64,000 bases of DNA, taken from Candidatus Cloacimonadaceae bacterium. GTDB lineage: Bacteria; Cloacimonadota; Cloacimonadia; Cloacimonadales; Cloacimonadaceae. Under the pieces are notes generated by a model. That model saw nothing but the letters and a program-made list of their open reading frames with translations. It did not search any database and was not told the DNA's origin. Position 1 is the stretch's first letter. Each line of letters opens with the position of its first letter. The DNA is taken from positions 1 to 64,000 of the forward strand of contig JAUYAR010000148.1 of the NCBI GenBank assembly GCA_030693415.1, in the 5' to 3' direction. Positions 1 to 64,000 of this stretch are shown piece by piece. Both the position numbers and the translations under genes were made by a program.

Positions 1-253
1 CAATAGTTAGAAGGCAAAAGTTGTAAATGATTTTCTATCATTTGTTTAAATATACATATTGTCCATAAACAGCCCTATGGTCGCGGCTATAAGCATAAGG
101 CTTTTCCCCACGAAAAATGATTGATATTTACTGAAGTGTTCTCTGCGTAGACGATCTGTCAATTCAAAGCAACCCCTGCCTAAGGATGCCTTTCGCCCAC
201 TTTTCTTGATTTCCGAAACGCTAGTTTATTGAAATTTAAGGGAATTTACTTGA

Positions 254-778
254 ACAGTCTCAAAAAATAAACGTATAAGAGGACAAAACATCCTCAATTT
301 ATTCAGCAGATGGGAAAAGCACAAGTTATGTTGTATTGAGTTCAGATATGAGAATTATAGATGCAACCAATCAATTTGTGAATTTTCCGATCTGCTATAT
401 CCTGATTTGCTAAAATCTCAATCACGAAACATGATTAGGACTGGACACGATGGGATATTTCTTGTAAGGAAAAAAGATGTTGCTGACTATGTGACCTTAT
501 GGAATCCAAATATTCTTAAGTATGATAAGAGGACAGATACTTGTGGGTACGAATCGTACAACTTTGGCGCTTCAAAAGGGCTAACTTTTGATAGAGTGTT
601 GATTTTCCCTAACGGTCCTATCAATAACTACTTGAGAAATAGCACTCATCAGTTGAATGGTCAGACAAAAGCTAAGTTTTATGTTGGTATTACAAGGGCA
701 AGATACAGCGTAGCATTTGTTTGTGATTATGAAAGTTGTAATGATGCTATGCAGATTTACAAACCTATACAACAGTAG
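254..778 (+). pseudogene. 3' fragment of a UvrD/Rep-type superfamily 1 DNA helicase
   Basis: The frame is open from just after a stop at 251-253 to the stop at 778. The only start-like codon is a TTG at 407, and the protein similarity begins well before it. Around 356-405 the frame reads YRCNQSICEFSDLLYP, like the conserved segment that precedes the second RecA fold in UvrD-like helicases. The later part carries GASKGLTFDRVLIFP (motif V-like) and KFYVGITRAR (motif VI-like). The Walker A and B motifs of the first RecA fold are absent, so the fragment cannot be an active helicase. It ends tail-to-tail with, and overlaps by 14 bases, the phage-type gene on the other strand. I read it as the leftover end of a larger gene removed by a rearrangement. 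Confidence 0.7.
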
Positions 779-1640
779 TCGTCGTTCTGCACTTCCAATG
801 AAATGGTGGGAAGGGAGTATGCGCTCCTGATACACCGATAGGTTCATCTTCTTTGTTATAGACTATCTGATCGTTGCTGACCCATGGTGACAAGGCTTTG
901 ATGTAATCTCTGGCATCGTCCAGGCTGTTGGATTTGGTCTCCAGAGCCATCAGGTTATCCATTACTTCAGTGGCATCGTTTAGGGGATAGACTTTGTCTA
1001 TGGCAGCCAATTCCCGGCAGATGTCGCTGGTGCGGTCATCGAGGATTACTACGAGCTTATAATACTTCGCTTTGGCTTTCTTATAACCCTGCAATCTCCC
1101 AAACTCTCGTATCCGGAGAGCAGTGTGTTCCGCAAGTCCCTGCCAGTAATGCGAGGATTTATTGGCTATATCACCAAACTGCTCTTTGAGAGTGTCTGCC
1201 AGCATATCTTTGGTATATCCCTGTTCTATGGCTTTGGATAGCACATCAGCGAAGTTTTGACGGATATCAGCATCAAAATGGTTACCGAGCCAGAAAAGTT
1301 GCTGCTTCTGGATAGTGGATGAGAGATGCTGATCTTCAATTCCCCACAGACCAATGGATGTCTTGACTGGTGCTTGCACTTGAGTATCTCGCAATCCGAG
1401 CCGGATACAGCGGTCTATTATCGCCTTTGTGGGCTCATTTACTAGTGCTGCGAAGTCGTCTCCCAACTGGGTGTTGATGATGTCCATCATCTTGTCTATT
1501 TGGTCTTTATTGAGTTTCTCAGATCGTGGCATGTCACTCAGCATCTGGATGGTAAGCTTGGAGGCATCCTTGATCTCGGTCTTCCAGGCATTGTTGAGGA
1601 CCCTGTAGTACTCAATCATCAGCTTATCATAGTAGTTCAT
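765..1640 (-). CDS. Phage head morphogenesis protein (Mu gpF / SPP1 gp7 type)
   Basis: This is a 291-residue protein with the hallmark C-terminal region of the phage Mu F / SPP1 gp7 minor head family. It reads DDRTSDICRELAA near residue 200, then PPFHWKCRTTT at the extreme C-terminus, giving the spaced Cys and the His/Cys pair typical of the family. Known members sit with the portal protein and help build the procapsid. The N-terminal two thirds are helical and unremarkable. The start at 1640 lies inside the end of the upstream minus-strand gene (14-base overlap), so the two are probably translationally coupled. No portal, terminase, capsid or tail genes accompany it, so this is a prophage remnant rather than a working phage. 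Confidence 0.8.
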   Translation of the reverse strand: MNYYDKLMIEYYRVLNNAWKTEIKDASKLTIQMLSDMPRSEKLNKDQIDKMMDIINTQLGDDFAALVNEPTKAIIDRCIRLGLRDTQVQAPVKTSIGLWGIEDQHLSSTIQKQQLFWLGNHFDADIRQNFADVLSKAIEQGYTKDMLADTLKEQFGDIANKSSHYWQGLAEHTALRIREFGRLQGYKKAKAKYYKLVVILDDRTSDICRELAAIDKVYPLNDATEVMDNLMALETKSNSLDDARDYIKALSPWVSNDQIVYNKEDEPIGVSGAHTPFPPFHWKCRTTTTVV

Positions 1641-1977
1641 TAGTAGGAGAACCTCCGGACCTTGACCCTATTCCTACCAATATCATATTCGGAGAAGCGC
1701 TGTAGTCGCTGCATTCCCATGCATCATCAGCCTTGATCCTAATCTCTTCCTCGCTCATCTTCTCCGACTGCAGCCAGGGTCCCCGGAACTGATTCCACCA
1801 GTTCTTATAATGATACTCACCTGCGTAATGATCAACCTCAACTGGTTGTTGATCAGCCACCAGATATTCAATAGGCTGCTCCGAACCATCCTCTCTCAGT
1901 AGCACTATCTGGCTGCCCGATAGCGCCATCTCCTCCAGCGTTTCTTGCCCTTTGCGATTCTTGTTTTGCTTGGTCAT
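1627..1977 (-). CDS. Hypothetical protein, probably phage-derived
   Basis: This 116-residue protein resembles no family I recognise. It is acidic with a basic N-terminus (MTKQNKNRKGQ) and tryptophan-rich in the middle (KNWWNQFRGPWLQ). There is no signal peptide or membrane segment. A strong ribosome binding site (AAGGAGAT, about six bases upstream of the ATG at 1977) supports the start. Its end overlaps the start of the head morphogenesis gene by 14 bases, so the two form a small operon. By position it could encode a small phage structural or portal-associated protein, but nothing in the sequence shows that. Confidence 0.5.
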   Translation of the reverse strand: MTKQNKNRKGQETLEEMALSGSQIVLLREDGSEQPIEYLVADQQPVEVDHYAGEYHYKNWWNQFRGPWLQSEKMSEEEIRIKADDAWECSDYSASPNMILVGIGSRSGGSPTNELL

Positions 1978-2117
1978 CTTGATCTCCTTCTCGGTTACCC
2001 GACTGTTGATTAATAGGTTCTACTTAAACCCCCTCGCAATAGCGGTCAAGTCCTTTCTGCACAATATGATAAGAAAGAATCGATTTTATGGGCTCTCATT
2101 TGTCACAGCAATATGCC

Positions 2118-2254
2118 ATTTGCAAAAATCGTGAGCTAATTTGCAAAAGCCTTGATCCTTTCATTTGCAAAAATCGTGAGCCAATTTGCAAAAACCTTGA
2201 TCCAAACCGAGTGCAAAAATGCCATTTGCAAAAATCAGTGAGCCAATTTGCAAA
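2118..2254. repeat. Array of six ATTTGCAAA boxes
   Basis: The nonamer ATTTGCAAA occurs six times, starting at 2118, 2139, 2163, 2184, 2224 and 2246. Most steps are 21-24 bases, close to two helical turns; the 40-base gap holds a decayed copy (GTGCAAAAA at 2211). Alternate intervals carry TCGTGAGC and CCTTGATCC, so the larger unit is about 45 bases. The array lies between the prophage remnant and a large hairpin. Short frames run through it but only translate the repeat, so I do not call a gene. It could be an array of protein-binding sites or a simple tandem duplication. Confidence 0.8.
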
Positions 2255-2310
2255 TTCAAGTGACCCTTTACACGAATTGTGTGGGATTTGGGATTTGGGA
2301 ATTTTCGATT

Positions 2311-2428
2311 CCGCAACATTGGCATGCTGCGCTACTACTTGACAGCGTTAATCAAGCCTTAATCAAGCGTTAATCAAGCGTTAGTTTTATTACGCTTGAT
2401 TAACGCTTGATTAAGGCTTGATTAACGC
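2311..2428. repeat. Composite repeat: 25-bp palindrome plus perfect 36-bp inverted repeat
   Basis: 2311-2336 is a decayed copy of the palindrome GCAGSATGCCGATSCTGC (minus orientation). After 8 bases comes a perfect 36-bp inverted repeat with arms 2345-2380 and 2393-2428 and a 12-base loop. Each arm is built of the 11-mer AATCAAGCSTT repeated three times. A near copy of the same pair, in the opposite orientation and with the same spacing, lies at 55244-55349. No T-run follows the stem on either strand, so it does not look like a simple terminator. Confidence 0.85.
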
Positions 2429-2599
2429 TTTGAAAAGAGGAAGGAATAGCAAAAGACTGATAACAAAGCAAGTTGGAGCAAGTTGGAACAAAGTTGAAGC
2501 GCAATTAAAACACATTTTGGAGAACACTTTGGTGCAACAGGTGGAGTATGATTTGGAGCCCTTATTGCTCAAGACTCACTAACCGACAACGAATTGGGA

Positions 2600-3673
2600 C
2601 TAATCGAATAACCGATCTACCGATTCCAACAACGCCCTTTCCCTCTTTTCCAAACTGAATCTTGTCGCAATACTCTTGGAAATAATGTCTCTACCCGCGT
2701 CAAGCACAAGTGCTCTGTTCAGAGCATCTTGTAAAGACAGGGCATCTCGCTTGGTAAAGACAATCCCATATTGATCAATGATCATCGGAATACCGGCTAC
2801 GCTTGATCCGACCGGCACGCAACCCATGAGCATGGCTTCCATCAGCGAGTTTGGCATCCCTTCGGAGATCGAGGGCTGGGCAAAGATCATGCTATCCCGC
2901 ATTAGTTCAAAAACCATAGTTTGTGGAAGGGGGGGCATCAATCTCAGGTTCAGAATCGAGGATACATGAAAACACGCCTCGATATCCGGCATCCAACAAT
3001 CCCTGATGCCGACGATAACAAATTGATAATCATGCATTTGCTTTGCAGTCTCGATCAACAGATCATAGCCTTTGTTGTACAAATCCTCATAGCGTGGAGT
3101 GCTGCCCACCGCCAAGATGTGAATGTGCCGATCTCTGTTTATACTAACCGGCGGAGAGGTCGTAACCGCATTGTAAACGACATCCACGGGAGTTTCAAGT
3201 CCTGCTACCAAACGTTTGATCCCTTCGGGGTGTCCCTCGGGATTGTAGTAAAAATTATCCGAATCAATTAGCGTCTCATGATTGACGATAACCCGGTCGC
3301 AATGTTTCAACGCGAAAGACGCGCATTTGCCTCTGAACGCATTGACATAGACACCCATGCCGAGCTGAGGATAACGCACAGCGTCATATCCACCCACGAA
3401 GATCAGCGACTTTTTTCCCAAAATGCGTGCCGTGAGCACCGCTATCGCAGCATGATAATCGGCAAACCACACAATCACGAGCTTGGTCTTGAAAGAAATC
3501 AGTATCCTTATCATCATCAAGAGAATACGCCAAAAATAGACCCCCTTGGAAATATCCTGCGCCAGATAGATCGCGGAGAGACGGAACCGTTTGGTGAGAA
3601 TGTTTTCGTCTATGTGGATGAAAGACGATCGGCTGGGTTTGATAAAGATGGCGGGCGGGAGCGCTTTATTCAT
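2600..3673 (-). CDS. Glycosyltransferase, GT4 type (group 1)
   Basis: This protein of about 357 residues has the two-Rossmann GT-B pattern. Its C-terminal half holds the family's sugar-nucleotide motif as QPSISEGMPNSLMEAMLMG followed by PVGSSVAGIPMII, where the EGxPxxLxEAM glutamates normally contact the nucleotide sugar. It should act in the cytoplasm, adding a sugar to a lipid-linked surface glycan. I chose the ATG at 3673 over the longer frame start at 3784 because it gives an ATGA overlap with the upstream gene's stop. It is the last gene of a minus-strand operon with another GT4, a flippase and a GHL10 hydrolase. Donor and acceptor cannot be read from sequence. Confidence 0.85.
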   Translation of the reverse strand: MNKALPPAIFIKPSRSSFIHIDENILTKRFRLSAIYLAQDISKGVYFWRILLMMIRILISFKTKLVIVWFADYHAAIAVLTARILGKKSLIFVGGYDAVRYPQLGMGVYVNAFRGKCASFALKHCDRVIVNHETLIDSDNFYYNPEGHPEGIKRLVAGLETPVDVVYNAVTTSPPVSINRDRHIHILAVGSTPRYEDLYNKGYDLLIETAKQMHDYQFVIVGIRDCWMPDIEACFHVSSILNLRLMPPLPQTMVFELMRDSMIFAQPSISEGMPNSLMEAMLMGCVPVGSSVAGIPMIIDQYGIVFTKRDALSLQDALNRALVLDAGRDIISKSIATRFSLEKRERALLESVDRLFD

Positions 3674-4950
3674 ATCAAAGCCTTGTCGATCAGCGCTGCA
3701 AGCCGCATCGCCTGTTGCTGACGCGAAAATCCGTTTATATAATCCTTGTCCGTTTTCAAGTCCGATAGTCTGCCAGCCTGCCATAGTTCATAGACCTCTT
3801 TCAGACAGCGCTTTATGCCATCAAAATCACTGTGTTCCGCTACAAATCCACTACCTGCCTTAAGGACAATCTCTGCCGCCAAACCTTTCGGAGGAACGAT
3901 CGCGAGGATGGCTTTGCCGCTGCGCAGATAGTCAAAGATCTTTCCCGTCAATACCGAATCGGTGTTTTTTCCTGAAGGGATGAAGAGCAACAGCGCGTCT
4001 GCATTATACATTGCTTGCAGACTGACGCGATGCGGTTTGAAGCCTTCAATATTCACTATTTCGTTGATCAACGCATCTTTGGCAAATGCGCCCAAAACAA
4101 ACGTGGGAGTGTTTTTACCGATGATCTCCACCCGGAAGTGCTTGGGATTGATTGCTCCACTCTGCGCCAGTTCCGAGATCGCTTTCCAGAGAGGATCGGG
4201 TTGGCGCCGGTCATAAAAGGAACCGCTGTAGAGGAGCACGAAAGTGTCGCTTGAAGGCTTGACGGTCAAGCCCTTGAAATCGTCTTCATCAAAGCCGTTG
4301 GGAATTATCTCAGACGGCTTTTCTCGTATAAAGGGGTAGCTGCGCTCAAAGTTGTCTTTCATGATCTGAGTCAGATAGACGATGCCGGCGCTTGCCATCA
4401 GAATCCCGGCTTCGAGGATCAGTTCCCGGCTCTGAGTGGAAGCGGGATAATCCAGATTGATACGCTCAGGATTATTCGTCCATTCATCACGGAAATCGCA
4501 GATAAAGTGAACTGAATAACGGTTTTTCAGTTCCAAGCCTAAAAACAATACTGATGGCGGACCGGAACTGACCACCGATATAGCAATATCCCGATGCGCC
4601 GTCAGGATAGCGTGGAGTTTCTTTCTGGCAAAGGGTAGCCACAGTTTTTCGGTATCGGGGATCAGAAGTCTTTGCCTGATCAGCTTCACCAGCCAATTTA
4701 AACGTAAACCCCACAGCAATTTGAAGAGCCAATTCATGTCCGGACAGAAAGCGCGGTGGACTTCCACGGAATTAGGAAGCTCCAACAGCAACTCCGGATC
4801 CTTGGGATGGCGCAGATATTTTGCTTGAACGGAAAGCACGATGATGTTGTAATCCATAGCAGCGAGGTGCTTTACGAACTTCATACTACGGATAGAGGCG
4901 ACTCCCCCCAAAGGAGGAAAATAATAAGATATAAAAAGGATTTTTCGCAT
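3670..4950 (-). CDS. Glycosyltransferase, GT4 family
   Basis: This 426-residue protein begins MRKILFISYYFPPLGGVAS, the typical start of GT4-family enzymes with the acceptor-side glycine loop. The middle segment IICDFRDEWTNNPER-like region (FICDFRDEWTNNP) and EIIPNGFDEDDF match the family's interdomain region, where 'IPNGvD' is standard. The nucleotide-sugar end is less canonical: DALLLFIPSGKNTDSVLTGKIFDYL, with KIFDYL the usual form in this subgroup. It starts two bases after the flippase stop and overlaps the next glycosyltransferase by four bases, so all are co-translated. The likely role is assembly of a surface polysaccharide repeat that the neighbouring flippase exports. Confidence 0.85.
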   Translation of the reverse strand: MRKILFISYYFPPLGGVASIRSMKFVKHLAAMDYNIIVLSVQAKYLRHPKDPELLLELPNSVEVHRAFCPDMNWLFKLLWGLRLNWLVKLIRQRLLIPDTEKLWLPFARKKLHAILTAHRDIAISVVSSGPPSVLFLGLELKNRYSVHFICDFRDEWTNNPERINLDYPASTQSRELILEAGILMASAGIVYLTQIMKDNFERSYPFIREKPSEIIPNGFDEDDFKGLTVKPSSDTFVLLYSGSFYDRRQPDPLWKAISELAQSGAINPKHFRVEIIGKNTPTFVLGAFAKDALINEIVNIEGFKPHRVSLQAMYNADALLLFIPSGKNTDSVLTGKIFDYLRSGKAILAIVPPKGLAAEIVLKAGSGFVAEHSDFDGIKRCLKEVYELWQAGRLSDLKTDKDYINGFSRQQQAMRLAALIDKALI

Positions 4951-4952
4951 CG

Positions 4953-6416
4953 CTATTTTCTCAGACGAGCGATCCCGTCGCGCAGCAAGCTTTTCACCAA
5001 ATCAATATCATAGGGCTGGATAGCTTTGAATACCCATCCCAAGATGAGGTATGCAGTCATAAACAAAAATAATCCGATGAATTGCGAGAGCAGTGAATAC
5101 TCCATCCCCATGATCAGCAGCCAGGTCATCAAGCCTGCTCCCAGCACGCTCGCCGCGGTTCTAATCACTGGAAGGGGTGTATAATAATCCCTAATCCGTA
5201 GTCCGAGGGATGTCTTCATCCAAAACAGATACAATAGCACAGAAATCCAGGTGACGATAACGGTCGCCAAAGCTGCTCCCATCATACCGATTTGCTTGAC
5301 TAAGATGATATTCAGGATCAGGTTTAGGCATAGCGTGACGGCGGCATTATACAAGATATACTTCGTCTTTCCCAAAGCCAAAAACAATACTCCGAAAACC
5401 GCGACCCGCAGGGGAAGAATCAACAAATAGACCTGAAAAAATGGCACCGAACCCAGATATTGCGATGTGTAAAGCAAAGTTACAATGGGCTTTGCATAGA
5501 TGAAAAAGAGCATGGCGAGCGGGAAGATGATCAGCGCATTTTTGCGTACCGCGCCGCGAAAGATCTCCGCTTTGTTGCAGCTTAAACCCGGTTCGCTCAT
5601 GCTGGGGAGCAGCACGGAATTGACTGAATTGCTGAAAATGGAAATAAACGGCAGTTCCATTGCCCCGATGGAAAAGACTGCAAATTGCTCCGGTGTGAAG
5701 AATCCCGAAATGACAAACTTATCGAGCTGGATGGATAGCATTCCAATCAGGGCAGACAAACCCAGCGGCAAGGAATAGTGAAACTGCTCTTTGAAATATG
5801 CTTTGGAAAAGTAAAACCTGCTCTGATGGGCAATAAGTTGATATTGCGCAAATGCCCACTGCAAAAATGCGGAGGCGATCAGAGCGATCACAATCGCAGA
5901 TAGATTACGCGTCAGAAATGCCGCTGAGAGGATGAGCACGGCATCGCAGGCTACACTGAACAAAGTAAATTGCGCCGCCTTGATCCCTTTGTTCATGCCC
6001 AGCATCACAAAACTATAGATCTGCGTGACAAACATAAACACCGGATAGACGGCATAGATGAGGAGCAGGTCTTTCAGCGCCGGGTTGTTGAAACTGGTAG
6101 CGATAAATGATCTGCTGATGAGGATCGTCGCCCCGAAAGCGAAGGCGAGGATGCTCACCAGATTCACCGTTCGGCTGATGTATAACCTGCGATCCGCATC
6201 GTTTTGGAGCTTGGGAATGAAGTAGAGCAGGCTGTTTGGAATGCCCAGCAGCATCAGAGTGGAAAAAGTGCTATAGATAAGAAAGAGTTGACGATAGCTG
6301 CCCAAATCCGCGGGCACGAGGATCCTTGCCAAGATGATTCCGATCACGGATTTCATGCCAAAGCGGACAAATTCCGCCGCGCTGATGATCCCCGCTCGCT
6401 TGACTCGATCACTCAT
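4953..6416 (-). CDS. Polysaccharide flippase (Wzx-like, MOP superfamily)
   Basis: This 487-residue protein is almost wholly hydrophobic, with about 12-14 membrane helices separated by short charged loops. It has the N-terminal pattern of Wzx/RfbX exporters (KRAGIISAAEFVRFGMKSVIG, then a second helix ending in PADLG). Members move undecaprenyl-linked glycan units across the inner membrane. It overlaps the upstream GHL10 gene by eight bases and leads straight into two glycosyltransferase genes. No Wzy polymerase or Wzz chain-length protein is present, so the locus is either partial or makes a short glycan. Confidence 0.85.
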   Translation of the reverse strand: MSDRVKRAGIISAAEFVRFGMKSVIGIILARILVPADLGSYRQLFLIYSTFSTLMLLGIPNSLLYFIPKLQNDADRRLYISRTVNLVSILAFAFGATILISRSFIATSFNNPALKDLLLIYAVYPVFMFVTQIYSFVMLGMNKGIKAAQFTLFSVACDAVLILSAAFLTRNLSAIVIALIASAFLQWAFAQYQLIAHQSRFYFSKAYFKEQFHYSLPLGLSALIGMLSIQLDKFVISGFFTPEQFAVFSIGAMELPFISIFSNSVNSVLLPSMSEPGLSCNKAEIFRGAVRKNALIIFPLAMLFFIYAKPIVTLLYTSQYLGSVPFFQVYLLILPLRVAVFGVLFLALGKTKYILYNAAVTLCLNLILNIILVKQIGMMGAALATVIVTWISVLLYLFWMKTSLGLRIRDYYTPLPVIRTAASVLGAGLMTWLLIMGMEYSLLSQFIGLFLFMTAYLILGWVFKAIQPYDIDLVKSLLRDGIARLRK

Positions 6417-7899
6417 ACACGTTTCTCAAGCCGTCGAAATGCACTGGGATGATATATTCAAATAGGTCTTGTTCGCGGTAGATGCAGATCAGATAATTCC
6501 CTTCCGGCAAACGATCACCGCTCTCGGTGATGCCATTCCAATAATCCAGATTTCTGCCCTTGAGATAGTAGCGGTTGCGGGTATATACGACGCCCTCCAA
6601 CGAGCTGCGCACTTCCCAAAACCAGTTTCCTTCGATAGGGATGTGCAGGTTGATCTGATACTGGTTGTGGCTGCGGTTGATGGCAAGATCGGCTGCATAA
6701 CGCAGATATCCTTGTCCCATATCTTGTTTCAGTAAAGTATCTTCTTGAAGTAGTGATAGCGCCGCGATAGTTTTCTCGCCGAAGGTCAATCCGCTCAACT
6801 GATTGAAGGCGTCTCCTTTGACAAGACCGTCATAGCTGAACAACGCGATGCCGGAAAAGCGCATCCGCCGAATGATAGCGATGCGGTTGGCGACGTCGAA
6901 GATGCTGTATGAACCTGCCGGATCTCCTTCTTTGGGCAGTAGCGAGCCGCCATTAGTATCCCAAGCTCGCACTCCGACCACGATCCTGTCCTTGTAACCC
7001 ATGCTCTCCATAAGTTTTAGCTGGGATTCAAACTGCCGGATATCAAGATGATATGCCATCGGATAGATCTGATCGACGATCCCGCGATCCAGCCAGTCCT
7101 TCCATTCCTGTGCATAGAGATTCACAGCGTCCGAATAATTGGCAAAAACCGCGGCGCTGACGATCAGATCAGGGTTGAGCTCTTTGGCACGGATGTAAGT
7201 TTTCTCCACAAATTCGCTGACTTGGCGGATTCGCCATTGATTCCATGTGATCGGGATATTGGTTTTATTATATTCTTTATATCGGTTTTCGGAGATGGGA
7301 TGAAATCCCAAGTCGTTGTTGGGATAGCGGATATAATCCAGATGCAGACCGTCCAGATCGGGATAACCGAGGATTAGATCGGAGAAAACGTTTAGCAAAT
7401 AGTCATGCACTTCGGGTATGCCGGGATCGATGAAATTGCCGAACTGGGCGTTGGAATTCATCTTTTTACCCATGCGGTCATGAGTGATCCAATCGTTATG
7501 ATAACGATAGATATAGTTCTTGGCAATCAGATCGGCAACCAGCGGAGTAGCGTTGAATACCACCACCCAGGCGTGCACTCTCAGATTATGGCGATGCGCC
7601 GCCTTCAAGGTATAATCCAGGGGGTCGAAGGAATTGTTTGGCAGGATATAGCTGCGCGGTTCGGGGTTAAAATACTGGTTGGGAACGCGGTTGGGGCGAT
7701 AGAGAGCGTCCGCACGGTAACGAACCTCCACCAGGAGATCTGTCTGATTTGATCTTAGCGCCTGCGCGATGTATCCATCCACCTGCGCGGCGGAAGTCAT
7801 GCTCCACGGCAATATCCACATAGCGCGGATTTCAGCGCATAGCCTTGCGGCACAGAGCATTAACAATAATGGAAGAAGACGCAAGAAACTAATGCGCAT
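6409..7899 (-). CDS. Secreted GHL10 (DUF187/YngK-like) glycoside hydrolase-like protein
   Basis: After a signal peptide (MRISFLRLLPLLLMLCAARLCAE) comes EIRAMWILPWSMTSAAQVD, then SNQTDLLVEVRYRADALYR and DGLHLDYIRYP, all typical of the glycoside-hydrolase-like family 10 barrel. The acid-rich DGLHLDYIRYP strand end and DQIYPMAYH are the expected catalytic-face segments. The last ~110 residues form a separate beta domain. The frame is open to an ATG at 7926, but the ATG at 7899 starts cleanly at the signal peptide and overlaps xseA by only 11 bases, so I prefer it (496 residues). Some relatives in this superfamily act on cell-wall or exopolysaccharide sugars. Here it probably processes surface glycan in the periplasm or outside; the substrate is unknown. 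Confidence 0.8.
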   Translation of the reverse strand: MRISFLRLLPLLLMLCAARLCAEIRAMWILPWSMTSAAQVDGYIAQALRSNQTDLLVEVRYRADALYRPNRVPNQYFNPEPRSYILPNNSFDPLDYTLKAAHRHNLRVHAWVVVFNATPLVADLIAKNYIYRYHNDWITHDRMGKKMNSNAQFGNFIDPGIPEVHDYLLNVFSDLILGYPDLDGLHLDYIRYPNNDLGFHPISENRYKEYNKTNIPITWNQWRIRQVSEFVEKTYIRAKELNPDLIVSAAVFANYSDAVNLYAQEWKDWLDRGIVDQIYPMAYHLDIRQFESQLKLMESMGYKDRIVVGVRAWDTNGGSLLPKEGDPAGSYSIFDVANRIAIIRRMRFSGIALFSYDGLVKGDAFNQLSGLTFGEKTIAALSLLQEDTLLKQDMGQGYLRYAADLAINRSHNQYQINLHIPIEGNWFWEVRSSLEGVVYTRNRYYLKGRNLDYWNGITESGDRLPEGNYLICIYREQDLFEYIIPVHFDGLRNVYE

Positions 7900-9247
7900 C
7901 ACTCTCGATACCGATTTTGATCTCATCCACGGATACTATCGCGCTGCCGTTCTTCATGATCATATCCAGTTTATCGCCGGGATCGATATCATGTATGGAA
8001 GTGAGCGCTTTTCCTTCCTTGAGCACCATGCTGAATCCTTTGCTCATAATGGTTTGCGGGGAAGCGAGCCGCAGTTTTTCGCCGGCCAGATTGAGGCGTT
8101 CGCGTTGTTTTGCAAGTTCGATAGTGGAAAGCTGTTTCAGTTTATAATCGCAACTCTGTAAATCGTGCATTGCATCTCGTTTGAGCATCTGCCAGAGGTG
8201 GCGGAAACCGGTGAGTGCCCGGTTATTAAGCAGTGCAAATTCGTGCTGGAGGGGTGTCAGATAATTAGCTGAACCAAAGATCGCGGAAGATGCCATGTCA
8301 AAGCGTTGTTGATAGGCTTGCAGGTGTTTATCTGGATGAAGGAGGGCGAGGCGGTGATGCAGATTCGCCAGATTCGCAGATTCCCTCCCCGTCAGAGCGC
8401 TCATGGTCAGACTGATTCTACGGGTGATCGAATTCAAATATCCCATCAAATCAAGCTTGTCCGGAACCGCCAATTCCGCCGCTGCCGAGGGGGTCGGGGC
8501 TCTCAAATCGGAAACAAAATCCGCAATAGTGAAATCAATCTCGTGCCCCACCGCTGAAATTACCGGCAGTTTCGAAGCAAAGATAGCCCGTGCCAGAGCT
8601 TCATCGTTGAAACAGAAAAGATCTTCCTGCGAGCCGCCACCGCGGGTGATGATGATCAACTCCACGTCTTTGGCTTGGTTGAAATATTTGATCCCCGCGA
8701 TCAATTGCGATGGAGCATCGGAGCCCTGAACTACTGCAGGGTAAACGCTTACCCTAACCGGAAACCTGCGCGAGAAGATGGTTTTGATATCTTGAAGAGC
8801 CGCTCCGCTGGGGGAAGTGACGATTCCGATTCTTTCCGGATAGCGGGGCAATGCTTTTTTATGTGCCTGCTCGAAGAGACCTTCGCGTTTCAGCTTTTCC
8901 TTGAGGCGTTCAAACTCAAGCTGTAAAACGCCCGCGCCGGAGAGGCTCATGTCGGAAACGTTCAGATTGTAGCTGCCGCCCTTTTCGTAGAGAGTCAGTC
9001 TGCCGAAGCAAACCACCTCCATTCCGTCCTCGGGCTTAAAATCGAGCCGCATATTGAGGTTACGGAAAAAAGTGCAGCGCAGGGTGGCGTTTTCGTCCTT
9101 GAGGTTAAAATAAATATGTCCGGAGGAGTGATGGGTAAAGTTGCTGATCTCTCCCCGCACATACATCGCATCTATCTGTGTCTCAATCACCTGCTTGAGA
9201 TGGAGACTCACTTCATAGACGCTGAATATCATCAGATTATCGTTCAT
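7889..9247 (-). CDS. xseA: Exodeoxyribonuclease VII large subunit
   Basis: This 452-residue protein has the XseA layout. An N-terminal OB-fold (FSVYEVSLHLKQVIE, YVRGEISNFTHHSSGHIYFNLKDE) leads into the catalytic domain with RIGIVTSPSGAALQDI, RGGGSQEDLFCFND, VISAVGHEIDFTIADFVSDLRAPTPSAAAE. A coiled-coil C-terminal half follows. The enzyme, with XseB, degrades single-stranded DNA to oligonucleotides in the cytoplasm. The ATG at 9247 has an AGGGAAC-type binding site just upstream. The small subunit xseB is not adjacent; the next gene downstream encodes the GHL10 protein and overlaps xseA's end, so xseA seems to have been co-opted as first gene of a glycan operon. Confidence 0.95.
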   Translation of the reverse strand: MNDNLMIFSVYEVSLHLKQVIETQIDAMYVRGEISNFTHHSSGHIYFNLKDENATLRCTFFRNLNMRLDFKPEDGMEVVCFGRLTLYEKGGSYNLNVSDMSLSGAGVLQLEFERLKEKLKREGLFEQAHKKALPRYPERIGIVTSPSGAALQDIKTIFSRRFPVRVSVYPAVVQGSDAPSQLIAGIKYFNQAKDVELIIITRGGGSQEDLFCFNDEALARAIFASKLPVISAVGHEIDFTIADFVSDLRAPTPSAAAELAVPDKLDLMGYLNSITRRISLTMSALTGRESANLANLHHRLALLHPDKHLQAYQQRFDMASSAIFGSANYLTPLQHEFALLNNRALTGFRHLWQMLKRDAMHDLQSCDYKLKQLSTIELAKQRERLNLAGEKLRLASPQTIMSKGFSMVLKEGKALTSIHDIDPGDKLDMIMKNGSAIVSVDEIKIGIESDAH

Positions 9248-9308
9248 CGTTCCCTTTTGGCGGAGCCCCCCATAATTGTCAATAGACTATCAAGCCAGGC
9301 ATCTTCGG

Positions 9309-12302
9309 CTATCTAAGCATTATTGCCTTTTGGTTGGCTGTATGTCCGTTTTGTTCCAAACGGAAGAAGTAAATGCCGGAGGAGACGGGTCTGTCTTTGT
9401 CGTCTTTGCCGTTCCAGGAAAGAATGTGTTTCCCTTCGGGGAGGATGCCGTCAAACATGGTCTTGACCCGTTGTCCTTTAATATTATAGATCTTCAGGCT
9501 GGCGGGTGCTTTTCCCTGAAGCTCAAAGCCGATTTTGCTATCGTTGCGGAAAGGATTGGGATTTATGGACATCCGGATCGGAACGCTTATCGTCTTTGAG
9601 CTTCGCCGCTGTGCCATAAATGCGTATCTCTGTTCGGAAAAACCAATGCTCAGGGATTTTGCTCCTTGGGAAGTTTTGGCTTGCATCCAGAGATAGTTAT
9701 TGGGATTGGGAATTGTTGCCAGAGAGGATAGATCGAGCCAATTCGTCCATTCTACCATACCGACGTTGTCAAAAAGAGCTTGAACGGTGCCGCCGGCGGA
9801 GTTTGTGATCGTGAGCAGGATGTCATAGAAATATGCGTTGGAAGGGAAAGTCAACTCTTTGTAAAACCATGTCCATTCAGTGGTTCCATTGATGTTCGCG
9901 GTGATGTTTTCGGTGCCGACGGTGCTTGTCGAGGTTCTGGTATTCCAATAGCGGATGATGATGTTGGCGTTTGTAGCGCTGCGGGTCTTGATCCATCCGT
10001 GCAGAGTGTATTTCTTGGTGTTGTCATAGCATTTCATGCGGCGCTTGAAGGTGGCGGTGGTGGTTTGTCCGTTTGAGGGGGCGAGCAAAGCGCTTCGGGC
10101 ACCGTCAAAGGCGTTCATAGTCTCAAAAGCGGGTATGCTCCACAGGGAACTGCCCTCATCTTCGAAATTGCCAAACCAGATCAATTCTTTACCGAGTCGG
10201 AGCTGTCCATCGCTCACGGGAGAGACATTGGTGACGCTGTTTATGCTTCCATAGCGTGGGAGTTTGAAGGGTTGAGTGGTGTTTCCGATCGTGCCGCTGG
10301 GTTGCAACTGCTTCTGAAAGTTATAGTTGGAAGTATTCGCAGTGAGATCGTCCATGTCCATCACCACCTTGGCGGAACAATCCTGATAATCCACGATGAG
10401 TTTGGTATTGAGCTCTGTGCTGCGCATTGCGAGGTAATCGAGAATATGCGCCGCGAGCACTCCGGTGGCTGGTTTGGGGATAAAATCGTCAATATACAGA
10501 GGACGGACGAGGAAGTTTGAGAAACCGGAATGATCCGCATCCGCGTAGAGAATCATCGAAGGCATAGTCTCCGGATAGGTGAGATCAAAGGCAAAGTTTC
10601 CCAGCGAATGCGCGATGAGTTTGCCGTTATAGACTTCCAATCCTTGGATGATGTGGGGATGATGCACAATCACGAGGTCGGCTCCGGAATCGACAGTCCA
10701 TCTGCGAATTTCCAGATCCCACAGGTGTGGAACGTCCGTGCGATAGTTGTAATCCTCATCCTCGAGGTCGCCCAGGAAGGGGTTGTTTTTGTCATAGCCG
10801 CTGCCCGGCGTCACGGAATACTCGCTGCCTCCGTGCATTTCCACGATCTTGAGATCGGCAAAGCCCTGCACGGCATTGATTTGCTGCATGATGTAATATG
10901 GGGTCATGTAAGCAAAACCAGGTTTGTTGTATCCCGCTTGCAAATAGGGCTGAGCGTTGTTATATTGTCCGGTGCGGTCGGAGCTTGCCAAAAACGCGAT
11001 GTTGAGCCCGTCTTTGTTTATGAAAACCGGTGCGTATGCCTCGTAGGAATTGGCTCCCGAACCGCTGTGGATGATGTTGTTTTGTTCAAGCAGACCGATC
11101 ATCTGTTGCATGCCCACGAGCCCATAATCGAGCGTGTGGTTGTTTGCCGTGCTGACCTTGTCGATGCCGGCATAGACCAATCCGCTGATGTTGGAAGGGC
11201 TGCCGCGATAGACCACGGATTTGGTAGGATGCGGAGTGCCAACGTTGCAAAGCACCACTTCGAGGTTGGCAACCGTGATATCCGCAGCATTGCCAATCAG
11301 ATGCACTGTAGGTTGAAAGATGGCGTTCACGCCCAGGGTGGGGATGATGCCTCCCGCTTGTTCATAGGCGCGGGCGAGCATCACGTCACCGATGAAGTTC
11401 ATCCGGATCGGAAGAGAGCTGATGCCATCATCCACTTCGACGAGGCATGAAGCGTAGCCCCATTTTCCGCCGCTGTCTCTCACCCTGAGGGTCGCCCTGT
11501 AGGGGTGGTTGTCCGCAACAGTGTAAGTGTGATAGGGGTTGGCGAGGTTGCTGGTCGTGCTGTCTCCAAAGTTCCATGCATAGGTGAATGTATCGCTGTC
11601 GGGGTCAATCACGAGGCTGCTAAATTGCACTCCGACGTTCCGGGTAGTTCCCAATCCGGCACTTTGGAAAGTAATTTGGTATGAGACGGTTATCTGCGGT
11701 GCCTGATTGATATCACTGGTGATGTTGAGGATGTTGTCAAAGAAAACCGAGCGGGAGCTAATTCCATCCAGATCATTGACATAGACGATCGAAGTGATCA
11801 GCGGGTAATATTCGAAAAAGGAAAACCAATCATCCGCGATCGGAAATAGATATTGATTCCAGGTGTTGTTTGAGAAAGCGCCTTGATAGACGGGTACCCA
11901 CTGTTCGAGATTGAGAATCCTCGTGCCGCCGATGGAATAGAAAAGCACATTAACGCCGTCTGAGAAACCGATGCCCTGGATATTGGCACCGCTCGAGGTC
12001 TTGGCGGCGATCTCGAAAACGGTGCTGCTACTTACCAGTATAGGAGTGATGAATTGTTGTTTCCAGGTGTTTCCAGTCAATGACAATGAGTAGGCGCTGT
12101 TGTTATATGTTCCTGTAGTAACGAGTTGCCATGCAGTGGGTTGGATGTCCTCATTCAGCCAGGAATAGAGCGTCACCGCCCCGCTTTCGAAATTTTCGAT
12201 CACGTCAAAGCGGCTTTGCGCAAAAAGTGTTCTGCAAAGTATAACCATTCCCAGGCAAAGCAATATCGACCGGGTGTTCTTGAAGAATCGGTGCGGTTTC
12301 AT
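9309..12302 (-). CDS. Secreted CapA-like metallophosphatase with PKD and FlgD-like sorting domain
   Basis: This protein of about 997 residues begins at the ATG at 12302, which has a CAGGAG site six bases upstream and starts a signal peptide (ILLCLGMVILCRTLFA). In order it shows a carbohydrate-binding-like beta domain (~40-190), a PKD domain (DPDSDTFTYAWNFGDST, ~210-290) and a CapA/PgsA-type metallophosphatase (~300-580). The last carries NFIGDVMLAR, STANNHTLDYG and VHHPHIIQGLEVYNGKLIAHSLGNFAFD. A second beta-sandwich (~690-850) precedes the last ~80 residues, a FlgD-like Ig fold (NPFRNDSKIGFEL to SSGIYFFRL), the usual C-terminal export signal of type IX secretion substrates. CapA relatives act in poly-gamma-glutamate capsule assembly; here the enzyme would sit outside the cell and its substrate is unknown. 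Confidence 0.85.
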   Translation of the reverse strand: MKPHRFFKNTRSILLCLGMVILCRTLFAQSRFDVIENFESGAVTLYSWLNEDIQPTAWQLVTTGTYNNSAYSLSLTGNTWKQQFITPILVSSSTVFEIAAKTSSGANIQGIGFSDGVNVLFYSIGGTRILNLEQWVPVYQGAFSNNTWNQYLFPIADDWFSFFEYYPLITSIVYVNDLDGISSRSVFFDNILNITSDINQAPQITVSYQITFQSAGLGTTRNVGVQFSSLVIDPDSDTFTYAWNFGDSTTSNLANPYHTYTVADNHPYRATLRVRDSGGKWGYASCLVEVDDGISSLPIRMNFIGDVMLARAYEQAGGIIPTLGVNAIFQPTVHLIGNAADITVANLEVVLCNVGTPHPTKSVVYRGSPSNISGLVYAGIDKVSTANNHTLDYGLVGMQQMIGLLEQNNIIHSGSGANSYEAYAPVFINKDGLNIAFLASSDRTGQYNNAQPYLQAGYNKPGFAYMTPYYIMQQINAVQGFADLKIVEMHGGSEYSVTPGSGYDKNNPFLGDLEDEDYNYRTDVPHLWDLEIRRWTVDSGADLVIVHHPHIIQGLEVYNGKLIAHSLGNFAFDLTYPETMPSMILYADADHSGFSNFLVRPLYIDDFIPKPATGVLAAHILDYLAMRSTELNTKLIVDYQDCSAKVVMDMDDLTANTSNYNFQKQLQPSGTIGNTTQPFKLPRYGSINSVTNVSPVSDGQLRLGKELIWFGNFEDEGSSLWSIPAFETMNAFDGARSALLAPSNGQTTTATFKRRMKCYDNTKKYTLHGWIKTRSATNANIIIRYWNTRTSTSTVGTENITANINGTTEWTWFYKELTFPSNAYFYDILLTITNSAGGTVQALFDNVGMVEWTNWLDLSSLATIPNPNNYLWMQAKTSQGAKSLSIGFSEQRYAFMAQRRSSKTISVPIRMSINPNPFRNDSKIGFELQGKAPASLKIYNIKGQRVKTMFDGILPEGKHILSWNGKDDKDRPVSSGIYFFRLEQNGHTANQKAIMLR

Positions 12303-12334
12303 GGCAACTCCTGTCAAGTTATTTAAAAGGGCAA

Positions 12335-12357
12335 GAGGCACCCGGATTGGGCACCTC
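12335..12357 (-). terminator. Weak terminator candidate after iorB
   Basis: A short interrupted stem (GAGG..CCC / GGG..CCTC with a 2x2 internal mismatch) lies between iorB and the CapA-like gene. On the minus strand it is followed by TTGCCCTTTT. The mismatch makes it weak, so transcription may run through into the CapA-like gene. Confidence 0.3.
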
Positions 12358-12373
12358 CATGCGTGAAATTATG

Positions 12374-12949
12374 CTATTCTATCTCGGCATTGATCCCCGC
12401 TTTCAAAGCGCGCAGATTGCCTTCCACGATTGCTTCGCCTTTACGGGAAAAGCTCGCGGTGATGGCATCTGCGATCTCATCCGAGGAAAATCCGAGGTGT
12501 CCGATCGCAGCTCCAAGGACGACGATATTCATACTGCGGTTTGCCTTCACCGCTTTGGCGATGACGTCCGCATCGATGAGCACGTGATTGGGGATCTTGC
12601 GAATTTCGGCATAGATCGCTTCCAGATCAGGATAAACAGCGACGTTATTGAAGGGTGTTTTATTGGTGATGATCCATCCATCCGGGGCGAGGTAGGGCAG
12701 ATAGCGCAAGGCTTCCATCGGTTCCACGGAAAGGATCATATCAGCTTTGCCCAAAGAGATCAGATCGCTCCAGATCGGTTCGCTGGATAGGCGAAGGTGG
12801 GATTGCACGTCTCCGCCGCGTTGGCTCATACCGTGAACTTCGGCTTGTTTGAGATGCCAGCCACGCTTCAGCGCCGCGTGTCCGATGATCGTGGCGATGG
12901 TCAAGATGCCCTGACCGCCCACTCCGGCGAGAATGATGTCCTTTTTCAT
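12374..12949 (-). CDS. iorB: Indolepyruvate:ferredoxin oxidoreductase, beta subunit
   Basis: This 191-residue protein starts MKKDIILAGVGGQGILT and continues QAEVHGMSQRGGDVQSHLR, both diagnostic for the gamma/beta-type subunit of 2-oxoacid:ferredoxin oxidoreductases of the IorB class. With IorA it converts aryl pyruvates, made by transamination of aromatic amino acids, to aryl-acetyl-CoA, reducing ferredoxin. I place the start at 12949, not the longer frame at 12994, because it forms an ATGA overlap with iorA's stop and begins exactly at the conserved N-terminus. The pair suggests amino-acid fermentation. Confidence 0.93.
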   Translation of the reverse strand: MKKDIILAGVGGQGILTIATIIGHAALKRGWHLKQAEVHGMSQRGGDVQSHLRLSSEPIWSDLISLGKADMILSVEPMEALRYLPYLAPDGWIITNKTPFNNVAVYPDLEAIYAEIRKIPNHVLIDADVIAKAVKANRSMNIVVLGAAIGHLGFSSDEIADAITASFSRKGEAIVEGNLRALKAGINAEIE

Positions 12950-14553
12950 GCTGGTGTCTCCAATTTGTTCTTTTTCTTCAGGGTTTGCACGCACTCGCGG
13001 CGCGGAATAATCACGGAAACGCCATTGTAGGCGATCTCCTCTTTATAGATTCGCACCATATCCTCATAGTTTTTCTTGAAGGGGACGAAAACGCGGATGT
13101 GATCTCTGGAAACTCCGATACCGGCACAGATATCTTCCAATCTGCCAACGGCGGTGTAATCCTGTCCGCCGGTCATGCCCGTGGTGGCGTTATCAAGGAT
13201 CACGACCACCACGTTTGAGTTTTCATAGATGCAATCCATCAGTCCCGTCATGCCGGAATGCGCGAATGTGGAATCTCCGATCACTGCTACAGCGGGAAAG
13301 AGACCTGCGTCGGAAGCACCTTTTGCCATCGTGATTGATGCACCCATATCCACGCAGGAATTGATCGCGTTGTAGGGTGGTAAAAAGCCCAAGGTATAGC
13401 AGCCGATATCGCTGAAGACGTGTCCTCTGCCATATTCTGCAACCGCTTCGTTGAGAGCGATGTAGCTATCGCAGTGAGGGCAGCCGACACAGAGAGCCGG
13501 AGGTCTTGGACAGATGACAGCGGGGATGATTGATCCGAATGTATCCGGAAGCCCAAGTGCGACGGCGACTTTATTTGGATTGAGTTCTCCATCGCGGCTC
13601 AAAGTGCCGTCCAGTCTGCCTTTGATCGGCTTTGTGCCATTGAAGGAGGCACCTTTGATGCTTTCTTCCACGATCGGCATGCCTTCTTCAAGCACCAAAA
13701 TGCTGTCGCAGAGGTCGTAGAGCGCGTGGATGGCTTTCATCGGAAGTGGATATTGGCATATCTTGAGCACGGGATAGGGAATCTCGCGATCTTGAAAAAC
13801 CTCGCGCAAATAGTTGTATGCCAGCCCAGTGGCGATGATTCCGATCGTCAAATCCGGCGCTTCCAGATGGAAACTATTGAATGGACTCTCCAGCGACGCG
13901 TGCACAAAGCTATTCTGAAGCTCGATCAAGTGTTTGTATTTCCTGCGTGCGATCGCGGGAAGGAGCATAAATTGAAAGAGGTCGTCCGGTTTCTTCAACG
14001 GATTCTGCCGCAAAGGTTCTCGGCGCATCACTCCGCTGCGGGAATGCGACAGACGCGTGGTCAGACGAATCATCACAGGGATGTGAAATCTCTCCGAAAG
14101 CTCGAAGCCATGAAATGCCATATCATAACATTCCTGTTGGTTGGAGGGTTCGAGCACGGGGATCATGGCAAACTTGCCGTAATATCTCGAATCCTGCTCG
14201 TTTTGGGATGAATGCATGGAAGGATCATCCGCCACAGTGATTATTAGCCCGCCGTTGGCACCTGTGAAAGCTGAATTCATAAATGGATCGGCGGCTACGT
14301 TCAAGCCCACGTGCTTCATGCAAGCCATAGTGCGTTTGCCGCTATAGCTCATTCCGATGGCGGATTCCATCGCGGTTTTCTCATTGGAAGACCATTGTCG
14401 GTGAACACCGCCGGCTTCCGCTTGTTTGCTGTGTTGGACATATTCCACAATCTCCGTGGAAGGCGTGCCCGGATAGGCGTAAAACCCCGATATACCAGCA
14501 TCCAGGGCGCCTTGTGCCAAAGCTTCGTCTCCCAATAACATCAGTTTTTCCAT
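12946..14553 (-). CDS. iorA: Indolepyruvate:ferredoxin oxidoreductase, alpha subunit (no ferredoxin domain)
   Basis: This 535-residue protein holds the pyrimidine-binding fold at the N-terminus (GALDAGISGFYAYPGTPSTEI, EKTAMESAIGMSYSGKRTM). The thiamine-diphosphate fold follows, with LCVGCPHC near residue 350, SDIGCYTLGFLPP and GDSTFAHSG...NVVVVILDN, the GDSx(~27)N cofactor motif. The ATG at 14553 has a clear AAGGAG site. Ordinary IorA is about 580-620 residues and ends in a two-cluster ferredoxin domain with eight cysteines. This one stops after VIIPRRECVQTLKKKNK and has only one cysteine there, so that domain is missing. The four-base overlap with iorB leaves no room for a frameshifted remainder. 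Electrons must therefore leave through another protein. Confidence 0.93.
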   Translation of the reverse strand: MEKLMLLGDEALAQGALDAGISGFYAYPGTPSTEIVEYVQHSKQAEAGGVHRQWSSNEKTAMESAIGMSYSGKRTMACMKHVGLNVAADPFMNSAFTGANGGLIITVADDPSMHSSQNEQDSRYYGKFAMIPVLEPSNQQECYDMAFHGFELSERFHIPVMIRLTTRLSHSRSGVMRREPLRQNPLKKPDDLFQFMLLPAIARRKYKHLIELQNSFVHASLESPFNSFHLEAPDLTIGIIATGLAYNYLREVFQDREIPYPVLKICQYPLPMKAIHALYDLCDSILVLEEGMPIVEESIKGASFNGTKPIKGRLDGTLSRDGELNPNKVAVALGLPDTFGSIIPAVICPRPPALCVGCPHCDSYIALNEAVAEYGRGHVFSDIGCYTLGFLPPYNAINSCVDMGASITMAKGASDAGLFPAVAVIGDSTFAHSGMTGLMDCIYENSNVVVVILDNATTGMTGGQDYTAVGRLEDICAGIGVSRDHIRVFVPFKKNYEDMVRIYKEEIAYNGVSVIIPRRECVQTLKKKNKLETPA

Positions 14554-15274
14554 CTAAGTCTCCTTAGTCTATTTTTTGTTTATCTATATCTATTGATCAC
14601 ACTTTCTAAAAGAGCTGGCAAGACTCACAGCGAGATATTAAAACTATGCAAACTGCATGGTTAGCCTCAGCGCACAGAATCACAGGCATTCAATTATAGT
14701 CAAGTATTTTATCGTGCCGAGTTGAATCACTGATCGGGAGACTGTTCAAAATCTCCCGCGATACTTCCCTGCATTAGGTAGGTTTCATCGAGAAATAGTG
14801 GTCTGAGTATTGTCTTTTATCGTTTTCGCTGTAGTGCAGAATAAACCAAATCAATTAGTTTAACGCCAAGCAAACCACAAATCCCCTCATGGATGACATT
14901 GAGCTAACAATATGATATGTAATGAGATATGTCGCCCCTATCGGGGCTTTGTTTATGGTTTTGGGTACTTACTTTGATAAACTTCTTTATTTCACCAAAC
15001 TATGATAGTGTCACGTCCAGCTTGGGCTGGGGAATTCCGATTCCCCACAGCCTAATAAACCATAGCCGAATCGGAGTTCGGCTTCCCAAAAGGCTGGGGA
15101 GTTCGGCAACCCAAGTCTATAATTTTAACTCACAAATAGCCCTCCAATACCTGTGCAAGCAGCACAATCCGGCTAAGGCTTATTGAAAGTCAAAACCCGA
15201 TACCCCAATGGCATCTTTCTTGCAATCGGCTTGTGTCATTGTTGTACTCGTAGTATCTGCTCTGATCAAGAACC
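14554..15274. other. Intergenic region of about 720 bases, no gene supported
   Basis: No frame here has coding character. The region contains GAGACTGTTCAAAA at 14738, framed as a small hairpin by GGGAG/CTCCC. A GCCCC/GGGGC hairpin at 14933-14945 is followed by TTTGTTT on the plus strand, and the inverted-repeat block at 15021-15115 is listed separately. The iorA promoter should lie near its left end, but I see no convincing -35/-10 pair. Confidence 0.6.
15021..15115. repeat. Structured intergenic repeat with nested inverted repeats
   Basis: The block begins CTTGGGCTGGGGAATTCC and ends AGTTCGGCAACCCAAG, so its outer ends (CTTGGG/CCCAAG) pair. Inside are GGCTGGGGA repeated in direct orientation at 15025 and 15092, and a hairpin GCCGAA..TTCGGC at 15064-15082. 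It has the look of an extragenic repeat; I see no second copy in this window. Confidence 0.55.
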
Positions 15275-15877
15275 TCAATTCTGTTGCATTTGATCCGGCT
15301 CCCTTGAGGCTGATATTGGGTTGCAAAACAAGTTGATCACTGAAATCGTAGGTGCGGCTGGGATGTAGATCTGTGCATGAATGCCGTTTGTTGCGATGTT
15401 ATCTCTCATCCAGATTATTAACTTACTGAAAGAGAAAGAGTCGTCAATTCCATCGGTTGCATTTGCGCTGGGGATTGAGACATCGACTCCGTTGAGCACA
15501 TAAGTTACACTATCTGGTATTGCTGTTACATTTATGGAAAACACTGAATCAATAACAGCATTTGATCCTGCTGAAGCCCATTTAGTATAGATTGAATCTG
15601 CAGGTTCCGCTGGATTATCGAATTCACTATCAATTACGTATGCAAAAGAAAATGAACAAGATATCGTAACGATACGGATATATTCGCTACTAATAGTATT
15701 GAATTTAAGAGCAATATAACGTTGATCCTTAGACATAGAGAACATTGTATAAGGGTAACTGCTCCCGCCTTGATTGTCCACAGTGCTTCTATCGCTCCCA
15801 TCGAGTCTGGAACGGAACAACCCCGCTTTTTCGCAGTAAACATAATTCTCTATCTCAGAGTAACAAGGATTGACCAT
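15275..15877 (-). CDS. Hypothetical protein, probable 3' remnant of a beta-propeller protein
   Basis: This is a frame of 200 codons with no signal peptide and no recognised family. Its N-terminus (ENYVYCEKAGLFRSRLDGSDR) resembles a blade of TolB/DUF5050-type propellers, and QRYIALKFNTISSEYIRIV reads like the next blade. The ATG at 15877 has its purine-rich stretch directly abutting it, and only seven bases separate it from a large hairpin repeat. I infer that the 5' part of the gene was lost where the repeat now sits. The C-terminus (SAGSNAVIDSVFSINVTAIPDS...) is beta-rich. Expression is doubtful. Confidence 0.4.
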   Translation of the reverse strand: MVNPCYSEIENYVYCEKAGLFRSRLDGSDRSTVDNQGGSSYPYTMFSMSKDQRYIALKFNTISSEYIRIVTISCSFSFAYVIDSEFDNPAEPADSIYTKWASAGSNAVIDSVFSINVTAIPDSVTYVLNGVDVSIPSANATDGIDDSFSFSKLIIWMRDNIATNGIHAQIYIPAAPTISVINLFCNPISASREPDQMQQN

Positions 15878-15884
15878 CCCCTTT

Positions 15885-16012
15885 GCATTACGGAATCAAT
15901 ACGGACTCATTACGGACTAAGTCCGTATTGACTCCGTAATGCTAAGGAAGTAGTGCAGGATGCCGATCCTGCGAAACTGTTTCCCCCCGCAGCATCGGCA
16001 TGCTGCGCTACT
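15885..16012. repeat. Composite repeat: 11-mer hairpin plus two inverted 25-bp palindromes
   Basis: 15885-15942 is a hairpin whose left arm iterates an 11-mer (TACGGAATCAA, TACGGACTCAT, TACGGACTAAG) and whose right arm returns as GTCCGTATTGACTCCGTAA. Seven bases on, 15950-15973 is the palindrome GCAGGATGCCGATCCTGC, and 15987-16012 is the related palindrome with GCAGCAT arms in inverse orientation. The latter matches 2311-2336 at 24 of 26 positions. The block ends three bases before the lipoprotein gene's stop codon. Confidence 0.85.
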
Positions 16013-16014
16013 CG

Positions 16015-18786
16015 TCACTCAGTGATGTAAAATACTCCGGGATTGTCCACCAGACAGACCGCGCAGTTTCCGATCATGATGAATTCATAGATCGGCTCGT
16101 CTGTGAAAGCGGGAACGTGGACAAATTCCGTCAATGAGCCGTTTATATCTTTGAAGAAAAGACGATAATCCTGAGCTGGTACAAAGTCCGGAATGGGAAT
16201 ATACACAAAAGGCAGATCCGCATCTGATGGCAGATCGTAGAAATTGGGCGCGATCATCACTCCGGCGGGATTGCGAAACTCGATGCGATAGGCGTTCAGA
16301 GGAGTTATCGGAGCCTGGTAATCAGGGATTCTGATCATGTTTATCCGCGAAAACAGGGGTAGAGGGTTTCCGATCAGGTTTGCCGGCACATTCATCTGTG
16401 CCTGGTAGAGGGAAACGATGTGATCGCGGATGTTCGTGTTGATGACCGTGTTTACAAACAGATGGGGGTTGGAGTCAATCATAACTCTGTAAAAGCCATT
16501 TGAGGACAACAGGAAGGAAATATGTCCATCCGCGCTTGAAAAGTGCCAGGGATCTGGATCCACAGCTTGCGGATAGCTATAGATGCGATAATATTCTCCC
16601 TGCACTTCGGAAAAGAGCAGATTCTCGTTTCTGGCGCTTTGTTTAATGCGGATAAAGGGGTTATGATTTGCAAAGAACAGATCGGGAAATTCGATATAAA
16701 AGGAGTAAGCGTCACTGAGCGGGCTTAGCTGATATTGATTTGCCAGCACGGAATAGGTATCGGGCAGCCTTGTTTCGCGCTTGATCCTCAAAACCCGATT
16801 CTCGCCCAGGGGCTGCGATGAATCCAGATGAACTTCCCAGTCAAAATCGTCGAACTCCATCTTGGCAAACATACGCAGGTTTAAGATGGAAGGAGCGTCA
16901 AATCCCTGTCCCTGAATCAGATATCCTGGAAATGCCGGGGATATTTCCAGCTTCCCATTCACATATCTAAAGGTATTATGTTCCAGTGTGTTGGATACTC
17001 TGTAGCGGACAAAGCGAGGAAACTGGAAATCGGGAGCAAAATTCACGATGCTTTGGGTTCCGGACTGATGAGCATAACTTAAAAACAGGTTAGCAGGCAG
17101 GGAATTGCGCTCACGTTTCTCGGAAACGGCGGAGATTTTAAGCATGGAAACTGTGCTGCCCAAAGTATATGGTTGTCCGCTGAGCCATGGATGCTGCTGA
17201 GCGATCGGGGCTTTGTGCTCCAAAAGCACGCTGCTAAAAGCAGTGTCACTATCTTGCCAGGAAACAAAGCCCTTGGCATACTGGATAATGGCATTGGGTT
17301 TGAGGTGGGGGATAGAGGTGGCGATTGGGCTTTCGGATGCGTTTCCAAATAAATATGTTCCCGAAGAGTTAATCCCGCTATAGACGAAATCCGAGGAAAC
17401 ACTATAGTGCGATGCATCATAATCCGTGCCAAAAGACTTGTAATCCAGATGATCAGTCGTCTGGTTTCGGAAGATCCTAAACAACCGTGCCTGGCTGGCT
17501 AACGAATGCCGGTTGCGAAAGCCAAATTCGATCCAAGCGTCATTGGGGAGGCTTTCGATCGTGGTGCCGGATTGGGAAAATTCAAAGTGAAAAGCCTGCC
17601 ATGGATTCGCCAAAGCGAAGGGAGAACCGTTGAAATAATCATGGGTGATTGCTGAGACAGAAGGTAGCAGATTAACTTTGAGATTGAGATTTGGCATTGC
17701 CATATTCCTGAAATCGAACCAAATATCCTGCAGGAAGATGCTGCCAAAACTGCCGTCGAGAGGAATGTTCAGGCCTTGTTGATCGGAAAGCGGAGTGATC
17801 AGACAATACCTACCGCTTTTATTCAAAAAACTGATCAAGGTGCCATCCTGCACCAACCAGGTGTTTTCGCCTGAATCCCAACTGCTGATACCGGATGCGC
17901 CGACGCAGATCCATTGCTGATTGAAATTGCGTGATTCCGGCATGGAATAATGCACGATGACGGGATCATTTTCCGGGGCGGGGGCTTGGGTTTGCAGAGC
18001 AAGGACTTTTGTGTTCAGGGCAAAACCGGGGAAGAGAGTCTGTACAGCAGTAACATCTTCGCCACCGAGATTGTTTTCAATACTCAGATCAATCCTTTGC
18101 ACGGATGCCATATATGCTTGCGGAAACCATAAGCTGATCCGTTCATGATCATCAAAGATCAAAGCTTCGACCGCGCAATTGTTATCATCAATGCTCAAAT
18201 TCCCTGTTTCTCCGGGAATCTGGAGCTCGAGATCGCCATTGCCGCTGACGGCGAAAAAGCATCTTCCGGAGCCGTATGGATAGACCGCTACGCGCTCCGC
18301 GCTCAGTTGATATGTGTTCTTTACCAGATGGGCGTCTGCGAGATGCTCATTATTGATCAGATCGGTATAGATTGTGGCAAAATCGGGAATGGAATCTAAA
18401 ATGATCTCGCTGCCGCCTCTGAGGACAGAGATTCGGTAAGCATGAGTGAGGGCGGCGTTGGATTCCGCAAAGGCAAGGCTGTCTCTTTGCGTCAGAGCCG
18501 TCACTTTGCCAAACCGAAGCACATCTCCATACCAGAGAGCGTTATCGGCGATGCTTTCCTTTTTGATATAGAGAAAGCTGTTATCGTTGTCCGAGCGGAT
18601 CAAATGATCCATATAGATCTTGATCTCACTATTTTCTATATATAGTTTTGGATCGAGATTTGGAGGCAGTAGAGCATTTTCCCGCAAGTTGCAGGAAGCA
18701 AGTAGAGCAACCAATATCAGGCTGAGGAAGATCCGTGCCTTAGTATCGGAGAGAAATGTTAGTATGGATGAGATCGCTGTATTCAT
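16015..18786 (-). CDS. Large surface lipoprotein of unknown function
   Basis: This 923-residue protein begins with a signal sequence ending in a lipobox (ILVALLASC, Cys at residue 32), so it should be lipidated and anchored in a membrane. The rest is beta-rich, with many aromatic residues and no domain I recognise; pairs of cysteines at the end (IGNCAVCLVD) are notable. The ATG at 18786 overlaps the upstream TPR-barrel gene by 47 bases, so the true start may be a later non-ATG codon closer to the signal peptide core. It is the last gene of the PqqD/ATP-grasp operon. An outer-membrane surface or periplasmic partner of the barrel protein is plausible but unproven. Confidence 0.7.
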   Translation of the reverse strand: MNTAISSILTFLSDTKARIFLSLILVALLASCNLRENALLPPNLDPKLYIENSEIKIYMDHLIRSDNDNSFLYIKKESIADNALWYGDVLRFGKVTALTQRDSLAFAESNAALTHAYRISVLRGGSEIILDSIPDFATIYTDLINNEHLADAHLVKNTYQLSAERVAVYPYGSGRCFFAVSGNGDLELQIPGETGNLSIDDNNCAVEALIFDDHERISLWFPQAYMASVQRIDLSIENNLGGEDVTAVQTLFPGFALNTKVLALQTQAPAPENDPVIVHYSMPESRNFNQQWICVGASGISSWDSGENTWLVQDGTLISFLNKSGRYCLITPLSDQQGLNIPLDGSFGSIFLQDIWFDFRNMAMPNLNLKVNLLPSVSAITHDYFNGSPFALANPWQAFHFEFSQSGTTIESLPNDAWIEFGFRNRHSLASQARLFRIFRNQTTDHLDYKSFGTDYDASHYSVSSDFVYSGINSSGTYLFGNASESPIATSIPHLKPNAIIQYAKGFVSWQDSDTAFSSVLLEHKAPIAQQHPWLSGQPYTLGSTVSMLKISAVSEKRERNSLPANLFLSYAHQSGTQSIVNFAPDFQFPRFVRYRVSNTLEHNTFRYVNGKLEISPAFPGYLIQGQGFDAPSILNLRMFAKMEFDDFDWEVHLDSSQPLGENRVLRIKRETRLPDTYSVLANQYQLSPLSDAYSFYIEFPDLFFANHNPFIRIKQSARNENLLFSEVQGEYYRIYSYPQAVDPDPWHFSSADGHISFLLSSNGFYRVMIDSNPHLFVNTVINTNIRDHIVSLYQAQMNVPANLIGNPLPLFSRINMIRIPDYQAPITPLNAYRIEFRNPAGVMIAPNFYDLPSDADLPFVYIPIPDFVPAQDYRLFFKDINGSLTEFVHVPAFTDEPIYEFIMIGNCAVCLVDNPGVFYITE

Positions 18787-20008
18787 CGTTTTCTATTCCC
18801 AAATGATAGTATAAACCCAAGCTTAAACTCCGGCTCAAAGATAAGTATGCGCTCAGTCCGTAGATTTCGTTTGCTCCGTAAAAATCGTCGTAGATAATAC
18901 CCGAAGCATCGATCCACCATGAAGTTTCTCCCTTTATCCAATGCAAAGCCATTTTCAGAGCGGGAAAAATCTGGTATGCCGCACCGAGAGTATGTACGTA
19001 TTCCCGCAGGTCAGAATCCAGCGCTTCCAGATCATGATAGACTCCCGAGAATCCATAGCTAACACTCATCCTGCCATATCTGGCATTGAATCCCAGATCG
19101 CCTTGATAGGCGTTCATTCTTGAATAAGAGCTGAGATGGATCGCTACTATAGGTTTGATCAGCGCATCGCTCAGATACAGTTTTCCTGTAGCTGCCGCAA
19201 AAAAGCTCTTGCCTGGATAGACAGGCTCGTACTCTCCTATCAGAGTTGCCGCCCGAAATCCGAAATCGGCATATTTCGTTTGCTTTCCCAGTTTGAAGCT
19301 GCCCATATAGCGATAGTGGGCATCCTTGACATATTGATCATGATATGAGGCAAGCATCGCCCAGGTGCGTTTCTGCAAACCAAGCGAAGCGGAGAATCCA
19401 TAGTTGCCGGTTTCTTTGTAGCTAAAGCCGGTCGTCAAAAATGTATGCCAGCGTGTGGCTTCTCTCAATGGTGAGGAAGGGGTTTCAATATCTCCTGAAA
19501 CAGTGATCGCTCCGCCGTAATCGTTCACCGCCAGGTATGCCCATCCCAAACCGTCTCTTGCCAGTGCCTGAGAGAGCGAATCACTTTGATCACTGCTTAA
19601 AACCTTTTGGTAGGATAGCCTCGCTCTCAGCGGCTTGCCGCTTTGGAGTTCCGCCTGTCCTTTATAGACGCGGTACATGGAAATATGGGGATGATGGGCG
19701 ATCAGACTGTCCGCTTTGGCGAGTGCGTGTCGATACATTTTCAGAGAATTCAAAGCCCAGAGGATACCCTCGCCGGCGGTGCCGGAATTAGGATTTTCCC
19801 GTTCCACCCATTGATATTGCGCCAAAGCCATATCAGGTTTGGAATCCATCATGTAATAATAGGCAAGATTGATGCGCTCGCTTGCGTCCGCGGGATAGAC
19901 ATTCAGATAGCGGATTGTTTTTCCGATCAGATCGGGATAATCCATCTGCGCAGCACCAAGAATGCCAATGAGCAGAAGAAATGCAAGCAGGGCGTATATT
20001 TGTTTCAT
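18740..20008 (-). CDS. TPR protein with C-terminal outer-membrane barrel (YaiO-like layout)
   Basis: This 422-residue protein has a signal peptide (MKQIYALLAFLLLIGILGAAQ) and about four TPR-like helical pairs to residue ~175 (INLAYYYMMDSKPDMALAQYQWVERENPN is the clearest). About 240 residues of alternating beta strands follow and end in HTNISLRY, a terminal aromatic residue typical of barrels recognised by the BAM complex. The layout is like the YaiO family. It lies 23 bases downstream of another exported TPR gene and overlaps the lipoprotein gene. It probably forms the outer-membrane part of whatever this operon makes or exports. Confidence 0.75.
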   Translation of the reverse strand: MKQIYALLAFLLLIGILGAAQMDYPDLIGKTIRYLNVYPADASERINLAYYYMMDSKPDMALAQYQWVERENPNSGTAGEGILWALNSLKMYRHALAKADSLIAHHPHISMYRVYKGQAELQSGKPLRARLSYQKVLSSDQSDSLSQALARDGLGWAYLAVNDYGGAITVSGDIETPSSPLREATRWHTFLTTGFSYKETGNYGFSASLGLQKRTWAMLASYHDQYVKDAHYRYMGSFKLGKQTKYADFGFRAATLIGEYEPVYPGKSFFAAATGKLYLSDALIKPIVAIHLSSYSRMNAYQGDLGFNARYGRMSVSYGFSGVYHDLEALDSDLREYVHTLGAAYQIFPALKMALHWIKGETSWWIDASGIIYDDFYGANEIYGLSAYLSLSRSLSLGLYYHLGIENDEYSDLIHTNISLRY

Positions 20009-20031
20009 GGTTGGATTCTTGAGTGGTGGGT

Positions 20032-20631
20032 CTATTCCAAAATACCTTTGTAGATGGTGATTATAGCTGATTGGGGATAGTATTTTTTTAGCAGCCGGAA
20101 ATGTTCTTTAGCGCCGTTGATATCTCCGCTCAAATAAAGATTATTCACCAGATATCCACGGTTTTCCATATCCCAGGGATAGACTTGGAAGATATGCGTG
20201 TAGAATTGAGCGGCTTTGGCATAGTCTTTGATCATGTATGCCGCGTATGCTGCTTTGCCAAGCAGGGTGGTGTTTTCGGGGTGTAGCTTCACCTGCATCG
20301 ATCCCAGGGACAGCGCGTCTTTCCAGTTTCCCAACGCCAACTGGCAATTGATGATGCCGATATTGGCATCAATGTTTTCCCGCAGGCGGTTGGCGTTTTG
20401 ATAAGAGACTAACGCTTCGGCATATTTTCCCATTTGATACAGAAGCCAGGCACTGCGGATCTGGAAGAAGGGCTCGTTTTTATCTTGCTCTAAAAGCTCT
20501 TGCATGATCAGATGAGCGAGCACATAATTGCCATCAGTTTCTGCCTGGTAGGATTCGCTGATGCCGCGCAAAGCGAACAGGGGCATCGTTATCAGGGATA
20601 GTATGATCAATAGAAATATCGGTCTATTCAT
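20032..20631 (-). CDS. Exported TPR-repeat protein
   Basis: This 199-residue protein has an N-terminal signal peptide (MNRPIFLLIILSLITMPLFA) and four to five tetratricopeptide repeats filling the rest. Examples are GKYAEALVSYQNANRLRENIDANIG, GNWKDALSLGSMQVKLHPEN and KDYAKAAQFYTHIFQVYP. TPR stacks bind other proteins, so this is probably a periplasmic scaffold. It overlaps the end of the urea-transporter/M23 gene by eight bases and precedes the TPR-barrel gene, which places it between an inner-membrane and an outer-membrane component. Confidence 0.75.
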   Translation of the reverse strand: MNRPIFLLIILSLITMPLFALRGISESYQAETDGNYVLAHLIMQELLEQDKNEPFFQIRSAWLLYQMGKYAEALVSYQNANRLRENIDANIGIINCQLALGNWKDALSLGSMQVKLHPENTTLLGKAAYAAYMIKDYAKAAQFYTHIFQVYPWDMENRGYLVNNLYLSGDINGAKEHFRLLKKYYPQSAIITIYKGILE

Positions 20632-22834
20632 TGGATTCCTCCTCGGGTTGGATTCGGGTAGCGGTCACCAGTTCCTGATCTCCACGATGCAGAGATATTT
20701 CCCGGATTCCGTTTTTGCGGGTGATTGTCACTTTGGCGAGATACTTTTTGATCGTCATCCCCAAAACGCTCAAATCGGTAGTGCTAACCAGAAGGATATC
20801 TTTCTTTTCCACTACGATCCTGGATAGCGTGCGCACCCGGATCGGTTTGAAAAAGGGGATCAGAAACAGGGTCACATTTTTCCAGAAAGGACTCATCGTC
20901 ACGGACAAGCTGGGCTCGTCGGTCCAATTTAGATTGTGGTTCTCGATCCAGGGGATCCTTGACGAGGCAAGGGCAAAGGCGCGCAAGGCTCCCGGTTTCA
21001 GTTTGGTTAGATTCAATGCGTTAAAAATACCGTTGTAGATGGAATATTCAAGCTTTGCCCCGCTATCGGAGTGGATTCTATGGATTCCCATCAGATCGAG
21101 CTCAACCTTCCAGTTCTCCACAAATTTCCTGCCGTTGGTTTGGACATGGTAGCTTTGGCTTTGATCATAGCTCAGATGCAGGATATTCGCAAGCTCACGT
21201 TCCGCGACCAGCGGCGAGATGATGTCGCCCTCTTTGGGGATACCGCTGGTGATGAAAGTGTAATCGCCGATTTCATCCAGATATTTGTAATTGACGATAT
21301 GACAGAAGATGGATTTTGTTCCGGCATCGATTCCGCTTTGCGCCTGAAAGTGCAGATGCGGGATCGGAGACCTGCCGGAATTTCCCACCAAACCGAGCTT
21401 TTCACCTTGTTTGATATAATCGCCCTCGGCAAGTTTCACGGAGCCTTCCTTCAAGTGCGCATAGAGGCTGTAGAATCCGTAGCCATGGGAGATAGTTACG
21501 TAATTTCCCCAATTATCCTGTGTATTCGTGATACCGATTGGGTTGTCAGGGATTTTGTTCACGACTTTTACCACATATCCTGCTGCCGCTGCATAGACGT
21601 TTTTGCCGAAAGCGTAATAGTCCTTGACGCTATCGGGAACATCTGAGTATTTCTTGCCGAAGCGGTCTTCAATCTCAAAATCCCAAGCGAACGCCCATTC
21701 CTTTTTATGAGTATGTGTCCCGTTGTGCCCTTGGGTCACAAGCCATTCACCAGTCACGGGAAGCTGCATTTGGGGGATGCCGGTACTGGAGAAACGTTTG
21801 TATCTTGAAAGATACGCGTCCAGCGCCTTTTCGGGGTGCAGTATGCCAAGGTCGTTGATGATCGGAGATCGTGGTAAAGCTCTCAAACGGAGCGCGAAGA
21901 TCACAATCAAGACGACGATATTGAGCGGGAAGGCAAAGATCGGGATCAATAGCACATCTCCCCTGGCGGGCATGTAATCCGGAAAATAGTACTTGCCGGA
22001 AAGAACAAATGCCAGGGCAAAGCCAATCACTGTAGCGATGGCAGCAGTCAGATAAGCAGATTTACTGGGAATCAGAAACACCGAGCCGATGGTCAGGCTA
22101 ATCAGGATCAGGTTAAATCCCGGGAAAAACATCCCATAAGTACTGCCGATGTTGACAAAACTGAGCAGGAAATAGCAGATTCCCCATCCCATCAATGAAA
22201 GCATGAAGGCGATCCTCGAGATGAAAAGCAGGATGAGCGTAACCGCAATCCCGGCAAGGATATCCGGCACGAACACAATGCTCCCCATGCTGAGTAAATA
22301 GTCCCTCCAAAACCAGATCAGATCAGGCTTCGCGCTCAGGATTATCGGCTTGGCAAAACCTGTTCCGGTGAAATCGCCGCTTCGAACCAAATAATACCAA
22401 AAGACGGTCGCAGCTATGGAAAAAGCAAGACTCATCGATGGCAATTTGAACCAACTCAACGTGAAATGAGTGAGCACCGCGTAGAGAAAAAGCGTTGATA
22501 GCGATGCCACAAGCAACAGTGCCGCATACTGTTCCGGCTGCGAGGCGATTCCACTCAAGGGATAGTAGTATCCGATCGCTAGGGCGATCAGCAGGCTGTT
22601 GAAAGAATTGATTCCGCTGCCGCTGTCCCAACCTTCAAACCCAACCGCCCGATTTGCGAGTAGGGCTATCACAAGCCCCGCCAAGCCGGAGAGACCCACA
22701 ATGGGGGAGAGCATGGTGAGCAGCATCAGGATCAAGCCCAGCCAGAGATTGTCCGAAAACAATATCGTCGCGTAGCTGTGCGGGATCGCTCTCAGAAAAG
22801 AAAAACCACGGGTCATAACGGCTGATTTGGTCAC
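20624..22834 (-). CDS. Urea-transporter-like membrane domain fused to M23 metallopeptidase
   Basis: This 736-residue protein has two clear parts. Residues 1-~315 are about ten membrane helices with urea-transporter family features (LFSDNLWLGLILMLLTMLSP near the start, INSFNSLLIALAIGYYY in the first repeat, FFPGFNLILISLTIG in the second). Residues ~360-520 form an M23/LytM fold: THKKEWAFAWDF gives His376 and Asp385, GNYVTISHGYGFYSLYAHL the core strands, GNSGRSPIPHLHF the His493-x-His495 pair, so the zinc ligands look intact. The last ~215 residues are beta-rich and unassigned. M23 enzymes cut peptidoglycan cross-bridges or other glycine-containing peptides, outside the inner membrane. It overlaps both neighbours by four and eight bases. 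Confidence 0.85.
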   Translation of the reverse strand: MTKSAVMTRGFSFLRAIPHSYATILFSDNLWLGLILMLLTMLSPIVGLSGLAGLVIALLANRAVGFEGWDSGSGINSFNSLLIALAIGYYYPLSGIASQPEQYAALLLVASLSTLFLYAVLTHFTLSWFKLPSMSLAFSIAATVFWYYLVRSGDFTGTGFAKPIILSAKPDLIWFWRDYLLSMGSIVFVPDILAGIAVTLILLFISRIAFMLSLMGWGICYFLLSFVNIGSTYGMFFPGFNLILISLTIGSVFLIPSKSAYLTAAIATVIGFALAFVLSGKYYFPDYMPARGDVLLIPIFAFPLNIVVLIVIFALRLRALPRSPIINDLGILHPEKALDAYLSRYKRFSSTGIPQMQLPVTGEWLVTQGHNGTHTHKKEWAFAWDFEIEDRFGKKYSDVPDSVKDYYAFGKNVYAAAAGYVVKVVNKIPDNPIGITNTQDNWGNYVTISHGYGFYSLYAHLKEGSVKLAEGDYIKQGEKLGLVGNSGRSPIPHLHFQAQSGIDAGTKSIFCHIVNYKYLDEIGDYTFITSGIPKEGDIISPLVAERELANILHLSYDQSQSYHVQTNGRKFVENWKVELDLMGIHRIHSDSGAKLEYSIYNGIFNALNLTKLKPGALRAFALASSRIPWIENHNLNWTDEPSLSVTMSPFWKNVTLFLIPFFKPIRVRTLSRIVVEKKDILLVSTTDLSVLGMTIKKYLAKVTITRKNGIREISLHRGDQELVTATRIQPEEESNE

Positions 22835-24180
22835 AGTTTCTTCAAGTGCTCCGGGATTCTTTCACGGTCGTTGATGTCGGAAAGTTCTTCTTTCTCTCGG
22901 ATCAGCTCATGTTGTCCGGTTTCACCGATCAAGACCACAGGCGGTCGAAACTCGATAAATTGCATCCACTGCGTGTTGTTGTAGGCGCCGACGGGATGGA
23001 TCAAAACATGCTCACCGGTATAGAGATCGGGGAAGGGTAGCGCGGGACGGATCACGTCAATATTCATGCACAGTGGTCCATAGAAAACAGTATTTTGATA
23101 TGCTCCGGAAAATGGCCGCGTGGGGATGACTTTGAGTTTGTACCACCAAGCGGTGATCAAGGTATTCACTCCGGCGTCGAGGATGATTGCCCGCTCTCCG
23201 GTGGGGAGGTTTTTCCTGCCGATCACGCCACTGATCATTGTTCCAGCTTCGTCGATCAAAGCCCTGCCAGTTTCCAAAATGAGGGTGGGCAGATGCTCGC
23301 TCACAAACGGCGATTCGTTGAAGGCGTTGCCGATTGCGGCGGCATATTGATCATAGGAGGGAGAAGAAAGCTCGCCGGGCGTATATTGTTCGTGGAGGGT
23401 GTTTTGAGAAGCGAATCCACCGCCCAGATCGATGTATGTGACCACGATGCCCAGCTCTTTTTCCACTTGTTGGGCGAGAGCTAATAGCGCTTTGGCAGCA
23501 TAGTAATAGGCATTCGCGTCGATGATAAAAGTGCCGATGTGGGTGTGCAAGCCTTTGAGGTTCATCATCCTGCCGGTGACCAAACGGTGAATGGCGCGCA
23601 TCGCTTCTCCGTTTTCATAATTGAAGCCAAAGCGCGACCACAGGGGATAGATACCGGTGTCCATATTGACTCGGATCGCCACATCCGGGATGGTGTCCAA
23701 TTCTTCGGCGATCCGTTCGATTAGGTAGAGCTCATCCAAATGGTCGATGTGGATCAGAGCGCTATCTTTGATTGCCGTCACCAGTTCTTCGCGGCGTTTT
23801 CCCGGTCCGTTGAAAATGATGGATTTGCCCTCGACTCCGAGCTTTCTTGCCATCTGATATTCCATGCCAGAGACGACTTCCGCGCGGGCTCCTTCCTGAT
23901 GGAAAATGCTGCAAACTGCTGCCAGATAGTTGGTTTTGTAGCTCCACGCCATCTCGACCTTGGAATAGTGCATCTGCATCGTTTCATGGAGGCGGCGATA
24001 GTTTTTACGCATCCGGCTTTCGGATATCACGAGCGCGGGGGAACCATAAGTCGCCACGAGTTCTTTGATTCCGATGCCGTCGATGTTGTCCTGATGGCGA
24101 ACGACACTTTTGGCGCCGTATTTATTCATGTTTCCGTTATAATTGCGTTCGATATAAGGTGCTGTGTATGCCTTTTTCAA
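22831..24180 (-). CDS. PLP-dependent decarboxylase (Orn/DAP/Arg decarboxylase 2, LysA-like fold)
   Basis: This 449-residue type III PLP enzyme has the cofactor lysine in EMAWSYKTNYL (residue ~82), the phosphate-binding glycine loop in TYIDLGGGFASQ, LILETGRALIDEAG, and the second-subunit catalytic cysteine in YGPLCMNIDV. Family members decarboxylate ornithine, lysine, diaminopimelate, arginine or carboxy-polyamines. The loop that reads substrate is not standard for diaminopimelate decarboxylase, and the gene is flanked by an ATP-grasp ligase and the UT-M23 fusion with four-base overlaps on both sides. I infer that it acts on a specialised amino acid or amino-acyl product rather than in lysine synthesis; a housekeeping lysA remains possible. 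Confidence 0.85.
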   Translation of the reverse strand: MKKAYTAPYIERNYNGNMNKYGAKSVVRHQDNIDGIGIKELVATYGSPALVISESRMRKNYRRLHETMQMHYSKVEMAWSYKTNYLAAVCSIFHQEGARAEVVSGMEYQMARKLGVEGKSIIFNGPGKRREELVTAIKDSALIHIDHLDELYLIERIAEELDTIPDVAIRVNMDTGIYPLWSRFGFNYENGEAMRAIHRLVTGRMMNLKGLHTHIGTFIIDANAYYYAAKALLALAQQVEKELGIVVTYIDLGGGFASQNTLHEQYTPGELSSPSYDQYAAAIGNAFNESPFVSEHLPTLILETGRALIDEAGTMISGVIGRKNLPTGERAIILDAGVNTLITAWWYKLKVIPTRPFSGAYQNTVFYGPLCMNIDVIRPALPFPDLYTGEHVLIHPVGAYNNTQWMQFIEFRPPVVLIGETGQHELIREKEELSDINDRERIPEHLKKL

Positions 24181-25250
24181 TTTGTAACTCCTATAATTAG
24201 CTCACTCTTGGCGGCGATCTCTCCCATGGTGGAAATGTCCGCGATGAGGTCTTCGGCGTGGCGGATGAACATGGTGCCGGGCTTGCAAACCGGAAGTGGA
24301 TCAACTTCCTTGCCCAAAGCAAGTAAAACGACCGCCGCGGGTTGGTTTTGCCCTGCGCCTTCCGCAAGACGAACCCAAGCGGGAAAACGCGGATTAATTT
24401 CGATCAGATAGTAGATCCCGTCTTGTCCTTTGATCGCTTCGAGTTCGCAGGGCCCGCGCCATTTGAGGATGCTGATCACTTTCTCTGCAAATGCGTCGAG
24501 ACCGGCATTTTTGACCACGACTCCACCGAAACCCTTGCCTTTGTCCGTGATGACCAGTTTTTTCTGGGGAACCATACCCAGCATGCCGCCCTTGCCGTCA
24601 CCAACGATCACAATGTTAAATTCCTCGCCGGGAACGATTTTTTGAAATATGATGGGTAAGCCCCAGCGGGATTGGATATCATAATAGTGTTTTAGAGCTT
24701 CCTCGGGATTGCGAGCTTTGAAAGCCTCGTAATATCTGCCCTTGACCATGAGCGGATAGGGTATCTGATCTGATATTTGGTAGATCTGAGAGGGATCGCT
24801 CACGAGTATCGTCTGAGGCACAAAGATGCCCTTGGGTGGAAAGAATCCGGCGAGCGCGGTCTTGTCTCTGAGCAAAAAACCTCTTTCGTCCGTGATATAG
24901 CAATGGACACCACGGTTTTTCAGCTCCTGCTCCAGACGGATGAAGAGGATGATCTCCGCGTCGAGGGTGGGGATGATCACATCGATTTTTGTCTTGCTCA
25001 GGATATAATCGATGCGGCTCATAAAAGCTTCCGCACCGGTGGAAGGATATGGCATCTGGTAGATCTCGTCCGCGAGACCTTCCAGATAGATTCCGGATTC
25101 CATCGAATCATAGACCAGACCGATGATCTTGCCCTTGAATCCGGCATTTCGGATACTGCGGATAACAGGAACCCCGGGTTGGGGATTGTCGCCGGTTTTG
25201 AGACCGCTGACGGCGATCACGACATCGAGCGTGGAAAGATCAGGATTCAT
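24177..25250 (-). CDS. ATP-grasp ligase (carbamoyl-phosphate-synthase-like / PylC-like)
   Basis: This 357-residue protein has an N-terminal Rossmann-like preATP-grasp fold (VVIAVSGLKTGDNPQPGVPVI, DVIIPTLDAE) and an ATP-grasp fold. The latter shows PYPLMVKGRYYEA, FQKIVPGEEFNIVIV and CELEAIKGQDGIYYLIEINPRFPAW, where the E...N.R residues bind Mg-ATP. Such enzymes activate a carboxylate as an acylphosphate and join it to an amine. It begins nine bases after the PqqD-like gene and overlaps the decarboxylase by four. That context suggests amide-bond formation on a peptide or amino acid held by the PqqD-like protein. It is not carB, which would be twice as long. Confidence 0.88.
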   Translation of the reverse strand: MNPDLSTLDVVIAVSGLKTGDNPQPGVPVIRSIRNAGFKGKIIGLVYDSMESGIYLEGLADEIYQMPYPSTGAEAFMSRIDYILSKTKIDVIIPTLDAEIILFIRLEQELKNRGVHCYITDERGFLLRDKTALAGFFPPKGIFVPQTILVSDPSQIYQISDQIPYPLMVKGRYYEAFKARNPEEALKHYYDIQSRWGLPIIFQKIVPGEEFNIVIVGDGKGGMLGMVPQKKLVITDKGKGFGGVVVKNAGLDAFAEKVISILKWRGPCELEAIKGQDGIYYLIEINPRFPAWVRLAEGAGQNQPAAVVLLALGKEVDPLPVCKPGTMFIRHAEDLIADISTMGEIAAKSELIIGVTN

Positions 25251-25259
25251 CGCAGCGCC

Positions 25260-25508
25260 CTAAAAATCGATCAGATCGAGGGATTCGAGCATCAGGACAT
25301 AGTGTTCGAAATCGCTGTTGAAATGATCTTCGCTGATTTCATACTCATCAAGGATCTTTGTTCTTATCTCACTTTTCCCCAATCCCTGGCTGAGGTATTT
25401 CAATATCTTGAGCCCGGTCTCGTTGACCGTGTAGCTGCTGCCGCTTCCGGGATCGAATACAAAGCCATTGTCGTTCATTGCAAGGTCTTTTAGTTTGTCG
25501 GTATTCAT
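25260..25508 (-). CDS. PqqD-like protein (RiPP recognition element fold)
   Basis: This 82-residue protein matches the PqqD pattern: a beta hairpin (GFVFDPGSGSSYTVNETG), then helices with LKILKYLSQGLGKSEIRTKILDEYEISEDHFNSDF and a final FEHYVLMLESLDLIDF. PqqD-type domains bind leader peptides and hand them to modifying enzymes. It is the first gene of the operon, 136 bases after hydE, so a promoter should lie in that gap; the best pair I see on the minus strand (TTGAGA and TATATT, 20 bases apart) is poor. No small precursor-peptide frame is visible between 25509 and 25644. Substrate unknown. Confidence 0.85.
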   Translation of the reverse strand: MNTDKLKDLAMNDNGFVFDPGSGSSYTVNETGLKILKYLSQGLGKSEIRTKILDEYEISEDHFNSDFEHYVLMLESLDLIDF

Positions 25509-25644
25509 CTGAAACCTCTTTTTGCATCACATATATTTTGGCTAAAATCTATACATTGGGAAACGGAATATACTGCACGATTTAACCGTTCTTCTCAATA
25601 CAGCAAAAGATAAGCCAACCTACAGGAATGTTTGTATTTTTGCC

Positions 25645-26688
25645 TTATTTGTTGCGGATGAAGTGTTTGGAATCGCCCCACTGATTATATCCGACAGTCT
25701 CGCCGATGCTGTGAATGCGGTTTTCGAGGCAACATCTGCACTGGGTTGCGTTTTCGTCCATGCAGGGTTTTCCATCATAGAGTTGATAGCCTTCGCGGTA
25801 TTTGGTATCCGTGAGATTGGGCATGATGATGTTTGCCCCGGCGAGCAGCCCCAGCTCCCTGCCGGTGGGCATCAAAGCCTGTAAAGCGGTGGTGGACGCG
25901 ATATTGACGTCTTTGAGAGCGATGCGGCAGACGGCGATCATTTTCAGGGCGTTTTGAAGAGCTTTGTCCTGATCGTATTGTTCCGAAAGATGTCCCAACG
26001 GTGTGTCATGATGAGGAATGAAGGGTCCCATGCCCAGCATGTCGATATCCTCATCATAGAAGAAAAGAATATCGTCGGCAAGGTCTTCCACCGTCTGTCC
26101 CGGCAAGCCGATCATCACTCCCGTGCCTACTTGATAACCGACTTTTTTGAGAACACGGAGACAATTCACCCGATGCTCAAAAGAATGATCCGCCGGGTGG
26201 AGGGTCTTGTATAACACCGGATTACTGGTTTCGATCCTCAACAGATAGCGGTGTGCCCCGGCATCAAACCATCTCTGATAAACCTCTTCGCTCTGTTCGC
26301 CAAGGGAAAGCGTGATTCCCAATTCTGAATTGGATAGCTCTTTAATGGAAGACACAAGTTCGGTGATAAAATCCGTGTACCATCTGTCCTCACGTTCGCC
26401 GGATTGGATGACGATGGAACCATAGCCCTGTTCCCAACACCACTTTGCCTCGGCAAGGACTTCCTCTTTATCAATGAGATAACGTTCCACTTTGTCGTTG
26501 CCGGCACGGATTCCGCAATAATAGCAGTCTTTGGCGCAGATGTTGCTCAGCTCGATCAAGCCTCTATAATAGACGTTCGTGCCGATGTTTTCTTTCTTGA
26601 TTTCATAGGCGCGGCGATACAAAGCATTGATCTCTTCGGGGTCTGTGATGTTCAGAAGCCTGATCAGTTCATCGCGATCGGGTCTCAT
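25645..26688 (-). CDS. hydE: [FeFe]-hydrogenase maturation radical SAM enzyme HydE
   Basis: This 347-residue radical SAM protein has the CxxxCxxC motif as NICAKDCYYCGIR (Cys51, 55, 58). It has the HydE-type segments QSGEREDRWYTDFI, GQTVEDLADDILF, MGPFIPHHDTPL and NIIMPNLTD. It keeps the C-terminal cysteines of the auxiliary site (CMDENATQCRCC). HydE works with HydF and HydG to build the H-cluster; neither is in this window. The ATG at 26688, giving an ATGA overlap with the Sel1 gene, is preferred over the ATG at 26709. PylB is a related family, but the C-terminal cysteines favour HydE. Confidence 0.88.
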   Translation of the reverse strand: MRPDRDELIRLLNITDPEEINALYRRAYEIKKENIGTNVYYRGLIELSNICAKDCYYCGIRAGNDKVERYLIDKEEVLAEAKWCWEQGYGSIVIQSGEREDRWYTDFITELVSSIKELSNSELGITLSLGEQSEEVYQRWFDAGAHRYLLRIETSNPVLYKTLHPADHSFEHRVNCLRVLKKVGYQVGTGVMIGLPGQTVEDLADDILFFYDEDIDMLGMGPFIPHHDTPLGHLSEQYDQDKALQNALKMIAVCRIALKDVNIASTTALQALMPTGRELGLLAGANIIMPNLTDTKYREGYQLYDGKPCMDENATQCRCCLENRIHSIGETVGYNQWGDSKHFIRNK

Positions 26689-27560
26689 TTGCTCACTCTT
26701 TTTGCCCAATCGGTATGCAGGGTTTCAGCCTTATTCAATTGCTCCGCGGTGAGTTTTATCGCCAGTTCGTCACGATGTTTCTCAAAGAGCGCCAGATCTT
26801 CAGTATTGCAATTATGAGCAGCAAGGCGAAAGAGAGCGTATGCTTGCACGACGTCTTTGGAAACGCCATGTCCAAGATTGTAGCAAACTCCGAGGTTGTG
26901 TGCAGCGGATAAATTACCTTGTTCGGCTGCCATTCGATACCATTTCACAGCTTCCGAGAGGTTCTTTTTCACGCCCTCGCCATTGTATAAACTGTCTCCC
27001 AGATAGAGCTGCGCCATTGCGTGTCCCTGTTGTGCAGCTTTTTGATACCATTTGACTGCTTCGCTTTGATTCACTTTTGTACCGGATCCCCAATAATAGC
27101 AATTGGCAAGGCAAAACTGCCCCTCGGGATTACCCAGGGTGGCGGCTCGGGAATACCATTGAAACGCTTCTTGCTCATTCACAGGGATCCCGTCTCCGGT
27201 ATTCAGACAATTTGCCAGGTTGAGCTGCGCTTCAATATGATCTTGTCCCGCTGCGAGGCGATACCAATGCGCTGCTTCCGCGCGATTGAGGGTGATTCCC
27301 AAACCGTAGAATGCGCAAACGCCAAGGAAAAATTGTGCCTCAGGACTACCGTTGGCTGCCGCCTGACGATACCACTTCAGCGCTTCGGATCCATCCTGCA
27401 ACACACCGTTGCCGTTGCTGTAATTTTGCGCCATCAGAAACTGTGCCAAACTGTCCCCCTGTTTGGCACGATTCAGCAGGTCGATCAGCTCTTTGGGGTT
27501 GGCGCGCAATACCGGGATAAAGCACACCCCGACTATTAGTAGTATATGCAATTTATTCAC
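26685..27560 (-). CDS. Exported Sel1-repeat protein
   Basis: This 291-residue protein has a signal peptide (MNKLHILLIVGVCFIPVLRA) followed by six consecutive Sel1-like repeats of 36 residues. Each has the form AQxxLAxxYxxGxGVxxNxxEAxKWYRxAAxxG, from about residue 37 to 250, and a short helical tail closes it. Sel1/TPR-like stacks are protein-binding scaffolds, here in the periplasm or outer membrane. It is the first gene of a two-gene unit with hydE (four-base overlap), an odd pairing for a cytoplasmic radical SAM enzyme, so the linkage is probably transcriptional only. Confidence 0.85.
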   Translation of the reverse strand: MNKLHILLIVGVCFIPVLRANPKELIDLLNRAKQGDSLAQFLMAQNYSNGNGVLQDGSEALKWYRQAAANGSPEAQFFLGVCAFYGLGITLNRAEAAHWYRLAAGQDHIEAQLNLANCLNTGDGIPVNEQEAFQWYSRAATLGNPEGQFCLANCYYWGSGTKVNQSEAVKWYQKAAQQGHAMAQLYLGDSLYNGEGVKKNLSEAVKWYRMAAEQGNLSAAHNLGVCYNLGHGVSKDVVQAYALFRLAAHNCNTEDLALFEKHRDELAIKLTAEQLNKAETLHTDWAKRVSK

Positions 27561-27710
27561 TTAGGAACTACCTCATTAAAATTTATTGTCTATGCCGCCA
27601 ATCTTTTGAAACTGCATAAGTTGTCAAACTATTTTTCAGGATTTTTTTCACAACCCTTAAGTAGCTGCATCACAGTATATTGAACTTCGTGTATGGCGAA
27701 TTGAACGGCA

Positions 27711-27731
27711 TTCATGAGTACCCGACATGAA
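27711..27731. promoter_or_regulatory. Candidate operator, TTCATG-N9-CATGAA
   Basis: A perfect 6-bp inverted repeat with a 9-base spacer lies about 70 bases upstream of the TetR gene that heads the ferredoxin-cupin-hcp operon, in the divergent gap facing the Sel1 gene. Its position and symmetry suit autoregulation by that TetR protein. It is not the TTGAC/GTCAA type known for CRP/FNR-family HcpR sites. Confidence 0.45.
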
Positions 27732-27799
27732 TTATTTTCTTGCCAAAATAGCGCCCCTGATTAGATTGGTTAGTGAATGCTTACTTACACAAGGAACGA

Positions 27800-28390
27800 A
27801 TGATGGAAGTTACTAAAAGACAAATGGATATCGTTGAGGCAGCGATCTCGATCATTGCCAATCAAGGATACCGTGAACTCACTACCAAGAATCTGGCGCA
27901 GCATATCGGCGTCACCGAAGCAGCGCTATATCGTCATTTTGTGAGCAAAAACGCATTGATCAGCAAGATCCTTGATTATTTCGAGCAGGTTTCCCAAGAT
28001 GTCATCCAGAAGATCAACCGATCGCAGGCAAGCCCTTATGAGCGGGTGCGGATGTTTGTCATGAACCGGTTTCAGCTATTCATTTCAGACCGCGATCTCG
28101 CCAAGGTGATGTTTTCCGAAGAGCTTTTCAAAAGCAATCCCACCCACGCGGAGCACATGCAAAAGATCATGCACATTCACCGCAGCGAAGTAATGGGATT
28201 TTTGATCGAAGCGCAAATCAAAGGCGAGGTCGATCCCGCTCTCGATCCTCAACAGATATTCCGCATCATAGTCGGCGCCATGCGCTTGACGATCACTCAA
28301 TGGAATCTTTCCAATTATGCTTTCGACCTCATGGAAGAGGGCGATAAACTGATGAATACAATAAAACACATGATAGAGGTAAGAAAATGA
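27800..28390 (+). CDS. TetR-family transcriptional regulator of the hcp operon
   Basis: This protein of about 196 residues has an N-terminal helix-turn-helix of TetR type (IVEAAISIIANQGYRELTTKNLAQHIGVTEAALYRHFVSKNALISKIL) and a helical ligand domain. An AAGGA site at 27791-27795 suits a start at 27800 or 27803 better than the first in-frame ATG at 27773. Its stop overlaps the ferredoxin gene's start by four bases (ATGA), so it is co-transcribed with the redox genes it probably controls. A palindromic candidate operator is upstream. The ligand is unknown; nitrosative or oxidative stress is a reasonable guess from the operon. Confidence 0.88.
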   Translation: MMEVTKRQMDIVEAAISIIANQGYRELTTKNLAQHIGVTEAALYRHFVSKNALISKILDYFEQVSQDVIQKINRSQASPYERVRMFVMNRFQLFISDRDLAKVMFSEELFKSNPTHAEHMQKIMHIHRSEVMGFLIEAQIKGEVDPALDPQQIFRIIVGAMRLTITQWNLSNYAFDLMEEGDKLMNTIKHMIEVRK

Positions 28391-29202
28391 AAAGACAGAT
28401 CATCAAGATCGACGAAGACAAGTGCAACGGCTGTGGAAACTGCATCACCGGTTGTCACGAAGGCGCCATCCAATTGATCGACGGCAAAGCCAGACTGATT
28501 AGCGACCTGTTTTGTGACGGCTTGGGAGCGTGCATCGGAACCTGTCCTGTGGACGCCATCACCATCGAAGAACGGGAAGCGGAGCCTTATAGCGAAGCCC
28601 TCGTGATGCAGCACATCATTCCACAAGGGGAAAACACCATCAAAGCCCATCTGAAACACATGAAAGATCACGGTGAAATGGGCTTTTACAACGAGGCTAT
28701 ACTGATCCTCAAAGACAAAGGCATGGACATCGAAGCCCTCAGCAAGGAAGAAACCATGGCTTGCGGTTGCTCAGGAGACCATGCCAAAAGCATCGAAAAG
28801 AAATGTGCAAATAGCGATCCGGCAGGCTCGGTGGATTCCGAATTGCGTCAGTGGCCTGTGCAGCTTCATCTGCTCAATCCCGCTGCGAACTACTTTGAAA
28901 ACGCGGATCTTTTGATCTCCGCAGACTGCGTTCCCTACGCCTATGGCGATTTTCACCGCAGATTCCTCAAAGGCAGGATCGTCATCACCTTCTGTCCCAA
29001 GCTTGATAAAGACATCGAACGCTATGTGGACAAACTGGCACAGATATTCACCCTTCACAAGATCAAATCCGTCACCATTGTCCGCATGGAAGTTCCCTGC
29101 TGCGGTGGCACAGAGATCATTCTCCAAAAAGCTCTTGAAAAAGCGGGTAAAATGCACTTTGTCAAAATCAACGTCGTTTCCGTCGATGGAAACATCATCT
29201 AA
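28387..29202 (+). CDS. 4Fe-4S ferredoxin-type protein associated with Hcp
   Basis: This 271-residue protein has an N-terminal ferredoxin fold with one full cluster motif (CNGCGNCITGC, Cys13/16/19/23) and a second site CDGLGACIGTCP. A linker carries ACGCSG. The C-terminal ~140 residues hold VPCCGGTEII, a CCG-like motif, and DLLISADCVPYAYGDFHRRFL. The pattern matches the ferredoxins often encoded next to hybrid cluster protein in anaerobes, where they are thought to feed it electrons. It overlaps the TetR gene by four bases and is followed ten bases later by the cupin gene. Confidence 0.85.
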   Translation: MKRQIIKIDEDKCNGCGNCITGCHEGAIQLIDGKARLISDLFCDGLGACIGTCPVDAITIEEREAEPYSEALVMQHIIPQGENTIKAHLKHMKDHGEMGFYNEAILILKDKGMDIEALSKEETMACGCSGDHAKSIEKKCANSDPAGSVDSELRQWPVQLHLLNPAANYFENADLLISADCVPYAYGDFHRRFLKGRIVITFCPKLDKDIERYVDKLAQIFTLHKIKSVTIVRMEVPCCGGTEIILQKALEKAGKMHFVKINVVSVDGNII

Positions 29203-29212
29203 GGGAGATACC

Positions 29213-29530
29213 ATGAACAGTAATATATGGAATAAAGCCGTTATCGTGCTGGATAAAAACGGCATGCACGGCACCAAAATCTACAGCGCGCCCGAGGGTG
29301 AGATCATCCACTTGATGCTTGAACCAGGAGCTCATCTCAGCGCACATATCACTCCCGTAAACGTAGTTTTCTACGTGCTGGAAGGCAGTGCCACGCTCAC
29401 GATCGGAGACGAGGTCAAAACCTTTGAAAAAGACGCTCTCGTCGAGAGCCCCAAGGACATTCCCCATGCCGTCACCAACGACGCGGACACCGTTCTGCGC
29501 CTGCTTGTCATCAAAATACCAAAACCATAA
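29213..29530 (+). CDS. Small cupin-domain protein
   Basis: This 105-residue protein starts at the ATG at 29213, which has a GGGAGA site; a longer frame start upstream lies inside the ferredoxin gene and is rejected. It forms a single cupin barrel: motif 1 is [29 protein letters not shown], and motif 2 includes [22 protein letters not shown]. Two histidines and a glutamate are placed to bind a metal. It lies between the ferredoxin and hcp with short gaps, so it belongs to the same redox-stress operon. It may sense or protect against a small reactive compound. Confidence 0.88.
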
Positions 29531-29546
29531 AATAAGGAGAAAACCC

Positions 29547-31199
29547 ATGAGCATGTTCTGTTATCAATGTCAGGAAACTTCCCGTAACCTCGGCTGCACA
29601 ATGCGCGGAGTTTGCGGAAAGCCAGACACCCTTTGTCACTATATGGATCTCTTGATCCACACACTGAAAGGCTTGGCACACGTTTCTGCCGGTCTGCTGA
29701 AAAAAGGCGTCTATCATTCCGAAGATTCCCTTTTCGTGATGCAATCCCTCTTCATTACCATCACTAACGCAAACTGGGACGAAGCACACATCATTGCCGC
29801 CATCACCAAAGCCATCGAATTGCGGGACAAACGCAAGGACGAGCTTTGCGAAATCCTCGGCGGAGATTGCGAAACCTGTCCCGATGCCGTCACTTTCAAG
29901 GTCAAACCTGAAGATTATCAGACTTTTGGTCAGAAGGTCGGCGTCCTCGCCACCGAAAACGAAGACGTCCGTTCACTGCGTGAGACCATTATCTATGGCG
30001 TCAAAGGCATCTCCGCCTATGGCGATCATGCCGCTATGCTCGGTTATTTTGACGACGACGTCAACCAATTTGTCATGGAAGGCATTGCCGCAACGATCAA
30101 CGATTCGTTGTCCGCGGACGACCTTGTCGCTCTGGTGCTCAAAACCGGTGAGTATGCCGTCAAAGTGATGGCTCTGCTGGACAAAGCCAACACCGAAACC
30201 TACGGTCATCCGGAGCCCACCAAAGTCTTTCTCGGAATCGGCAAAAACCCCGGGATCATCGTCAGCGGACACGATCTCAAAGATTTTGAAGAGCTGCTGG
30301 AACAGACCAAAGACCAGGGCGTGGACATCTATACCCACAGCGAAATGCTGCCCGCCCACTACTATCCCGCTTTCAAGAAATATCCGCATCTGATCGGAAA
30401 CTATGGCTCCTCATGGTGGCATCAGCTCGAGGATTTTGAGAATTTCAACGGCGCCATTCTGATGACCACAAACTGCATTGTTCCCCTGCGGGAAAAGAAC
30501 ACCTATCTGCCCCGGTTCTTCACCACCGGCATGACCGGATATCCCGGTGCCAAACACATTCCCGATCGCAAACCCGGCGGGAAAAAAGACTTCTCAGAAC
30601 TGATTGCCGCTGCCAAAGCATGCCTTCCTCCCAAGGAACTTGAAACCGGATATATCACCGGCGGATTCGCGCATCACACAGTATTGTCATTGGCGGACAA
30701 GATCGTGGACGCAGTCAAAAGCGGAGCGATAAAACAATTCGTCGTGATGGCAGGATGCGACGGACGCATGCCCAGCCGCAAAATCTTCACCGAGATCGCG
30801 CAAAAACTTCCCCAAGACACAGTCATTTTGACCGCAGGCTGTGCCAAATACCGCTATAACAAACTCGATCTTGGCGATATCGGTGGCATCCCGAGAGTGC
30901 TGGACGCCGGTCAATGCAACGATTCCTATTCCCTTGCCGTGATCGCTCTTAAACTCAAAGAAGCCTTTGGCTTGGACGACGTGAACAAACTTCCGCTTTC
31001 CTTCGCCCTCGGCTGGTATGAACAAAAAGCCGTGGCTGTGCTTCTGGCACTGCTTTTCCTCGGATTCAGGAACATCAAGGTCGGACCCACCGTCCCCGGA
31101 TTCCTCTCCCCAAACGTCGCCAAAGTGATCATCGATACCTTTGGCTTGCAAGTCACAAGCAATGCCGATGATGACGTAGCTGCCATCATTGGCGCCTGA
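29547..31199 (+). CDS. hcp: Hybrid cluster protein (hydroxylamine reductase)
   Basis: This 550-residue protein starts at the ATG at 29547, with AAGGAGA seven bases upstream. The N-terminus [25 protein letters not shown] gives the Cys5/8/17/23 set for the proximal cluster. Hybrid-cluster ligand segments follow: [46 protein letters not shown] and [16 protein letters not shown]. Hcp reduces hydroxylamine in vitro and nitric oxide in vivo under anaerobic conditions. No hcr reductase is next to it; the ferredoxin-like protein upstream is the likely electron donor. A rho-independent terminator 20 bases downstream closes the operon. Confidence 0.96.
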
Positions 31200-31219
31200 T
31201 AGTACCCAAGCAAACTAAT

Positions 31220-31253
31220 AAACGGGTGAACAGGTGATGCTGCACCCGTTTTT
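31220..31253 (+). terminator. Rho-independent terminator of the hcp operon
   Basis: A perfect 9-bp stem AAACGGGTG/CACCCGTTT with a 14-base loop is followed by further T residues, 20 bases after the hcp stop codon. Confidence 0.9.
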
Positions 31254-31519
31254 GTTGTGATGGACGTTGGACACAGTTTCCACAGAGATGATATGTATAT
31301 TCATATAGGTATTGAAATTACGATCATGACATATCAATGGGATCCGTATGACAAGATATTCCTGACAGCGCCATTGGAACAGTCCTGATGCACCGATCAA
31401 AATGGATTCATGCTCAGTAATGCCGTAAATTATCCATAGAGGTCAAAAAATTGATCAATTATCGGGAAATCCAGCGTTCACACCGCATGGATTCCACTCG
31501 GTGCTTATTGTAATCAAAT
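31254..31519. other. Intergenic region with no gene seen
   Basis: About 265 bases separate the hcp terminator from the end of the minus-strand MotB-like gene. I find no repeat, RNA or promoter that I can support. Confidence 0.5.
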
Positions 31520-32125
31520 CTATTTCAGCACTTTTTTAGAAGTGTCAATAAAGATTGGCATAATACGAATTCCAACCCTCCTGTTATCCTCACAACGTTT
31601 CTCTTGAACAGTTTTAATCTTTAATCTCGATTCGCCATAAGCAGCGGGAATCAGTTCTATCTCCTTCCCTTTAGGCATGTTTGAATACTTTGTGATGGCA
31701 TCAATAACACTTAATGATCTTTTTAAGGACAGGTCATAGTTATATTCTGGACTTCCCATTGTGTCCGTGTGACCCTCAATAACAATAGTATAACGCGTAT
31801 GTCGGTCGTTTTTCGACATGTAATCATCAAGGCTTTTTCCTAACTTTTTTGCAAATGTATTACCTTGCTCTTTTATGTCATGTTTCCCAAAGTCAAACAA
31901 CAACGATTCAGGTATCTCAAGTCGATGTGATGCGTTATCCCAAACGAGATCAAGGGAATTGGTTATCGCCTTAAGATCATCAATGTCCTTTTGAACTGCC
32001 TCAGATGTCTTGCGAACACTCGTATAATAGATAGCAAACAGGATCAGAAAAATGAAGAAGAGAGACGCGAATATATCCACAAAACTTGGCCAATAGTTTA
32101 ATTCGCTTCTATTGTCGGAGTCCAT
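31520..32125 (-). CDS. MotB/ZorB-like protein: one membrane helix plus OmpA peptidoglycan-binding domain
   Basis: This 201-residue protein begins at the ATG at 32125, with a GGGAAG site that overlaps the end of the gene before it. Residues 8-35 hold one membrane helix with an embedded acid (WPSFVDIFASLFFIFLILF), placed like the proton-binding Asp of MotB and ZorB. An OmpA-type domain follows with IVIEGHTDTMGSPEYNYDLSLKRSLSVIDAI and AYGESR...CEDNRRVGIRI. MotB-like stators pair with a MotA-like subunit; in Zorya defence ZorB pairs with ZorA. No MotA/ZorA homologue with membrane helices is next to it. It is probably a survivor of a partly deleted defence locus. Confidence 0.75.
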   Translation of the reverse strand: MDSDNRSELNYWPSFVDIFASLFFIFLILFAIYYTSVRKTSEAVQKDIDDLKAITNSLDLVWDNASHRLEIPESLLFDFGKHDIKEQGNTFAKKLGKSLDDYMSKNDRHTRYTIVIEGHTDTMGSPEYNYDLSLKRSLSVIDAITKYSNMPKGKEIELIPAAYGESRLKIKTVQEKRCEDNRRVGIRIMPIFIDTSKKVLK

Positions 32126-32127
32126 GA

Positions 32128-32763
32128 TTACTTCCCTTTCCCGGTAATCTTTTCCCATACGGTTCGGTGTTTTATATTTTGCTCGATCTTTTTTGATATC
32201 TCTGTCAATTTCCAAACGAGGTCATTCAAGTTCCTAAGCAACCCTTGATTGCGATCTGCCAGTGTTTTCAATTCCCTCAGTGTATCAGGATCGTAGTAAT
32301 AGAGATCTACCTTGGTCTCTCCACGTTGGATACCCTCAAACAGAGACCTTAAATCCCGATCATAGTCGGTAAAGCTTGTTGTCATTATGTTATGGAAATT
32401 TTGCGAGTTCTCAATGAAGGAACGCAGTAAATCGTTCATATCATTTGTAAATCTGCTCAAAACATTTGGTATATCTGCAACCTGCTCACTCACGGCGATG
32501 GGATCGAGATTGTATTGCTCCGGTTTCTTGGCTTCGATATAGCCGGTGATGTGAGCCTTGCCATCCCAGATCCGAAAATCCGGATTTCCGGCTTCGGTAG
32601 TCTTGGGCAGGATGCCCACTTCGCATTTGCTGATCATCTTTTGCCCGGCATAGGCATCGATCATGTCCTTCAGACAGTGATAGAAAGATTCTTCCCTGCC
32701 GTCACCACGGTTGATGATCTTCTGCAGATCACTCATGTATGTATCCAGTATCTGTTTCCTCAA
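32128..32763 (-). CDS. Chimeric protein: PD-(D/E)xK nuclease N-terminus joined to a helical C-terminus
   Basis: Residues 1-~95 of this 211-residue protein (YMSDLQKIINRGDGREESFY, GILPKTTEAGNPDFRIWDG, GYIEAKKPEQYNLDPI) look like the N-terminal nuclease domain of type IIG restriction-modification enzymes. NPDF...YIEAK forms the PD-(D/E)xK site. After VSEQ the sequence turns into an unrelated, lysine- and asparagine-rich helical region (FTNDMNDLLRSFIENSQNF...LVWKLTEISKKIEQNI). Base composition falls at the same place, near 32480. No methyltransferase part is present. I infer that a deletion joined the 5' end of a large restriction gene to the 3' end of a gene that belonged with the MotB-like protein. 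Whether it is expressed as a working protein is open. Confidence 0.6.
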   Translation of the reverse strand: MRKQILDTYMSDLQKIINRGDGREESFYHCLKDMIDAYAGQKMISKCEVGILPKTTEAGNPDFRIWDGKAHITGYIEAKKPEQYNLDPIAVSEQVADIPNVLSRFTNDMNDLLRSFIENSQNFHNIMTTSFTDYDRDLRSLFEGIQRGETKVDLYYYDPDTLRELKTLADRNQGLLRNLNDLVWKLTEISKKIEQNIKHRTVWEKITGKGK

Positions 32764-32894
32764 TTTGCTACCCCATCGTTGCTAAATATCCATGAGAGGC
32801 AAGCTCCCATGAGAGGGATATTCAGTCAACGTTTTTTTGTGAGGGGTAGGTGTGTTTTGTTCGGGGTGTATCTAACAATAAGTCACCAGAGGAT

Positions 32895-32990
32895 TAGTCC
32901 GTCAGGACGGTACTATAATAGCACGGGGTGGAGCGAATGCGGAACCCCGTGACATTAATCCCCACTACCTCTTGAGTCCGGTAGGACGGC
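32895..32990. repeat. Pair of extragenic hairpins
   Basis: GTCCGTCAGGACGG at 32897-32910 folds as a small hairpin. CACGGGGT (32922-32929) pairs with ACCCCGTG (32944-32951). A related GTCCGGTAGGACGG follows near 32976-32989. The block resembles the dispersed extragenic repeats of many anaerobe genomes, but no second copy is in this window. Confidence 0.45.
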
Positions 32991-33013
32991 ACAAACGGGT
33001 AGAGCATCCTTGC

Positions 33014-35221
33014 TTATGGGAAGCTTATGTTGTCAATCCAAGCACAATCACTACCGGAATTTACTGTATCATCCTTCATATATGTCCACTTGAATATCCT
33101 GGTTCCAGCTGATACAGAATATGTAACAGATGACCAATAAACTTCGCCGGACCATCTGGCTTTCTCAACTCCGTCAATGTAAAAAATAAGATAATCATAA
33201 CTCAATTCAGATGATACTTTTCGGTAGAAAGTTATATTGCCGGAAGAACAGCTCTTCGATATCTGGATTGATGTTATGCCATTATGGAGAATAGCTCCCG
33301 ATTTCGCAGAATAAATGCCAGCATAAACATTCGATCCGGTTATAATTGACCATGGATTAGCCGATGAGTTATTCCAAGGTAGTGCACTGAAGCTTCCGCT
33401 TTCGAAACCCTCAAAACTGAATTGACTTATAGTGTATATTGATGAAGAAACCGGGCTATCAGTCCACCCAGTCTTGAAAGCTTTTGCTTTAAGCGTAGTC
33501 GTAACTGAAATAGTGATTGGTGATGAATATAACGCTGATGAGGAAGTGGGGTCACTGCCGTTGGTAGTATATCGTATTGAAGAGCCACTTGTCGCACAGC
33601 TGATTGACACATATTGTGTCGAACTATATGTTCCTCCAACCGGGCTAAACGTTGGTGTTGCCACTTGACTACTTGAGTTAATTGTATAGTATGCAGAATT
33701 GATGGCACTTTCAATCCAGCCAGTCATGAAAGCCTTAGCTTTAAGCGTAGTCGTAACTGAAATAGTGAATGGCGAAGAATATAACGCTGATGAGGAAGTG
33801 GGGTCACTGCCGTTGGTAGTATATCGTATTGAAGAGCCACTTGTCACACAGCTGATTGACACATATTGTGTCGAGCTATATGTTCCCCCAACCGGGCTAA
33901 ACGTTGGTGTTGCGACTCTCAGATTGTAAACAGCTGAACCTACAGGACTATCAGTCCACCCAGTCTTGAAAGCTTTTGCTTTAAGCGTAGTCGTAACTGA
34001 AACATTGATAGGTGAAGAATACAATGCTGATGAGGAAGTGGGGTCACTGCCGTTGGTAGTATATCGTATTGAAGAGCCACTTGTCACACAGCTGATTGAC
34101 ACTGATTGCGTAAAATTATATGTCCCTCCAACCGGGCTAAACGTTGGTGTTGCTACAGTCAGGTTATAAACTGCTGAACCAACAGAGCTATCCGGCATGC
34201 CTGCTTTAAAAGCCTTAGCTTTAATCGTAGTTGTAACTGAGACAGCGATTGGTGTAGTATACAATGCTGATGATGAGTTGGGATCACTGCCGTTGGTAGT
34301 ATAACGTATTGAAGAGCCACTTGTCGCACAACTGATTGACACAGATTGCGTAGAATTATATGTCCCTCCAACCGGGCTAAACGTTGGTGTCGCGACTGGA
34401 CTGCTTGAATTAATAGTATAGGTCGATATATTAATATTACTATCACTCCAAGCAGATTTATACGCTTTGGCCTTGAGGGTTGTAGTCGAGTTAACAATAA
34501 CCGGAGATGAATAGATTGCTGAGTATGGTGATGGATCATCCCCGTTTAGTGTATAACGAATAGTTGCACCACTGATTGCACATCCAATCGATACTGATTG
34601 TGCTGATGTGTAGGTTCCGCCAATTGGATTAAACGAAGGCATTGGGAGTTTCAAGATATATGAAAATGTTGAAGTGCTACTCGATGTCCAGGATGAATAA
34701 AAGGCCTTAGCTTTTACTATAGTGCTAGCAGATACTTGAATTGGGGCAATATACATTGTGGCTTCTAAGGACGGCTCCTGACCATCTGTTGTATAACGGA
34801 TCTGCGCATTATAAGTTGAGGATGATAGACTTACGCTCAAAGGGGTTGAGTAGGTTCCTCCAATGTATGACGCAGAAACTGGGGCAACAGCAAACTTATA
34901 GTCAGCAGTTACTACTTCACTGGGGAATTTATATTCTTCGTATGACCTGAGTTTGAGTAATGTGTTTTGGTTTATTTCAATCCACTGTGTATATAACATG
35001 GATGAAGGAGTTGGGATAGTTCCATCTATAGTGTAGTAAGTTTTCGTTGCATTGTTTGCCTGAGCTACGGATACAATTTGTTTGTTATAATATGTGCCAC
35101 TGCCATTACTCAGCTGTGGAGCTCGAGTTATTTCTATGGTCCTGTCTTCACAGCTACCCAACGTGATAATAAAAACACATATTACCAGACCCATCAAGAC
35201 ATTACTGATTCTTAGTTTCAT
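33014..35221 (-). CDS. Surface lipoprotein with seven CHB_HEX_C/Fn3-associated repeats
   Basis: This 735-residue protein starts at the ATG at 35221 (AGGAG site upstream). It has a lipobox signal (LVICVFIITLGSC), then seven repeats of about 80-90 residues of the chitobiase/beta-hexosaminidase C-terminal type. The last four are nearly identical, each with VATPTFSPVGGTY, then SSIRYTTNGSDP, ALYSSP and TTLKAKAF. A C-terminal domain of about 125 residues (FEGFESGSFSALPWNNSS...) looks like a lectin-type jelly roll. Such proteins are exposed on the surface and act in adhesion or in presenting enzymes. No catalytic domain is present. The next gene upstream encodes a probable outer-membrane protein. 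Confidence 0.8.
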   Translation of the reverse strand: MKLRISNVLMGLVICVFIITLGSCEDRTIEITRAPQLSNGSGTYYNKQIVSVAQANNATKTYYTIDGTIPTPSSMLYTQWIEINQNTLLKLRSYEEYKFPSEVVTADYKFAVAPVSASYIGGTYSTPLSVSLSSSTYNAQIRYTTDGQEPSLEATMYIAPIQVSASTIVKAKAFYSSWTSSSTSTFSYILKLPMPSFNPIGGTYTSAQSVSIGCAISGATIRYTLNGDDPSPYSAIYSSPVIVNSTTTLKAKAYKSAWSDSNINISTYTINSSSPVATPTFSPVGGTYNSTQSVSISCATSGSSIRYTTNGSDPNSSSALYTTPIAVSVTTTIKAKAFKAGMPDSSVGSAVYNLTVATPTFSPVGGTYNFTQSVSISCVTSGSSIRYTTNGSDPTSSSALYSSPINVSVTTTLKAKAFKTGWTDSPVGSAVYNLRVATPTFSPVGGTYSSTQYVSISCVTSGSSIRYTTNGSDPTSSSALYSSPFTISVTTTLKAKAFMTGWIESAINSAYYTINSSSQVATPTFSPVGGTYSSTQYVSISCATSGSSIRYTTNGSDPTSSSALYSSPITISVTTTLKAKAFKTGWTDSPVSSSIYTISQFSFEGFESGSFSALPWNNSSANPWSIITGSNVYAGIYSAKSGAILHNGITSIQISKSCSSGNITFYRKVSSELSYDYLIFYIDGVEKARWSGEVYWSSVTYSVSAGTRIFKWTYMKDDTVNSGSDCAWIDNISFP
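33430..34640. repeat. Tandem DNA repeats inside the CHB_HEX gene
   Basis: The block GAGGAAGTGGGGTCACTGCC recurs at 33540, 33792 and 34032, with a diverged copy near 34270. This gives a period of 240-252 bases and long stretches of identity around each copy. The high identity at silent positions points to recent duplication or gene conversion. Confidence 0.85.
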
Positions 35222-35237
35222 AATAAATCTCCTAGAG

Positions 35238-36704
35238 TTACTTGAGAAAGCCAAGGCTTGGAGTGTTAAGCCCCAGTGAAATAAACAGGTAATTTTTATC
35301 TAATGCAAAATTGCTAATTGGAAATGCGGAATTGTCCGTATATAAGGCATTATCACCATTTTGAAACCACCCGCCCTCACTGACAAATTGACTACGTAGC
35401 CCTACTGCTAAAAATACTCCTCGATCAAACCTTTTATATCCAGAAACAAAAGTACATGACACTTCTGTAAATACCTGGGTCCAGTCATCGAATCGATATT
35501 CATCAGGGTTTGAATAATACTCATATCGATTATTACTAACTATGTAACGATACAAGGGCTTTTGCCATGAAACACCAGTTTTGGCCTGAATACCGATTGA
35601 TGATTTACGTGATAAAGCAGCTCCGGTAAGGCCAACATTTGCGCTAATCCAGTTAAACATAAATCCGTGAGAGTCAATGCCGTGAATACGAGTTTGTAAA
35701 TACGATACATCCTCAAACACATTTATGCCCACTGATGCGTAAGACTGTGTTCTGGCATTTAGTGGTATCATGTATTTAATCTCGATTGCGGTGGCGGATA
35801 ATGAGCTAGTTACCGTACCAGATCTCGTGCCGTAATATTGCCTATAATATACATTGTCGACTAGGGTGTAATGGAATCTGGAAAAATGAGTTTCGCTATC
35901 AGCATCAAAAGGATTCTCGTCAGTATTACTATCCGCAAACTTATTACTCCTTGTCGAAGATGCTATCACAGCCTCATCTTTCTTTAGTTTATCCTTGCTC
36001 TTTTCCTTCTCTTTCACAGTGATCTCATTTTTACTTTTTTTATCCTTTTTTTTGGATTCCCCGTCACGAGAATAGAGGCTTATTTGAATCTCCTCACTTC
36101 TTCCTGTTATTACAGCATCGACTAAACGAATTGATACTGGCATAGACGTGCATATGGACCTAACATCTGAGATCGATTCTTGCAATACTCCCACGGATTT
36201 TTGAACATTGGCAAGAACTTTGGGGATTTTGAGCACACTGAGCTTTTTTGCCTCAGATGGCAGCGAAGTTGAGTTACTAATGAGCTGTTGAATCTCTGAG
36301 CCTATATACTCAACATCCGTACTTAAATCCTGCATTTCTCGTTTGCATTCAGATAGGTGGCCTTGTAACACTTCAATATTATCCAAAGAGAGAATTGATA
36401 TAAATCCTGATGTGTTAAGTGTTAAATTGCCCTCTGTTTTTGAATATCTTGCATAAGCACTGTCCGCAGCTGCGGAGTAAGACAATCCGCTAATGCACCG
36501 ATTATAATCTTCCGGGTCATTCATGATCCACACCAAGTATGAGTTTACCCGATTGATCTTCTGTTTGATAGTAGAGACCCTTTCTCCAACACTCTCGACA
36601 TTGCCAAAAAATTCATTAATCTTTTGATTCCCGGTGTCCTCCACTGCAAAACATACTCCAGAAAACAAAACAATTACCAAAGATAGCGCTGCAACTCTAT
36701 GCAT
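35238..36704 (-). CDS. Exported coiled-coil protein with C-terminal outer-membrane-type barrel
   Basis: This 488-residue protein has a signal peptide (MHRVAALSLVIVLFSGVCFA). The ATG at 36704 is preferred because a GGAGG site lies eight bases upstream. Residues ~25-210 are helical with heptad character (VESVGERVSTIKQKINRV, LQGHLSECKREMQDLSTDVEYIG). A very basic, lysine-rich linker follows (KKKDKKSKNEITVKEKEKSKDKLKKDE). The last ~230 residues are beta strands rich in Tyr, Ser and Gly. The family is not recognised. With the adjacent CHB_HEX lipoprotein, 16 bases away, it may form a surface pair in which this protein anchors the other. Confidence 0.65.
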   Translation of the reverse strand: MHRVAALSLVIVLFSGVCFAVEDTGNQKINEFFGNVESVGERVSTIKQKINRVNSYLVWIMNDPEDYNRCISGLSYSAAADSAYARYSKTEGNLTLNTSGFISILSLDNIEVLQGHLSECKREMQDLSTDVEYIGSEIQQLISNSTSLPSEAKKLSVLKIPKVLANVQKSVGVLQESISDVRSICTSMPVSIRLVDAVITGRSEEIQISLYSRDGESKKKDKKSKNEITVKEKEKSKDKLKKDEAVIASSTRSNKFADSNTDENPFDADSETHFSRFHYTLVDNVYYRQYYGTRSGTVTSSLSATAIEIKYMIPLNARTQSYASVGINVFEDVSYLQTRIHGIDSHGFMFNWISANVGLTGAALSRKSSIGIQAKTGVSWQKPLYRYIVSNNRYEYYSNPDEYRFDDWTQVFTEVSCTFVSGYKRFDRGVFLAVGLRSQFVSEGGWFQNGDNALYTDNSAFPISNFALDKNYLFISLGLNTPSLGFLK

Positions 36705-36716
36705 ACCAACCTCCAT

Positions 36717-37548
36717 TGAATCATTATTTGCATCTTATTTTTTCCCATCGATCTGCAAAGCAAGTTTGCAAACACAGTTATGATGCAGTTTAATACCATA
36801 AGTTTGGCTCCTTTTATTAACAACATGACCACTGGCACCTACAAATAAGTAGCGTAATATCCTGTCAAGAAAAAGTTATTTTTTGAGAATATATGAAAGT
36901 CGAGACTGTTCAAAACCCATCACCATTCTACGCTGCTTTATCCGAGCACTATGGAGACTCAGTGATCTTTAGTGTTGCCAATCATTATTGTCGCAGAAGC
37001 GCAGGATGCCGATCCTACGGAGGGAAAAACCTCTCAGAGAGAATTTACGCTTTCGTAGCAACGGGACACCTTCCCCCTTAGCATTACGGAATCAATACGG
37101 AGTCAATACGGACTAAGTCCGTATTGACTCCGTAATGCTCTCGGGGAAGAGAACCCTTTCACAGCGCCAACTTCAGGACATGAATATATCTTAAGCAGCT
37201 ATGAATATATGACATTATATGATTATAAGTTCGGTCTATACACTCAGGCTCCGGCAGAATGATCAAGATCACAAAAACCATATACCGGCAGCAGCTTGAT
37301 CCGACACGTGAAAAGATCGGAAAAACTGCGGTTTTAAGCGGGCGATGGAGGCACGAGCCACTTTTGTCTTGACAGGAAAGTGAAATTTCATTGTTGTTGA
37401 CTTATGGAAAAGTAGCACTCGGTTATCGAAGCAGAAATGCTTAATATATCTAATAACCCGGTTTTTTGCGAAAGAAAAATCGAGAGCCCTGTGCCGATAT
37501 TGACCAAGAGAAAATGTAAGTAAATAATACTAATATAAAGAGGTTGCA
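36717..37548. other. Intergenic region of about 830 bases before hutU
   Basis: It holds GAGACTGTTCAAAA at 36902 and the composite repeat at 36996-37138. The 60-codon plus-strand frame at 36893-37081 runs through the repeat and has no coding character. No riboswitch or clear promoter is seen ahead of hutU, which has only an AGAGG site before its ATG. Confidence 0.6.
36996..37138. repeat. Composite repeat: 25-bp palindrome and 39-bp perfect palindrome
   Basis: 36996-37020 carries the palindrome GCAGGATGCCGATCCTAC, a copy of that at 15950-15973. After 60 unrelated bases, 37081-37138 carries the 11-mer hairpin. The part from 37096 to 37134 is a perfect palindrome centred on GGACTAAGTCC, and the 11-mer TACGGARTCAA is repeated on the left arm. 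The same hairpin occurs at 15885. Confidence 0.85.
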
Positions 37549-39567
37549 ATGTCCAAGCAATCCCACTTGGCAAAAACGATCAAGCTGGATGATACCCTAC
37601 CGCCCGACCCAGTTTTCGAAAGCGGTATCCGCCGCGCGCCTGATCGACGCTTGTCGCTCAGTGATGCTGAAACGGCTCTGGCAGTCAAGAACGCCTTGCG
37701 TTATGTTCCAAAACATCTGCATTCAACCCTTGCCCCCGAATTTCTATCAGAGCTGAAAACCATGGGCAGGATTTATGGGTACCGCTATCGTCCCTGTGGA
37801 AGGATCTCCGGCAAACCGATCGACGAATATAAAGGAATCATCTCCGCCCGCGCGATGCAGGTGATGATCGATAACAATCTGGATTTTGATATTGCGTTAT
37901 ACCCTTATGAACTTGTCACATACGGAGAAACAGGGCAGGTCTGTCAAAACTGGATGCAGTATCAGTTGATCAAGAAATACTTGGAAGTGATGACCGAGGA
38001 GCAAACCCTCGTGGTCCAGTCCGGTCATCCCTTGGGCTTGTTTCCCTCTTCCAAAAACGCTCCGCGGGTGATTTCCACAAACGGTCTCGTGATCGGAAAA
38101 TGGGATAATCCGGAAGAATTCAAGCGTCTCACTGCATTAGGCGTGGCGAATTATGGACAAATGACAGCCGGCGGATGGATGTATATTGGTCCGCAAGGCA
38201 TCGTGCACGGTACCTATATCACGCTTTTGAACGCCGGCAGAAAGTATCTCGGCATTCCAGCGGATAAGGATTTGAGCGGGATTCTATACATATCTTCAGG
38301 TCTTGGAGGGATGTCCGGAGCCCAACCCAAAGCAGTGGAGATCGCCGGTGGGATTGGGATCATCGCCGAAGTCGATTTCAGCAGGATCGAGACTCGTCAC
38401 GCACAAGGTTGGGTGGGCAAGGTAGCATCCGATCTTAGGCAAATTTTCAATCTTGTTGACGAGTATCGCAAAACAAAAAAATCCCTTTCCATTGCCTATC
38501 ACGGCAATATCGTCGATCTGCTTGAATATGTGGACAAACACGATATCAAGGTGGAGCTCGTTTCCGATCAAACGTCATGCCACGCTGTCTATGATGGTGG
38601 ATACACTCCCGCCGGAACGAGTTTTGAACAAGGACGCGAGCTCATCGTCAGCGATCCCGAAAAGTTTAAACATCTTGTGGATGAATCGCTTATCCGTCAC
38701 TATCGGGTGATCAAAAATCTCACCGAAAAAGGGGCAAGATTCTGGGATTATGGAAATAGTTTCATGGCTTCGGTTTTCGATGCCGGAGAACATCGCATCG
38801 CCAAAAACGGAATCAATACTTTCGATGGTTTCATCTGGCCTTCCTATGTGGAGGACATCATGGGACCGATGTGTTTTGATTTTGGTTATGGTCCTTTCCG
38901 TTGGGTCTGCCTTTCGCGTAAGGACGAAGATTTAAGGAAGACCGATCTTGCCGCGAAAGATCTAATCGATCCAAACCGCAATTCAATGGATCGGGACAAC
39001 TATCATTGGATCAGCGGTGCAGAGGAGAATAAACTCGTCGTCGGAACCAAGGCTCGCATCCTGTATGCCGATGAAGCAGGCAGGATCCGCATTGCATTGA
39101 AATTTAACCGGATGATCCGCGAAGGAGCTATCGGGCCAGTGATGTTGGGACGTGATCATCACGATGTTTCTGGAACTGATTCCCCTTATCGTGAAACTGC
39201 CAATATCCGCGATGGGAGCAACGTCATGGCAGAAATGGCGACGCACTGCTTTGCCGGAAACGTAGCTCGCGGAATGAGCCTCGTGGTGCTTTCCAACGGA
39301 GGCGGAGTAGGAATCGGACGCAGCGTCAACGGTGGAAACGGAATCGTCCTCGATGGCAGTGAACACATGGACAATGTGATCAAAAGCGCTCTGTCCTGGG
39401 ATGTCATGGGTGGTGTGGCAAGACGCAACTGGGCAAGAAATCCAAATGCAATGGAGACATCGTCAAAGTGGAACGAAACGCATGAAGACGAGGGGTTTAT
39501 CACTATTCCGGCAGAGATCGATGAAGAGATGATCGACGCTCTGATGCAGAGTAAAAAATTGCAATAA
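37549..39567 (+). CDS. hutU: Urocanate hydratase
   Basis: This 672-residue protein is of the longer urocanase type. Seen are YRPCGRISGKPIDEYKGI, YGETGQVCQNWMQY, QSGHPLGLFPS, the NAD-site region MTAGGWMYIGPQGIVHGT and LGGMSGAQPKAVEIAGG, and the terminal GGGVGIGRSVNGG...RRNWARNP. The enzyme adds water to urocanate with a tightly bound NAD+, giving imidazolonepropionate in histidine degradation. Neither hutH nor hutI is next to it. It is followed 17 bases later by the UDP-sugar pyrophosphorylase gene, so it heads a mixed operon. Amino-acid fermentation fits with iorAB elsewhere in the window. Confidence 0.96.
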   Translation: MSKQSHLAKTIKLDDTLPPDPVFESGIRRAPDRRLSLSDAETALAVKNALRYVPKHLHSTLAPEFLSELKTMGRIYGYRYRPCGRISGKPIDEYKGIISARAMQVMIDNNLDFDIALYPYELVTYGETGQVCQNWMQYQLIKKYLEVMTEEQTLVVQSGHPLGLFPSSKNAPRVISTNGLVIGKWDNPEEFKRLTALGVANYGQMTAGGWMYIGPQGIVHGTYITLLNAGRKYLGIPADKDLSGILYISSGLGGMSGAQPKAVEIAGGIGIIAEVDFSRIETRHAQGWVGKVASDLRQIFNLVDEYRKTKKSLSIAYHGNIVDLLEYVDKHDIKVELVSDQTSCHAVYDGGYTPAGTSFEQGRELIVSDPEKFKHLVDESLIRHYRVIKNLTEKGARFWDYGNSFMASVFDAGEHRIAKNGINTFDGFIWPSYVEDIMGPMCFDFGYGPFRWVCLSRKDEDLRKTDLAAKDLIDPNRNSMDRDNYHWISGAEENKLVVGTKARILYADEAGRIRIALKFNRMIREGAIGPVMLGRDHHDVSGTDSPYRETANIRDGSNVMAEMATHCFAGNVARGMSLVVLSNGGGVGIGRSVNGGNGIVLDGSEHMDNVIKSALSWDVMGGVARRNWARNPNAMETSSKWNETHEDEGFITIPAEIDEEMIDALMQSKKLQ

Positions 39568-39584
39568 AAGGAGACGAAGATCGC

Positions 39585-40946
39585 ATGTTGAGTCACTTCA
39601 TCAAACTAATGAAAAACGAAGGGATCGCGGATAGCGTGATCCGCACCTTCAGCGCTTATTATCAGGAATTGGAAAAAGGAGAGCGAGGCTTGGTGGGCAA
39701 GGACATGATCACTCCGCCATCGCCGCAAAATGTTGTCAACTATGACGATATCAGCGAACTCCGCAACCAGGGCATCCTCAAAAACATTGCCATGATCAAG
39801 CTCAATGGCGGGCTTGGAACGAGCATGGGTCTCAGCAAGGCAAAATCATTACTTCCCGTCAAAGGCAATATGACCTTTTTGGATATCATCGTTCGCCAGA
39901 TATTGGCACTGAGAGCGAGAACTGGCTATGATATTCAGTTGCTATTTATGAATAGCTATTGCACCGAAAAGGACACTTTGGATTATTTGAAAAAATATCC
40001 TGACCTCACGCGCAGCGATCTGCCGCTCTCCTTTATGCAAAACAAGTTTCCCCGCATCCGGCAGGACGATCTCAAACCCTTTGAATCCAAGGACAAACAG
40101 CAAATGTGGAATCCGCCCGGACATGGAGACATCTATGCTGCTTTGTGCGTTTCCGGTCTTTTGGACAAACTCATAGACCGTGGCTATCGCTATGCTTTCG
40201 TCTCAAATTCGGATAACCTCGGTGCGACTATCGATACCGCCATACCGGCATTCATGGAAAAGCAGGGAATTCAATTTCTCATGGAAGTCTGCAAACGTAG
40301 CGAAACAGACAAAAAGGGCGGTCATCTTTGCGAGGACAAGCATAGCCAATTGATGCTGCGCGAGATCGCACAATGCCCTCCCGAAGAGATGGAAGACTTT
40401 CAAGATATTGAGCACTATAAGTATTTCAATACCAACAATCTGTGGATTGATCTAAAAGCCTTGCAATGGAATCTGATCGCCGGAGACGGGATCATGCTGT
40501 TGCCGCTTATCATCAATCCCAAAAACGTGGAAGACACTCCTGTCTATCAGCTCGAAACCGCGATGGGAGCGGCAATCGGCGCTTTTGGAAAGAGCATGGC
40601 GCTCTTGGTTCCAAGGCAGCGTTTTGCCCCGGTGAAGAAAAACACCGATCTCCTGGCAATCTGGTCTGATGTCTATGAACTCAACGACCAATATCAGATT
40701 CAGCTCCGGCGCGGTCTCTCATCGCCACCAAGCATTGATCTGGATGAAAACTTCTATGGCAGCATCGACCAGCTGTTGGAGCGTTTCAAGGACGGCGTGC
40801 CGAGTCTTATCGATTGCAAGTCCTTGAAACTTGAAGGAGATATCAGTTTTGGCGATGATGTGATTTGCGAAGGTAGGGTCAGCATCATCGCAGGAGAGAA
40901 GATTCATTTGAAGAGTCGTCTGCTCGCAGGTGATATCAGATATTAA
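39585..40946 (+). CDS. UDP-sugar pyrophosphorylase, eukaryotic-type UGP2 family
   Basis: This 453-residue protein has the UDPGP-family nucleotide loop MIKLNGGLGTSMGLSKAKSLLPVKG. It also has the catalytic-face segments WNPPGHGDIYAAL, YAFVSNSDNLGATID and EIAQCPPEE, with the late NTDLLAIWSDVY. It makes UDP-glucose (or a related UDP-sugar) and pyrophosphate from UTP and the sugar-1-phosphate. This is the eukaryote-like family, unrelated to bacterial GalU and found only in some bacteria. An AAGGAGAC site precedes the ATG. It could supply the glycan genes at 2600-6416, though it is not adjacent. Confidence 0.9.
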   Translation: MLSHFIKLMKNEGIADSVIRTFSAYYQELEKGERGLVGKDMITPPSPQNVVNYDDISELRNQGILKNIAMIKLNGGLGTSMGLSKAKSLLPVKGNMTFLDIIVRQILALRARTGYDIQLLFMNSYCTEKDTLDYLKKYPDLTRSDLPLSFMQNKFPRIRQDDLKPFESKDKQQMWNPPGHGDIYAALCVSGLLDKLIDRGYRYAFVSNSDNLGATIDTAIPAFMEKQGIQFLMEVCKRSETDKKGGHLCEDKHSQLMLREIAQCPPEEMEDFQDIEHYKYFNTNNLWIDLKALQWNLIAGDGIMLLPLIINPKNVEDTPVYQLETAMGAAIGAFGKSMALLVPRQRFAPVKKNTDLLAIWSDVYELNDQYQIQLRRGLSSPPSIDLDENFYGSIDQLLERFKDGVPSLIDCKSLKLEGDISFGDDVICEGRVSIIAGEKIHLKSRLLAGDIRY

Positions 40947-40968
40947 CTGTAAAAAACGGGATGGAAGT

Positions 40969-42267
40969 ATGACATCAAAAACTGTAAAAATCAGGCTGGG
41001 GATATTCATCACGCTGGGATTGGCTTTGCTGGCGACCTTCTTTGCCGTCGTGGCAGGAAATCGGCTCATCCAAAAGCGGGATATCTATTACATCCAGTTT
41101 GAAAACTACTCCGTATCGGGTCTGCAGGTCGGCGGAACGGTCAATTATCAAGGGATCAAGGTTGGTCGCGTTGAGCAAATCAAGATCGATCCCAAGGACA
41201 TCACCAAGATCATTATCACCATCAGCGTGGATCGCGGAACCCCGATCAAGTCTGATACCGAGGCAGTGCTCGTCGCTGTTGGTATCACGGGAATCAAAGC
41301 AGTCGAGATTCGAGGCGGCTCAAACGAAGCCAAGCTTATGAATCCTAAGACTTTTATCAAATCCGGCACTTCCATGTTTGACGACATCACGGACAAAGCA
41401 ATGTCCATCGCGGAAAAGGTTGATGAGATCGCTGCCAATATCAGCAGCCTCACCGATGAAGAAAACCGCAAGAACATCGCCGCGATACTGAACCAAACCA
41501 GCTTGTTGTTGTATGACACCAGGACAAATCTTTCGTCCACGCTCGCCAGCCTGAATGAGATCGCACGCAACACAGCGGAAGTGACTGCCGGATTGGGAAA
41601 CAATTTGGATAAATTGACCGATAATTTGACCAAAAACTTGGATAACCTCACAAACTCCACGACCGGAAGCATTGACGCCCTTTCCACAGCCACGATTGCC
41701 AATCTGAACACCGTGACTGTGAGCACCACCCGCAATCTGGATAGTCTTTCGGCAGTAACCCAAAAAAGCATCGAAGCTATGACGGCAAAACTGGGCAAGG
41801 AACTTGATCTGATCAGCCTGAACCTCAATAAATCGATCTCCGACATCAACACCCAAACCTCACTCCTGCTGACCGATACCAGATTTCATTTGAACAACAT
41901 CGGATCGCACAGCGATGAGCTGATTCTTTCCACCACCAAGCAGATCACGGAAATCACCATGAATATCAACCGGTCTCTGGATCGGGTGCATCTGCTTTTC
42001 GCCTCGGGTGAATTTGAATCCCTGCTGCGCAATGTGAATGTGCTTTCCGTCCAGCTTGCCGATGCCAATGTCAAAGGGCTCGTGACCGAATTGGCGACAA
42101 CGGTCAACCGGGTGGGATCGTTGATCGCAAACATGGACAGGACATTGGTGCGCAGCCGGTCAAATCTGTTGGAAACCATTGAATCTCTGCGGGACGCATC
42201 GGAGAATCTGAACGAATTCAGCCGTCAGATATCGGATCAACCCTCAGTCCTGATACGCGGAAACTAA
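40969..42267 (+). CDS. mlaD: MCE-domain lipid-binding protein (MlaD-like)
   Basis: This 432-residue protein starts at the ATG at 40969 (GGAAG site), not the longer frame at 40930 that overlaps the previous gene. One membrane helix (LGIFITLGLALLATFFAVVAG) is followed by a single MCE domain (ENYSVSGLQVGGTVNYQGIKVGRVEQIKID ... GIKAVEIRGG, ~40-120). About 300 residues then form a long alpha-helical, heptad-like tail (repeats such as LDKLTDNLTKNLDNLTNSTTGSIDAL). MlaD forms a hexamer on the permease that carries lipid across the periplasm. A tail this long, against ~40 residues in E. coli, suggests a periplasm-spanning tube or needle like that of LetB/YebT/PqiB. Confidence 0.9.
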   Translation: MTSKTVKIRLGIFITLGLALLATFFAVVAGNRLIQKRDIYYIQFENYSVSGLQVGGTVNYQGIKVGRVEQIKIDPKDITKIIITISVDRGTPIKSDTEAVLVAVGITGIKAVEIRGGSNEAKLMNPKTFIKSGTSMFDDITDKAMSIAEKVDEIAANISSLTDEENRKNIAAILNQTSLLLYDTRTNLSSTLASLNEIARNTAEVTAGLGNNLDKLTDNLTKNLDNLTNSTTGSIDALSTATIANLNTVTVSTTRNLDSLSAVTQKSIEAMTAKLGKELDLISLNLNKSISDINTQTSLLLTDTRFHLNNIGSHSDELILSTTKQITEITMNINRSLDRVHLLFASGEFESLLRNVNVLSVQLADANVKGLVTELATTVNRVGSLIANMDRTLVRSRSNLLETIESLRDASENLNEFSRQISDQPSVLIRGN

Positions 42268-42278
42268 GGGAGGCGGAA

Positions 42279-44453
42279 ATGAAAAACGCCAGAATCATCT
42301 TTGCTCTTGCCACGATCATCGTGTCTGCTCTGTTGAGCGGATGTTTTGGAAAAGTGGAACGGGCTGCCACCAATTATTACGTCCTGGACTATAAAAAAGC
42401 CACCGAGAATCCCAGCCTGATCATGAAAGAACCTTTTCCAAAAACACTTGAGGTAATGGAAACGGATGTGAACCGCACTTATGCGCGCAACAATCTGGTG
42501 ATTAAAGAGAATTTCTCCAAAATACGCTATTTGCCCAATGATGTATGGGCAAGCAGGCTCAGCGGCGCGGTTCCGGATTTGATCGTCCAAAGGTTGAGAG
42601 CGTATAACATCTTCTCACAGGTAGATCGCAGCACCGGGGACGCGGCGCCCAGCTACTACCTGGATACTGCTATCCATAGCCTGGAAAAAATCGAATCCAA
42701 TCGACCCCGTGCCTATCTCAGAATCGAGTATTTCCTGCGGGATAGCGGCACCCAGGAATTGCTTTTAACGCACAAAGCGGAGCGATACAAAGATCTCTTC
42801 GACGAGAGCATGATCTTCCTGATCCAGTCCTACAACGAAATGATCATGCAGGAGACAGATATCTTTGCTGTCAAGGCAAGGATGTTTTTGGAGGGGAAAC
42901 CAGTTTTGCCCATCAAGCCAAAAACTGAAATGAGCACACTGGAAGCAATCGTATCTGAATCCGACAGCCAAGCCGCTCTGCAAACATCGGACGGCGAGCT
43001 ACTATTACAGCTCATTACCAAGTCACAATACGATGTCCGTTTTACCTACGAACAAATTGATGAAAACAGACGCCGCCTGTATAAATCGGAAGGCGAGTTT
43101 GGCAAGGAAGTCACGCTGCCGCCGGGACGTTATCGTATATTGGTGGGTGAAGACCAGGAGATTCCGATATACGTTGATGTCAAACCCCAGCTCCGCACCG
43201 TAGTGGAAAGTCAATGGGGCGAAATTGTAGTATTGATCATCGATGAACGTCGCACAAATGTCCGGCTTACCTATGACATCTGGAAAAAGACCGTCGATGG
43301 CGATGAGTATTATATGTATGGCTCATATACTTCACGGGGCGACGAGGATTTGGGGCAACCGGAAAAGGTCTGGTTGCTGCTACCGGGAACATATATGCTG
43401 AAACTTAGCGGGGGCTCATGGAACGATCTGAGGGATTTTGCCACAATTGATGTGAGAGTTGGAGAAAGTAAAGTTATCACCGTGGTGGTCAATCCCAGCG
43501 GCGAAAGAAACATGATGGTCGGCGCCGGCGATTTGGGATACAGCGAACTCCTCGGCAGTAGAACATCGATCCACAAAGGCGCTGTGCATGGGAATATCAG
43601 CGTTTCTTCAAACAACAACGTTGCGAAGAACGATCCGTCTTTCTCTGTCTCGCTCTCAGGACAGCTCGATAATTCCATCGATGCCGATTATGGCATTTTG
43701 CGCTATAATGCCAGAAGCATCTATGATATCGGAATGAATCTCAGCAACGACAGAAACCTGAGGATCAGCCCGGATAATTATTCCTTGAAAAACGTGGTGT
43801 TGCTCACTCCCTGGCACAAGAGCGATTACTTCCGCAATTTCTCCTTCTATGGCAGGGCGGACATGAGCACTCATTTCTTTGACGAGACACTATTTTTCCC
43901 TTCAAATAAAAACCTGATCATGATCGATGATCTGGGCGACACTCTGTCTATTCATACCGATCAAGACAGATTGAGAACCAAGATCGCCTTCTATCCGATG
44001 CGGCTCAAAGAAGGAACCGGGATCACCTATCGCCTGATCTTCAATCCCAAGGTCACTCTCAGCTTACGCACAGGATACGGATGGCAACAGGAAATCAACA
44101 ATCGATCCCTTACCTTCAATAGAACCGGAAACAGTGCCGTGCCAGGCGATACGCTGATCTACGATACCTATAAAGAATATGTCGATCTTAGCAACCGGGG
44201 GATCGAAAGCACGCTGATCCTGTCCGCGCTGAATATCGGGAAGTTCTTTAGTATCAATTCCACCATTGATGTGCTGTTTCCAACCAAGATTGAGGATGGG
44301 AACGTGCAGTTCGAAAGCGAAAACCGCATGAACATTCGGCTCTACCGCAATATATCACTGGATATTAATGCAAACATCCAGTATGACGAATCCAAGAAGG
44401 ATTGGATTGTATGGGACTACAGTTCATTTTTGAGGATGTCCCTATTCTATTGA
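42279..44453 (+). CDS. ABC-type auxiliary lipoprotein fused to a predicted outer-membrane barrel
   Basis: This 724-residue protein has a lipobox (VSALLSGC, Cys22). Residues ~30-205 match the ABC-transporter auxiliary lipoprotein family (PqiC/YmbA/MlaC-less type): TNYYVLDYKK, LPNDVWASRLSGAVPDLIVQRL, YYLDTAIHSLEKI. The next ~220 residues form one or two PEGA-like sandwiches (VTLPPGRYRILVGED, VWLLLPGTYMLKLSGG). The last ~290 are amphipathic strands ending SSFLRMSLFY, a terminal-aromatic barrel signature. The usual family member stops at about 200 residues. The fusion would tie the lipid-transport bridge directly to the outer membrane. It sits between mlaD and mlaE. Confidence 0.8.
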   Translation: MKNARIIFALATIIVSALLSGCFGKVERAATNYYVLDYKKATENPSLIMKEPFPKTLEVMETDVNRTYARNNLVIKENFSKIRYLPNDVWASRLSGAVPDLIVQRLRAYNIFSQVDRSTGDAAPSYYLDTAIHSLEKIESNRPRAYLRIEYFLRDSGTQELLLTHKAERYKDLFDESMIFLIQSYNEMIMQETDIFAVKARMFLEGKPVLPIKPKTEMSTLEAIVSESDSQAALQTSDGELLLQLITKSQYDVRFTYEQIDENRRRLYKSEGEFGKEVTLPPGRYRILVGEDQEIPIYVDVKPQLRTVVESQWGEIVVLIIDERRTNVRLTYDIWKKTVDGDEYYMYGSYTSRGDEDLGQPEKVWLLLPGTYMLKLSGGSWNDLRDFATIDVRVGESKVITVVVNPSGERNMMVGAGDLGYSELLGSRTSIHKGAVHGNISVSSNNNVAKNDPSFSVSLSGQLDNSIDADYGILRYNARSIYDIGMNLSNDRNLRISPDNYSLKNVVLLTPWHKSDYFRNFSFYGRADMSTHFFDETLFFPSNKNLIMIDDLGDTLSIHTDQDRLRTKIAFYPMRLKEGTGITYRLIFNPKVTLSLRTGYGWQQEINNRSLTFNRTGNSAVPGDTLIYDTYKEYVDLSNRGIESTLILSALNIGKFFSINSTIDVLFPTKIEDGNVQFESENRMNIRLYRNISLDINANIQYDESKKDWIVWDYSSFLRMSLFY

Positions 44454-44457
44454 TTTT

Positions 44458-45537
44458 ATGAATGTCCGCATCAGCAATCACACCCTCGTTCTCAGCGGTC
44501 ATATTGGTCTGCACAATGTGGATCATCTGATCGCGGATGCAACAAAAGCGATCAAAACCGGACACCTGACCCAGCTTGATCTTTCAGGGATAGAGAGCAT
44601 AGACAACGCGGGTGTGGCAGCGCTTGAGGAGATTATAGTTCTTCTGGAAGAAAAGCAGAAAATCGTGTTGATCTCCCCGCCCGGACCGGAAATAAGTGAG
44701 TTGATCGAAACATTCGCATCGGCGAAAGTGAAAGATGTGTTTCCGCCCGAGCCTATTTCATATTTTGAGCGAACCGGACAGGTGCTCCTGACGCGCTTTG
44801 ATTCTTTCGTCAAGGCTTTGACTCTGGCTTCGGAGATATTCTATTGGTCGATCGTGGCTATATTTGACCGCAGAGCGCAACGCAAAGGCGTTTTCTTACA
44901 GCAGGGGACTCAGCTTGGCTTTGATGCACTGCCGATCGTGGCGCTGCTTTCTTTTATCATCGGTTTCATCCTCGCTCTGCAGTCGGCAGTACAATTACGC
45001 AATTTTGGCGCTAACATGTTTATCGCCGATCTTTTGGCGGTGACGATGGTCAGGGAGATGGGACCTATGATCACAGCGATCATTGTCGCTGGAAGAAGCG
45101 GGTCTTCGATTGCATCCGAAATCGCCACGATGAAAGTGACCGAGGAGCTTGACGCGCTCAAAATGATGGCGCTCAATCCGATTCGCTACGTCGTCGTACC
45201 CAAGTTTCATGCCATTACCGTAATGATGCCAATACTGGTGGCATTTTCCATTTTGGTGGGAGAAATGGGCGGAGCGGTCATCGCCATCAGCTATCTTGAT
45301 CTGAGCCTTGAGACTTTTATGTCTCGCACCATTGATATCATCACTGCCAAAGACCTGATCGTAACATTTGCGAAAAGCACTGTGTTTGCCTGGTTGATCG
45401 TTATCATCGGCGCCCACTACGGATTTCAGGTTAGTGGTGGGGCAGAGGGCGTCGGCAAAGCGACTACCGCCTCCGTTGTCGTTTCCATATTTGCCGTCAT
45501 CATCGCCGATGCTGTTTTTTCGCTGATATACTTATGA
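44458..45537 (+). CDS. mlaE: Lipid transporter permease with N-terminal STAS domain (MlaB-MlaE fusion)
   Basis: This 359-residue protein begins with a STAS domain (HTLVLSGHIGLHNVDHLI, LDLSGIESIDNAGVAALEEI, residues 1-~95). The MlaE permease follows (LPIVALLSFIIGFILALQSAVQL, MVREMGPMITAIIVAGRSGSSIASEIATMKVTEELDAL) with about five membrane helices. In E. coli the STAS function is the separate MlaB; the fused form is known in other phyla. With MlaF it forms the inner-membrane ABC machine that moves phospholipid. It starts four bases after the barrel fusion gene and overlaps mlaF by four. Confidence 0.94.
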   Translation: MNVRISNHTLVLSGHIGLHNVDHLIADATKAIKTGHLTQLDLSGIESIDNAGVAALEEIIVLLEEKQKIVLISPPGPEISELIETFASAKVKDVFPPEPISYFERTGQVLLTRFDSFVKALTLASEIFYWSIVAIFDRRAQRKGVFLQQGTQLGFDALPIVALLSFIIGFILALQSAVQLRNFGANMFIADLLAVTMVREMGPMITAIIVAGRSGSSIASEIATMKVTEELDALKMMALNPIRYVVVPKFHAITVMMPILVAFSILVGEMGGAVIAISYLDLSLETFMSRTIDIITAKDLIVTFAKSTVFAWLIVIIGAHYGFQVSGGAEGVGKATTASVVVSIFAVIIADAVFSLIYL

Positions 45538-46292
45538 GCGAAATCAAAGAACAAGCAATCATCAAGGTTCGCGGGTTGGAAGCCAGATATGGCGAAACTG
45601 TCGTCCTCAAAGACATTAACCTGGATATCTTTGCCGGAGAGATCACTGTGATCCTTGGGGGCAGCGGATGCGGCAAAACCACGCTGCTCAAAAACATATT
45701 GAGACTTCAAGAACCATATAGAGGCAGCGTGAGTTTTTGGGATGAGGACATCCTCGCTCTCGAAGAAACGAAGTTTGCAGAGGTTCTGAAAAAGATCGGC
45801 ATGCTGTTTCAAAACGGAGCATTATTAAATTCGATTTCGGTATTTGACAACATCGCGATTCCCTTGGAACAACACACCCGCCTGAGCCGCAGCCTGATCA
45901 GTCGTATCATACGAGTCAAATTGGGTTTGGTAGGAATGGAAGACGCGATCTTTCTTCTGCCCTCCGAACTTTCCGGCGGGATGAAAAAACGTGCTGCTCT
46001 TGCCCGTGCCATGGCATTGGACCCCAAGATCCTGTTTTGCGACGAACCTTCCGCCGGGCTCGATCCACTCACTTCCGCCAATCTGGACGAGCTGATCCTC
46101 AACTTGAAAAAGCAGCTTAAGATGAGTATCGTCGTTGTCACACACGAGCTTGCCTCGATCCATCGTATCGCCGATAAAATCGTCTTTCTTGATTCCGGCA
46201 AAATCGTCTTTCACGGCAGTCTGGAAGATGCCAAGCAAGCCAAAATCCCCGTAATCGACACTTTCTTCAATTCAGGTGAATATGAATGGTGA
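45534..46292 (+). CDS. mlaF: Lipid transporter ATP-binding protein (MlaF-like)
   Basis: This 252-residue ABC ATPase has Walker A ILGGSGCGKTTLL, signature LSGGMKKRAALARAMA, Walker B ILFCDEPSAGLDP and the switch histidine in VVVTHEL. It gives the energy for lipid transport by the MlaE/MlaD complex in the cytoplasm. It overlaps mlaE by four bases and the start of folA by about eleven, so all are in one transcript. No MlaC periplasmic carrier is present in the operon. Confidence 0.95.
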   Translation: MSEIKEQAIIKVRGLEARYGETVVLKDINLDIFAGEITVILGGSGCGKTTLLKNILRLQEPYRGSVSFWDEDILALEETKFAEVLKKIGMLFQNGALLNSISVFDNIAIPLEQHTRLSRSLISRIIRVKLGLVGMEDAIFLLPSELSGGMKKRAALARAMALDPKILFCDEPSAGLDPLTSANLDELILNLKKQLKMSIVVVTHELASIHRIADKIVFLDSGKIVFHGSLEDAKQAKIPVIDTFFNSGEYEW

Positions 46293-46791
46293 AGTGCCCG
46301 GCACGGTACCAAATCTCGCCATCATCGTGGCGATGGATCGCAATAGACTAATCGGAAGGGAAAACCACCTGCCCTGGCATATTCCTGAAGACCTTGCATA
46401 TTTCAGAGCCAAAACTCTCAGCCACAACGTCTTGATGGGAAGGAATACCTGGCACTCGCTTGGAAAAGCCCTTGAGCGCAGAACAAATATCGTGCTTACG
46501 AGGGACACAGATTTCTACATGCCGGGCATAATAGTGTGCCACAGCATCGGCGAAGCAATATCCTTCTGCGCGGGAGACCGGACTTTCGTTATCGGCGGAG
46601 CAGGCATCTTCGCACAATTTATTCCGATCGTCGATAAAATGTACATTACAAGAATCGATGCAGAATTTGCCGGGGACTTGTATTTTCCACGATATGATGA
46701 GAAAGACTGGAAATTGTTATCTTATGATACCTTGCAGCCAGAATCCGGCTACAAGCTCAGCTTCAGCGAATATTCACGCGAACTAACTTGA
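46282..46791 (+). CDS. folA: Dihydrofolate reductase
   Basis: This 169-residue protein starts at the ATG at 46282; a GTG at 46276 is a less likely alternative. It shows LAIIVAMDRNRLIGRENHLPWHIPEDLAYFRAKT with the substrate-binding Asp in PEDLAYF. NADPH-site motifs follow as VLMGRNTWHSLGKALERRTNIVLTR and VIGGAGIFAQF, then MYITRIDAEFAGDLYFP. It reduces dihydrofolate to tetrahydrofolate. The first ~11 residues are an extra leader. The gene is carried on the lipid-transport transcript; no thyA is adjacent. Confidence 0.95.
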   Translation: MNGEVPGTVPNLAIIVAMDRNRLIGRENHLPWHIPEDLAYFRAKTLSHNVLMGRNTWHSLGKALERRTNIVLTRDTDFYMPGIIVCHSIGEAISFCAGDRTFVIGGAGIFAQFIPIVDKMYITRIDAEFAGDLYFPRYDEKDWKLLSYDTLQPESGYKLSFSEYSRELT

Positions 46792-46804
46792 AAGGAGATG
46801 AATC

Positions 46805-47449
46805 ATGCTAAACTGCGCAGAAGAATTGATCCTAATCGCCATCGACGACGAAAGCGGCGATTTTCACCGTATGACCAGCCTCAATTTCAACCTCGCCTTG
46901 GTGGGAGCCCTGCTGGCTGATCTGGGACTCAAGGAACGTATCGACGTCTCCGAAAACTACCTCCACATCGTGGGGGAGGGGCATACCGGTGATCAGGTTC
47001 TGGACAACGTTTTGGATGTCCTCAAGGATTGCGAAACCCCCTGCGATACGGGCAAATTGATCAGATACCTCTTTAACACTATGGACAAGCTCAAGGAAAA
47101 TCTACTTGCCAGCCTCGAGCAGAAAGGCATCGTTGCCTGCCGCGAAAGCAAATTCCTCTGGCTTTTTAACAAGCGGCGCTATCCCGTGATCGACAACCGC
47201 GAGGAAATCGAAGCCCTCACTCACATCCGCAAAGCGGTACTCACGGACGATCCCCCCGATCCGAAAGACCTGGCATTGATCGCCTTGATCGATATCTGCG
47301 ATCTGATGGACAAGATATTTTCCAAAGAAGAACTTCACGCTCGTGCCGAACGCATAGAAATCCTAAGAAATCTTGATTATATCGGTCACGCCGTCCACAA
47401 GATCCTAAACGATGTGCAGATAATGATTGCCTCGGCTTTCGTCACCTGA
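46805..47449 (+). CDS. GPP34 (GOLPH3/Vps74-like) family protein
   Basis: This 214-residue protein has the GPP34 pattern: an N-terminal CAEELILIAIDDESGDF, then FNLALVGALLADLGLKERIDV, a central helical bundle (KLIRYLFNTMDKLKENLLASLEQKGIVACRESKFLWLF) and KRRYPVIDNREEIEALTHIRKAVL. Eukaryotic members bind phosphatidylinositol-4-phosphate on the Golgi. Bacterial ones are mostly uncharacterised, and some are linked with membrane or lipid functions. AAAGGAGA precedes the ATG. Placement after the Mla-like genes may be meaningful, or simply shared transcription. Confidence 0.85.
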   Translation: MLNCAEELILIAIDDESGDFHRMTSLNFNLALVGALLADLGLKERIDVSENYLHIVGEGHTGDQVLDNVLDVLKDCETPCDTGKLIRYLFNTMDKLKENLLASLEQKGIVACRESKFLWLFNKRRYPVIDNREEIEALTHIRKAVLTDDPPDPKDLALIALIDICDLMDKIFSKEELHARAERIEILRNLDYIGHAVHKILNDVQIMIASAFVT

Positions 47450-47547
47450 ACATGTCAATTTGACGCAGCACCGTAGCCTCACTGCCTCGAGTGATCAGCA
47501 GTCACGACAGTCGAGACGGCTGTCATTATGCTTTCGTGTGACGAAGG
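47434..47547. terminator. Inverted repeat between convergent genes
   Basis: GCTTTCGTCAC near 47435 pairs, with one mismatch, with GTGACGAAGGC at 47537-47547. A smaller hairpin GACAG..CTGTC lies at 47507-47525 inside the loop. Set between the end of the GPP34 gene and the end of the minus-strand PNPOx gene, it may end transcription in both directions, although no long T-run follows. Confidence 0.35.
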
Positions 47548-47958
47548 CTATTTCAGCATTTCAGTCTCGTACATCTCCCCCGGTTTCATCAGCCGGATTG
47601 AGTGAGGAACGAGCTCATACAACGCGTAACCTTCATCCGCAGCCTCCGGAAAATAATCATAGACGAAATCGGAGAAATCGGCGATAGTCTTTTTCAAAGC
47701 GAGGTCGGTAATCAGGACAGCTTTGGCGGAGATGCGAATATATCCTGAATTCTGCTCTTTCTTGATGTGCAAGAGAGCTTCACAAAGCGGGTTTGACGCA
47801 AGTTGGGCGGATTTGGCATCAGTGGTTCCCGTGGCGATCCAAAGCTTGTCCTCAAGGTGCATCAGCGTCATGGGACGTAGGCGGGGTTGACCATTATCAC
47901 AAGTGGCAAGGTCGGCAGCCATCTTGTCTTTCAGGTATTCTTTGATTGATTCGAGCAT
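47548..47958 (-). CDS. Pyridoxamine-5'-phosphate-oxidase-like flavin-binding protein
   Basis: This 136-residue protein has the split-barrel pattern MAADLATCDNGQPRLRPMTLMHLEDKLWIATGTTDAKSAQL, followed by NPLCEALLHIKKEQNSGYIRISAKA. Relatives bind FMN or F420-like cofactors, or heme. It lacks the C-terminal extension that real PdxH enzymes use for substrate, so the activity is not vitamin B6 synthesis. It is a single gene, with a convergent hairpin at its end and about 175 bases of gene-free DNA upstream. Confidence 0.85.
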   Translation of the reverse strand: MLESIKEYLKDKMAADLATCDNGQPRLRPMTLMHLEDKLWIATGTTDAKSAQLASNPLCEALLHIKKEQNSGYIRISAKAVLITDLALKKTIADFSDFVYDYFPEAADEGYALYELVPHSIRLMKPGEMYETEMLK

Positions 47959-48134
47959 TTGGTAAACTCCTTGTTTGTTGTGGTGAAACTGAGTGACATA
48001 CCTATTTATTCATTCCAGCAGTCATTCCACCGAAGGCTAAAACGGAAATCCTCCCGTCCGCATTCTATTCATTATCAGCATCATACGATAGAACCACCTG
48101 AACCTTGTTCAGGCAGAAATAACGCGTAATTAAG

Positions 48135-48368
48135 TCATTTGACGGAGATCACTTCCTTGACTTCGGGGATTTCTTCTTTGATGATGCGTTCGATGCCGGC
48201 TTTGAGGGTCAGGGTCGCCATCGGACATCCTTTGCAGGCTCCGGTGAGGCGGACTTCGACCACGTTGTCTTCACGCACATTGACGAGTTCAACGTCGCCT
48301 CCGTCTGCTTGAATGGCGGGACGGATTTTATCCAGAACGGTCTCAATTTTTACTTTGTCGATCATCAT
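48135..48368 (-). CDS. NifU C-terminal-domain protein (NfuA-like iron-sulfur carrier)
   Basis: This 77-residue protein is a stand-alone NifU-C domain: IRPAIQADGGDVELVNV, then VRLTGACKGCPMATLTLKAGIE with the CxxC pair that holds a 4Fe-4S cluster between two subunits, and a final EVKEVISV. It delivers iron-sulfur clusters to target proteins in the cytoplasm. A GGAAACAG site precedes two ATGs in a row at 48368 and 48365. It lies after the terminator of the DUF3332 gene, so it has its own transcript. Confidence 0.93.
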   Translation of the reverse strand: MMIDKVKIETVLDKIRPAIQADGGDVELVNVREDNVVEVRLTGACKGCPMATLTLKAGIERIIKEEIPEVKEVISVK

Positions 48369-48392
48369 GTCTGTTTCCTTTATCGTTTATAG

Positions 48393-48434
48393 AAAATAAA
48401 AAAGTAAGACGCGGTAGCACAATGCCACCGCGTC
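48393..48434 (-). terminator. Rho-independent terminator after the efflux operon
   Basis: On the minus strand GACGCGGTGGC pairs with GCTACCGCGTC (one G-U pair, five-base loop) and is followed by TTACTTTTTTATTTT. It lies 15 bases beyond the DUF3332 stop and closes the RND operon. Confidence 0.85.
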
Positions 48435-48448
48435 CATAAATACCAGCC

Positions 48449-48964
48449 TTATTTGGTAATATCGATGGTCATGGTGTTTCCAGATGGATAGATGAGGTTC
48501 ATCTGGTTCCCTTCCACAGTGGCGATTTTGATATTACACTCGGCTGTCAGCATATACCAGGATTGATTGTCGGTATTGAATTTCAACTGAACTTTCTCGC
48601 CTGCGTTTTCACCGATGATTTCTTCCACTTCGATGGAGTTTTTCTCGATAGTGATTTTGAAAGTTTTACCATCGTTTTGCGCATACTTGACCACTTGTTC
48701 ACCCGCCTTCATTGCCATGGGATTTGTGCCAGTCCAAAATTCGATCGTGTTCAGGACGATAAAATCAACGCTGGTTGCGGCACCGTAAACAGGCAGGAAA
48801 ATTAGAATCCAAAAGACCACGTTGTTGATCTATTTGTCTCCAAGTGAACCATTCCACTCATACAGTTTGCGGGTTAGAGTGAAATTGCCATAGCATCCGA
48901 ACATGCTTACCATCAGAAAGATGGATAGCATCGATAGAATGATCACAGTTCTGAACTTTTTCAT
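48449..48964 (-). pseudogene. DUF3332 lipoprotein gene with an in-frame amber codon
   Basis: Reading from the ATG at 48964, which has a perfect AAGGAG site, gives a lipoprotein signal (MLSIFLMVSMFGC), then YGNFTLTRKLYEWNGSLGDK, a TAG at 48832-48830, and INNVVFWILIFLPVYGAATSVDF and onward with no further stop to 48449. Both sides match the DUF3332 family, whose members read straight through this point, usually with an aromatic residue there; one change from TGG would give the TAG. A GTG at 48820 could start the remainder, but it would lack the signal and lipobox. The gene lies 16 bases after the RND pump gene and before the terminator. The choices are a recent nonsense mutation, suppression, or a sequencing error. 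Confidence 0.8.
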
Positions 48965-48979
48965 AAGTTTCTCCTTGAT

Positions 48980-51900
48980 TTATTTAGTTTCCAATTTATT
49001 AGCATCCTGTTTTGTCGTCAAGTAATAAAATGCAGGAATAATTACCAGGGTCAAAAACGACGATACGATGAGCCCGCCGATGGTAACCGTTCCCATCGAT
49101 TGACGGAATTCTCGCGCGGAAGATCCCACTCCCAAAGCCATTGGCATCATGCCGATCACGATGGAAAGGGTGGACATGATGATGGGTTTCAGTTTGTGTT
49201 GTCCCGCTTCCAAAAGGGCGTCGTGGGTGCTCATGCCTTCGCGTCGTTTGGCATTTACGTAATCCAAGATGAGGATGGCGTTGTTGACCACAATTCCGAC
49301 GAGCATGATCACCGCCATCATGGAAAAGATATTGATCGCCATTCCGGCTAAAAGCAATGATGCGACCACGCCGATCAGCGCCAATGGCACGGTCGCCATG
49401 ATCAACAGCGGTTGTGAGAAGCTTTCAAGGATCGCCGCCAGGAGCATGTAGGTGAGCAGCACCGCCAATATGAAGGTGCGCATCATGTCGATCACCGTAT
49501 CGTTCAGCATTGCCGCATCTCCACCCCAAACGATCTGATAACCAGGTGGCAGCGTCAGCTCTTCCAATTGCTTTTTGACCCCGGTTGTGACGTCTCCAAG
49601 ATTGGCGCCCTTAGCGATGTCTGCGGAGAATTGGATGGATTTGAACCGGTCGCGGTGTGTGATCTTGCTCGTTCCGGCGGAAAAGTCTATATCGGCAAGC
49701 TGGGAAAGTAGATAGCTCTCTCCCCGGATCACCACACTGAGGTTTCTGAGCTTATCCGGTGCGTCAACTGCATCGTCTTCGAGAGAGAGTTTGATATCAT
49801 ACTGATTGCCCGCTTCGCGGTATTGGGTAGAGACGAATCCTTCCACCGACGCGCGTAAGGCAAGGGCAAGTTCATAGACAGTAGCGCCCAAGTCCGCCAT
49901 GCGGTACCGCTTTGGATTGATGGTTATTTCAGCGCGTCTGCTGCGGGTGCTGGTATCCAGATTGATCATACCGGGGCTGTCCTTGATGCGATCGAAGACC
50001 ACGGATTTAAGCTGTTCGAGCCGTTGGGTATCCTGTCCCTGCAGGAAGAATTCGATTGGAGAGCCTCCCCCACCAAAGCCTTGTGCCACGCCAACTTTGA
50101 TTCTGCCGTTGGGGATATCCGCAAGCTCTTGGGTGAGCAGATCCATCATATCCGTCGTGGAGCGTTTACGCATTTTTTTATCCACCAGTTTGATTTCGGC
50201 GGAGGCTAGATTTGAGCCGCTTTCCAGTATACTCAGGGTGCCGATATTGGTGATGACATGCTCCACTTCCTTGTGTTTTGCAGTGCGTTCGAGGATGGTT
50301 TTAAAAACCGCCGAAGTCTCTTCCAGATTATATCCCTGGGGCAATTCCACCGTGATACTCATGCTGCCCTGATCCATGGAGGGAAAGAGTTCCAATCCCA
50401 AAATCGGAACCAAGGCAAAGCTCCCGAGCAGAATTGCAACCGTGATCAGGATGATGCCGATGCTGCGTTTCTTGGAACTTAGCACTCCGCCGAGAAATCT
50501 CTGATAGAGCCTGCCAAACTTGTCGAAAATAGCATCGAACCATAGTCCGAAACGGCTGTTGTATTTTCCCTCAGGGATGATCATCGAAGCCAGCATCGGC
50601 GTGATCGTAAATGACGATATCAGTGAAAAGATAGTGGCAAATGTAACCGTGAGCGCAAACTCGCGAAAAAACTGCCCCACCATCGATGTCATCGTGGCAA
50701 TGGGTAGAAAGACCACGATGTTTGTCAATGTCGAAGCCAGCACCGCGACCGCAATCTCTGCTGTTCCTTTGTCCGCTGCCTCGCGTCGTGAATTTCCCAT
50801 ATTCTTGTGGCGGAAGATATTTTCAATCACCACCACGGAATTTGTCACCAAGATGCCCACCGCAGTGGAAAGTCCCATCAGAGTTAGGATGTTGATCGTG
50901 AAGCCCGCCATTTTGATAAACACAAAGGTGGAGATGATGGAGATCGGCATGGAGAGTGCCACGATGAGCGTGGAACGCAGGTCATGCAGAAACAGAAACA
51001 GGATCAATCCCGTGAGCAAGATGCCCATCCAGATGTTGCCAAGCGTATCGCTGACAGTGCTGCGGGTGAATTCCGAATCGTCTCGGATGATCCTGAGCTG
51101 CACTCCCTTGGGCATTTCCTTTTCGATCAGGGGTAGTTGTTTGCGCACTTCTTTGGCGATGTTGACCACGTTTCCATCGGCGCTCTTGGTGAGGGAAAGA
51201 CGAATGATGTTTTCATCCAGTTTCTTTTCCGCGGCGTTGAAATAGATCGCGCGGGAACGGACATCTTCAATTCCGTCCTCGATCTGAGCAAGCTGCGAGA
51301 GTTTTTTCACTCCGAAGGCGGTGGGGATATTGGCATCCGCAATCTCTTCGATGCTGGAGAATTCACCCTTGAGACGAACGGAATACTCCTGTGAGCCGCG
51401 AATGAAATTGCCGGCAGGCATATCCATATTCTGCGCAGCTAAAATCTGCATCAACTGGGGCAGCGAGAGCTTGTTTTCAAAGATTACGCTGTCCTTGAGT
51501 TTCACGTTGATCTGGCGTTTGTTGCCACCGGTCATATTGACTTGGGCGACTCCTTCGATTTGGGCAAAACGGTCTTTGAGCTTGGTGTCCGCAAGCTCAT
51601 AAAGTGCTTTTCCGTCCATGTTTCCGGATAGCACGATGTCCATGAATGGAAAGGCGCCGATTTCAATTTTTTGGACGGTGGGTTTCTGAGAATCAGCAGG
51701 CAGTTGGTTGATCACGGCATCGATCTTGTCCTTGACTTCCTGATTGGCGATATCCACGTTTTTACCAAGCTTGAAAGCGATAACGACGATGCTGACGTTT
51801 TCCATGGAATAGGATTGGACGTAATCGATCTGACTGACCGTCGCGACCGCGTCCTCCAGATTGTTGGTGATCTGGGATTCGATCTCTGCCGGTCCCGCTC

Positions 51901-52057
51901 CCGGATAAATGGTCTGGATCGAGATAAATGGAATATCCACATCCGGCATCAGATTGAGCGGCAACGACATATAGGCAAGCGCGCCAAAGACCACAAACAC
52001 CATTATCGCCATCGTCACCAGGACGGGGCGAGCTATAGAAATTTTGGCTAAAAACAT
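48980..52057 (-). CDS. RND-family efflux transporter, inner-membrane permease
   Basis: This 1025-residue protein has the HAE1/AcrB layout. N-terminal SIARPVLVTMAIMVFVVFGALAY is followed by the porter segment LPLNLMPDVDIPFISIQTIYPGAGPAEIE, two sets of membrane helices, and late LLTYMLLAAILESFSQPLLIMATVPLALIG. It should export drugs, bile-like compounds or lipids with the adaptor and TolC encoded just upstream. In TM4 the usual VDD pair of the proton relay reads VTN (Thr405, Asn406), and the TM10 lysine position reads VNN. The coupling may therefore differ from AcrB. It starts 11 bases after the adaptor gene. Confidence 0.94.
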   Translation of the reverse strand: MFLAKISIARPVLVTMAIMVFVVFGALAYMSLPLNLMPDVDIPFISIQTIYPGAGPAEIESQITNNLEDAVATVSQIDYVQSYSMENVSIVVIAFKLGKNVDIANQEVKDKIDAVINQLPADSQKPTVQKIEIGAFPFMDIVLSGNMDGKALYELADTKLKDRFAQIEGVAQVNMTGGNKRQINVKLKDSVIFENKLSLPQLMQILAAQNMDMPAGNFIRGSQEYSVRLKGEFSSIEEIADANIPTAFGVKKLSQLAQIEDGIEDVRSRAIYFNAAEKKLDENIIRLSLTKSADGNVVNIAKEVRKQLPLIEKEMPKGVQLRIIRDDSEFTRSTVSDTLGNIWMGILLTGLILFLFLHDLRSTLIVALSMPISIISTFVFIKMAGFTINILTLMGLSTAVGILVTNSVVVIENIFRHKNMGNSRREAADKGTAEIAVAVLASTLTNIVVFLPIATMTSMVGQFFREFALTVTFATIFSLISSFTITPMLASMIIPEGKYNSRFGLWFDAIFDKFGRLYQRFLGGVLSSKKRSIGIILITVAILLGSFALVPILGLELFPSMDQGSMSITVELPQGYNLEETSAVFKTILERTAKHKEVEHVITNIGTLSILESGSNLASAEIKLVDKKMRKRSTTDMMDLLTQELADIPNGRIKVGVAQGFGGGGSPIEFFLQGQDTQRLEQLKSVVFDRIKDSPGMINLDTSTRSRRAEITINPKRYRMADLGATVYELALALRASVEGFVSTQYREAGNQYDIKLSLEDDAVDAPDKLRNLSVVIRGESYLLSQLADIDFSAGTSKITHRDRFKSIQFSADIAKGANLGDVTTGVKKQLEELTLPPGYQIVWGGDAAMLNDTVIDMMRTFILAVLLTYMLLAAILESFSQPLLIMATVPLALIGVVASLLLAGMAINIFSMMAVIMLVGIVVNNAILILDYVNAKRREGMSTHDALLEAGQHKLKPIIMSTLSIVIGMMPMALGVGSSAREFRQSMGTVTIGGLIVSSFLTLVIIPAFYYLTTKQDANKLETK

Positions 52058-52067
52058 GCAGAGCCCC

Positions 52068-53090
52068 TTATTCGATCACGCGGATAAGTGCGTTTTCGGC
52101 TAATTGATTGATGCCTTCCGTGATCAGCGCATCTCCGGGACTGATGCCTGAGAGCACTTCATATTCAAGCTGATTGTCCAAACCCGTCTGAATCTCCACA
52201 CGTTTAGCACGATTTCCCTCTGCCAGCCAAACAAAACGGGATTCGTTCTCGGATACGATATGCGCTCTTTCCACTACCAGAACATTGGCTTTGGAAAGCA
52301 CGTTCAGGCTGACCTGCGCTGTGCTCCCATAGCTGATGTTTTTGTTTGTTCCGGGAAAATCGGCTTCCACGCGCACCGCTTTGCTATTGGGATCCACCGC
52401 CAGTCCGATCCGGCTAATTTTGCCTTTGAGGCTGTGAGTGCCGATCACTGCTGTGGCGGGAGTGCCAACGCGTAGGTTTTTCACTTCGGAATCCGGAACC
52501 ATCAAAACCGCTTTGTAGCCACCGGTGCCGGAAACTGTGAAAAGGTCTGCACCGTGAGACACTTTTTCCGCCTGATTGACGAAGATATTGGTGATGACTC
52601 CGCTGATCGGAGCACGCACTTTGATCATCTGTTCGGAAGCTGCCAGATTTGATTTGGAGACCTTGTATGCGTTTTCGCGGTTATCCAGATCCTGTTGCGA
52701 GATGGCGCCCTGGGCAAAGAGACGCTGCATGCGTTCATAAACCTGTTTTTGAGCGTTGAAAGCGGTGCTCGCCTGTTCATATTGAGCGGCGGGAGTATTT
52801 TGCGGAAAACTCATGATGAGCTGTCCCTTGCTGACGCGTTCGCCGATTTGCGCATGGATCTGAAGGACGATATCGCTCACCATAGCTTGTGCGGTGGATT
52901 CCTCGATTCCGTTCAAGATGGCGTTGTAGCGCAATTCTTGAATGAAAGTGCTTTCCGTCATGGCTTTCACGCGGACGGGAATGCCTTGTTCCTGTTGGAT
53001 CTGCTGCATGTTTTTGCTGTCGCTTTGTTTTTTCCCGCAGGCGAAAAGTCCCACGAGTATGATCAGTGCCAAAAGTATGATTCTCTTCAT
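52068..53090 (-). CDS. RND efflux membrane-fusion protein (AcrA-like lipoprotein)
   Basis: This 340-residue protein has a lipobox signal (IILVGLFACGKK, Cys18). The barrel-sandwich hybrid (SDIVLQIHAQIGERVSKGQLIMSF) is split by a coiled-coil hairpin (QYEQASTAFNAQKQVYERMQRLFAQGAISQQDLDNRENAY), then VRAPISGVITNIFVNQAEKV and a beta-barrel domain. It bridges the pump and TolC in the periplasm. It lies between tolC and the pump gene with gaps of 10-14 bases. Confidence 0.93.
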   Translation of the reverse strand: MKRIILLALIILVGLFACGKKQSDSKNMQQIQQEQGIPVRVKAMTESTFIQELRYNAILNGIEESTAQAMVSDIVLQIHAQIGERVSKGQLIMSFPQNTPAAQYEQASTAFNAQKQVYERMQRLFAQGAISQQDLDNRENAYKVSKSNLAASEQMIKVRAPISGVITNIFVNQAEKVSHGADLFTVSGTGGYKAVLMVPDSEVKNLRVGTPATAVIGTHSLKGKISRIGLAVDPNSKAVRVEADFPGTNKNISYGSTAQVSLNVLSKANVLVVERAHIVSENESRFVWLAEGNRAKRVEIQTGLDNQLEYEVLSGISPGDALITEGINQLAENALIRVIE

Positions 53091-53103
53091 TTTGAATTCT
53101 CCC

Positions 53104-54483
53104 TTAAAGGCGGATGCCGATGGATTTTTGCAGATTTCGCTCTGCCGATATTACTTCAAAGATGGATTGATAGTATTGTAGTTTCAATGCCGAAAGCATG
53201 ATCTGGGCGTCGAAAACCTCGAGCTGGATGCCCATCTGATTGTCAAAACGCACTTGGGCAAGCTGCAAGCTACGCTCCGCCAGCCGGATGTTTTCGGATT
53301 GAACTTCATAGTTTTCCAGCGCGTGCTGCCAGCTTTGATAGTTTTGCTTGATCTGCATGGCGATCAGCTCTTCGGAGTCCTGCTGCTGAAGCCTTGCTTT
53401 CAGATAACCGTGCTTTGCATATTTGCGTTTCGAGGTATTGGAAAACCCCGTGAACAGCGGAATCTGAATGCCGATGCCGATCGTGTAGCGACTGCCGAAA
53501 TCTTTGCGTTCAATGCCAAATTCATCCGCTGCGGTATAGATCGAATAATCCGCTTGCAGTGCGACGTTGGGCAGATAGTTGCCTTTTTCCGCGTTCCATC
53601 TGATCTGCATTATCTGGGTATTGATATCCGCCAATTCAAGCTCGATGCGATTGTCAATACCCTCGCGGATGGCATCTTCAAGCGTGATAATCATCGCTGG
53701 GGGCAGCACAAACTCAGCATCAGGGATGATGTTTTCATCTGCGGCTCCGATCTGTCTGCGAAAAGCGGTTAGCGCGAGTTTATAGGTGTTTTCCGCTTGA
53801 AATACCTGTGGCTTGAGCTTTGCCACTTCGAGACGGGCTCTCAAAAGATCAAATTCCGAGACCTGTCCTTCGCGATAGAAGGCTTCCACCCTTTGCAGAT
53901 GCCGGTTGGCTGTCGCAAGTCCGTCGCTTTGCACCTGCTGAAGTTTCTGCGCCAATAAGCATTGATAGAATAGCTCGGTGGTTCCGAGCACGACGTTCTG
54001 TTCCACCAATTGCTCCATCAGGCGTTGTATGGAACGGTATCTATCCACCGCACGGATGCCGTTGATCAATTTCCCGCCGAGAAATAACACCTGTTGAAGC
54101 TGCACTTGCATCGCCAGGGAGCCTTCATTTCTGGGGGAGGAGGGGATCATTGAATTCACCACCGCGTCGAGCGCTCCGGCAAGATATTCTTCATTTTCGG
54201 TTGGGGCATCAAGCTCGGAGGAAAAATCCACCCGTGGTGGCATCAACCCATCCGGCAGCCAGGTTTTTTTGAGCGTGTAACCGCCTTGCAGCATGACCTG
54301 CGGCAAGAGATAGCCGCGCACGTCATAATAGGTCTGTTCCGCTTTGAGAACTTCTTCACGCGCCATCAGCAGCTCTTTGTTGTTTCTGCGGGCGAGCTCG
54401 ATGCTTTCCTCAAGAGTGATTCCGCCTGCCAAAACAGTGATTATGCACATTAGTGCAGCAAAGATGATTTTCTTCATCGTCAT
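53104..54483 (-). CDS. TolC-family outer-membrane channel
   Basis: This 459-residue protein has a signal peptide (MKKIIFAALMCIITVLAGG) and the two repeated halves of the TolC fold. LEESIELARRNNKELLMAREEV and LEDAIREGIDNRIELELADINTQIMQIRWNAEKGNYLPNVALQADYS are the equivalent segments, ending with ALKLQYYQSIFEVISAERNLQKSIG. It provides the outer-membrane exit duct for the RND pump. Its first ATG overlaps the TetR stop by four bases, with a second ATG two codons on. Confidence 0.93.
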   Translation of the reverse strand: MTMKKIIFAALMCIITVLAGGITLEESIELARRNNKELLMAREEVLKAEQTYYDVRGYLLPQVMLQGGYTLKKTWLPDGLMPPRVDFSSELDAPTENEEYLAGALDAVVNSMIPSSPRNEGSLAMQVQLQQVLFLGGKLINGIRAVDRYRSIQRLMEQLVEQNVVLGTTELFYQCLLAQKLQQVQSDGLATANRHLQRVEAFYREGQVSEFDLLRARLEVAKLKPQVFQAENTYKLALTAFRRQIGAADENIIPDAEFVLPPAMIITLEDAIREGIDNRIELELADINTQIMQIRWNAEKGNYLPNVALQADYSIYTAADEFGIERKDFGSRYTIGIGIQIPLFTGFSNTSKRKYAKHGYLKARLQQQDSEELIAMQIKQNYQSWQHALENYEVQSENIRLAERSLQLAQVRFDNQMGIQLEVFDAQIMLSALKLQYYQSIFEVISAERNLQKSIGIRL

Positions 54484-55079
54484 CCTCTTTTGATTATTCC
54501 ATACAATATCATATTGATCAAAAACTCATGATCGCGTTCGATGCGCTTGATCAGGCGCACTTCGTCGTTCAATACAAAGCTGGTGTCCGTCAGTAAAAAC
54601 CAGTCGTTGATGATCTGGCTTATTCTTGCCGAGTCAAAATCCTCCGCCAAAGCGTTTTGCTCTATGCCAATATCCATGATTTCCCTGAGTATGTCATACA
54701 TCTGATTGCGGTTTGATAAGCAAGATTCCTCCACCCTATTTTGATAGCTGAGGGGGATTGCGTTCATGGCATCGACCAGCATCGGCATGTGGTCATTGAT
54801 ATATTTCACCGGCAGACGCAGAAATTCACCCAACTTGTCTTCAAAACCATCGCTCGCATTGATTCTTTCCCTGAGCATACCAAAGAACTCTTCCGTCTTG
54901 ATCCTCACTACTTCCAGGAAGATATCTTCCTTACACTGGAAATAGTAATAGATCGTCGCCTTGCCGATTCCGGCGCTGTTGGCGATTTCCTCCATAGAGG
55001 ATTTTGTGTAGCCGAAACGGGTGAACAGCGAAGTCGCCGCGGCTATAATCAGCGTTTTCTTCTCGCTTGAAGCAAGCAT
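54480..55079 (-). CDS. TetR-family regulator of the efflux operon
   Basis: This 199-residue protein has a TetR helix-turn-helix at its N-terminus (IIAAATSLFTRFGYTKSSMEEIANSAGIGKATIYYYFQCKEDIF) and a helical ligand-binding rest. It is the first gene of the tolC-MFP-RND operon, with a four-base overlap to tolC, so it should repress its own operon and release on binding a pump substrate. A matching inverted repeat is found 64-91 bases upstream. Confidence 0.92.
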   Translation of the reverse strand: MLASSEKKTLIIAAATSLFTRFGYTKSSMEEIANSAGIGKATIYYYFQCKEDIFLEVVRIKTEEFFGMLRERINASDGFEDKLGEFLRLPVKYINDHMPMLVDAMNAIPLSYQNRVEESCLSNRNQMYDILREIMDIGIEQNALAEDFDSARISQIINDWFLLTDTSFVLNDEVRLIKRIERDHEFLINMILYGIIKRG

Positions 55080-55142
55080 TCGAACCTCATATTATGTTTA
55101 TAAAGAACCCATGATCAAGTATTTGCAAAAGCATGAATTCTA

Positions 55143-55170
55143 TTCGACCCAATTTCTCTTTTCGGTCGAA
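55143..55170. promoter_or_regulatory. Candidate TetR operator, TTCGACC-N14-GGTCGAA
   Basis: A perfect 7-bp inverted repeat lies upstream of the TetR gene of the efflux operon. Position and symmetry fit an autoregulatory site; no -10/-35 pair is clear around it. Confidence 0.45.
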
Positions 55171-55243
55171 AATGTCAAGAACAGAATATCAAGAAAAGAA
55201 TTTCTGACTTTCAATGGCTGGCATGCTGCTCTCCGCCTTGGCT

Positions 55244-55349
55244 GCGTTAATCAAGCCTTAAACAAGCGTTAATCAAGCGTAATAAAACTAACGCTTGATT
55301 AAGGCTTGATTAACACTTTGGATGTAGCGCAGCATGCCGATGCTGCGGA
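55244..55349. repeat. Composite repeat: 11-mer hairpin and 25-bp palindrome
   Basis: This is the same unit as 2311-2428 in opposite orientation. The left arm (55244-55279) iterates AATCAAGCSTT three times, with one copy decayed to AAACAAGCGTT. The right arm (55290-55316) has one 11-mer fewer. The palindrome GCAGCATGCCGATGCTGC follows at 55324-55349. Confidence 0.85.
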
Positions 55350-55465
55350 GGAAATGGGAGGAAATGGGTGGGTGGTGGCATCTTTCGGGTATCACTTTCA
55401 TAATTGCACGGCAGTTTATTGTTGACAATTATTAGCCCGGAAACTATCTTATACTTGAGGTATTT

Positions 55466-55834
55466 ATGAAAAAGAGAATGATCATTTCAACCGCCATAGT
55501 CTTGGTTCTGCTGTTTTGCGTCCAGCTCATCGCCAAACCCTATAACAGGATAGCCAAGCGTTTGGTTGTAGTTCAGGGAGTGGTTTCAGACACCAATGGT
55601 GATCCGATACTCAATGCCGAAGTACGAATATTCAACATCAGTAATGTCCCCGCGTTGACTAATGATAACGGATTCTACCATATTCAGAGAGGTATCATTA
55701 GTTCAGGATTCCTGTTCATCAGGGTAAGCAAGCCGGGTTATACTACGATGACAAAAACTAATATCATTGTGTCTCCAGACGGACCCTTCAGCTTTGTTGT
55801 CGATTGCACGCTTCCCTTTGCTGCAACTAAATAA
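55466..55834 (+). CDS. Small exported protein with a carboxypeptidase-regulatory-like domain
   Basis: This 122-residue protein has an N-terminal signal or anchor (MIISTAIVLVLLFCVQLIA), then one CarboxypepD_reg-type Ig fold. The fold reads VVVQGVVSDTNGDPILNAEVRIFNISN, ALTNDNGFYHI and FLFIRVSKPGYTTMTKTNIIV. Such domains occur at the start of TonB receptors and on surface proteins; here one stands alone. A GAGG site lies six bases before the ATG. Role unknown, probably periplasmic or surface structural. Confidence 0.75.
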   Translation: MKKRMIISTAIVLVLLFCVQLIAKPYNRIAKRLVVVQGVVSDTNGDPILNAEVRIFNISNVPALTNDNGFYHIQRGIISSGFLFIRVSKPGYTTMTKTNIIVSPDGPFSFVVDCTLPFAATK

Positions 55835-56058
55835 TTTAGCCTAACACGTTCATAGCTGGATGATCAAAAGTCATCCTCTTCCCTGCTTATCCACCTACAG
55901 AATCCGCCGTCTATTGACGATATCCACAATTCTCTTCACCTCTATCAACTCTATATATAGCATATATTTAGGCGCACATAAGTAATATTTTTCTTGACAC
56001 AAAACGAAGAACTCAAAACGCTGTCCTTGAGATTTAAGCAAAAACAAACGAGAAAATT

Positions 56059-56571
56059 ATGAGTAAACAATTGAAAAAACTTCTCGCCACCTTTTTTGCG
56101 TTTCAGTTGCTATTTATAGCGCCTATTATCGCAGAATCCGTGTCGGGATTGGGAAGCGACGAGATCATGCTGGAAAATGCAGCTTTGGTCATCGATTCCC
56201 TGCATACCCAAGAACCCCCTGGGGCACCGCCGGGTGAGCGTATGGTGGCTTCCTACTATTATGGAAAGTTTCACGGACGCAAAACCGCCAGTGGTGAACG
56301 CTTCGACCAATATGCACTTACTTGTGCGCACAAATCCCTCCCCTTTCAAACAATCCTCAAAATCACCAATCTAAAAAACGGCAAAACCGTTGTCGTCCGC
56401 GTCACAGACCGCGGGCCTTTCATCCGTGGCAGAGATATCGATCTTTCCTATGCCGCGGCAAAAGAGATTGGGATGCTAAAAACTGGCGTCCAACGTGTGG
56501 ATGTTCAGATTCTCGAAAACAATGACAAAGAGTTCGTGATCGCATCAGAGAAAACCCCTATCACTCAATGA
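56059..56571 (+). CDS. rlpA: RlpA-like septal ring lytic transglycosylase
   Basis: This 170-residue protein has a signal sequence ([17 protein letters not shown]) and a double-psi beta-barrel. The barrel reads [59 protein letters not shown] then [15 protein letters not shown]. The GExF, AHKxLPF and VxDRGPF motifs with the catalytic Asp are intact. The SPOR domain of E. coli RlpA is absent and there is no lipobox cysteine, so this is a minimal soluble form. It would cut naked glycan strands during division. Confidence 0.9.
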
Positions 56572-56636
56572 GAATCGCCTGGAATCAATCATTATTCCCC
56601 CGCGGTGATAACAATTAATTCCAATATATCATCTCA

Positions 56637-57587
56637 ATGAGAGGCAATGTGTTAGATGGACTGAACGTCTCTATCGTCATGTCTCAAAGCGTCCGCAACG
56701 CACTTATTCATAACCAGCCTGTTGTGGCGCTTGAATCCACTGTCCTGGCTCACGGACTCCCATATCCCCGTAATCTGGAAGTATTTCACCGGCTCGAAGC
56801 GCTTTTATGGGCGGCTGACGTAGTTCCCGCCACGATCATCGTGCTCGAAGGAAAGGCGCACGTGGGGATCGATGAACTCTCTTATCGGGAGATCGAAACC
56901 ATTCTCGCGCATAGGGATCAGCATCAGGTGTTCAAACTCGGGATGAGAGATATTCCCTACGCGTTTGCCAAAAAACTGAGCGGTGGTACGACCGTTTCTG
57001 CAACAATGAGGTTGGCGCATCTGGCAGGCATCGATATCTTCGCCACCGGAGGAATCGGCGGAGTGCATCGTCTCTGGCAGGAAAACCTTGATATTTCCAG
57101 CGATCTGAGCGCTTTGGCGAGGATTCCCGTGACGGTGGTTTCCGCCGGGTGTAAGGCGATTCTGGATATCCCCGCCACGCTGGAAGTGCTTGAGACAAAA
57201 GCTGTTCCCGTGCTCGGTTGGCAATGCGACTGCTTTCCCAGATTTTATACCCGCGAGAGCATACACATGATTGACAGTATTGCCAATGAAGCCGAATTCG
57301 CAGCTTTTCATCAATTCCATCAAATCACCAATTTACCTGCCACCGGCATCCTGATCGCCAATCCGATACCTTCTGAATTTGAGCTCCCGTCCGAGCAAAT
57401 CGATCCCTTCATCGAGAAAGGAATTGCCGCAGCCCGGGAAAATAATATCCGTGGAAAAGCCCTGACACCTTTTCTGCTTGACTTTCTGGCGGGAATCACA
57501 AAAGGTGAATCCGTGAGAGCCAATCTGGCGCTATTGGAAAACAACGTCCGGCTCGCCGCATTGCTCGCTAAGGCTTTGAAAGGATAG
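56637..57587 (+). CDS. psuG: Pseudouridine-5'-phosphate glycosidase
   Basis: This protein of 316 residues has PVVALESTVLAHGLPYPRNLEV, VPATIIVLEGKAHVGIDELSY, LSGGTTVSATMRLAHLAGIDIFATGGIGGVHR and VTVVSAGCKAILDIPATLEVLETKAVPVLGWQ, all typical of PsuG. It splits pseudouridine-5'-phosphate to uracil and ribose-5-phosphate. The start is uncertain: neither the ATG at 56637 nor the one 14 codons later has a clear binding site. The usual partner psuK is not here; the M55 peptidase gene follows after three bases. Confidence 0.92.
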   Translation: MRGNVLDGLNVSIVMSQSVRNALIHNQPVVALESTVLAHGLPYPRNLEVFHRLEALLWAADVVPATIIVLEGKAHVGIDELSYREIETILAHRDQHQVFKLGMRDIPYAFAKKLSGGTTVSATMRLAHLAGIDIFATGGIGGVHRLWQENLDISSDLSALARIPVTVVSAGCKAILDIPATLEVLETKAVPVLGWQCDCFPRFYTRESIHMIDSIANEAEFAAFHQFHQITNLPATGILIANPIPSEFELPSEQIDPFIEKGIAAARENNIRGKALTPFLLDFLAGITKGESVRANLALLENNVRLAALLAKALKG

Positions 57588-57590
57588 AAG

Positions 57591-58433
57591 ATGAAATTGT
57601 ATCTCTCGATCGACATGGAAGGGATGCCCGGAACCTATAACTGGGATCAGGAAAAAACTGATCGAGCGACGGTGAAAAGCCTCATGAGTGCTCACGTGGA
57701 GCTCGTTCTCAAAGAGATTTTACAGCATCCTAAGGCTTCCGCGATCGAAGAAATCGTGATCGCCGATTCTCACGCCGGAGGGGATAATCTGGGTTTTGAG
57801 ATCACTGCTTTGGACAAAAGTATCTGCCTCATATCGGGAGGTCCGAGACCGAGATATATGCTGCCGGATTTTGACGCCGAATATGACCGCGTCTTCCTGC
57901 TTGGTTATCACAGCGGCACCGGCGCGTTGATGGGAAATATGGATCACACCTATTCAAACAGCCGTGTTCACAAGATATTCATCAATGACAAAGCGATGAA
58001 TGAAGCGCTGATCAATGCCGCCTACGCGGGATACCATAAGGTTCCCGTGGCTTTGGTGACCGGGGATGAAGCGTTGCGAAAAGAACTCTTTAGGGAAGAT
58101 GCCATGCCCTGGCTCGATTATGTGAGCACCAAGCGCGCAGTGGCAAAGTTTGCCGCTAAGAACTACTCTTCGCTACGGGTCGATCTCCAGATCAAAAATG
58201 CCGTGGAAAGAGCCTTGAACAAGGATCGGCAGGCAATCCCCCTCTATTCATTTTCAGCTCCCGTAAAGCTCAATATCGAGTTCCATTCCACCGCGATGAC
58301 GGACGTCGCCTGTCTCATGCCATACGTCAAACGTCTGGACGGCAGAAACATAGAGTTTGTGGAAGATAACTATGGCATCGTCTTCGAAGCGCTCATGGCG
58401 TTGGTCACGTTAGCTTCAACGGCAAGCATGTAA
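57591..58433 (+). CDS. M55-family D-aminopeptidase (DppA-like)
   Basis: This 280-residue protein begins KLYLSIDMEGMPGTYNWDQ, with the metal-binding DxE of M55 peptidases. It continues EEIVIADSHAGGDNLGFEI (second metal ligands), FLLGYHSGTGALMGNMDHTYSN (catalytic-site histidines) and VPVALVTGDEALRKE. DppA of Bacillus hydrolyses D-Ala-D-Ala-type peptides. This cytoplasmic enzyme would recycle wall peptides or D-amino-acid dipeptides. It lies three bases after psuG and 21 bases before pyrE. Confidence 0.9.
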   Translation: MKLYLSIDMEGMPGTYNWDQEKTDRATVKSLMSAHVELVLKEILQHPKASAIEEIVIADSHAGGDNLGFEITALDKSICLISGGPRPRYMLPDFDAEYDRVFLLGYHSGTGALMGNMDHTYSNSRVHKIFINDKAMNEALINAAYAGYHKVPVALVTGDEALRKELFREDAMPWLDYVSTKRAVAKFAAKNYSSLRVDLQIKNAVERALNKDRQAIPLYSFSAPVKLNIEFHSTAMTDVACLMPYVKRLDGRNIEFVEDNYGIVFEALMALVTLASTASM

Positions 58434-58454
58434 TATTATTACAAGGAGATACAA

Positions 58455-59249
58455 ATGGACAAGCTGGTTACGATCAACAAGTATAACGACATCTTTGAAG
58501 CCGAATTGGCAAAGGGACTGCTCGCGGATAACGGTATCGAAGCCTTTCTGCAAAACGAACGCCTCATGTCCATTAGTCCCGCATTGGCAACGGGAAAGAT
58601 CACTGTCGAACTTCAAGTGTGGGATAACGATGCAGAAACCGCCAGGCAAATTATCGATGGCGTGATGCAAAGAGATGATGTCGCGCAGATATTAAGAAAC
58701 GAAGATGCCATGCTGGAAGGTCATTTTCTCTTGACTTCGGGCAAACATAGCAATATGTATGTGGAAAAGATCCGTTTGCTGCAAAACCCCGCCGCTACCT
58801 CGAAGCTTTGCGAGAAACTGTGTTATTTGCTCGATGAATATGACTTTGACTGCGTGGTTGGTCCTGCTTGCGGCGGCATCGTTTTAGCTTTTGAAGTGGC
58901 GCGGCAATTAGGTAAACCCTTCCTCTTTTGCCAGCGTAAGGACGGCGAAATGACCATCCGAAGCGGCTTTGACCTTTCGGAGATCAAGCGCGTCGCCATT
59001 ATCGAGGATATCGTCACTACCGGAGGCAGCGTCTTTGAAGTGGTCAAGTGCCTGACCGGCAGAGGGGTAGAGATCGCAGTGATCGCAGCTTTGGTGGATC
59101 GTGGCGGTGGCTTGGTGGATTTTGGCTACCCCTTCCGAAGCCTTTTGCAGCTTGTGATCCCCACTTGGGAAGCGGACGATTGCGAACTCTGCAAAGAGGA
59201 CGTCGTCTTGGTCAAACCCGGCAGCAGCGATAAGATACGTCTAAATTAA
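58455..59249 (+). CDS. pyrE: DUF2007-orotate phosphoribosyltransferase fusion
   Basis: This 264-residue protein has an N-terminal ~72-residue DUF2007-type ferredoxin-like fold (LVTINKYNDIFEAELAKGLLADNGIEAFLQNE, VWDNDAETARQII). An orotate phosphoribosyltransferase follows: MLEGHFLLTSGKHSNMYVEKIRLLQ, VVGPACGGIVLAFEVARQLGKPFLFCQRKDGEM and the PRPP loop RVAIIEDIVTTGGSVFEV. The enzyme makes orotidine-5'-phosphate in pyrimidine synthesis. DUF2007 is usually a stand-alone or zinc-ribbon-linked protein thought to sense or signal, so this joining is unusual. A CAAGGAGA site precedes the ATG. Confidence 0.92.
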   Translation: MDKLVTINKYNDIFEAELAKGLLADNGIEAFLQNERLMSISPALATGKITVELQVWDNDAETARQIIDGVMQRDDVAQILRNEDAMLEGHFLLTSGKHSNMYVEKIRLLQNPAATSKLCEKLCYLLDEYDFDCVVGPACGGIVLAFEVARQLGKPFLFCQRKDGEMTIRSGFDLSEIKRVAIIEDIVTTGGSVFEVVKCLTGRGVEIAVIAALVDRGGGLVDFGYPFRSLLQLVIPTWEADDCELCKEDVVLVKPGSSDKIRLN

Positions 59250-59266
59250 AATAGGAGTTTCCGGCG

Positions 59267-60760
59267 TTGTCAAGTATCGCCCTCATATCACTCTGTGGCG
59301 CTGATCAAAAGACACATCATGATGTGTTGCAGTTCTTCGAGATTCCTCCCGGCTTACGGGTCTGTCATTTTCTGATTGGGAAGTGTGAGCAGCCGCCCGA
59401 GCGTTCTGATATTCAGCAGATACTTATGCCCGGCACTGATGAAGAAGCAATCGTCTCTACTGCCAACCTTCTGAAAGACAACGACACCCGGCTCCTCGTT
59501 TTCGCCACTTCCGTTTCTGCTGATCTTTGGGAAATAGGAATTGGGAAAAGCGGCTTACGTTTCTATGAGCATCCATCCTTCCGCGTTCTTGATGTCGGCA
59601 GTTCCCCAAATGCTTTTCCGGATATAGAGCTTTCTTTGCATTTCGATCTGGGCAGAAAACGCTTTTGCGCGCTTGCTTCAGAAGCCGATGGCTTTGATTC
59701 TGATCAGAACCCGATTGGCAAAATCTATCTCTCGGCAGAGGAATATCTGCGCAGCAGTGACACCGGCGAGATATTGATCACTGCAAACCGGGACATGCTT
59801 TCAGCGTTATCCGCAATAATACCTTTCAGTGAATACCGGATGTTTGATGATTGCGTCGCCATCAACCTCCAAACTGAGCTTGCACAGACTTGTTTCACGC
59901 GGCAATATAACGAGCTTGCCGGTTTTGCGAGGCTTGCCTTGAGTGCGGAAAACGGTAAACTCCGTCTTATAGACATCGATGCGCTACGCCTTGAGCAAAA
60001 GGGTTCATATACTTTCTTTGCTGAATATTACGATCATTATATGTCTCACGTGGACTATGAAAAATGGCTGACCATGATCTTGGGTTGGTGCAAGAGCTTT
60101 GGAGTGAAACAGTTGAACCGTATTTTGGAGATTGCCTGTGGTACAGCAAACATCGCCGAAATCCTCGTCCACAAAGGCTTTCAGGTTGATGCCTGTGATT
60201 GCTCGCCCTTCATGCTGCACATGGCGGCACAGAAACTTTTCAAACCAAATCTCTTTCTCTGTTCGATGACAGAGGATCTTCCGCGAAAGAACTATGACCT
60301 CGTATTATGTCTTTTTGACAGTATCAATTACCTTCCCCGCAAATCCGACATCAAGCTCTTGTTAAAAAATACCTGGCAGGCGCTGAACCCCGGAGCTCTC
60401 TTCGTTTTCGACATCTCCACCCTGATGAACAGCACCAAGAATTTCTCTGATGCTACTCAGATTTCACAGGTCAGGGACGGCTGTCTCGTGCATCAAGCCA
60501 GCTACAACTACAACACCGATAAGCAGAACTCACGACTGGTGCTATTCCGTAAATCCGGCACGGTCTATCATAAACATGAGGAAAACCACGTGCAGCGCGT
60601 CTATCGCAACTTCGAGATCATAGAATTAATCGCTTCATCGTCATTTCAACTACTTGGTATTTTCAGCTCCGAAACACGGAAAAATCTATATCACAAAAGG
60701 GCTACCGATATCGATGACAAATATGCCCGGCTCTTCTATGTACTGCGGAAAGAAGCATGA
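59267..60760 (+). CDS. SAM-dependent methyltransferase with unknown N-terminal domain
   Basis: This 497-residue protein seems to start at TTG 59267, ten bases after AGGAG; no better start is near. Residues ~245-497 form a class I methyltransferase: AEYYDHYMSHVDYEKW, then RILEIACGTANIAEILVHKGFQVDACDCSPFML (SAM loop), YDLVLCLFDSINYLPR and LLKNTWQALNPGALFVFDIS. The first ~240 residues, starting SSIALISLCGADQKTH, match nothing I recognise and contain no membrane segment. It overlaps rnhB by four bases. Substrate unknown. Confidence 0.8.
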   Translation: MSSIALISLCGADQKTHHDVLQFFEIPPGLRVCHFLIGKCEQPPERSDIQQILMPGTDEEAIVSTANLLKDNDTRLLVFATSVSADLWEIGIGKSGLRFYEHPSFRVLDVGSSPNAFPDIELSLHFDLGRKRFCALASEADGFDSDQNPIGKIYLSAEEYLRSSDTGEILITANRDMLSALSAIIPFSEYRMFDDCVAINLQTELAQTCFTRQYNELAGFARLALSAENGKLRLIDIDALRLEQKGSYTFFAEYYDHYMSHVDYEKWLTMILGWCKSFGVKQLNRILEIACGTANIAEILVHKGFQVDACDCSPFMLHMAAQKLFKPNLFLCSMTEDLPRKNYDLVLCLFDSINYLPRKSDIKLLLKNTWQALNPGALFVFDISTLMNSTKNFSDATQISQVRDGCLVHQASYNYNTDKQNSRLVLFRKSGTVYHKHEENHVQRVYRNFEIIELIASSSFQLLGIFSSETRKNLYHKRATDIDDKYARLFYVLRKEA

Positions 60761-61392
60761 GCTCGCTCTACGAAAGAGACTTGGAGCTTTTGGTAGAACA
60801 TAGCAGAATCATCGGGATCGATGAAGCCGGTAGAGGCTCCTGGGCGGGACCGGTGGTGGTCGCAGCTTGCATTCTTGATTACGATTTCCCGATCGTGGGA
60901 TTGAACGACAGCAAGAAACTGGGCTACTCGCGACGGGCGGAACTCTATGACCGGATTGTGCTTAGCTGTGTATCATACAAGATCGTGGAGATTACTGCGG
61001 ATTATATCGACAAGCACAACATCCTAAGAGCGACGATGCTTGGCATGATCCAAGCTGCTGACGCTCTGACCCTTGGGCACTGCCTGATCGACGGTAATCA
61101 GATCCCCAAAGGCTTTCCCTATCCTGCGCAAGCGGTAGTGAGGGGTGATGCTACCCATGCCTGCATCGCAGCCGCCTCGATTTTGGCAAAAGTGCATCGC
61201 GATCGTTTGATGGAAAAGCTGCATCTCAGCTATCCAAGGTATCGCTTCGACCTGCATCGCGGCTATGGCACAAAACTGCATCTCTCAGCCTTGCAAGAAC
61301 ATGGCGCCTGCAAGGAGCATCGCATGAGCTACAAGCCTCTGCAATCCTTGGAAACCGCTGTTGCCGATCATGCCGTGCAGAACGATCAATAA
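60757..61392 (+). CDS. rnhB: Ribonuclease HII
   Basis: This 211-residue protein has the RNase HII acid set: IIGIDEAGRGSWAGPVVVAACIL, GLNDSKKLGYSRR, HCLIDGNQIPKGFPY, RGDATHACIAAASILAKVHRD and YRFDLHRGYGTKLH. It cuts RNA in RNA-DNA hybrids and at single ribonucleotides in DNA. The start overlaps the methyltransferase stop by four bases. The family usually reads GRGPLAGP; here it reads GRGSWAGP, a tolerated change. Confidence 0.95.
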   Translation: MSSLYERDLELLVEHSRIIGIDEAGRGSWAGPVVVAACILDYDFPIVGLNDSKKLGYSRRAELYDRIVLSCVSYKIVEITADYIDKHNILRATMLGMIQAADALTLGHCLIDGNQIPKGFPYPAQAVVRGDATHACIAAASILAKVHRDRLMEKLHLSYPRYRFDLHRGYGTKLHLSALQEHGACKEHRMSYKPLQSLETAVADHAVQNDQ

Positions 61393-61457
61393 AGAGCTTG
61401 ACCAAATCGGCAGAGCGCAGAAAATTGAGAAAATAACGAGATCGAGAGGTAATTAGC

Positions 61458-64000
<2,543 letters not shown>

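Follow-up and report, generated by a model that had tools for sequence, protein, structure and literature searches.

The window, that is, the whole stretch of DNA analysed here, is 64,000 nucleotides of a Cloacimonadota genome, in which seven ORFs, all on the minus strand, form an operon at positions 16015–25508. In the order of transcription they encode a PqqD-like protein, an ATP-grasp ligase, a PLP decarboxylase, a fusion of a urea-transporter (UT) channel with an M23 zinc hydrolase domain (UT-M23), an exported TPR protein, a TPR protein with an outer-membrane beta-barrel, and a large lipoprotein, and the junctions between them are +9, −4, −4, −8, +23 and −47 bases. The seven same-strand genes with these gaps and overlaps are exactly those given in the first-pass annotation, whose domain calls (PqqD, ATP-grasp, PLP decarboxylase, UT with M23, TPR) also agree with the profile matches. 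Scans of the operon for promoters and terminators gave little above the shuffled background.

The conserved core consists of the PqqD-like protein, the ATP-grasp ligase, the PLP decarboxylase, UT-M23, the periplasmic TPR protein and the outer-membrane beta-barrel, and it recurs in Cloacimonadota, Bacteroidota, Ignavibacteria/Chlorobi, Myxococcota, "Deltaproteobacteria" and Riflebacteria. Within a sample of 297 genomes drawn evenly from the phylum around Pedobacter, the ligase, decarboxylase and UT-M23 genes are found in exactly the same 27 genomes, at adjacent coordinates. Other genomes, whose flanking genes differ, preserve the gene order, and related genomes, when checked for scattering, hold the genes together instead, in agreement with the joint system that had been proposed. 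Moreover, the distance matrices of these three proteins correlate with one another (r 0.93–0.95), and that of the TPR protein correlates with all of them (r 0.90–0.93), the permutation maxima being ≤0.33 in both cases. Of 78 loci with the decarboxylase, 62 have a homologue of the exported TPR protein close to the core, and the PqqD-like gene is present in nearly all loci, several copies having been missed initially by the ORF caller. Exactly one UT-M23 was found in each of 12 chosen genomes, in five of which it is not beside the decarboxylase on the contig; in a few genomes it is located away from the ligase and decarboxylase, which counts against the pathway model favoured below. Relatives of the decarboxylase occur in at least 584 stretches of a collection of 84,980 species genomes. 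The grouping of the genes is far above chance, and it is strongly supported computationally that the core genes are a single co-inherited system. The full operon is also present in cultured hosts, among them species of Pedobacter, Cyclobacterium and Algoriphagus, which makes laboratory tests feasible.

The large lipoprotein (923 aa, 16015..18786) has the lipobox LLASC and no family match, in accordance with its first description. It is an accessory component outside the conserved core, with homologues in Cloacimonadota loci only; of the seven genes first proposed as a joint system, the core remains and the lipoprotein drops out.

The genes downstream of the core are unconserved and their strand is near-random. 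Several neighbours were considered as core genes and rejected: HydE, because it adjoins the operon in only a handful of related genomes; the upstream secreted proteins with sorting tails (c8, Ignavibacteria), which are lineage-specific; and an eIF2B-like gene and an MBOAT pair, inserted in a few lineages only. The latter pair, an MBOAT acyltransferase (DltB/AlgI type) and a DUF1574-like protein, lies inside the operon in one Cloacimonadota family. In about 15 of 63 cases an HMA-AraC regulator gene precedes the operon, a possible metal link, and a few cases also have DUF2202 and RND genes; this metal association is confined to Bacteroidales-type genomes.

The PqqD-like protein (82 aa, 25260..25508, Pfam PqqD 4.8e-8) scores 33.8 bits on TIGR04353, slightly under the 35-bit cut-off, and is likely a peptide- or carrier-binding adaptor. 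The ligase (357 aa, 24177..25250) belongs by profile matches to the CPS-like/PRK12767 group with a PylC-like N-terminal part (ATPgrasp_Ter 2.9e-7; CPS-like NF009405 1.8e-23), and its ATP-grasp residues E269, E271 and E284-x-N286-P-R288 are invariant in 45 sequences. Family names describe the PqqD proteins of lasso-peptide and HPr-rel-A systems as peptide chaperones, which favours a RiPP-type route, in which PqqD would recognise an unlinked precursor, the ligase and decarboxylase would modify its terminal residue, M23 would cut the leader and the envelope part would export the product; leader removal would also suit a protease domain in the cytoplasm. However, around about 105 loci (~1.5 kb upstream and 3.5 kb downstream of the core) no conserved small ORF was found, the sole recurring families being PqqD itself and a frame antisense to PqqD. 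Within this range a linked precursor peptide was rejected, and the search agrees with the earlier remark that a precursor gene is not visible; a carrier or substrate gene was likewise not identified around the core loci. In addition, the ligase is CPS/PylC-like and not RimK-like as in graspetides, and a peptide C-terminus would not serve a fold-III decarboxylase, which requires a free alpha-amino acid group. The RiPP-type route is considered unlikely.

The decarboxylase (449 aa, 22831..24180) has the alanine-racemase fold and matches the fold-III PLP decarboxylases at 2e-32; its start codon is TTG, preceded by a GGAG motif. The catalytic residues K82, H214, C371 and D375 are kept, and are invariant among the aligned homologues. 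Among solved relatives, FigC is the closest by score (302 bits), followed by DAPDC (213) and BtrK (about 158), with ODC the weakest; GPxCM..D and GAYN are common to the operon enzyme and FigC. Its score on the FigC/FslC family is 226 bits against a cut-off of 500 bits, and in the profile alignment neither citrate contact of FigC is retained (H357→I374, R387→Q404). According to PMC7857480, FigC, SbnH, AcsE, MccE and BtrK, five enzymes with conjugated amino acids as substrates, share a clade with DAPDC and D-ODC. By sequence score, then, the decarboxylase appears nearest to FigC/FslC, DAPDC being placed in the same clade as FigC. The NIS synthetase (IucA/IucC, PF04183) is absent from the host genome, and the control genomes gave matches.

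It might be argued that ordinary lysine or polyamine enzymes have come together here by chance, and a housekeeping role is imaginable, since a profile search of the host genome gave no lysA match over the curated cut-off. The operon enzyme itself, however, reaches only 200.8 bits on the lysA profile (200.2 in the genome search) against that cut-off of 297.9, and its active-site motif is CMNID (CMNxD), invariant in 39 sequences, in place of the CESxD of the LysA type; on these two grounds a lysine-pathway identity was rejected. When checked against the lysine-pathway enzymes, which the first reading had left as a threat to the joint system, it appears by score to group with FigC/FslC sooner than with diaminopimelate decarboxylase. 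The host genome also has a separate ODC-type enzyme (L140), and the co-inheritance with the envelope genes is strict across phyla, so that a chance cluster is scarcely conceivable.

UT-M23 (736 aa, 20624..22834; Pfam UT 1.5e-32, Peptidase_M23 5.1e-19; AlphaFold2 pLDDT 88.9) is composed of three parts: a UT channel domain (residues 15–314, 21893..22792, from the alignment to 3k3f), an M23/LytM-type zinc hydrolase domain (about residues 355–505, 21320..21772) and a C-terminal beta-rich domain (residues 506–736, 20627..21319, from the AlphaFold2 secondary structure), for which there is no Pfam or NCBIfam match. In Foldseek the model matched dvUT (TMt 0.80–0.83) as well as LytM domains, and essentially UT and LytM were found among the 50 matches listed for the full model; the predicted UT fold of the channel part is strongly supported computationally. 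The pore was mapped by aligning the UT domain to 3k3f, with positions taken from PMC4357013. Over 93 sequences, the pore residues F26, F78, N79, L82, S135, F188, N241 and L244 are conserved. The dvUT residues F27, N81, L84, F190, N244 and L247 are kept, T130 is replaced by S in 87 of 93 and Q24 is retained in 56 of 93. Alignment thus gives strong computational support to a largely conserved pore lining. The outer-site E187 is changed to A/S and T294 to S/A, and the solute may therefore be unlike urea.

Transport by UT channels is passive and can run in both directions, so import is also conceivable: a small amide or urea would enter through the outer-membrane barrel and TPR protein, be imported by the UT and be used by the cytoplasmic enzymes. 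Urea is indeed conducted by the solved UT relatives. Urease, however, does not track the system, as only one of the 10 clear ureases in the 297 genomes is among the 27 operon carriers, and urea import feeding urease was rejected for this reason. Genes of nitrogen assimilation are not among the commonest neighbouring families, and the best fold match of the TPR-plus-barrel protein is an exporter. Uptake and assimilation is therefore quite unlikely.

The zinc ligands and catalytic residues of M23 (H376, D385, H460, H493 and H495) are present in 93/93 sequences. The domain had been described as outward, with trimming outside the cell, but UT homology and the positive-inside rule speak against this orientation. 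The M23 domain comes directly after the last UT helix, and the UT halves are inverted, which places both termini on one side (PMC4357013); loop K/R density is higher on the M23-bearing side in 93/93 sequences. Because the C-terminus of the UT fold lies inside and the charge bias is uniform, the M23 domain is predicted, with strong computational support, most likely to face the cytoplasm. The rival idea is a wall hydrolase, that is, a periplasmic M23 that cleaves peptidoglycan or trims an exported product, since exported wall hydrolases are the usual setting of M23 domains and every catalytic ligand is intact here; against the topology just described, it is very improbable. To our knowledge, a cytoplasmic M23 domain has little precedent.

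The exported TPR protein (199 aa, 20032..20631, TPR domain call) has an N-terminal signal sequence. The gene after it encodes the TPR-barrel (422 aa, 18740..20008), whose AlphaFold2 model (pLDDT 93.6) has TPR helices at 24–171 followed by 14 beta strands at 188–421, which confirms the barrel first proposed from the sequence. Foldseek matched BcsC (2.6e-11), OmpG (1.3e-10, TMt 0.68) and PelB (6.7e-7), giving strong computational support to a predicted porin of 14 strands that carries a TPR domain and resembles BcsC and OmpG; in several lineages the barrels are without the TPR part and resemble simple porins. This architecture, closest in fold to BcsC and also matched by PelB and AlgE, together with the separate periplasmic TPR protein and the MBOAT and DUF1574-like pair, speaks for polymer or oligomer secretion. 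An amide-linked or amine-decorated polymer would be exported via the TPR scaffold and TPR-barrel, as for cellulose, PNAG and Pel, with UT-M23 as inner-membrane element and chain cutter. However, a glycosyltransferase synthase and a PilZ gene are absent from the recurring set, the pore is urea-sized in solved UT relatives and its lining is conserved here, the MBOAT pair is limited to one family, and many barrels are of the simple type. Such secretion is rather unlikely, with some chance left to it.

Alignments strongly support, computationally, that the catalytic and ligand residues of the core enzymes are intact. The reading to which we lean, at somewhat less than even confidence, is a vectorial pathway in which a small amine- or amide-type product is made in the cytoplasm and passed through both membranes; the conjugate-and-decarboxylate route and the envelope export part proposed at the outset both fit with it. 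The PqqD-like protein would hold a carrier or substrate for the ligase, which would use the side chain of an amino acid to couple it to an acyl partner or carrier; the FigC-like decarboxylase would strip the free alpha-carboxylate from the conjugate; the cytoplasmic M23 zinc domain at the inner UT mouth would then hydrolyse the conjugate and free the small product, which would pass out by the UT channel, be relayed by the TPR protein and exit through the TPR-barrel porin. The step order, chemical identity, substrate, flow direction and role of PqqD are what we infer. The narrower version, with a PqqD-held carrier and a UT-fused cytoplasmic M23/LytM hydrolase freeing a decarboxylated amino-acid product straight into the channel, is possible but doubtful, and so, taken jointly with it, is a previously undescribed envelope-spanning metabolite system in many bacterial phyla. 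The UT pore is 2–3 Å wide and urea-sized (PMC10541013), and a pore of this width hardly needs a dedicated outer-membrane porin with a TPR scaffold, which would suit a product larger than urea-sized; this stands against the export model. If the model is true, biosynthesis is linked to efflux by substrate channelling, a LytM-fold zinc domain works in the cytoplasm as part of a urea-type channel protein, and bacteria have a route to secreted amines or amides of a new kind.

No characterised system was matched to the gene set, as had been supposed, and no paper describing it was found among open-licence papers; several known systems resemble parts of it. The urea transporters SLC14/dvUT share the fold (TMt 0.80–0.83) and most pore-lining residues, whereas in the operon protein the UT is followed by M23 and a beta domain, E187 is replaced and there is no urease link. 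The HPr-rel-A system also has a small PqqD-family protein (33.8 bits against the 35-bit cut-off here); TIGR04352, for HprK-related kinase A, was unmatched in the host genome and likewise in the control genomes, which makes this a weak test. The exopolysaccharide exporters BcsC, PgaA, PelB and AlgK/AlgE combine a TPR domain with an outer-membrane barrel and a TPR partner, but unlike these synthase-dependent systems the operon is without a polysaccharide synthase, and its barrel has 14 strands and is OmpG-sized. In the butirosin cassette, BtrI is the carrier, BtrJ the ATP-grasp ligase and BtrK the decarboxylase, so that an ATP-grasp ligase and a fold-III decarboxylase likewise occur together, with a carrier-bound amino acid; the operon differs in that an acyl-carrier gene is absent from its conserved set and its decarboxylase is closer by score to FigC than to BtrK. 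Finally, the Francisella rhizoferrin route (FslA/FigA with FslC/FigC) employs an NIS synthetase where the operon has an ATP-grasp ligase, has no counterpart of the channel, barrel and PqqD, and uses citrate contacts of FigC that the operon decarboxylase lacks, but in both cases ligation comes first and PLP decarboxylation of the conjugate follows, in the operon by the proposed mechanism, and the decarboxylase of the rhizoferrin route is the nearest solved relative of the operon enzyme.

The seven genes, all called on the minus strand at 16015-25508, are inherited as one system. Along the direction of transcription their junctions are +9, -4, -4, -8, +23 and -47, so that the ORF coordinates agree with the first-pass annotation's description of a single-strand run of gaps and overlaps; its domain assignments are backed by Pfam and NCBIfam, in which the large lipoprotein has zero family matches. 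In an even draw of 297 genomes from the phylum around a Pedobacter genome, UT-M23, the decarboxylase and the ligase each occur in the identical 27 genomes, at adjoining coordinates. Exactly one UT-M23 is found in each of 12 chosen genomes, including five in which it is not beside the decarboxylase on the fetched contig. The distance matrices of ligase, decarboxylase and UT-M23 correlate at 0.93-0.95, and those of the TPR protein and the barrel correlate with these three at 0.90-0.93 and 0.87-0.92, respectively (permutation maxima < 0.45). Together with the gene order kept in relatives, this upholds the joint system proposed from the sequence.

The host belongs to Cloacimonadota, and its closest named relatives among the matches listed are Candidatus Cloacimonadota MAGs. 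Of 125 Cloacimonadota genomes searched in full, 36 carry UT-M23 (26 if only the 71 good ones are counted); in the regions compared, the order around it is constant and the flanks vary. One Cloacimonadota family, the relatives labelled f2, has two genes inserted between UT-M23 and the TPR gene, one for a DltB/AlgI-type MBOAT acyltransferase and one for a DUF1574-like protein (loci L049:4933-7280 and L050:6229-8577, local coordinates); in f5 and f9 the TPR part is missing from the barrel, and a separate TPR protein comes next. Among the loci compared, lipoprotein homologues are restricted to Cloacimonadota.

When the decarboxylase alignment was scanned against 84,980 species genomes, at least 584 relatives were confirmed, and the best 80 of these at least 584 were used. 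Their hosts are Bacteroidota (Bacteroidales, Cyclobacteriaceae, Pedobacter), Ignavibacteria, Chlorobi, Myxococcota, Deltaproteobacteria and Riflebacteria, together with one MAG each labelled Melainabacteria and Persephonella, which may be binning errors. At 78 decarboxylase loci, the same stretch contains the ligase in 73, UT-M23 in 72, the TPR protein in 62 and PqqD in 58, plus some PqqD genes overlooked by the ORF caller. The commonest order is PqqD, ligase, decarboxylase and UT-M23, then barrel and TPR protein in either sequence. Several neighbours were also recorded: a gene judged by eye to be eIF2B/MtnA-like, which separates the decarboxylase from UT-M23 in three MAGs of Bacteroidales/Chlorobiota (L067:11358-12305, L100:11437-12270, L102:7538-8368); in Bacteroidales, an HMA-AraC type regulator that lies immediately or almost immediately upstream of PqqD (L086:7915-8520 and about 17 similar loci), in some cases with copper-type transport genes alongside; a set of homologous secreted proteins, each about 150 aa long and with an SLYP motif, whose genes precede the core in three distant genomes (L066:8068-8511, L144:8106-8564, L143:10772-11266), two with a Cys-rich end; and, in Ignavibacteria, a conserved secreted protein, about 280 aa long and ending in what resembles a sorting tail, directly upstream of PqqD (L088:7858-8688 and about 10 loci).

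In the window itself, a HydE-type radical SAM maturase (25645-26709; 369 bits, above cut-off) lies directly upstream of the operon, as in only a few related Cloacimonadota loci. Other genes include one for a protein of 1010 aa that combines a PGA_cap (CapA-type) domain with a PKD domain and a FlgD-Ig tail (9309-12341), a 746-aa protein with seven CHB_HEX_C_1/Fn3-associated repeats (33014-35254, within the A+T-rich 32-38 kb), a urocanate hydratase extended at its N-terminus by about 100 residues (37549-39567, 415 bits) and an RND efflux set of permease, periplasmic adaptor and TolC-type outer-membrane protein (48980-54483).

Grouping of the decarboxylase with lysine-pathway enzymes, which would have spoken against a joint system, did not appear in the match scores. 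Its best solved match by profile is FigC, the N-citrylornithine decarboxylase (302 bits, against 213 for DAPDC and about 158 for BtrK), and a single-sequence comparison also puts FigC first; its score is well under the lysA cut-off, and its motif is CMNxD, not CESxD. The host genome encodes no lysA that passes the cut-off, and it has a single ODC-type enzyme apart from this one. FigC, SbnH, AcsE, MccE, BtrK, DAPDC and D-ODC form one clade, of which the first five use conjugated amino acids, and docking assigns the citrate contacts of FigC to H357 and R387 (PMC7857480). Since these align with I374 and Q404 here, and K82, H214, C371 and D375 are invariant, the substrate is likely a conjugate other than the citryl one. 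The ligase, whose catalytic residues are also invariant, is CPS-like; its best profile matches are CarB and the CPS-like structure 2pn1, with weak matches to the PylC N-terminal domain and ATPgrasp_Ter.

The AlphaFold2 model of UT-M23 (pLDDT 88.9) resembles both LytM domains and the Desulfovibrio urea transporter, the latter at a TMt of 0.80-0.83. Selectivity-filter positions (PMC4357013) were transferred by alignment to 3k3f and counted over 93 UT-M23 sequences: F27, F80, N81, L84, F190, F243, N244 and L247 each recur in 84-93, T130 is replaced by S in 87, Q24 is unchanged in 56 and replaced by T in 28, and most sequences have A or S in place of E187 and S or A in place of T294. The M23 residues H376, D385, H460, H493 and H495 are present in 93/93. 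This domain had been described as outward; however, the two UT halves are inverted relative to each other (PMC4357013), and therefore the N- and C-termini lie on one side. Because K/R density is greater on that side in all 93 sequences, even when the C-terminal tail is left out, and no further strong hydrophobic stretch separates the last UT helix from M23, the domain should be cytoplasmic.

Signal sequences are found in both the TPR protein and the TPR-barrel. The latter, modelled with an N-terminal TPR domain and a barrel of 14 strands, is closest in fold to BcsC and OmpG, with PelB and AlgE lower down; by its predicted structure it is a porin that carries a TPR scaffold. The components fit a pathway that would first ligate and decarboxylate its substrate, then hydrolyse the conjugate at the mouth of the channel and finally expel the product. 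A small product would be favoured by the urea-width pore (2-3 Å in known UTs; PMC10541013), and a larger one by the presence of the TPR-barrel. Urea uptake for urease is unlikely, since urease does not track the system: the 297 genomes contain 10 clear ureases, one of them among the 27 carriers. A search for conserved small frames around the loci found no precursor gene nearby, in keeping with the first reading of the window, and no carrier gene either.

Searches of open-licence literature turned up no description of this combination of genes, and within that literature the earlier statement that no characterised system has this set holds. Francisella-type rhizoferrin synthesis requires an NIS synthetase, whereas the host genome has none; the HPr-rel-A system requires HprK-related kinase A, which a search without positive control did not find in the host genome. 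Butirosin-type cassettes require an acyl carrier, and none was seen with the operon. Synthase-dependent polysaccharide systems differ in turn by the synthase that they require and that this operon does not carry.
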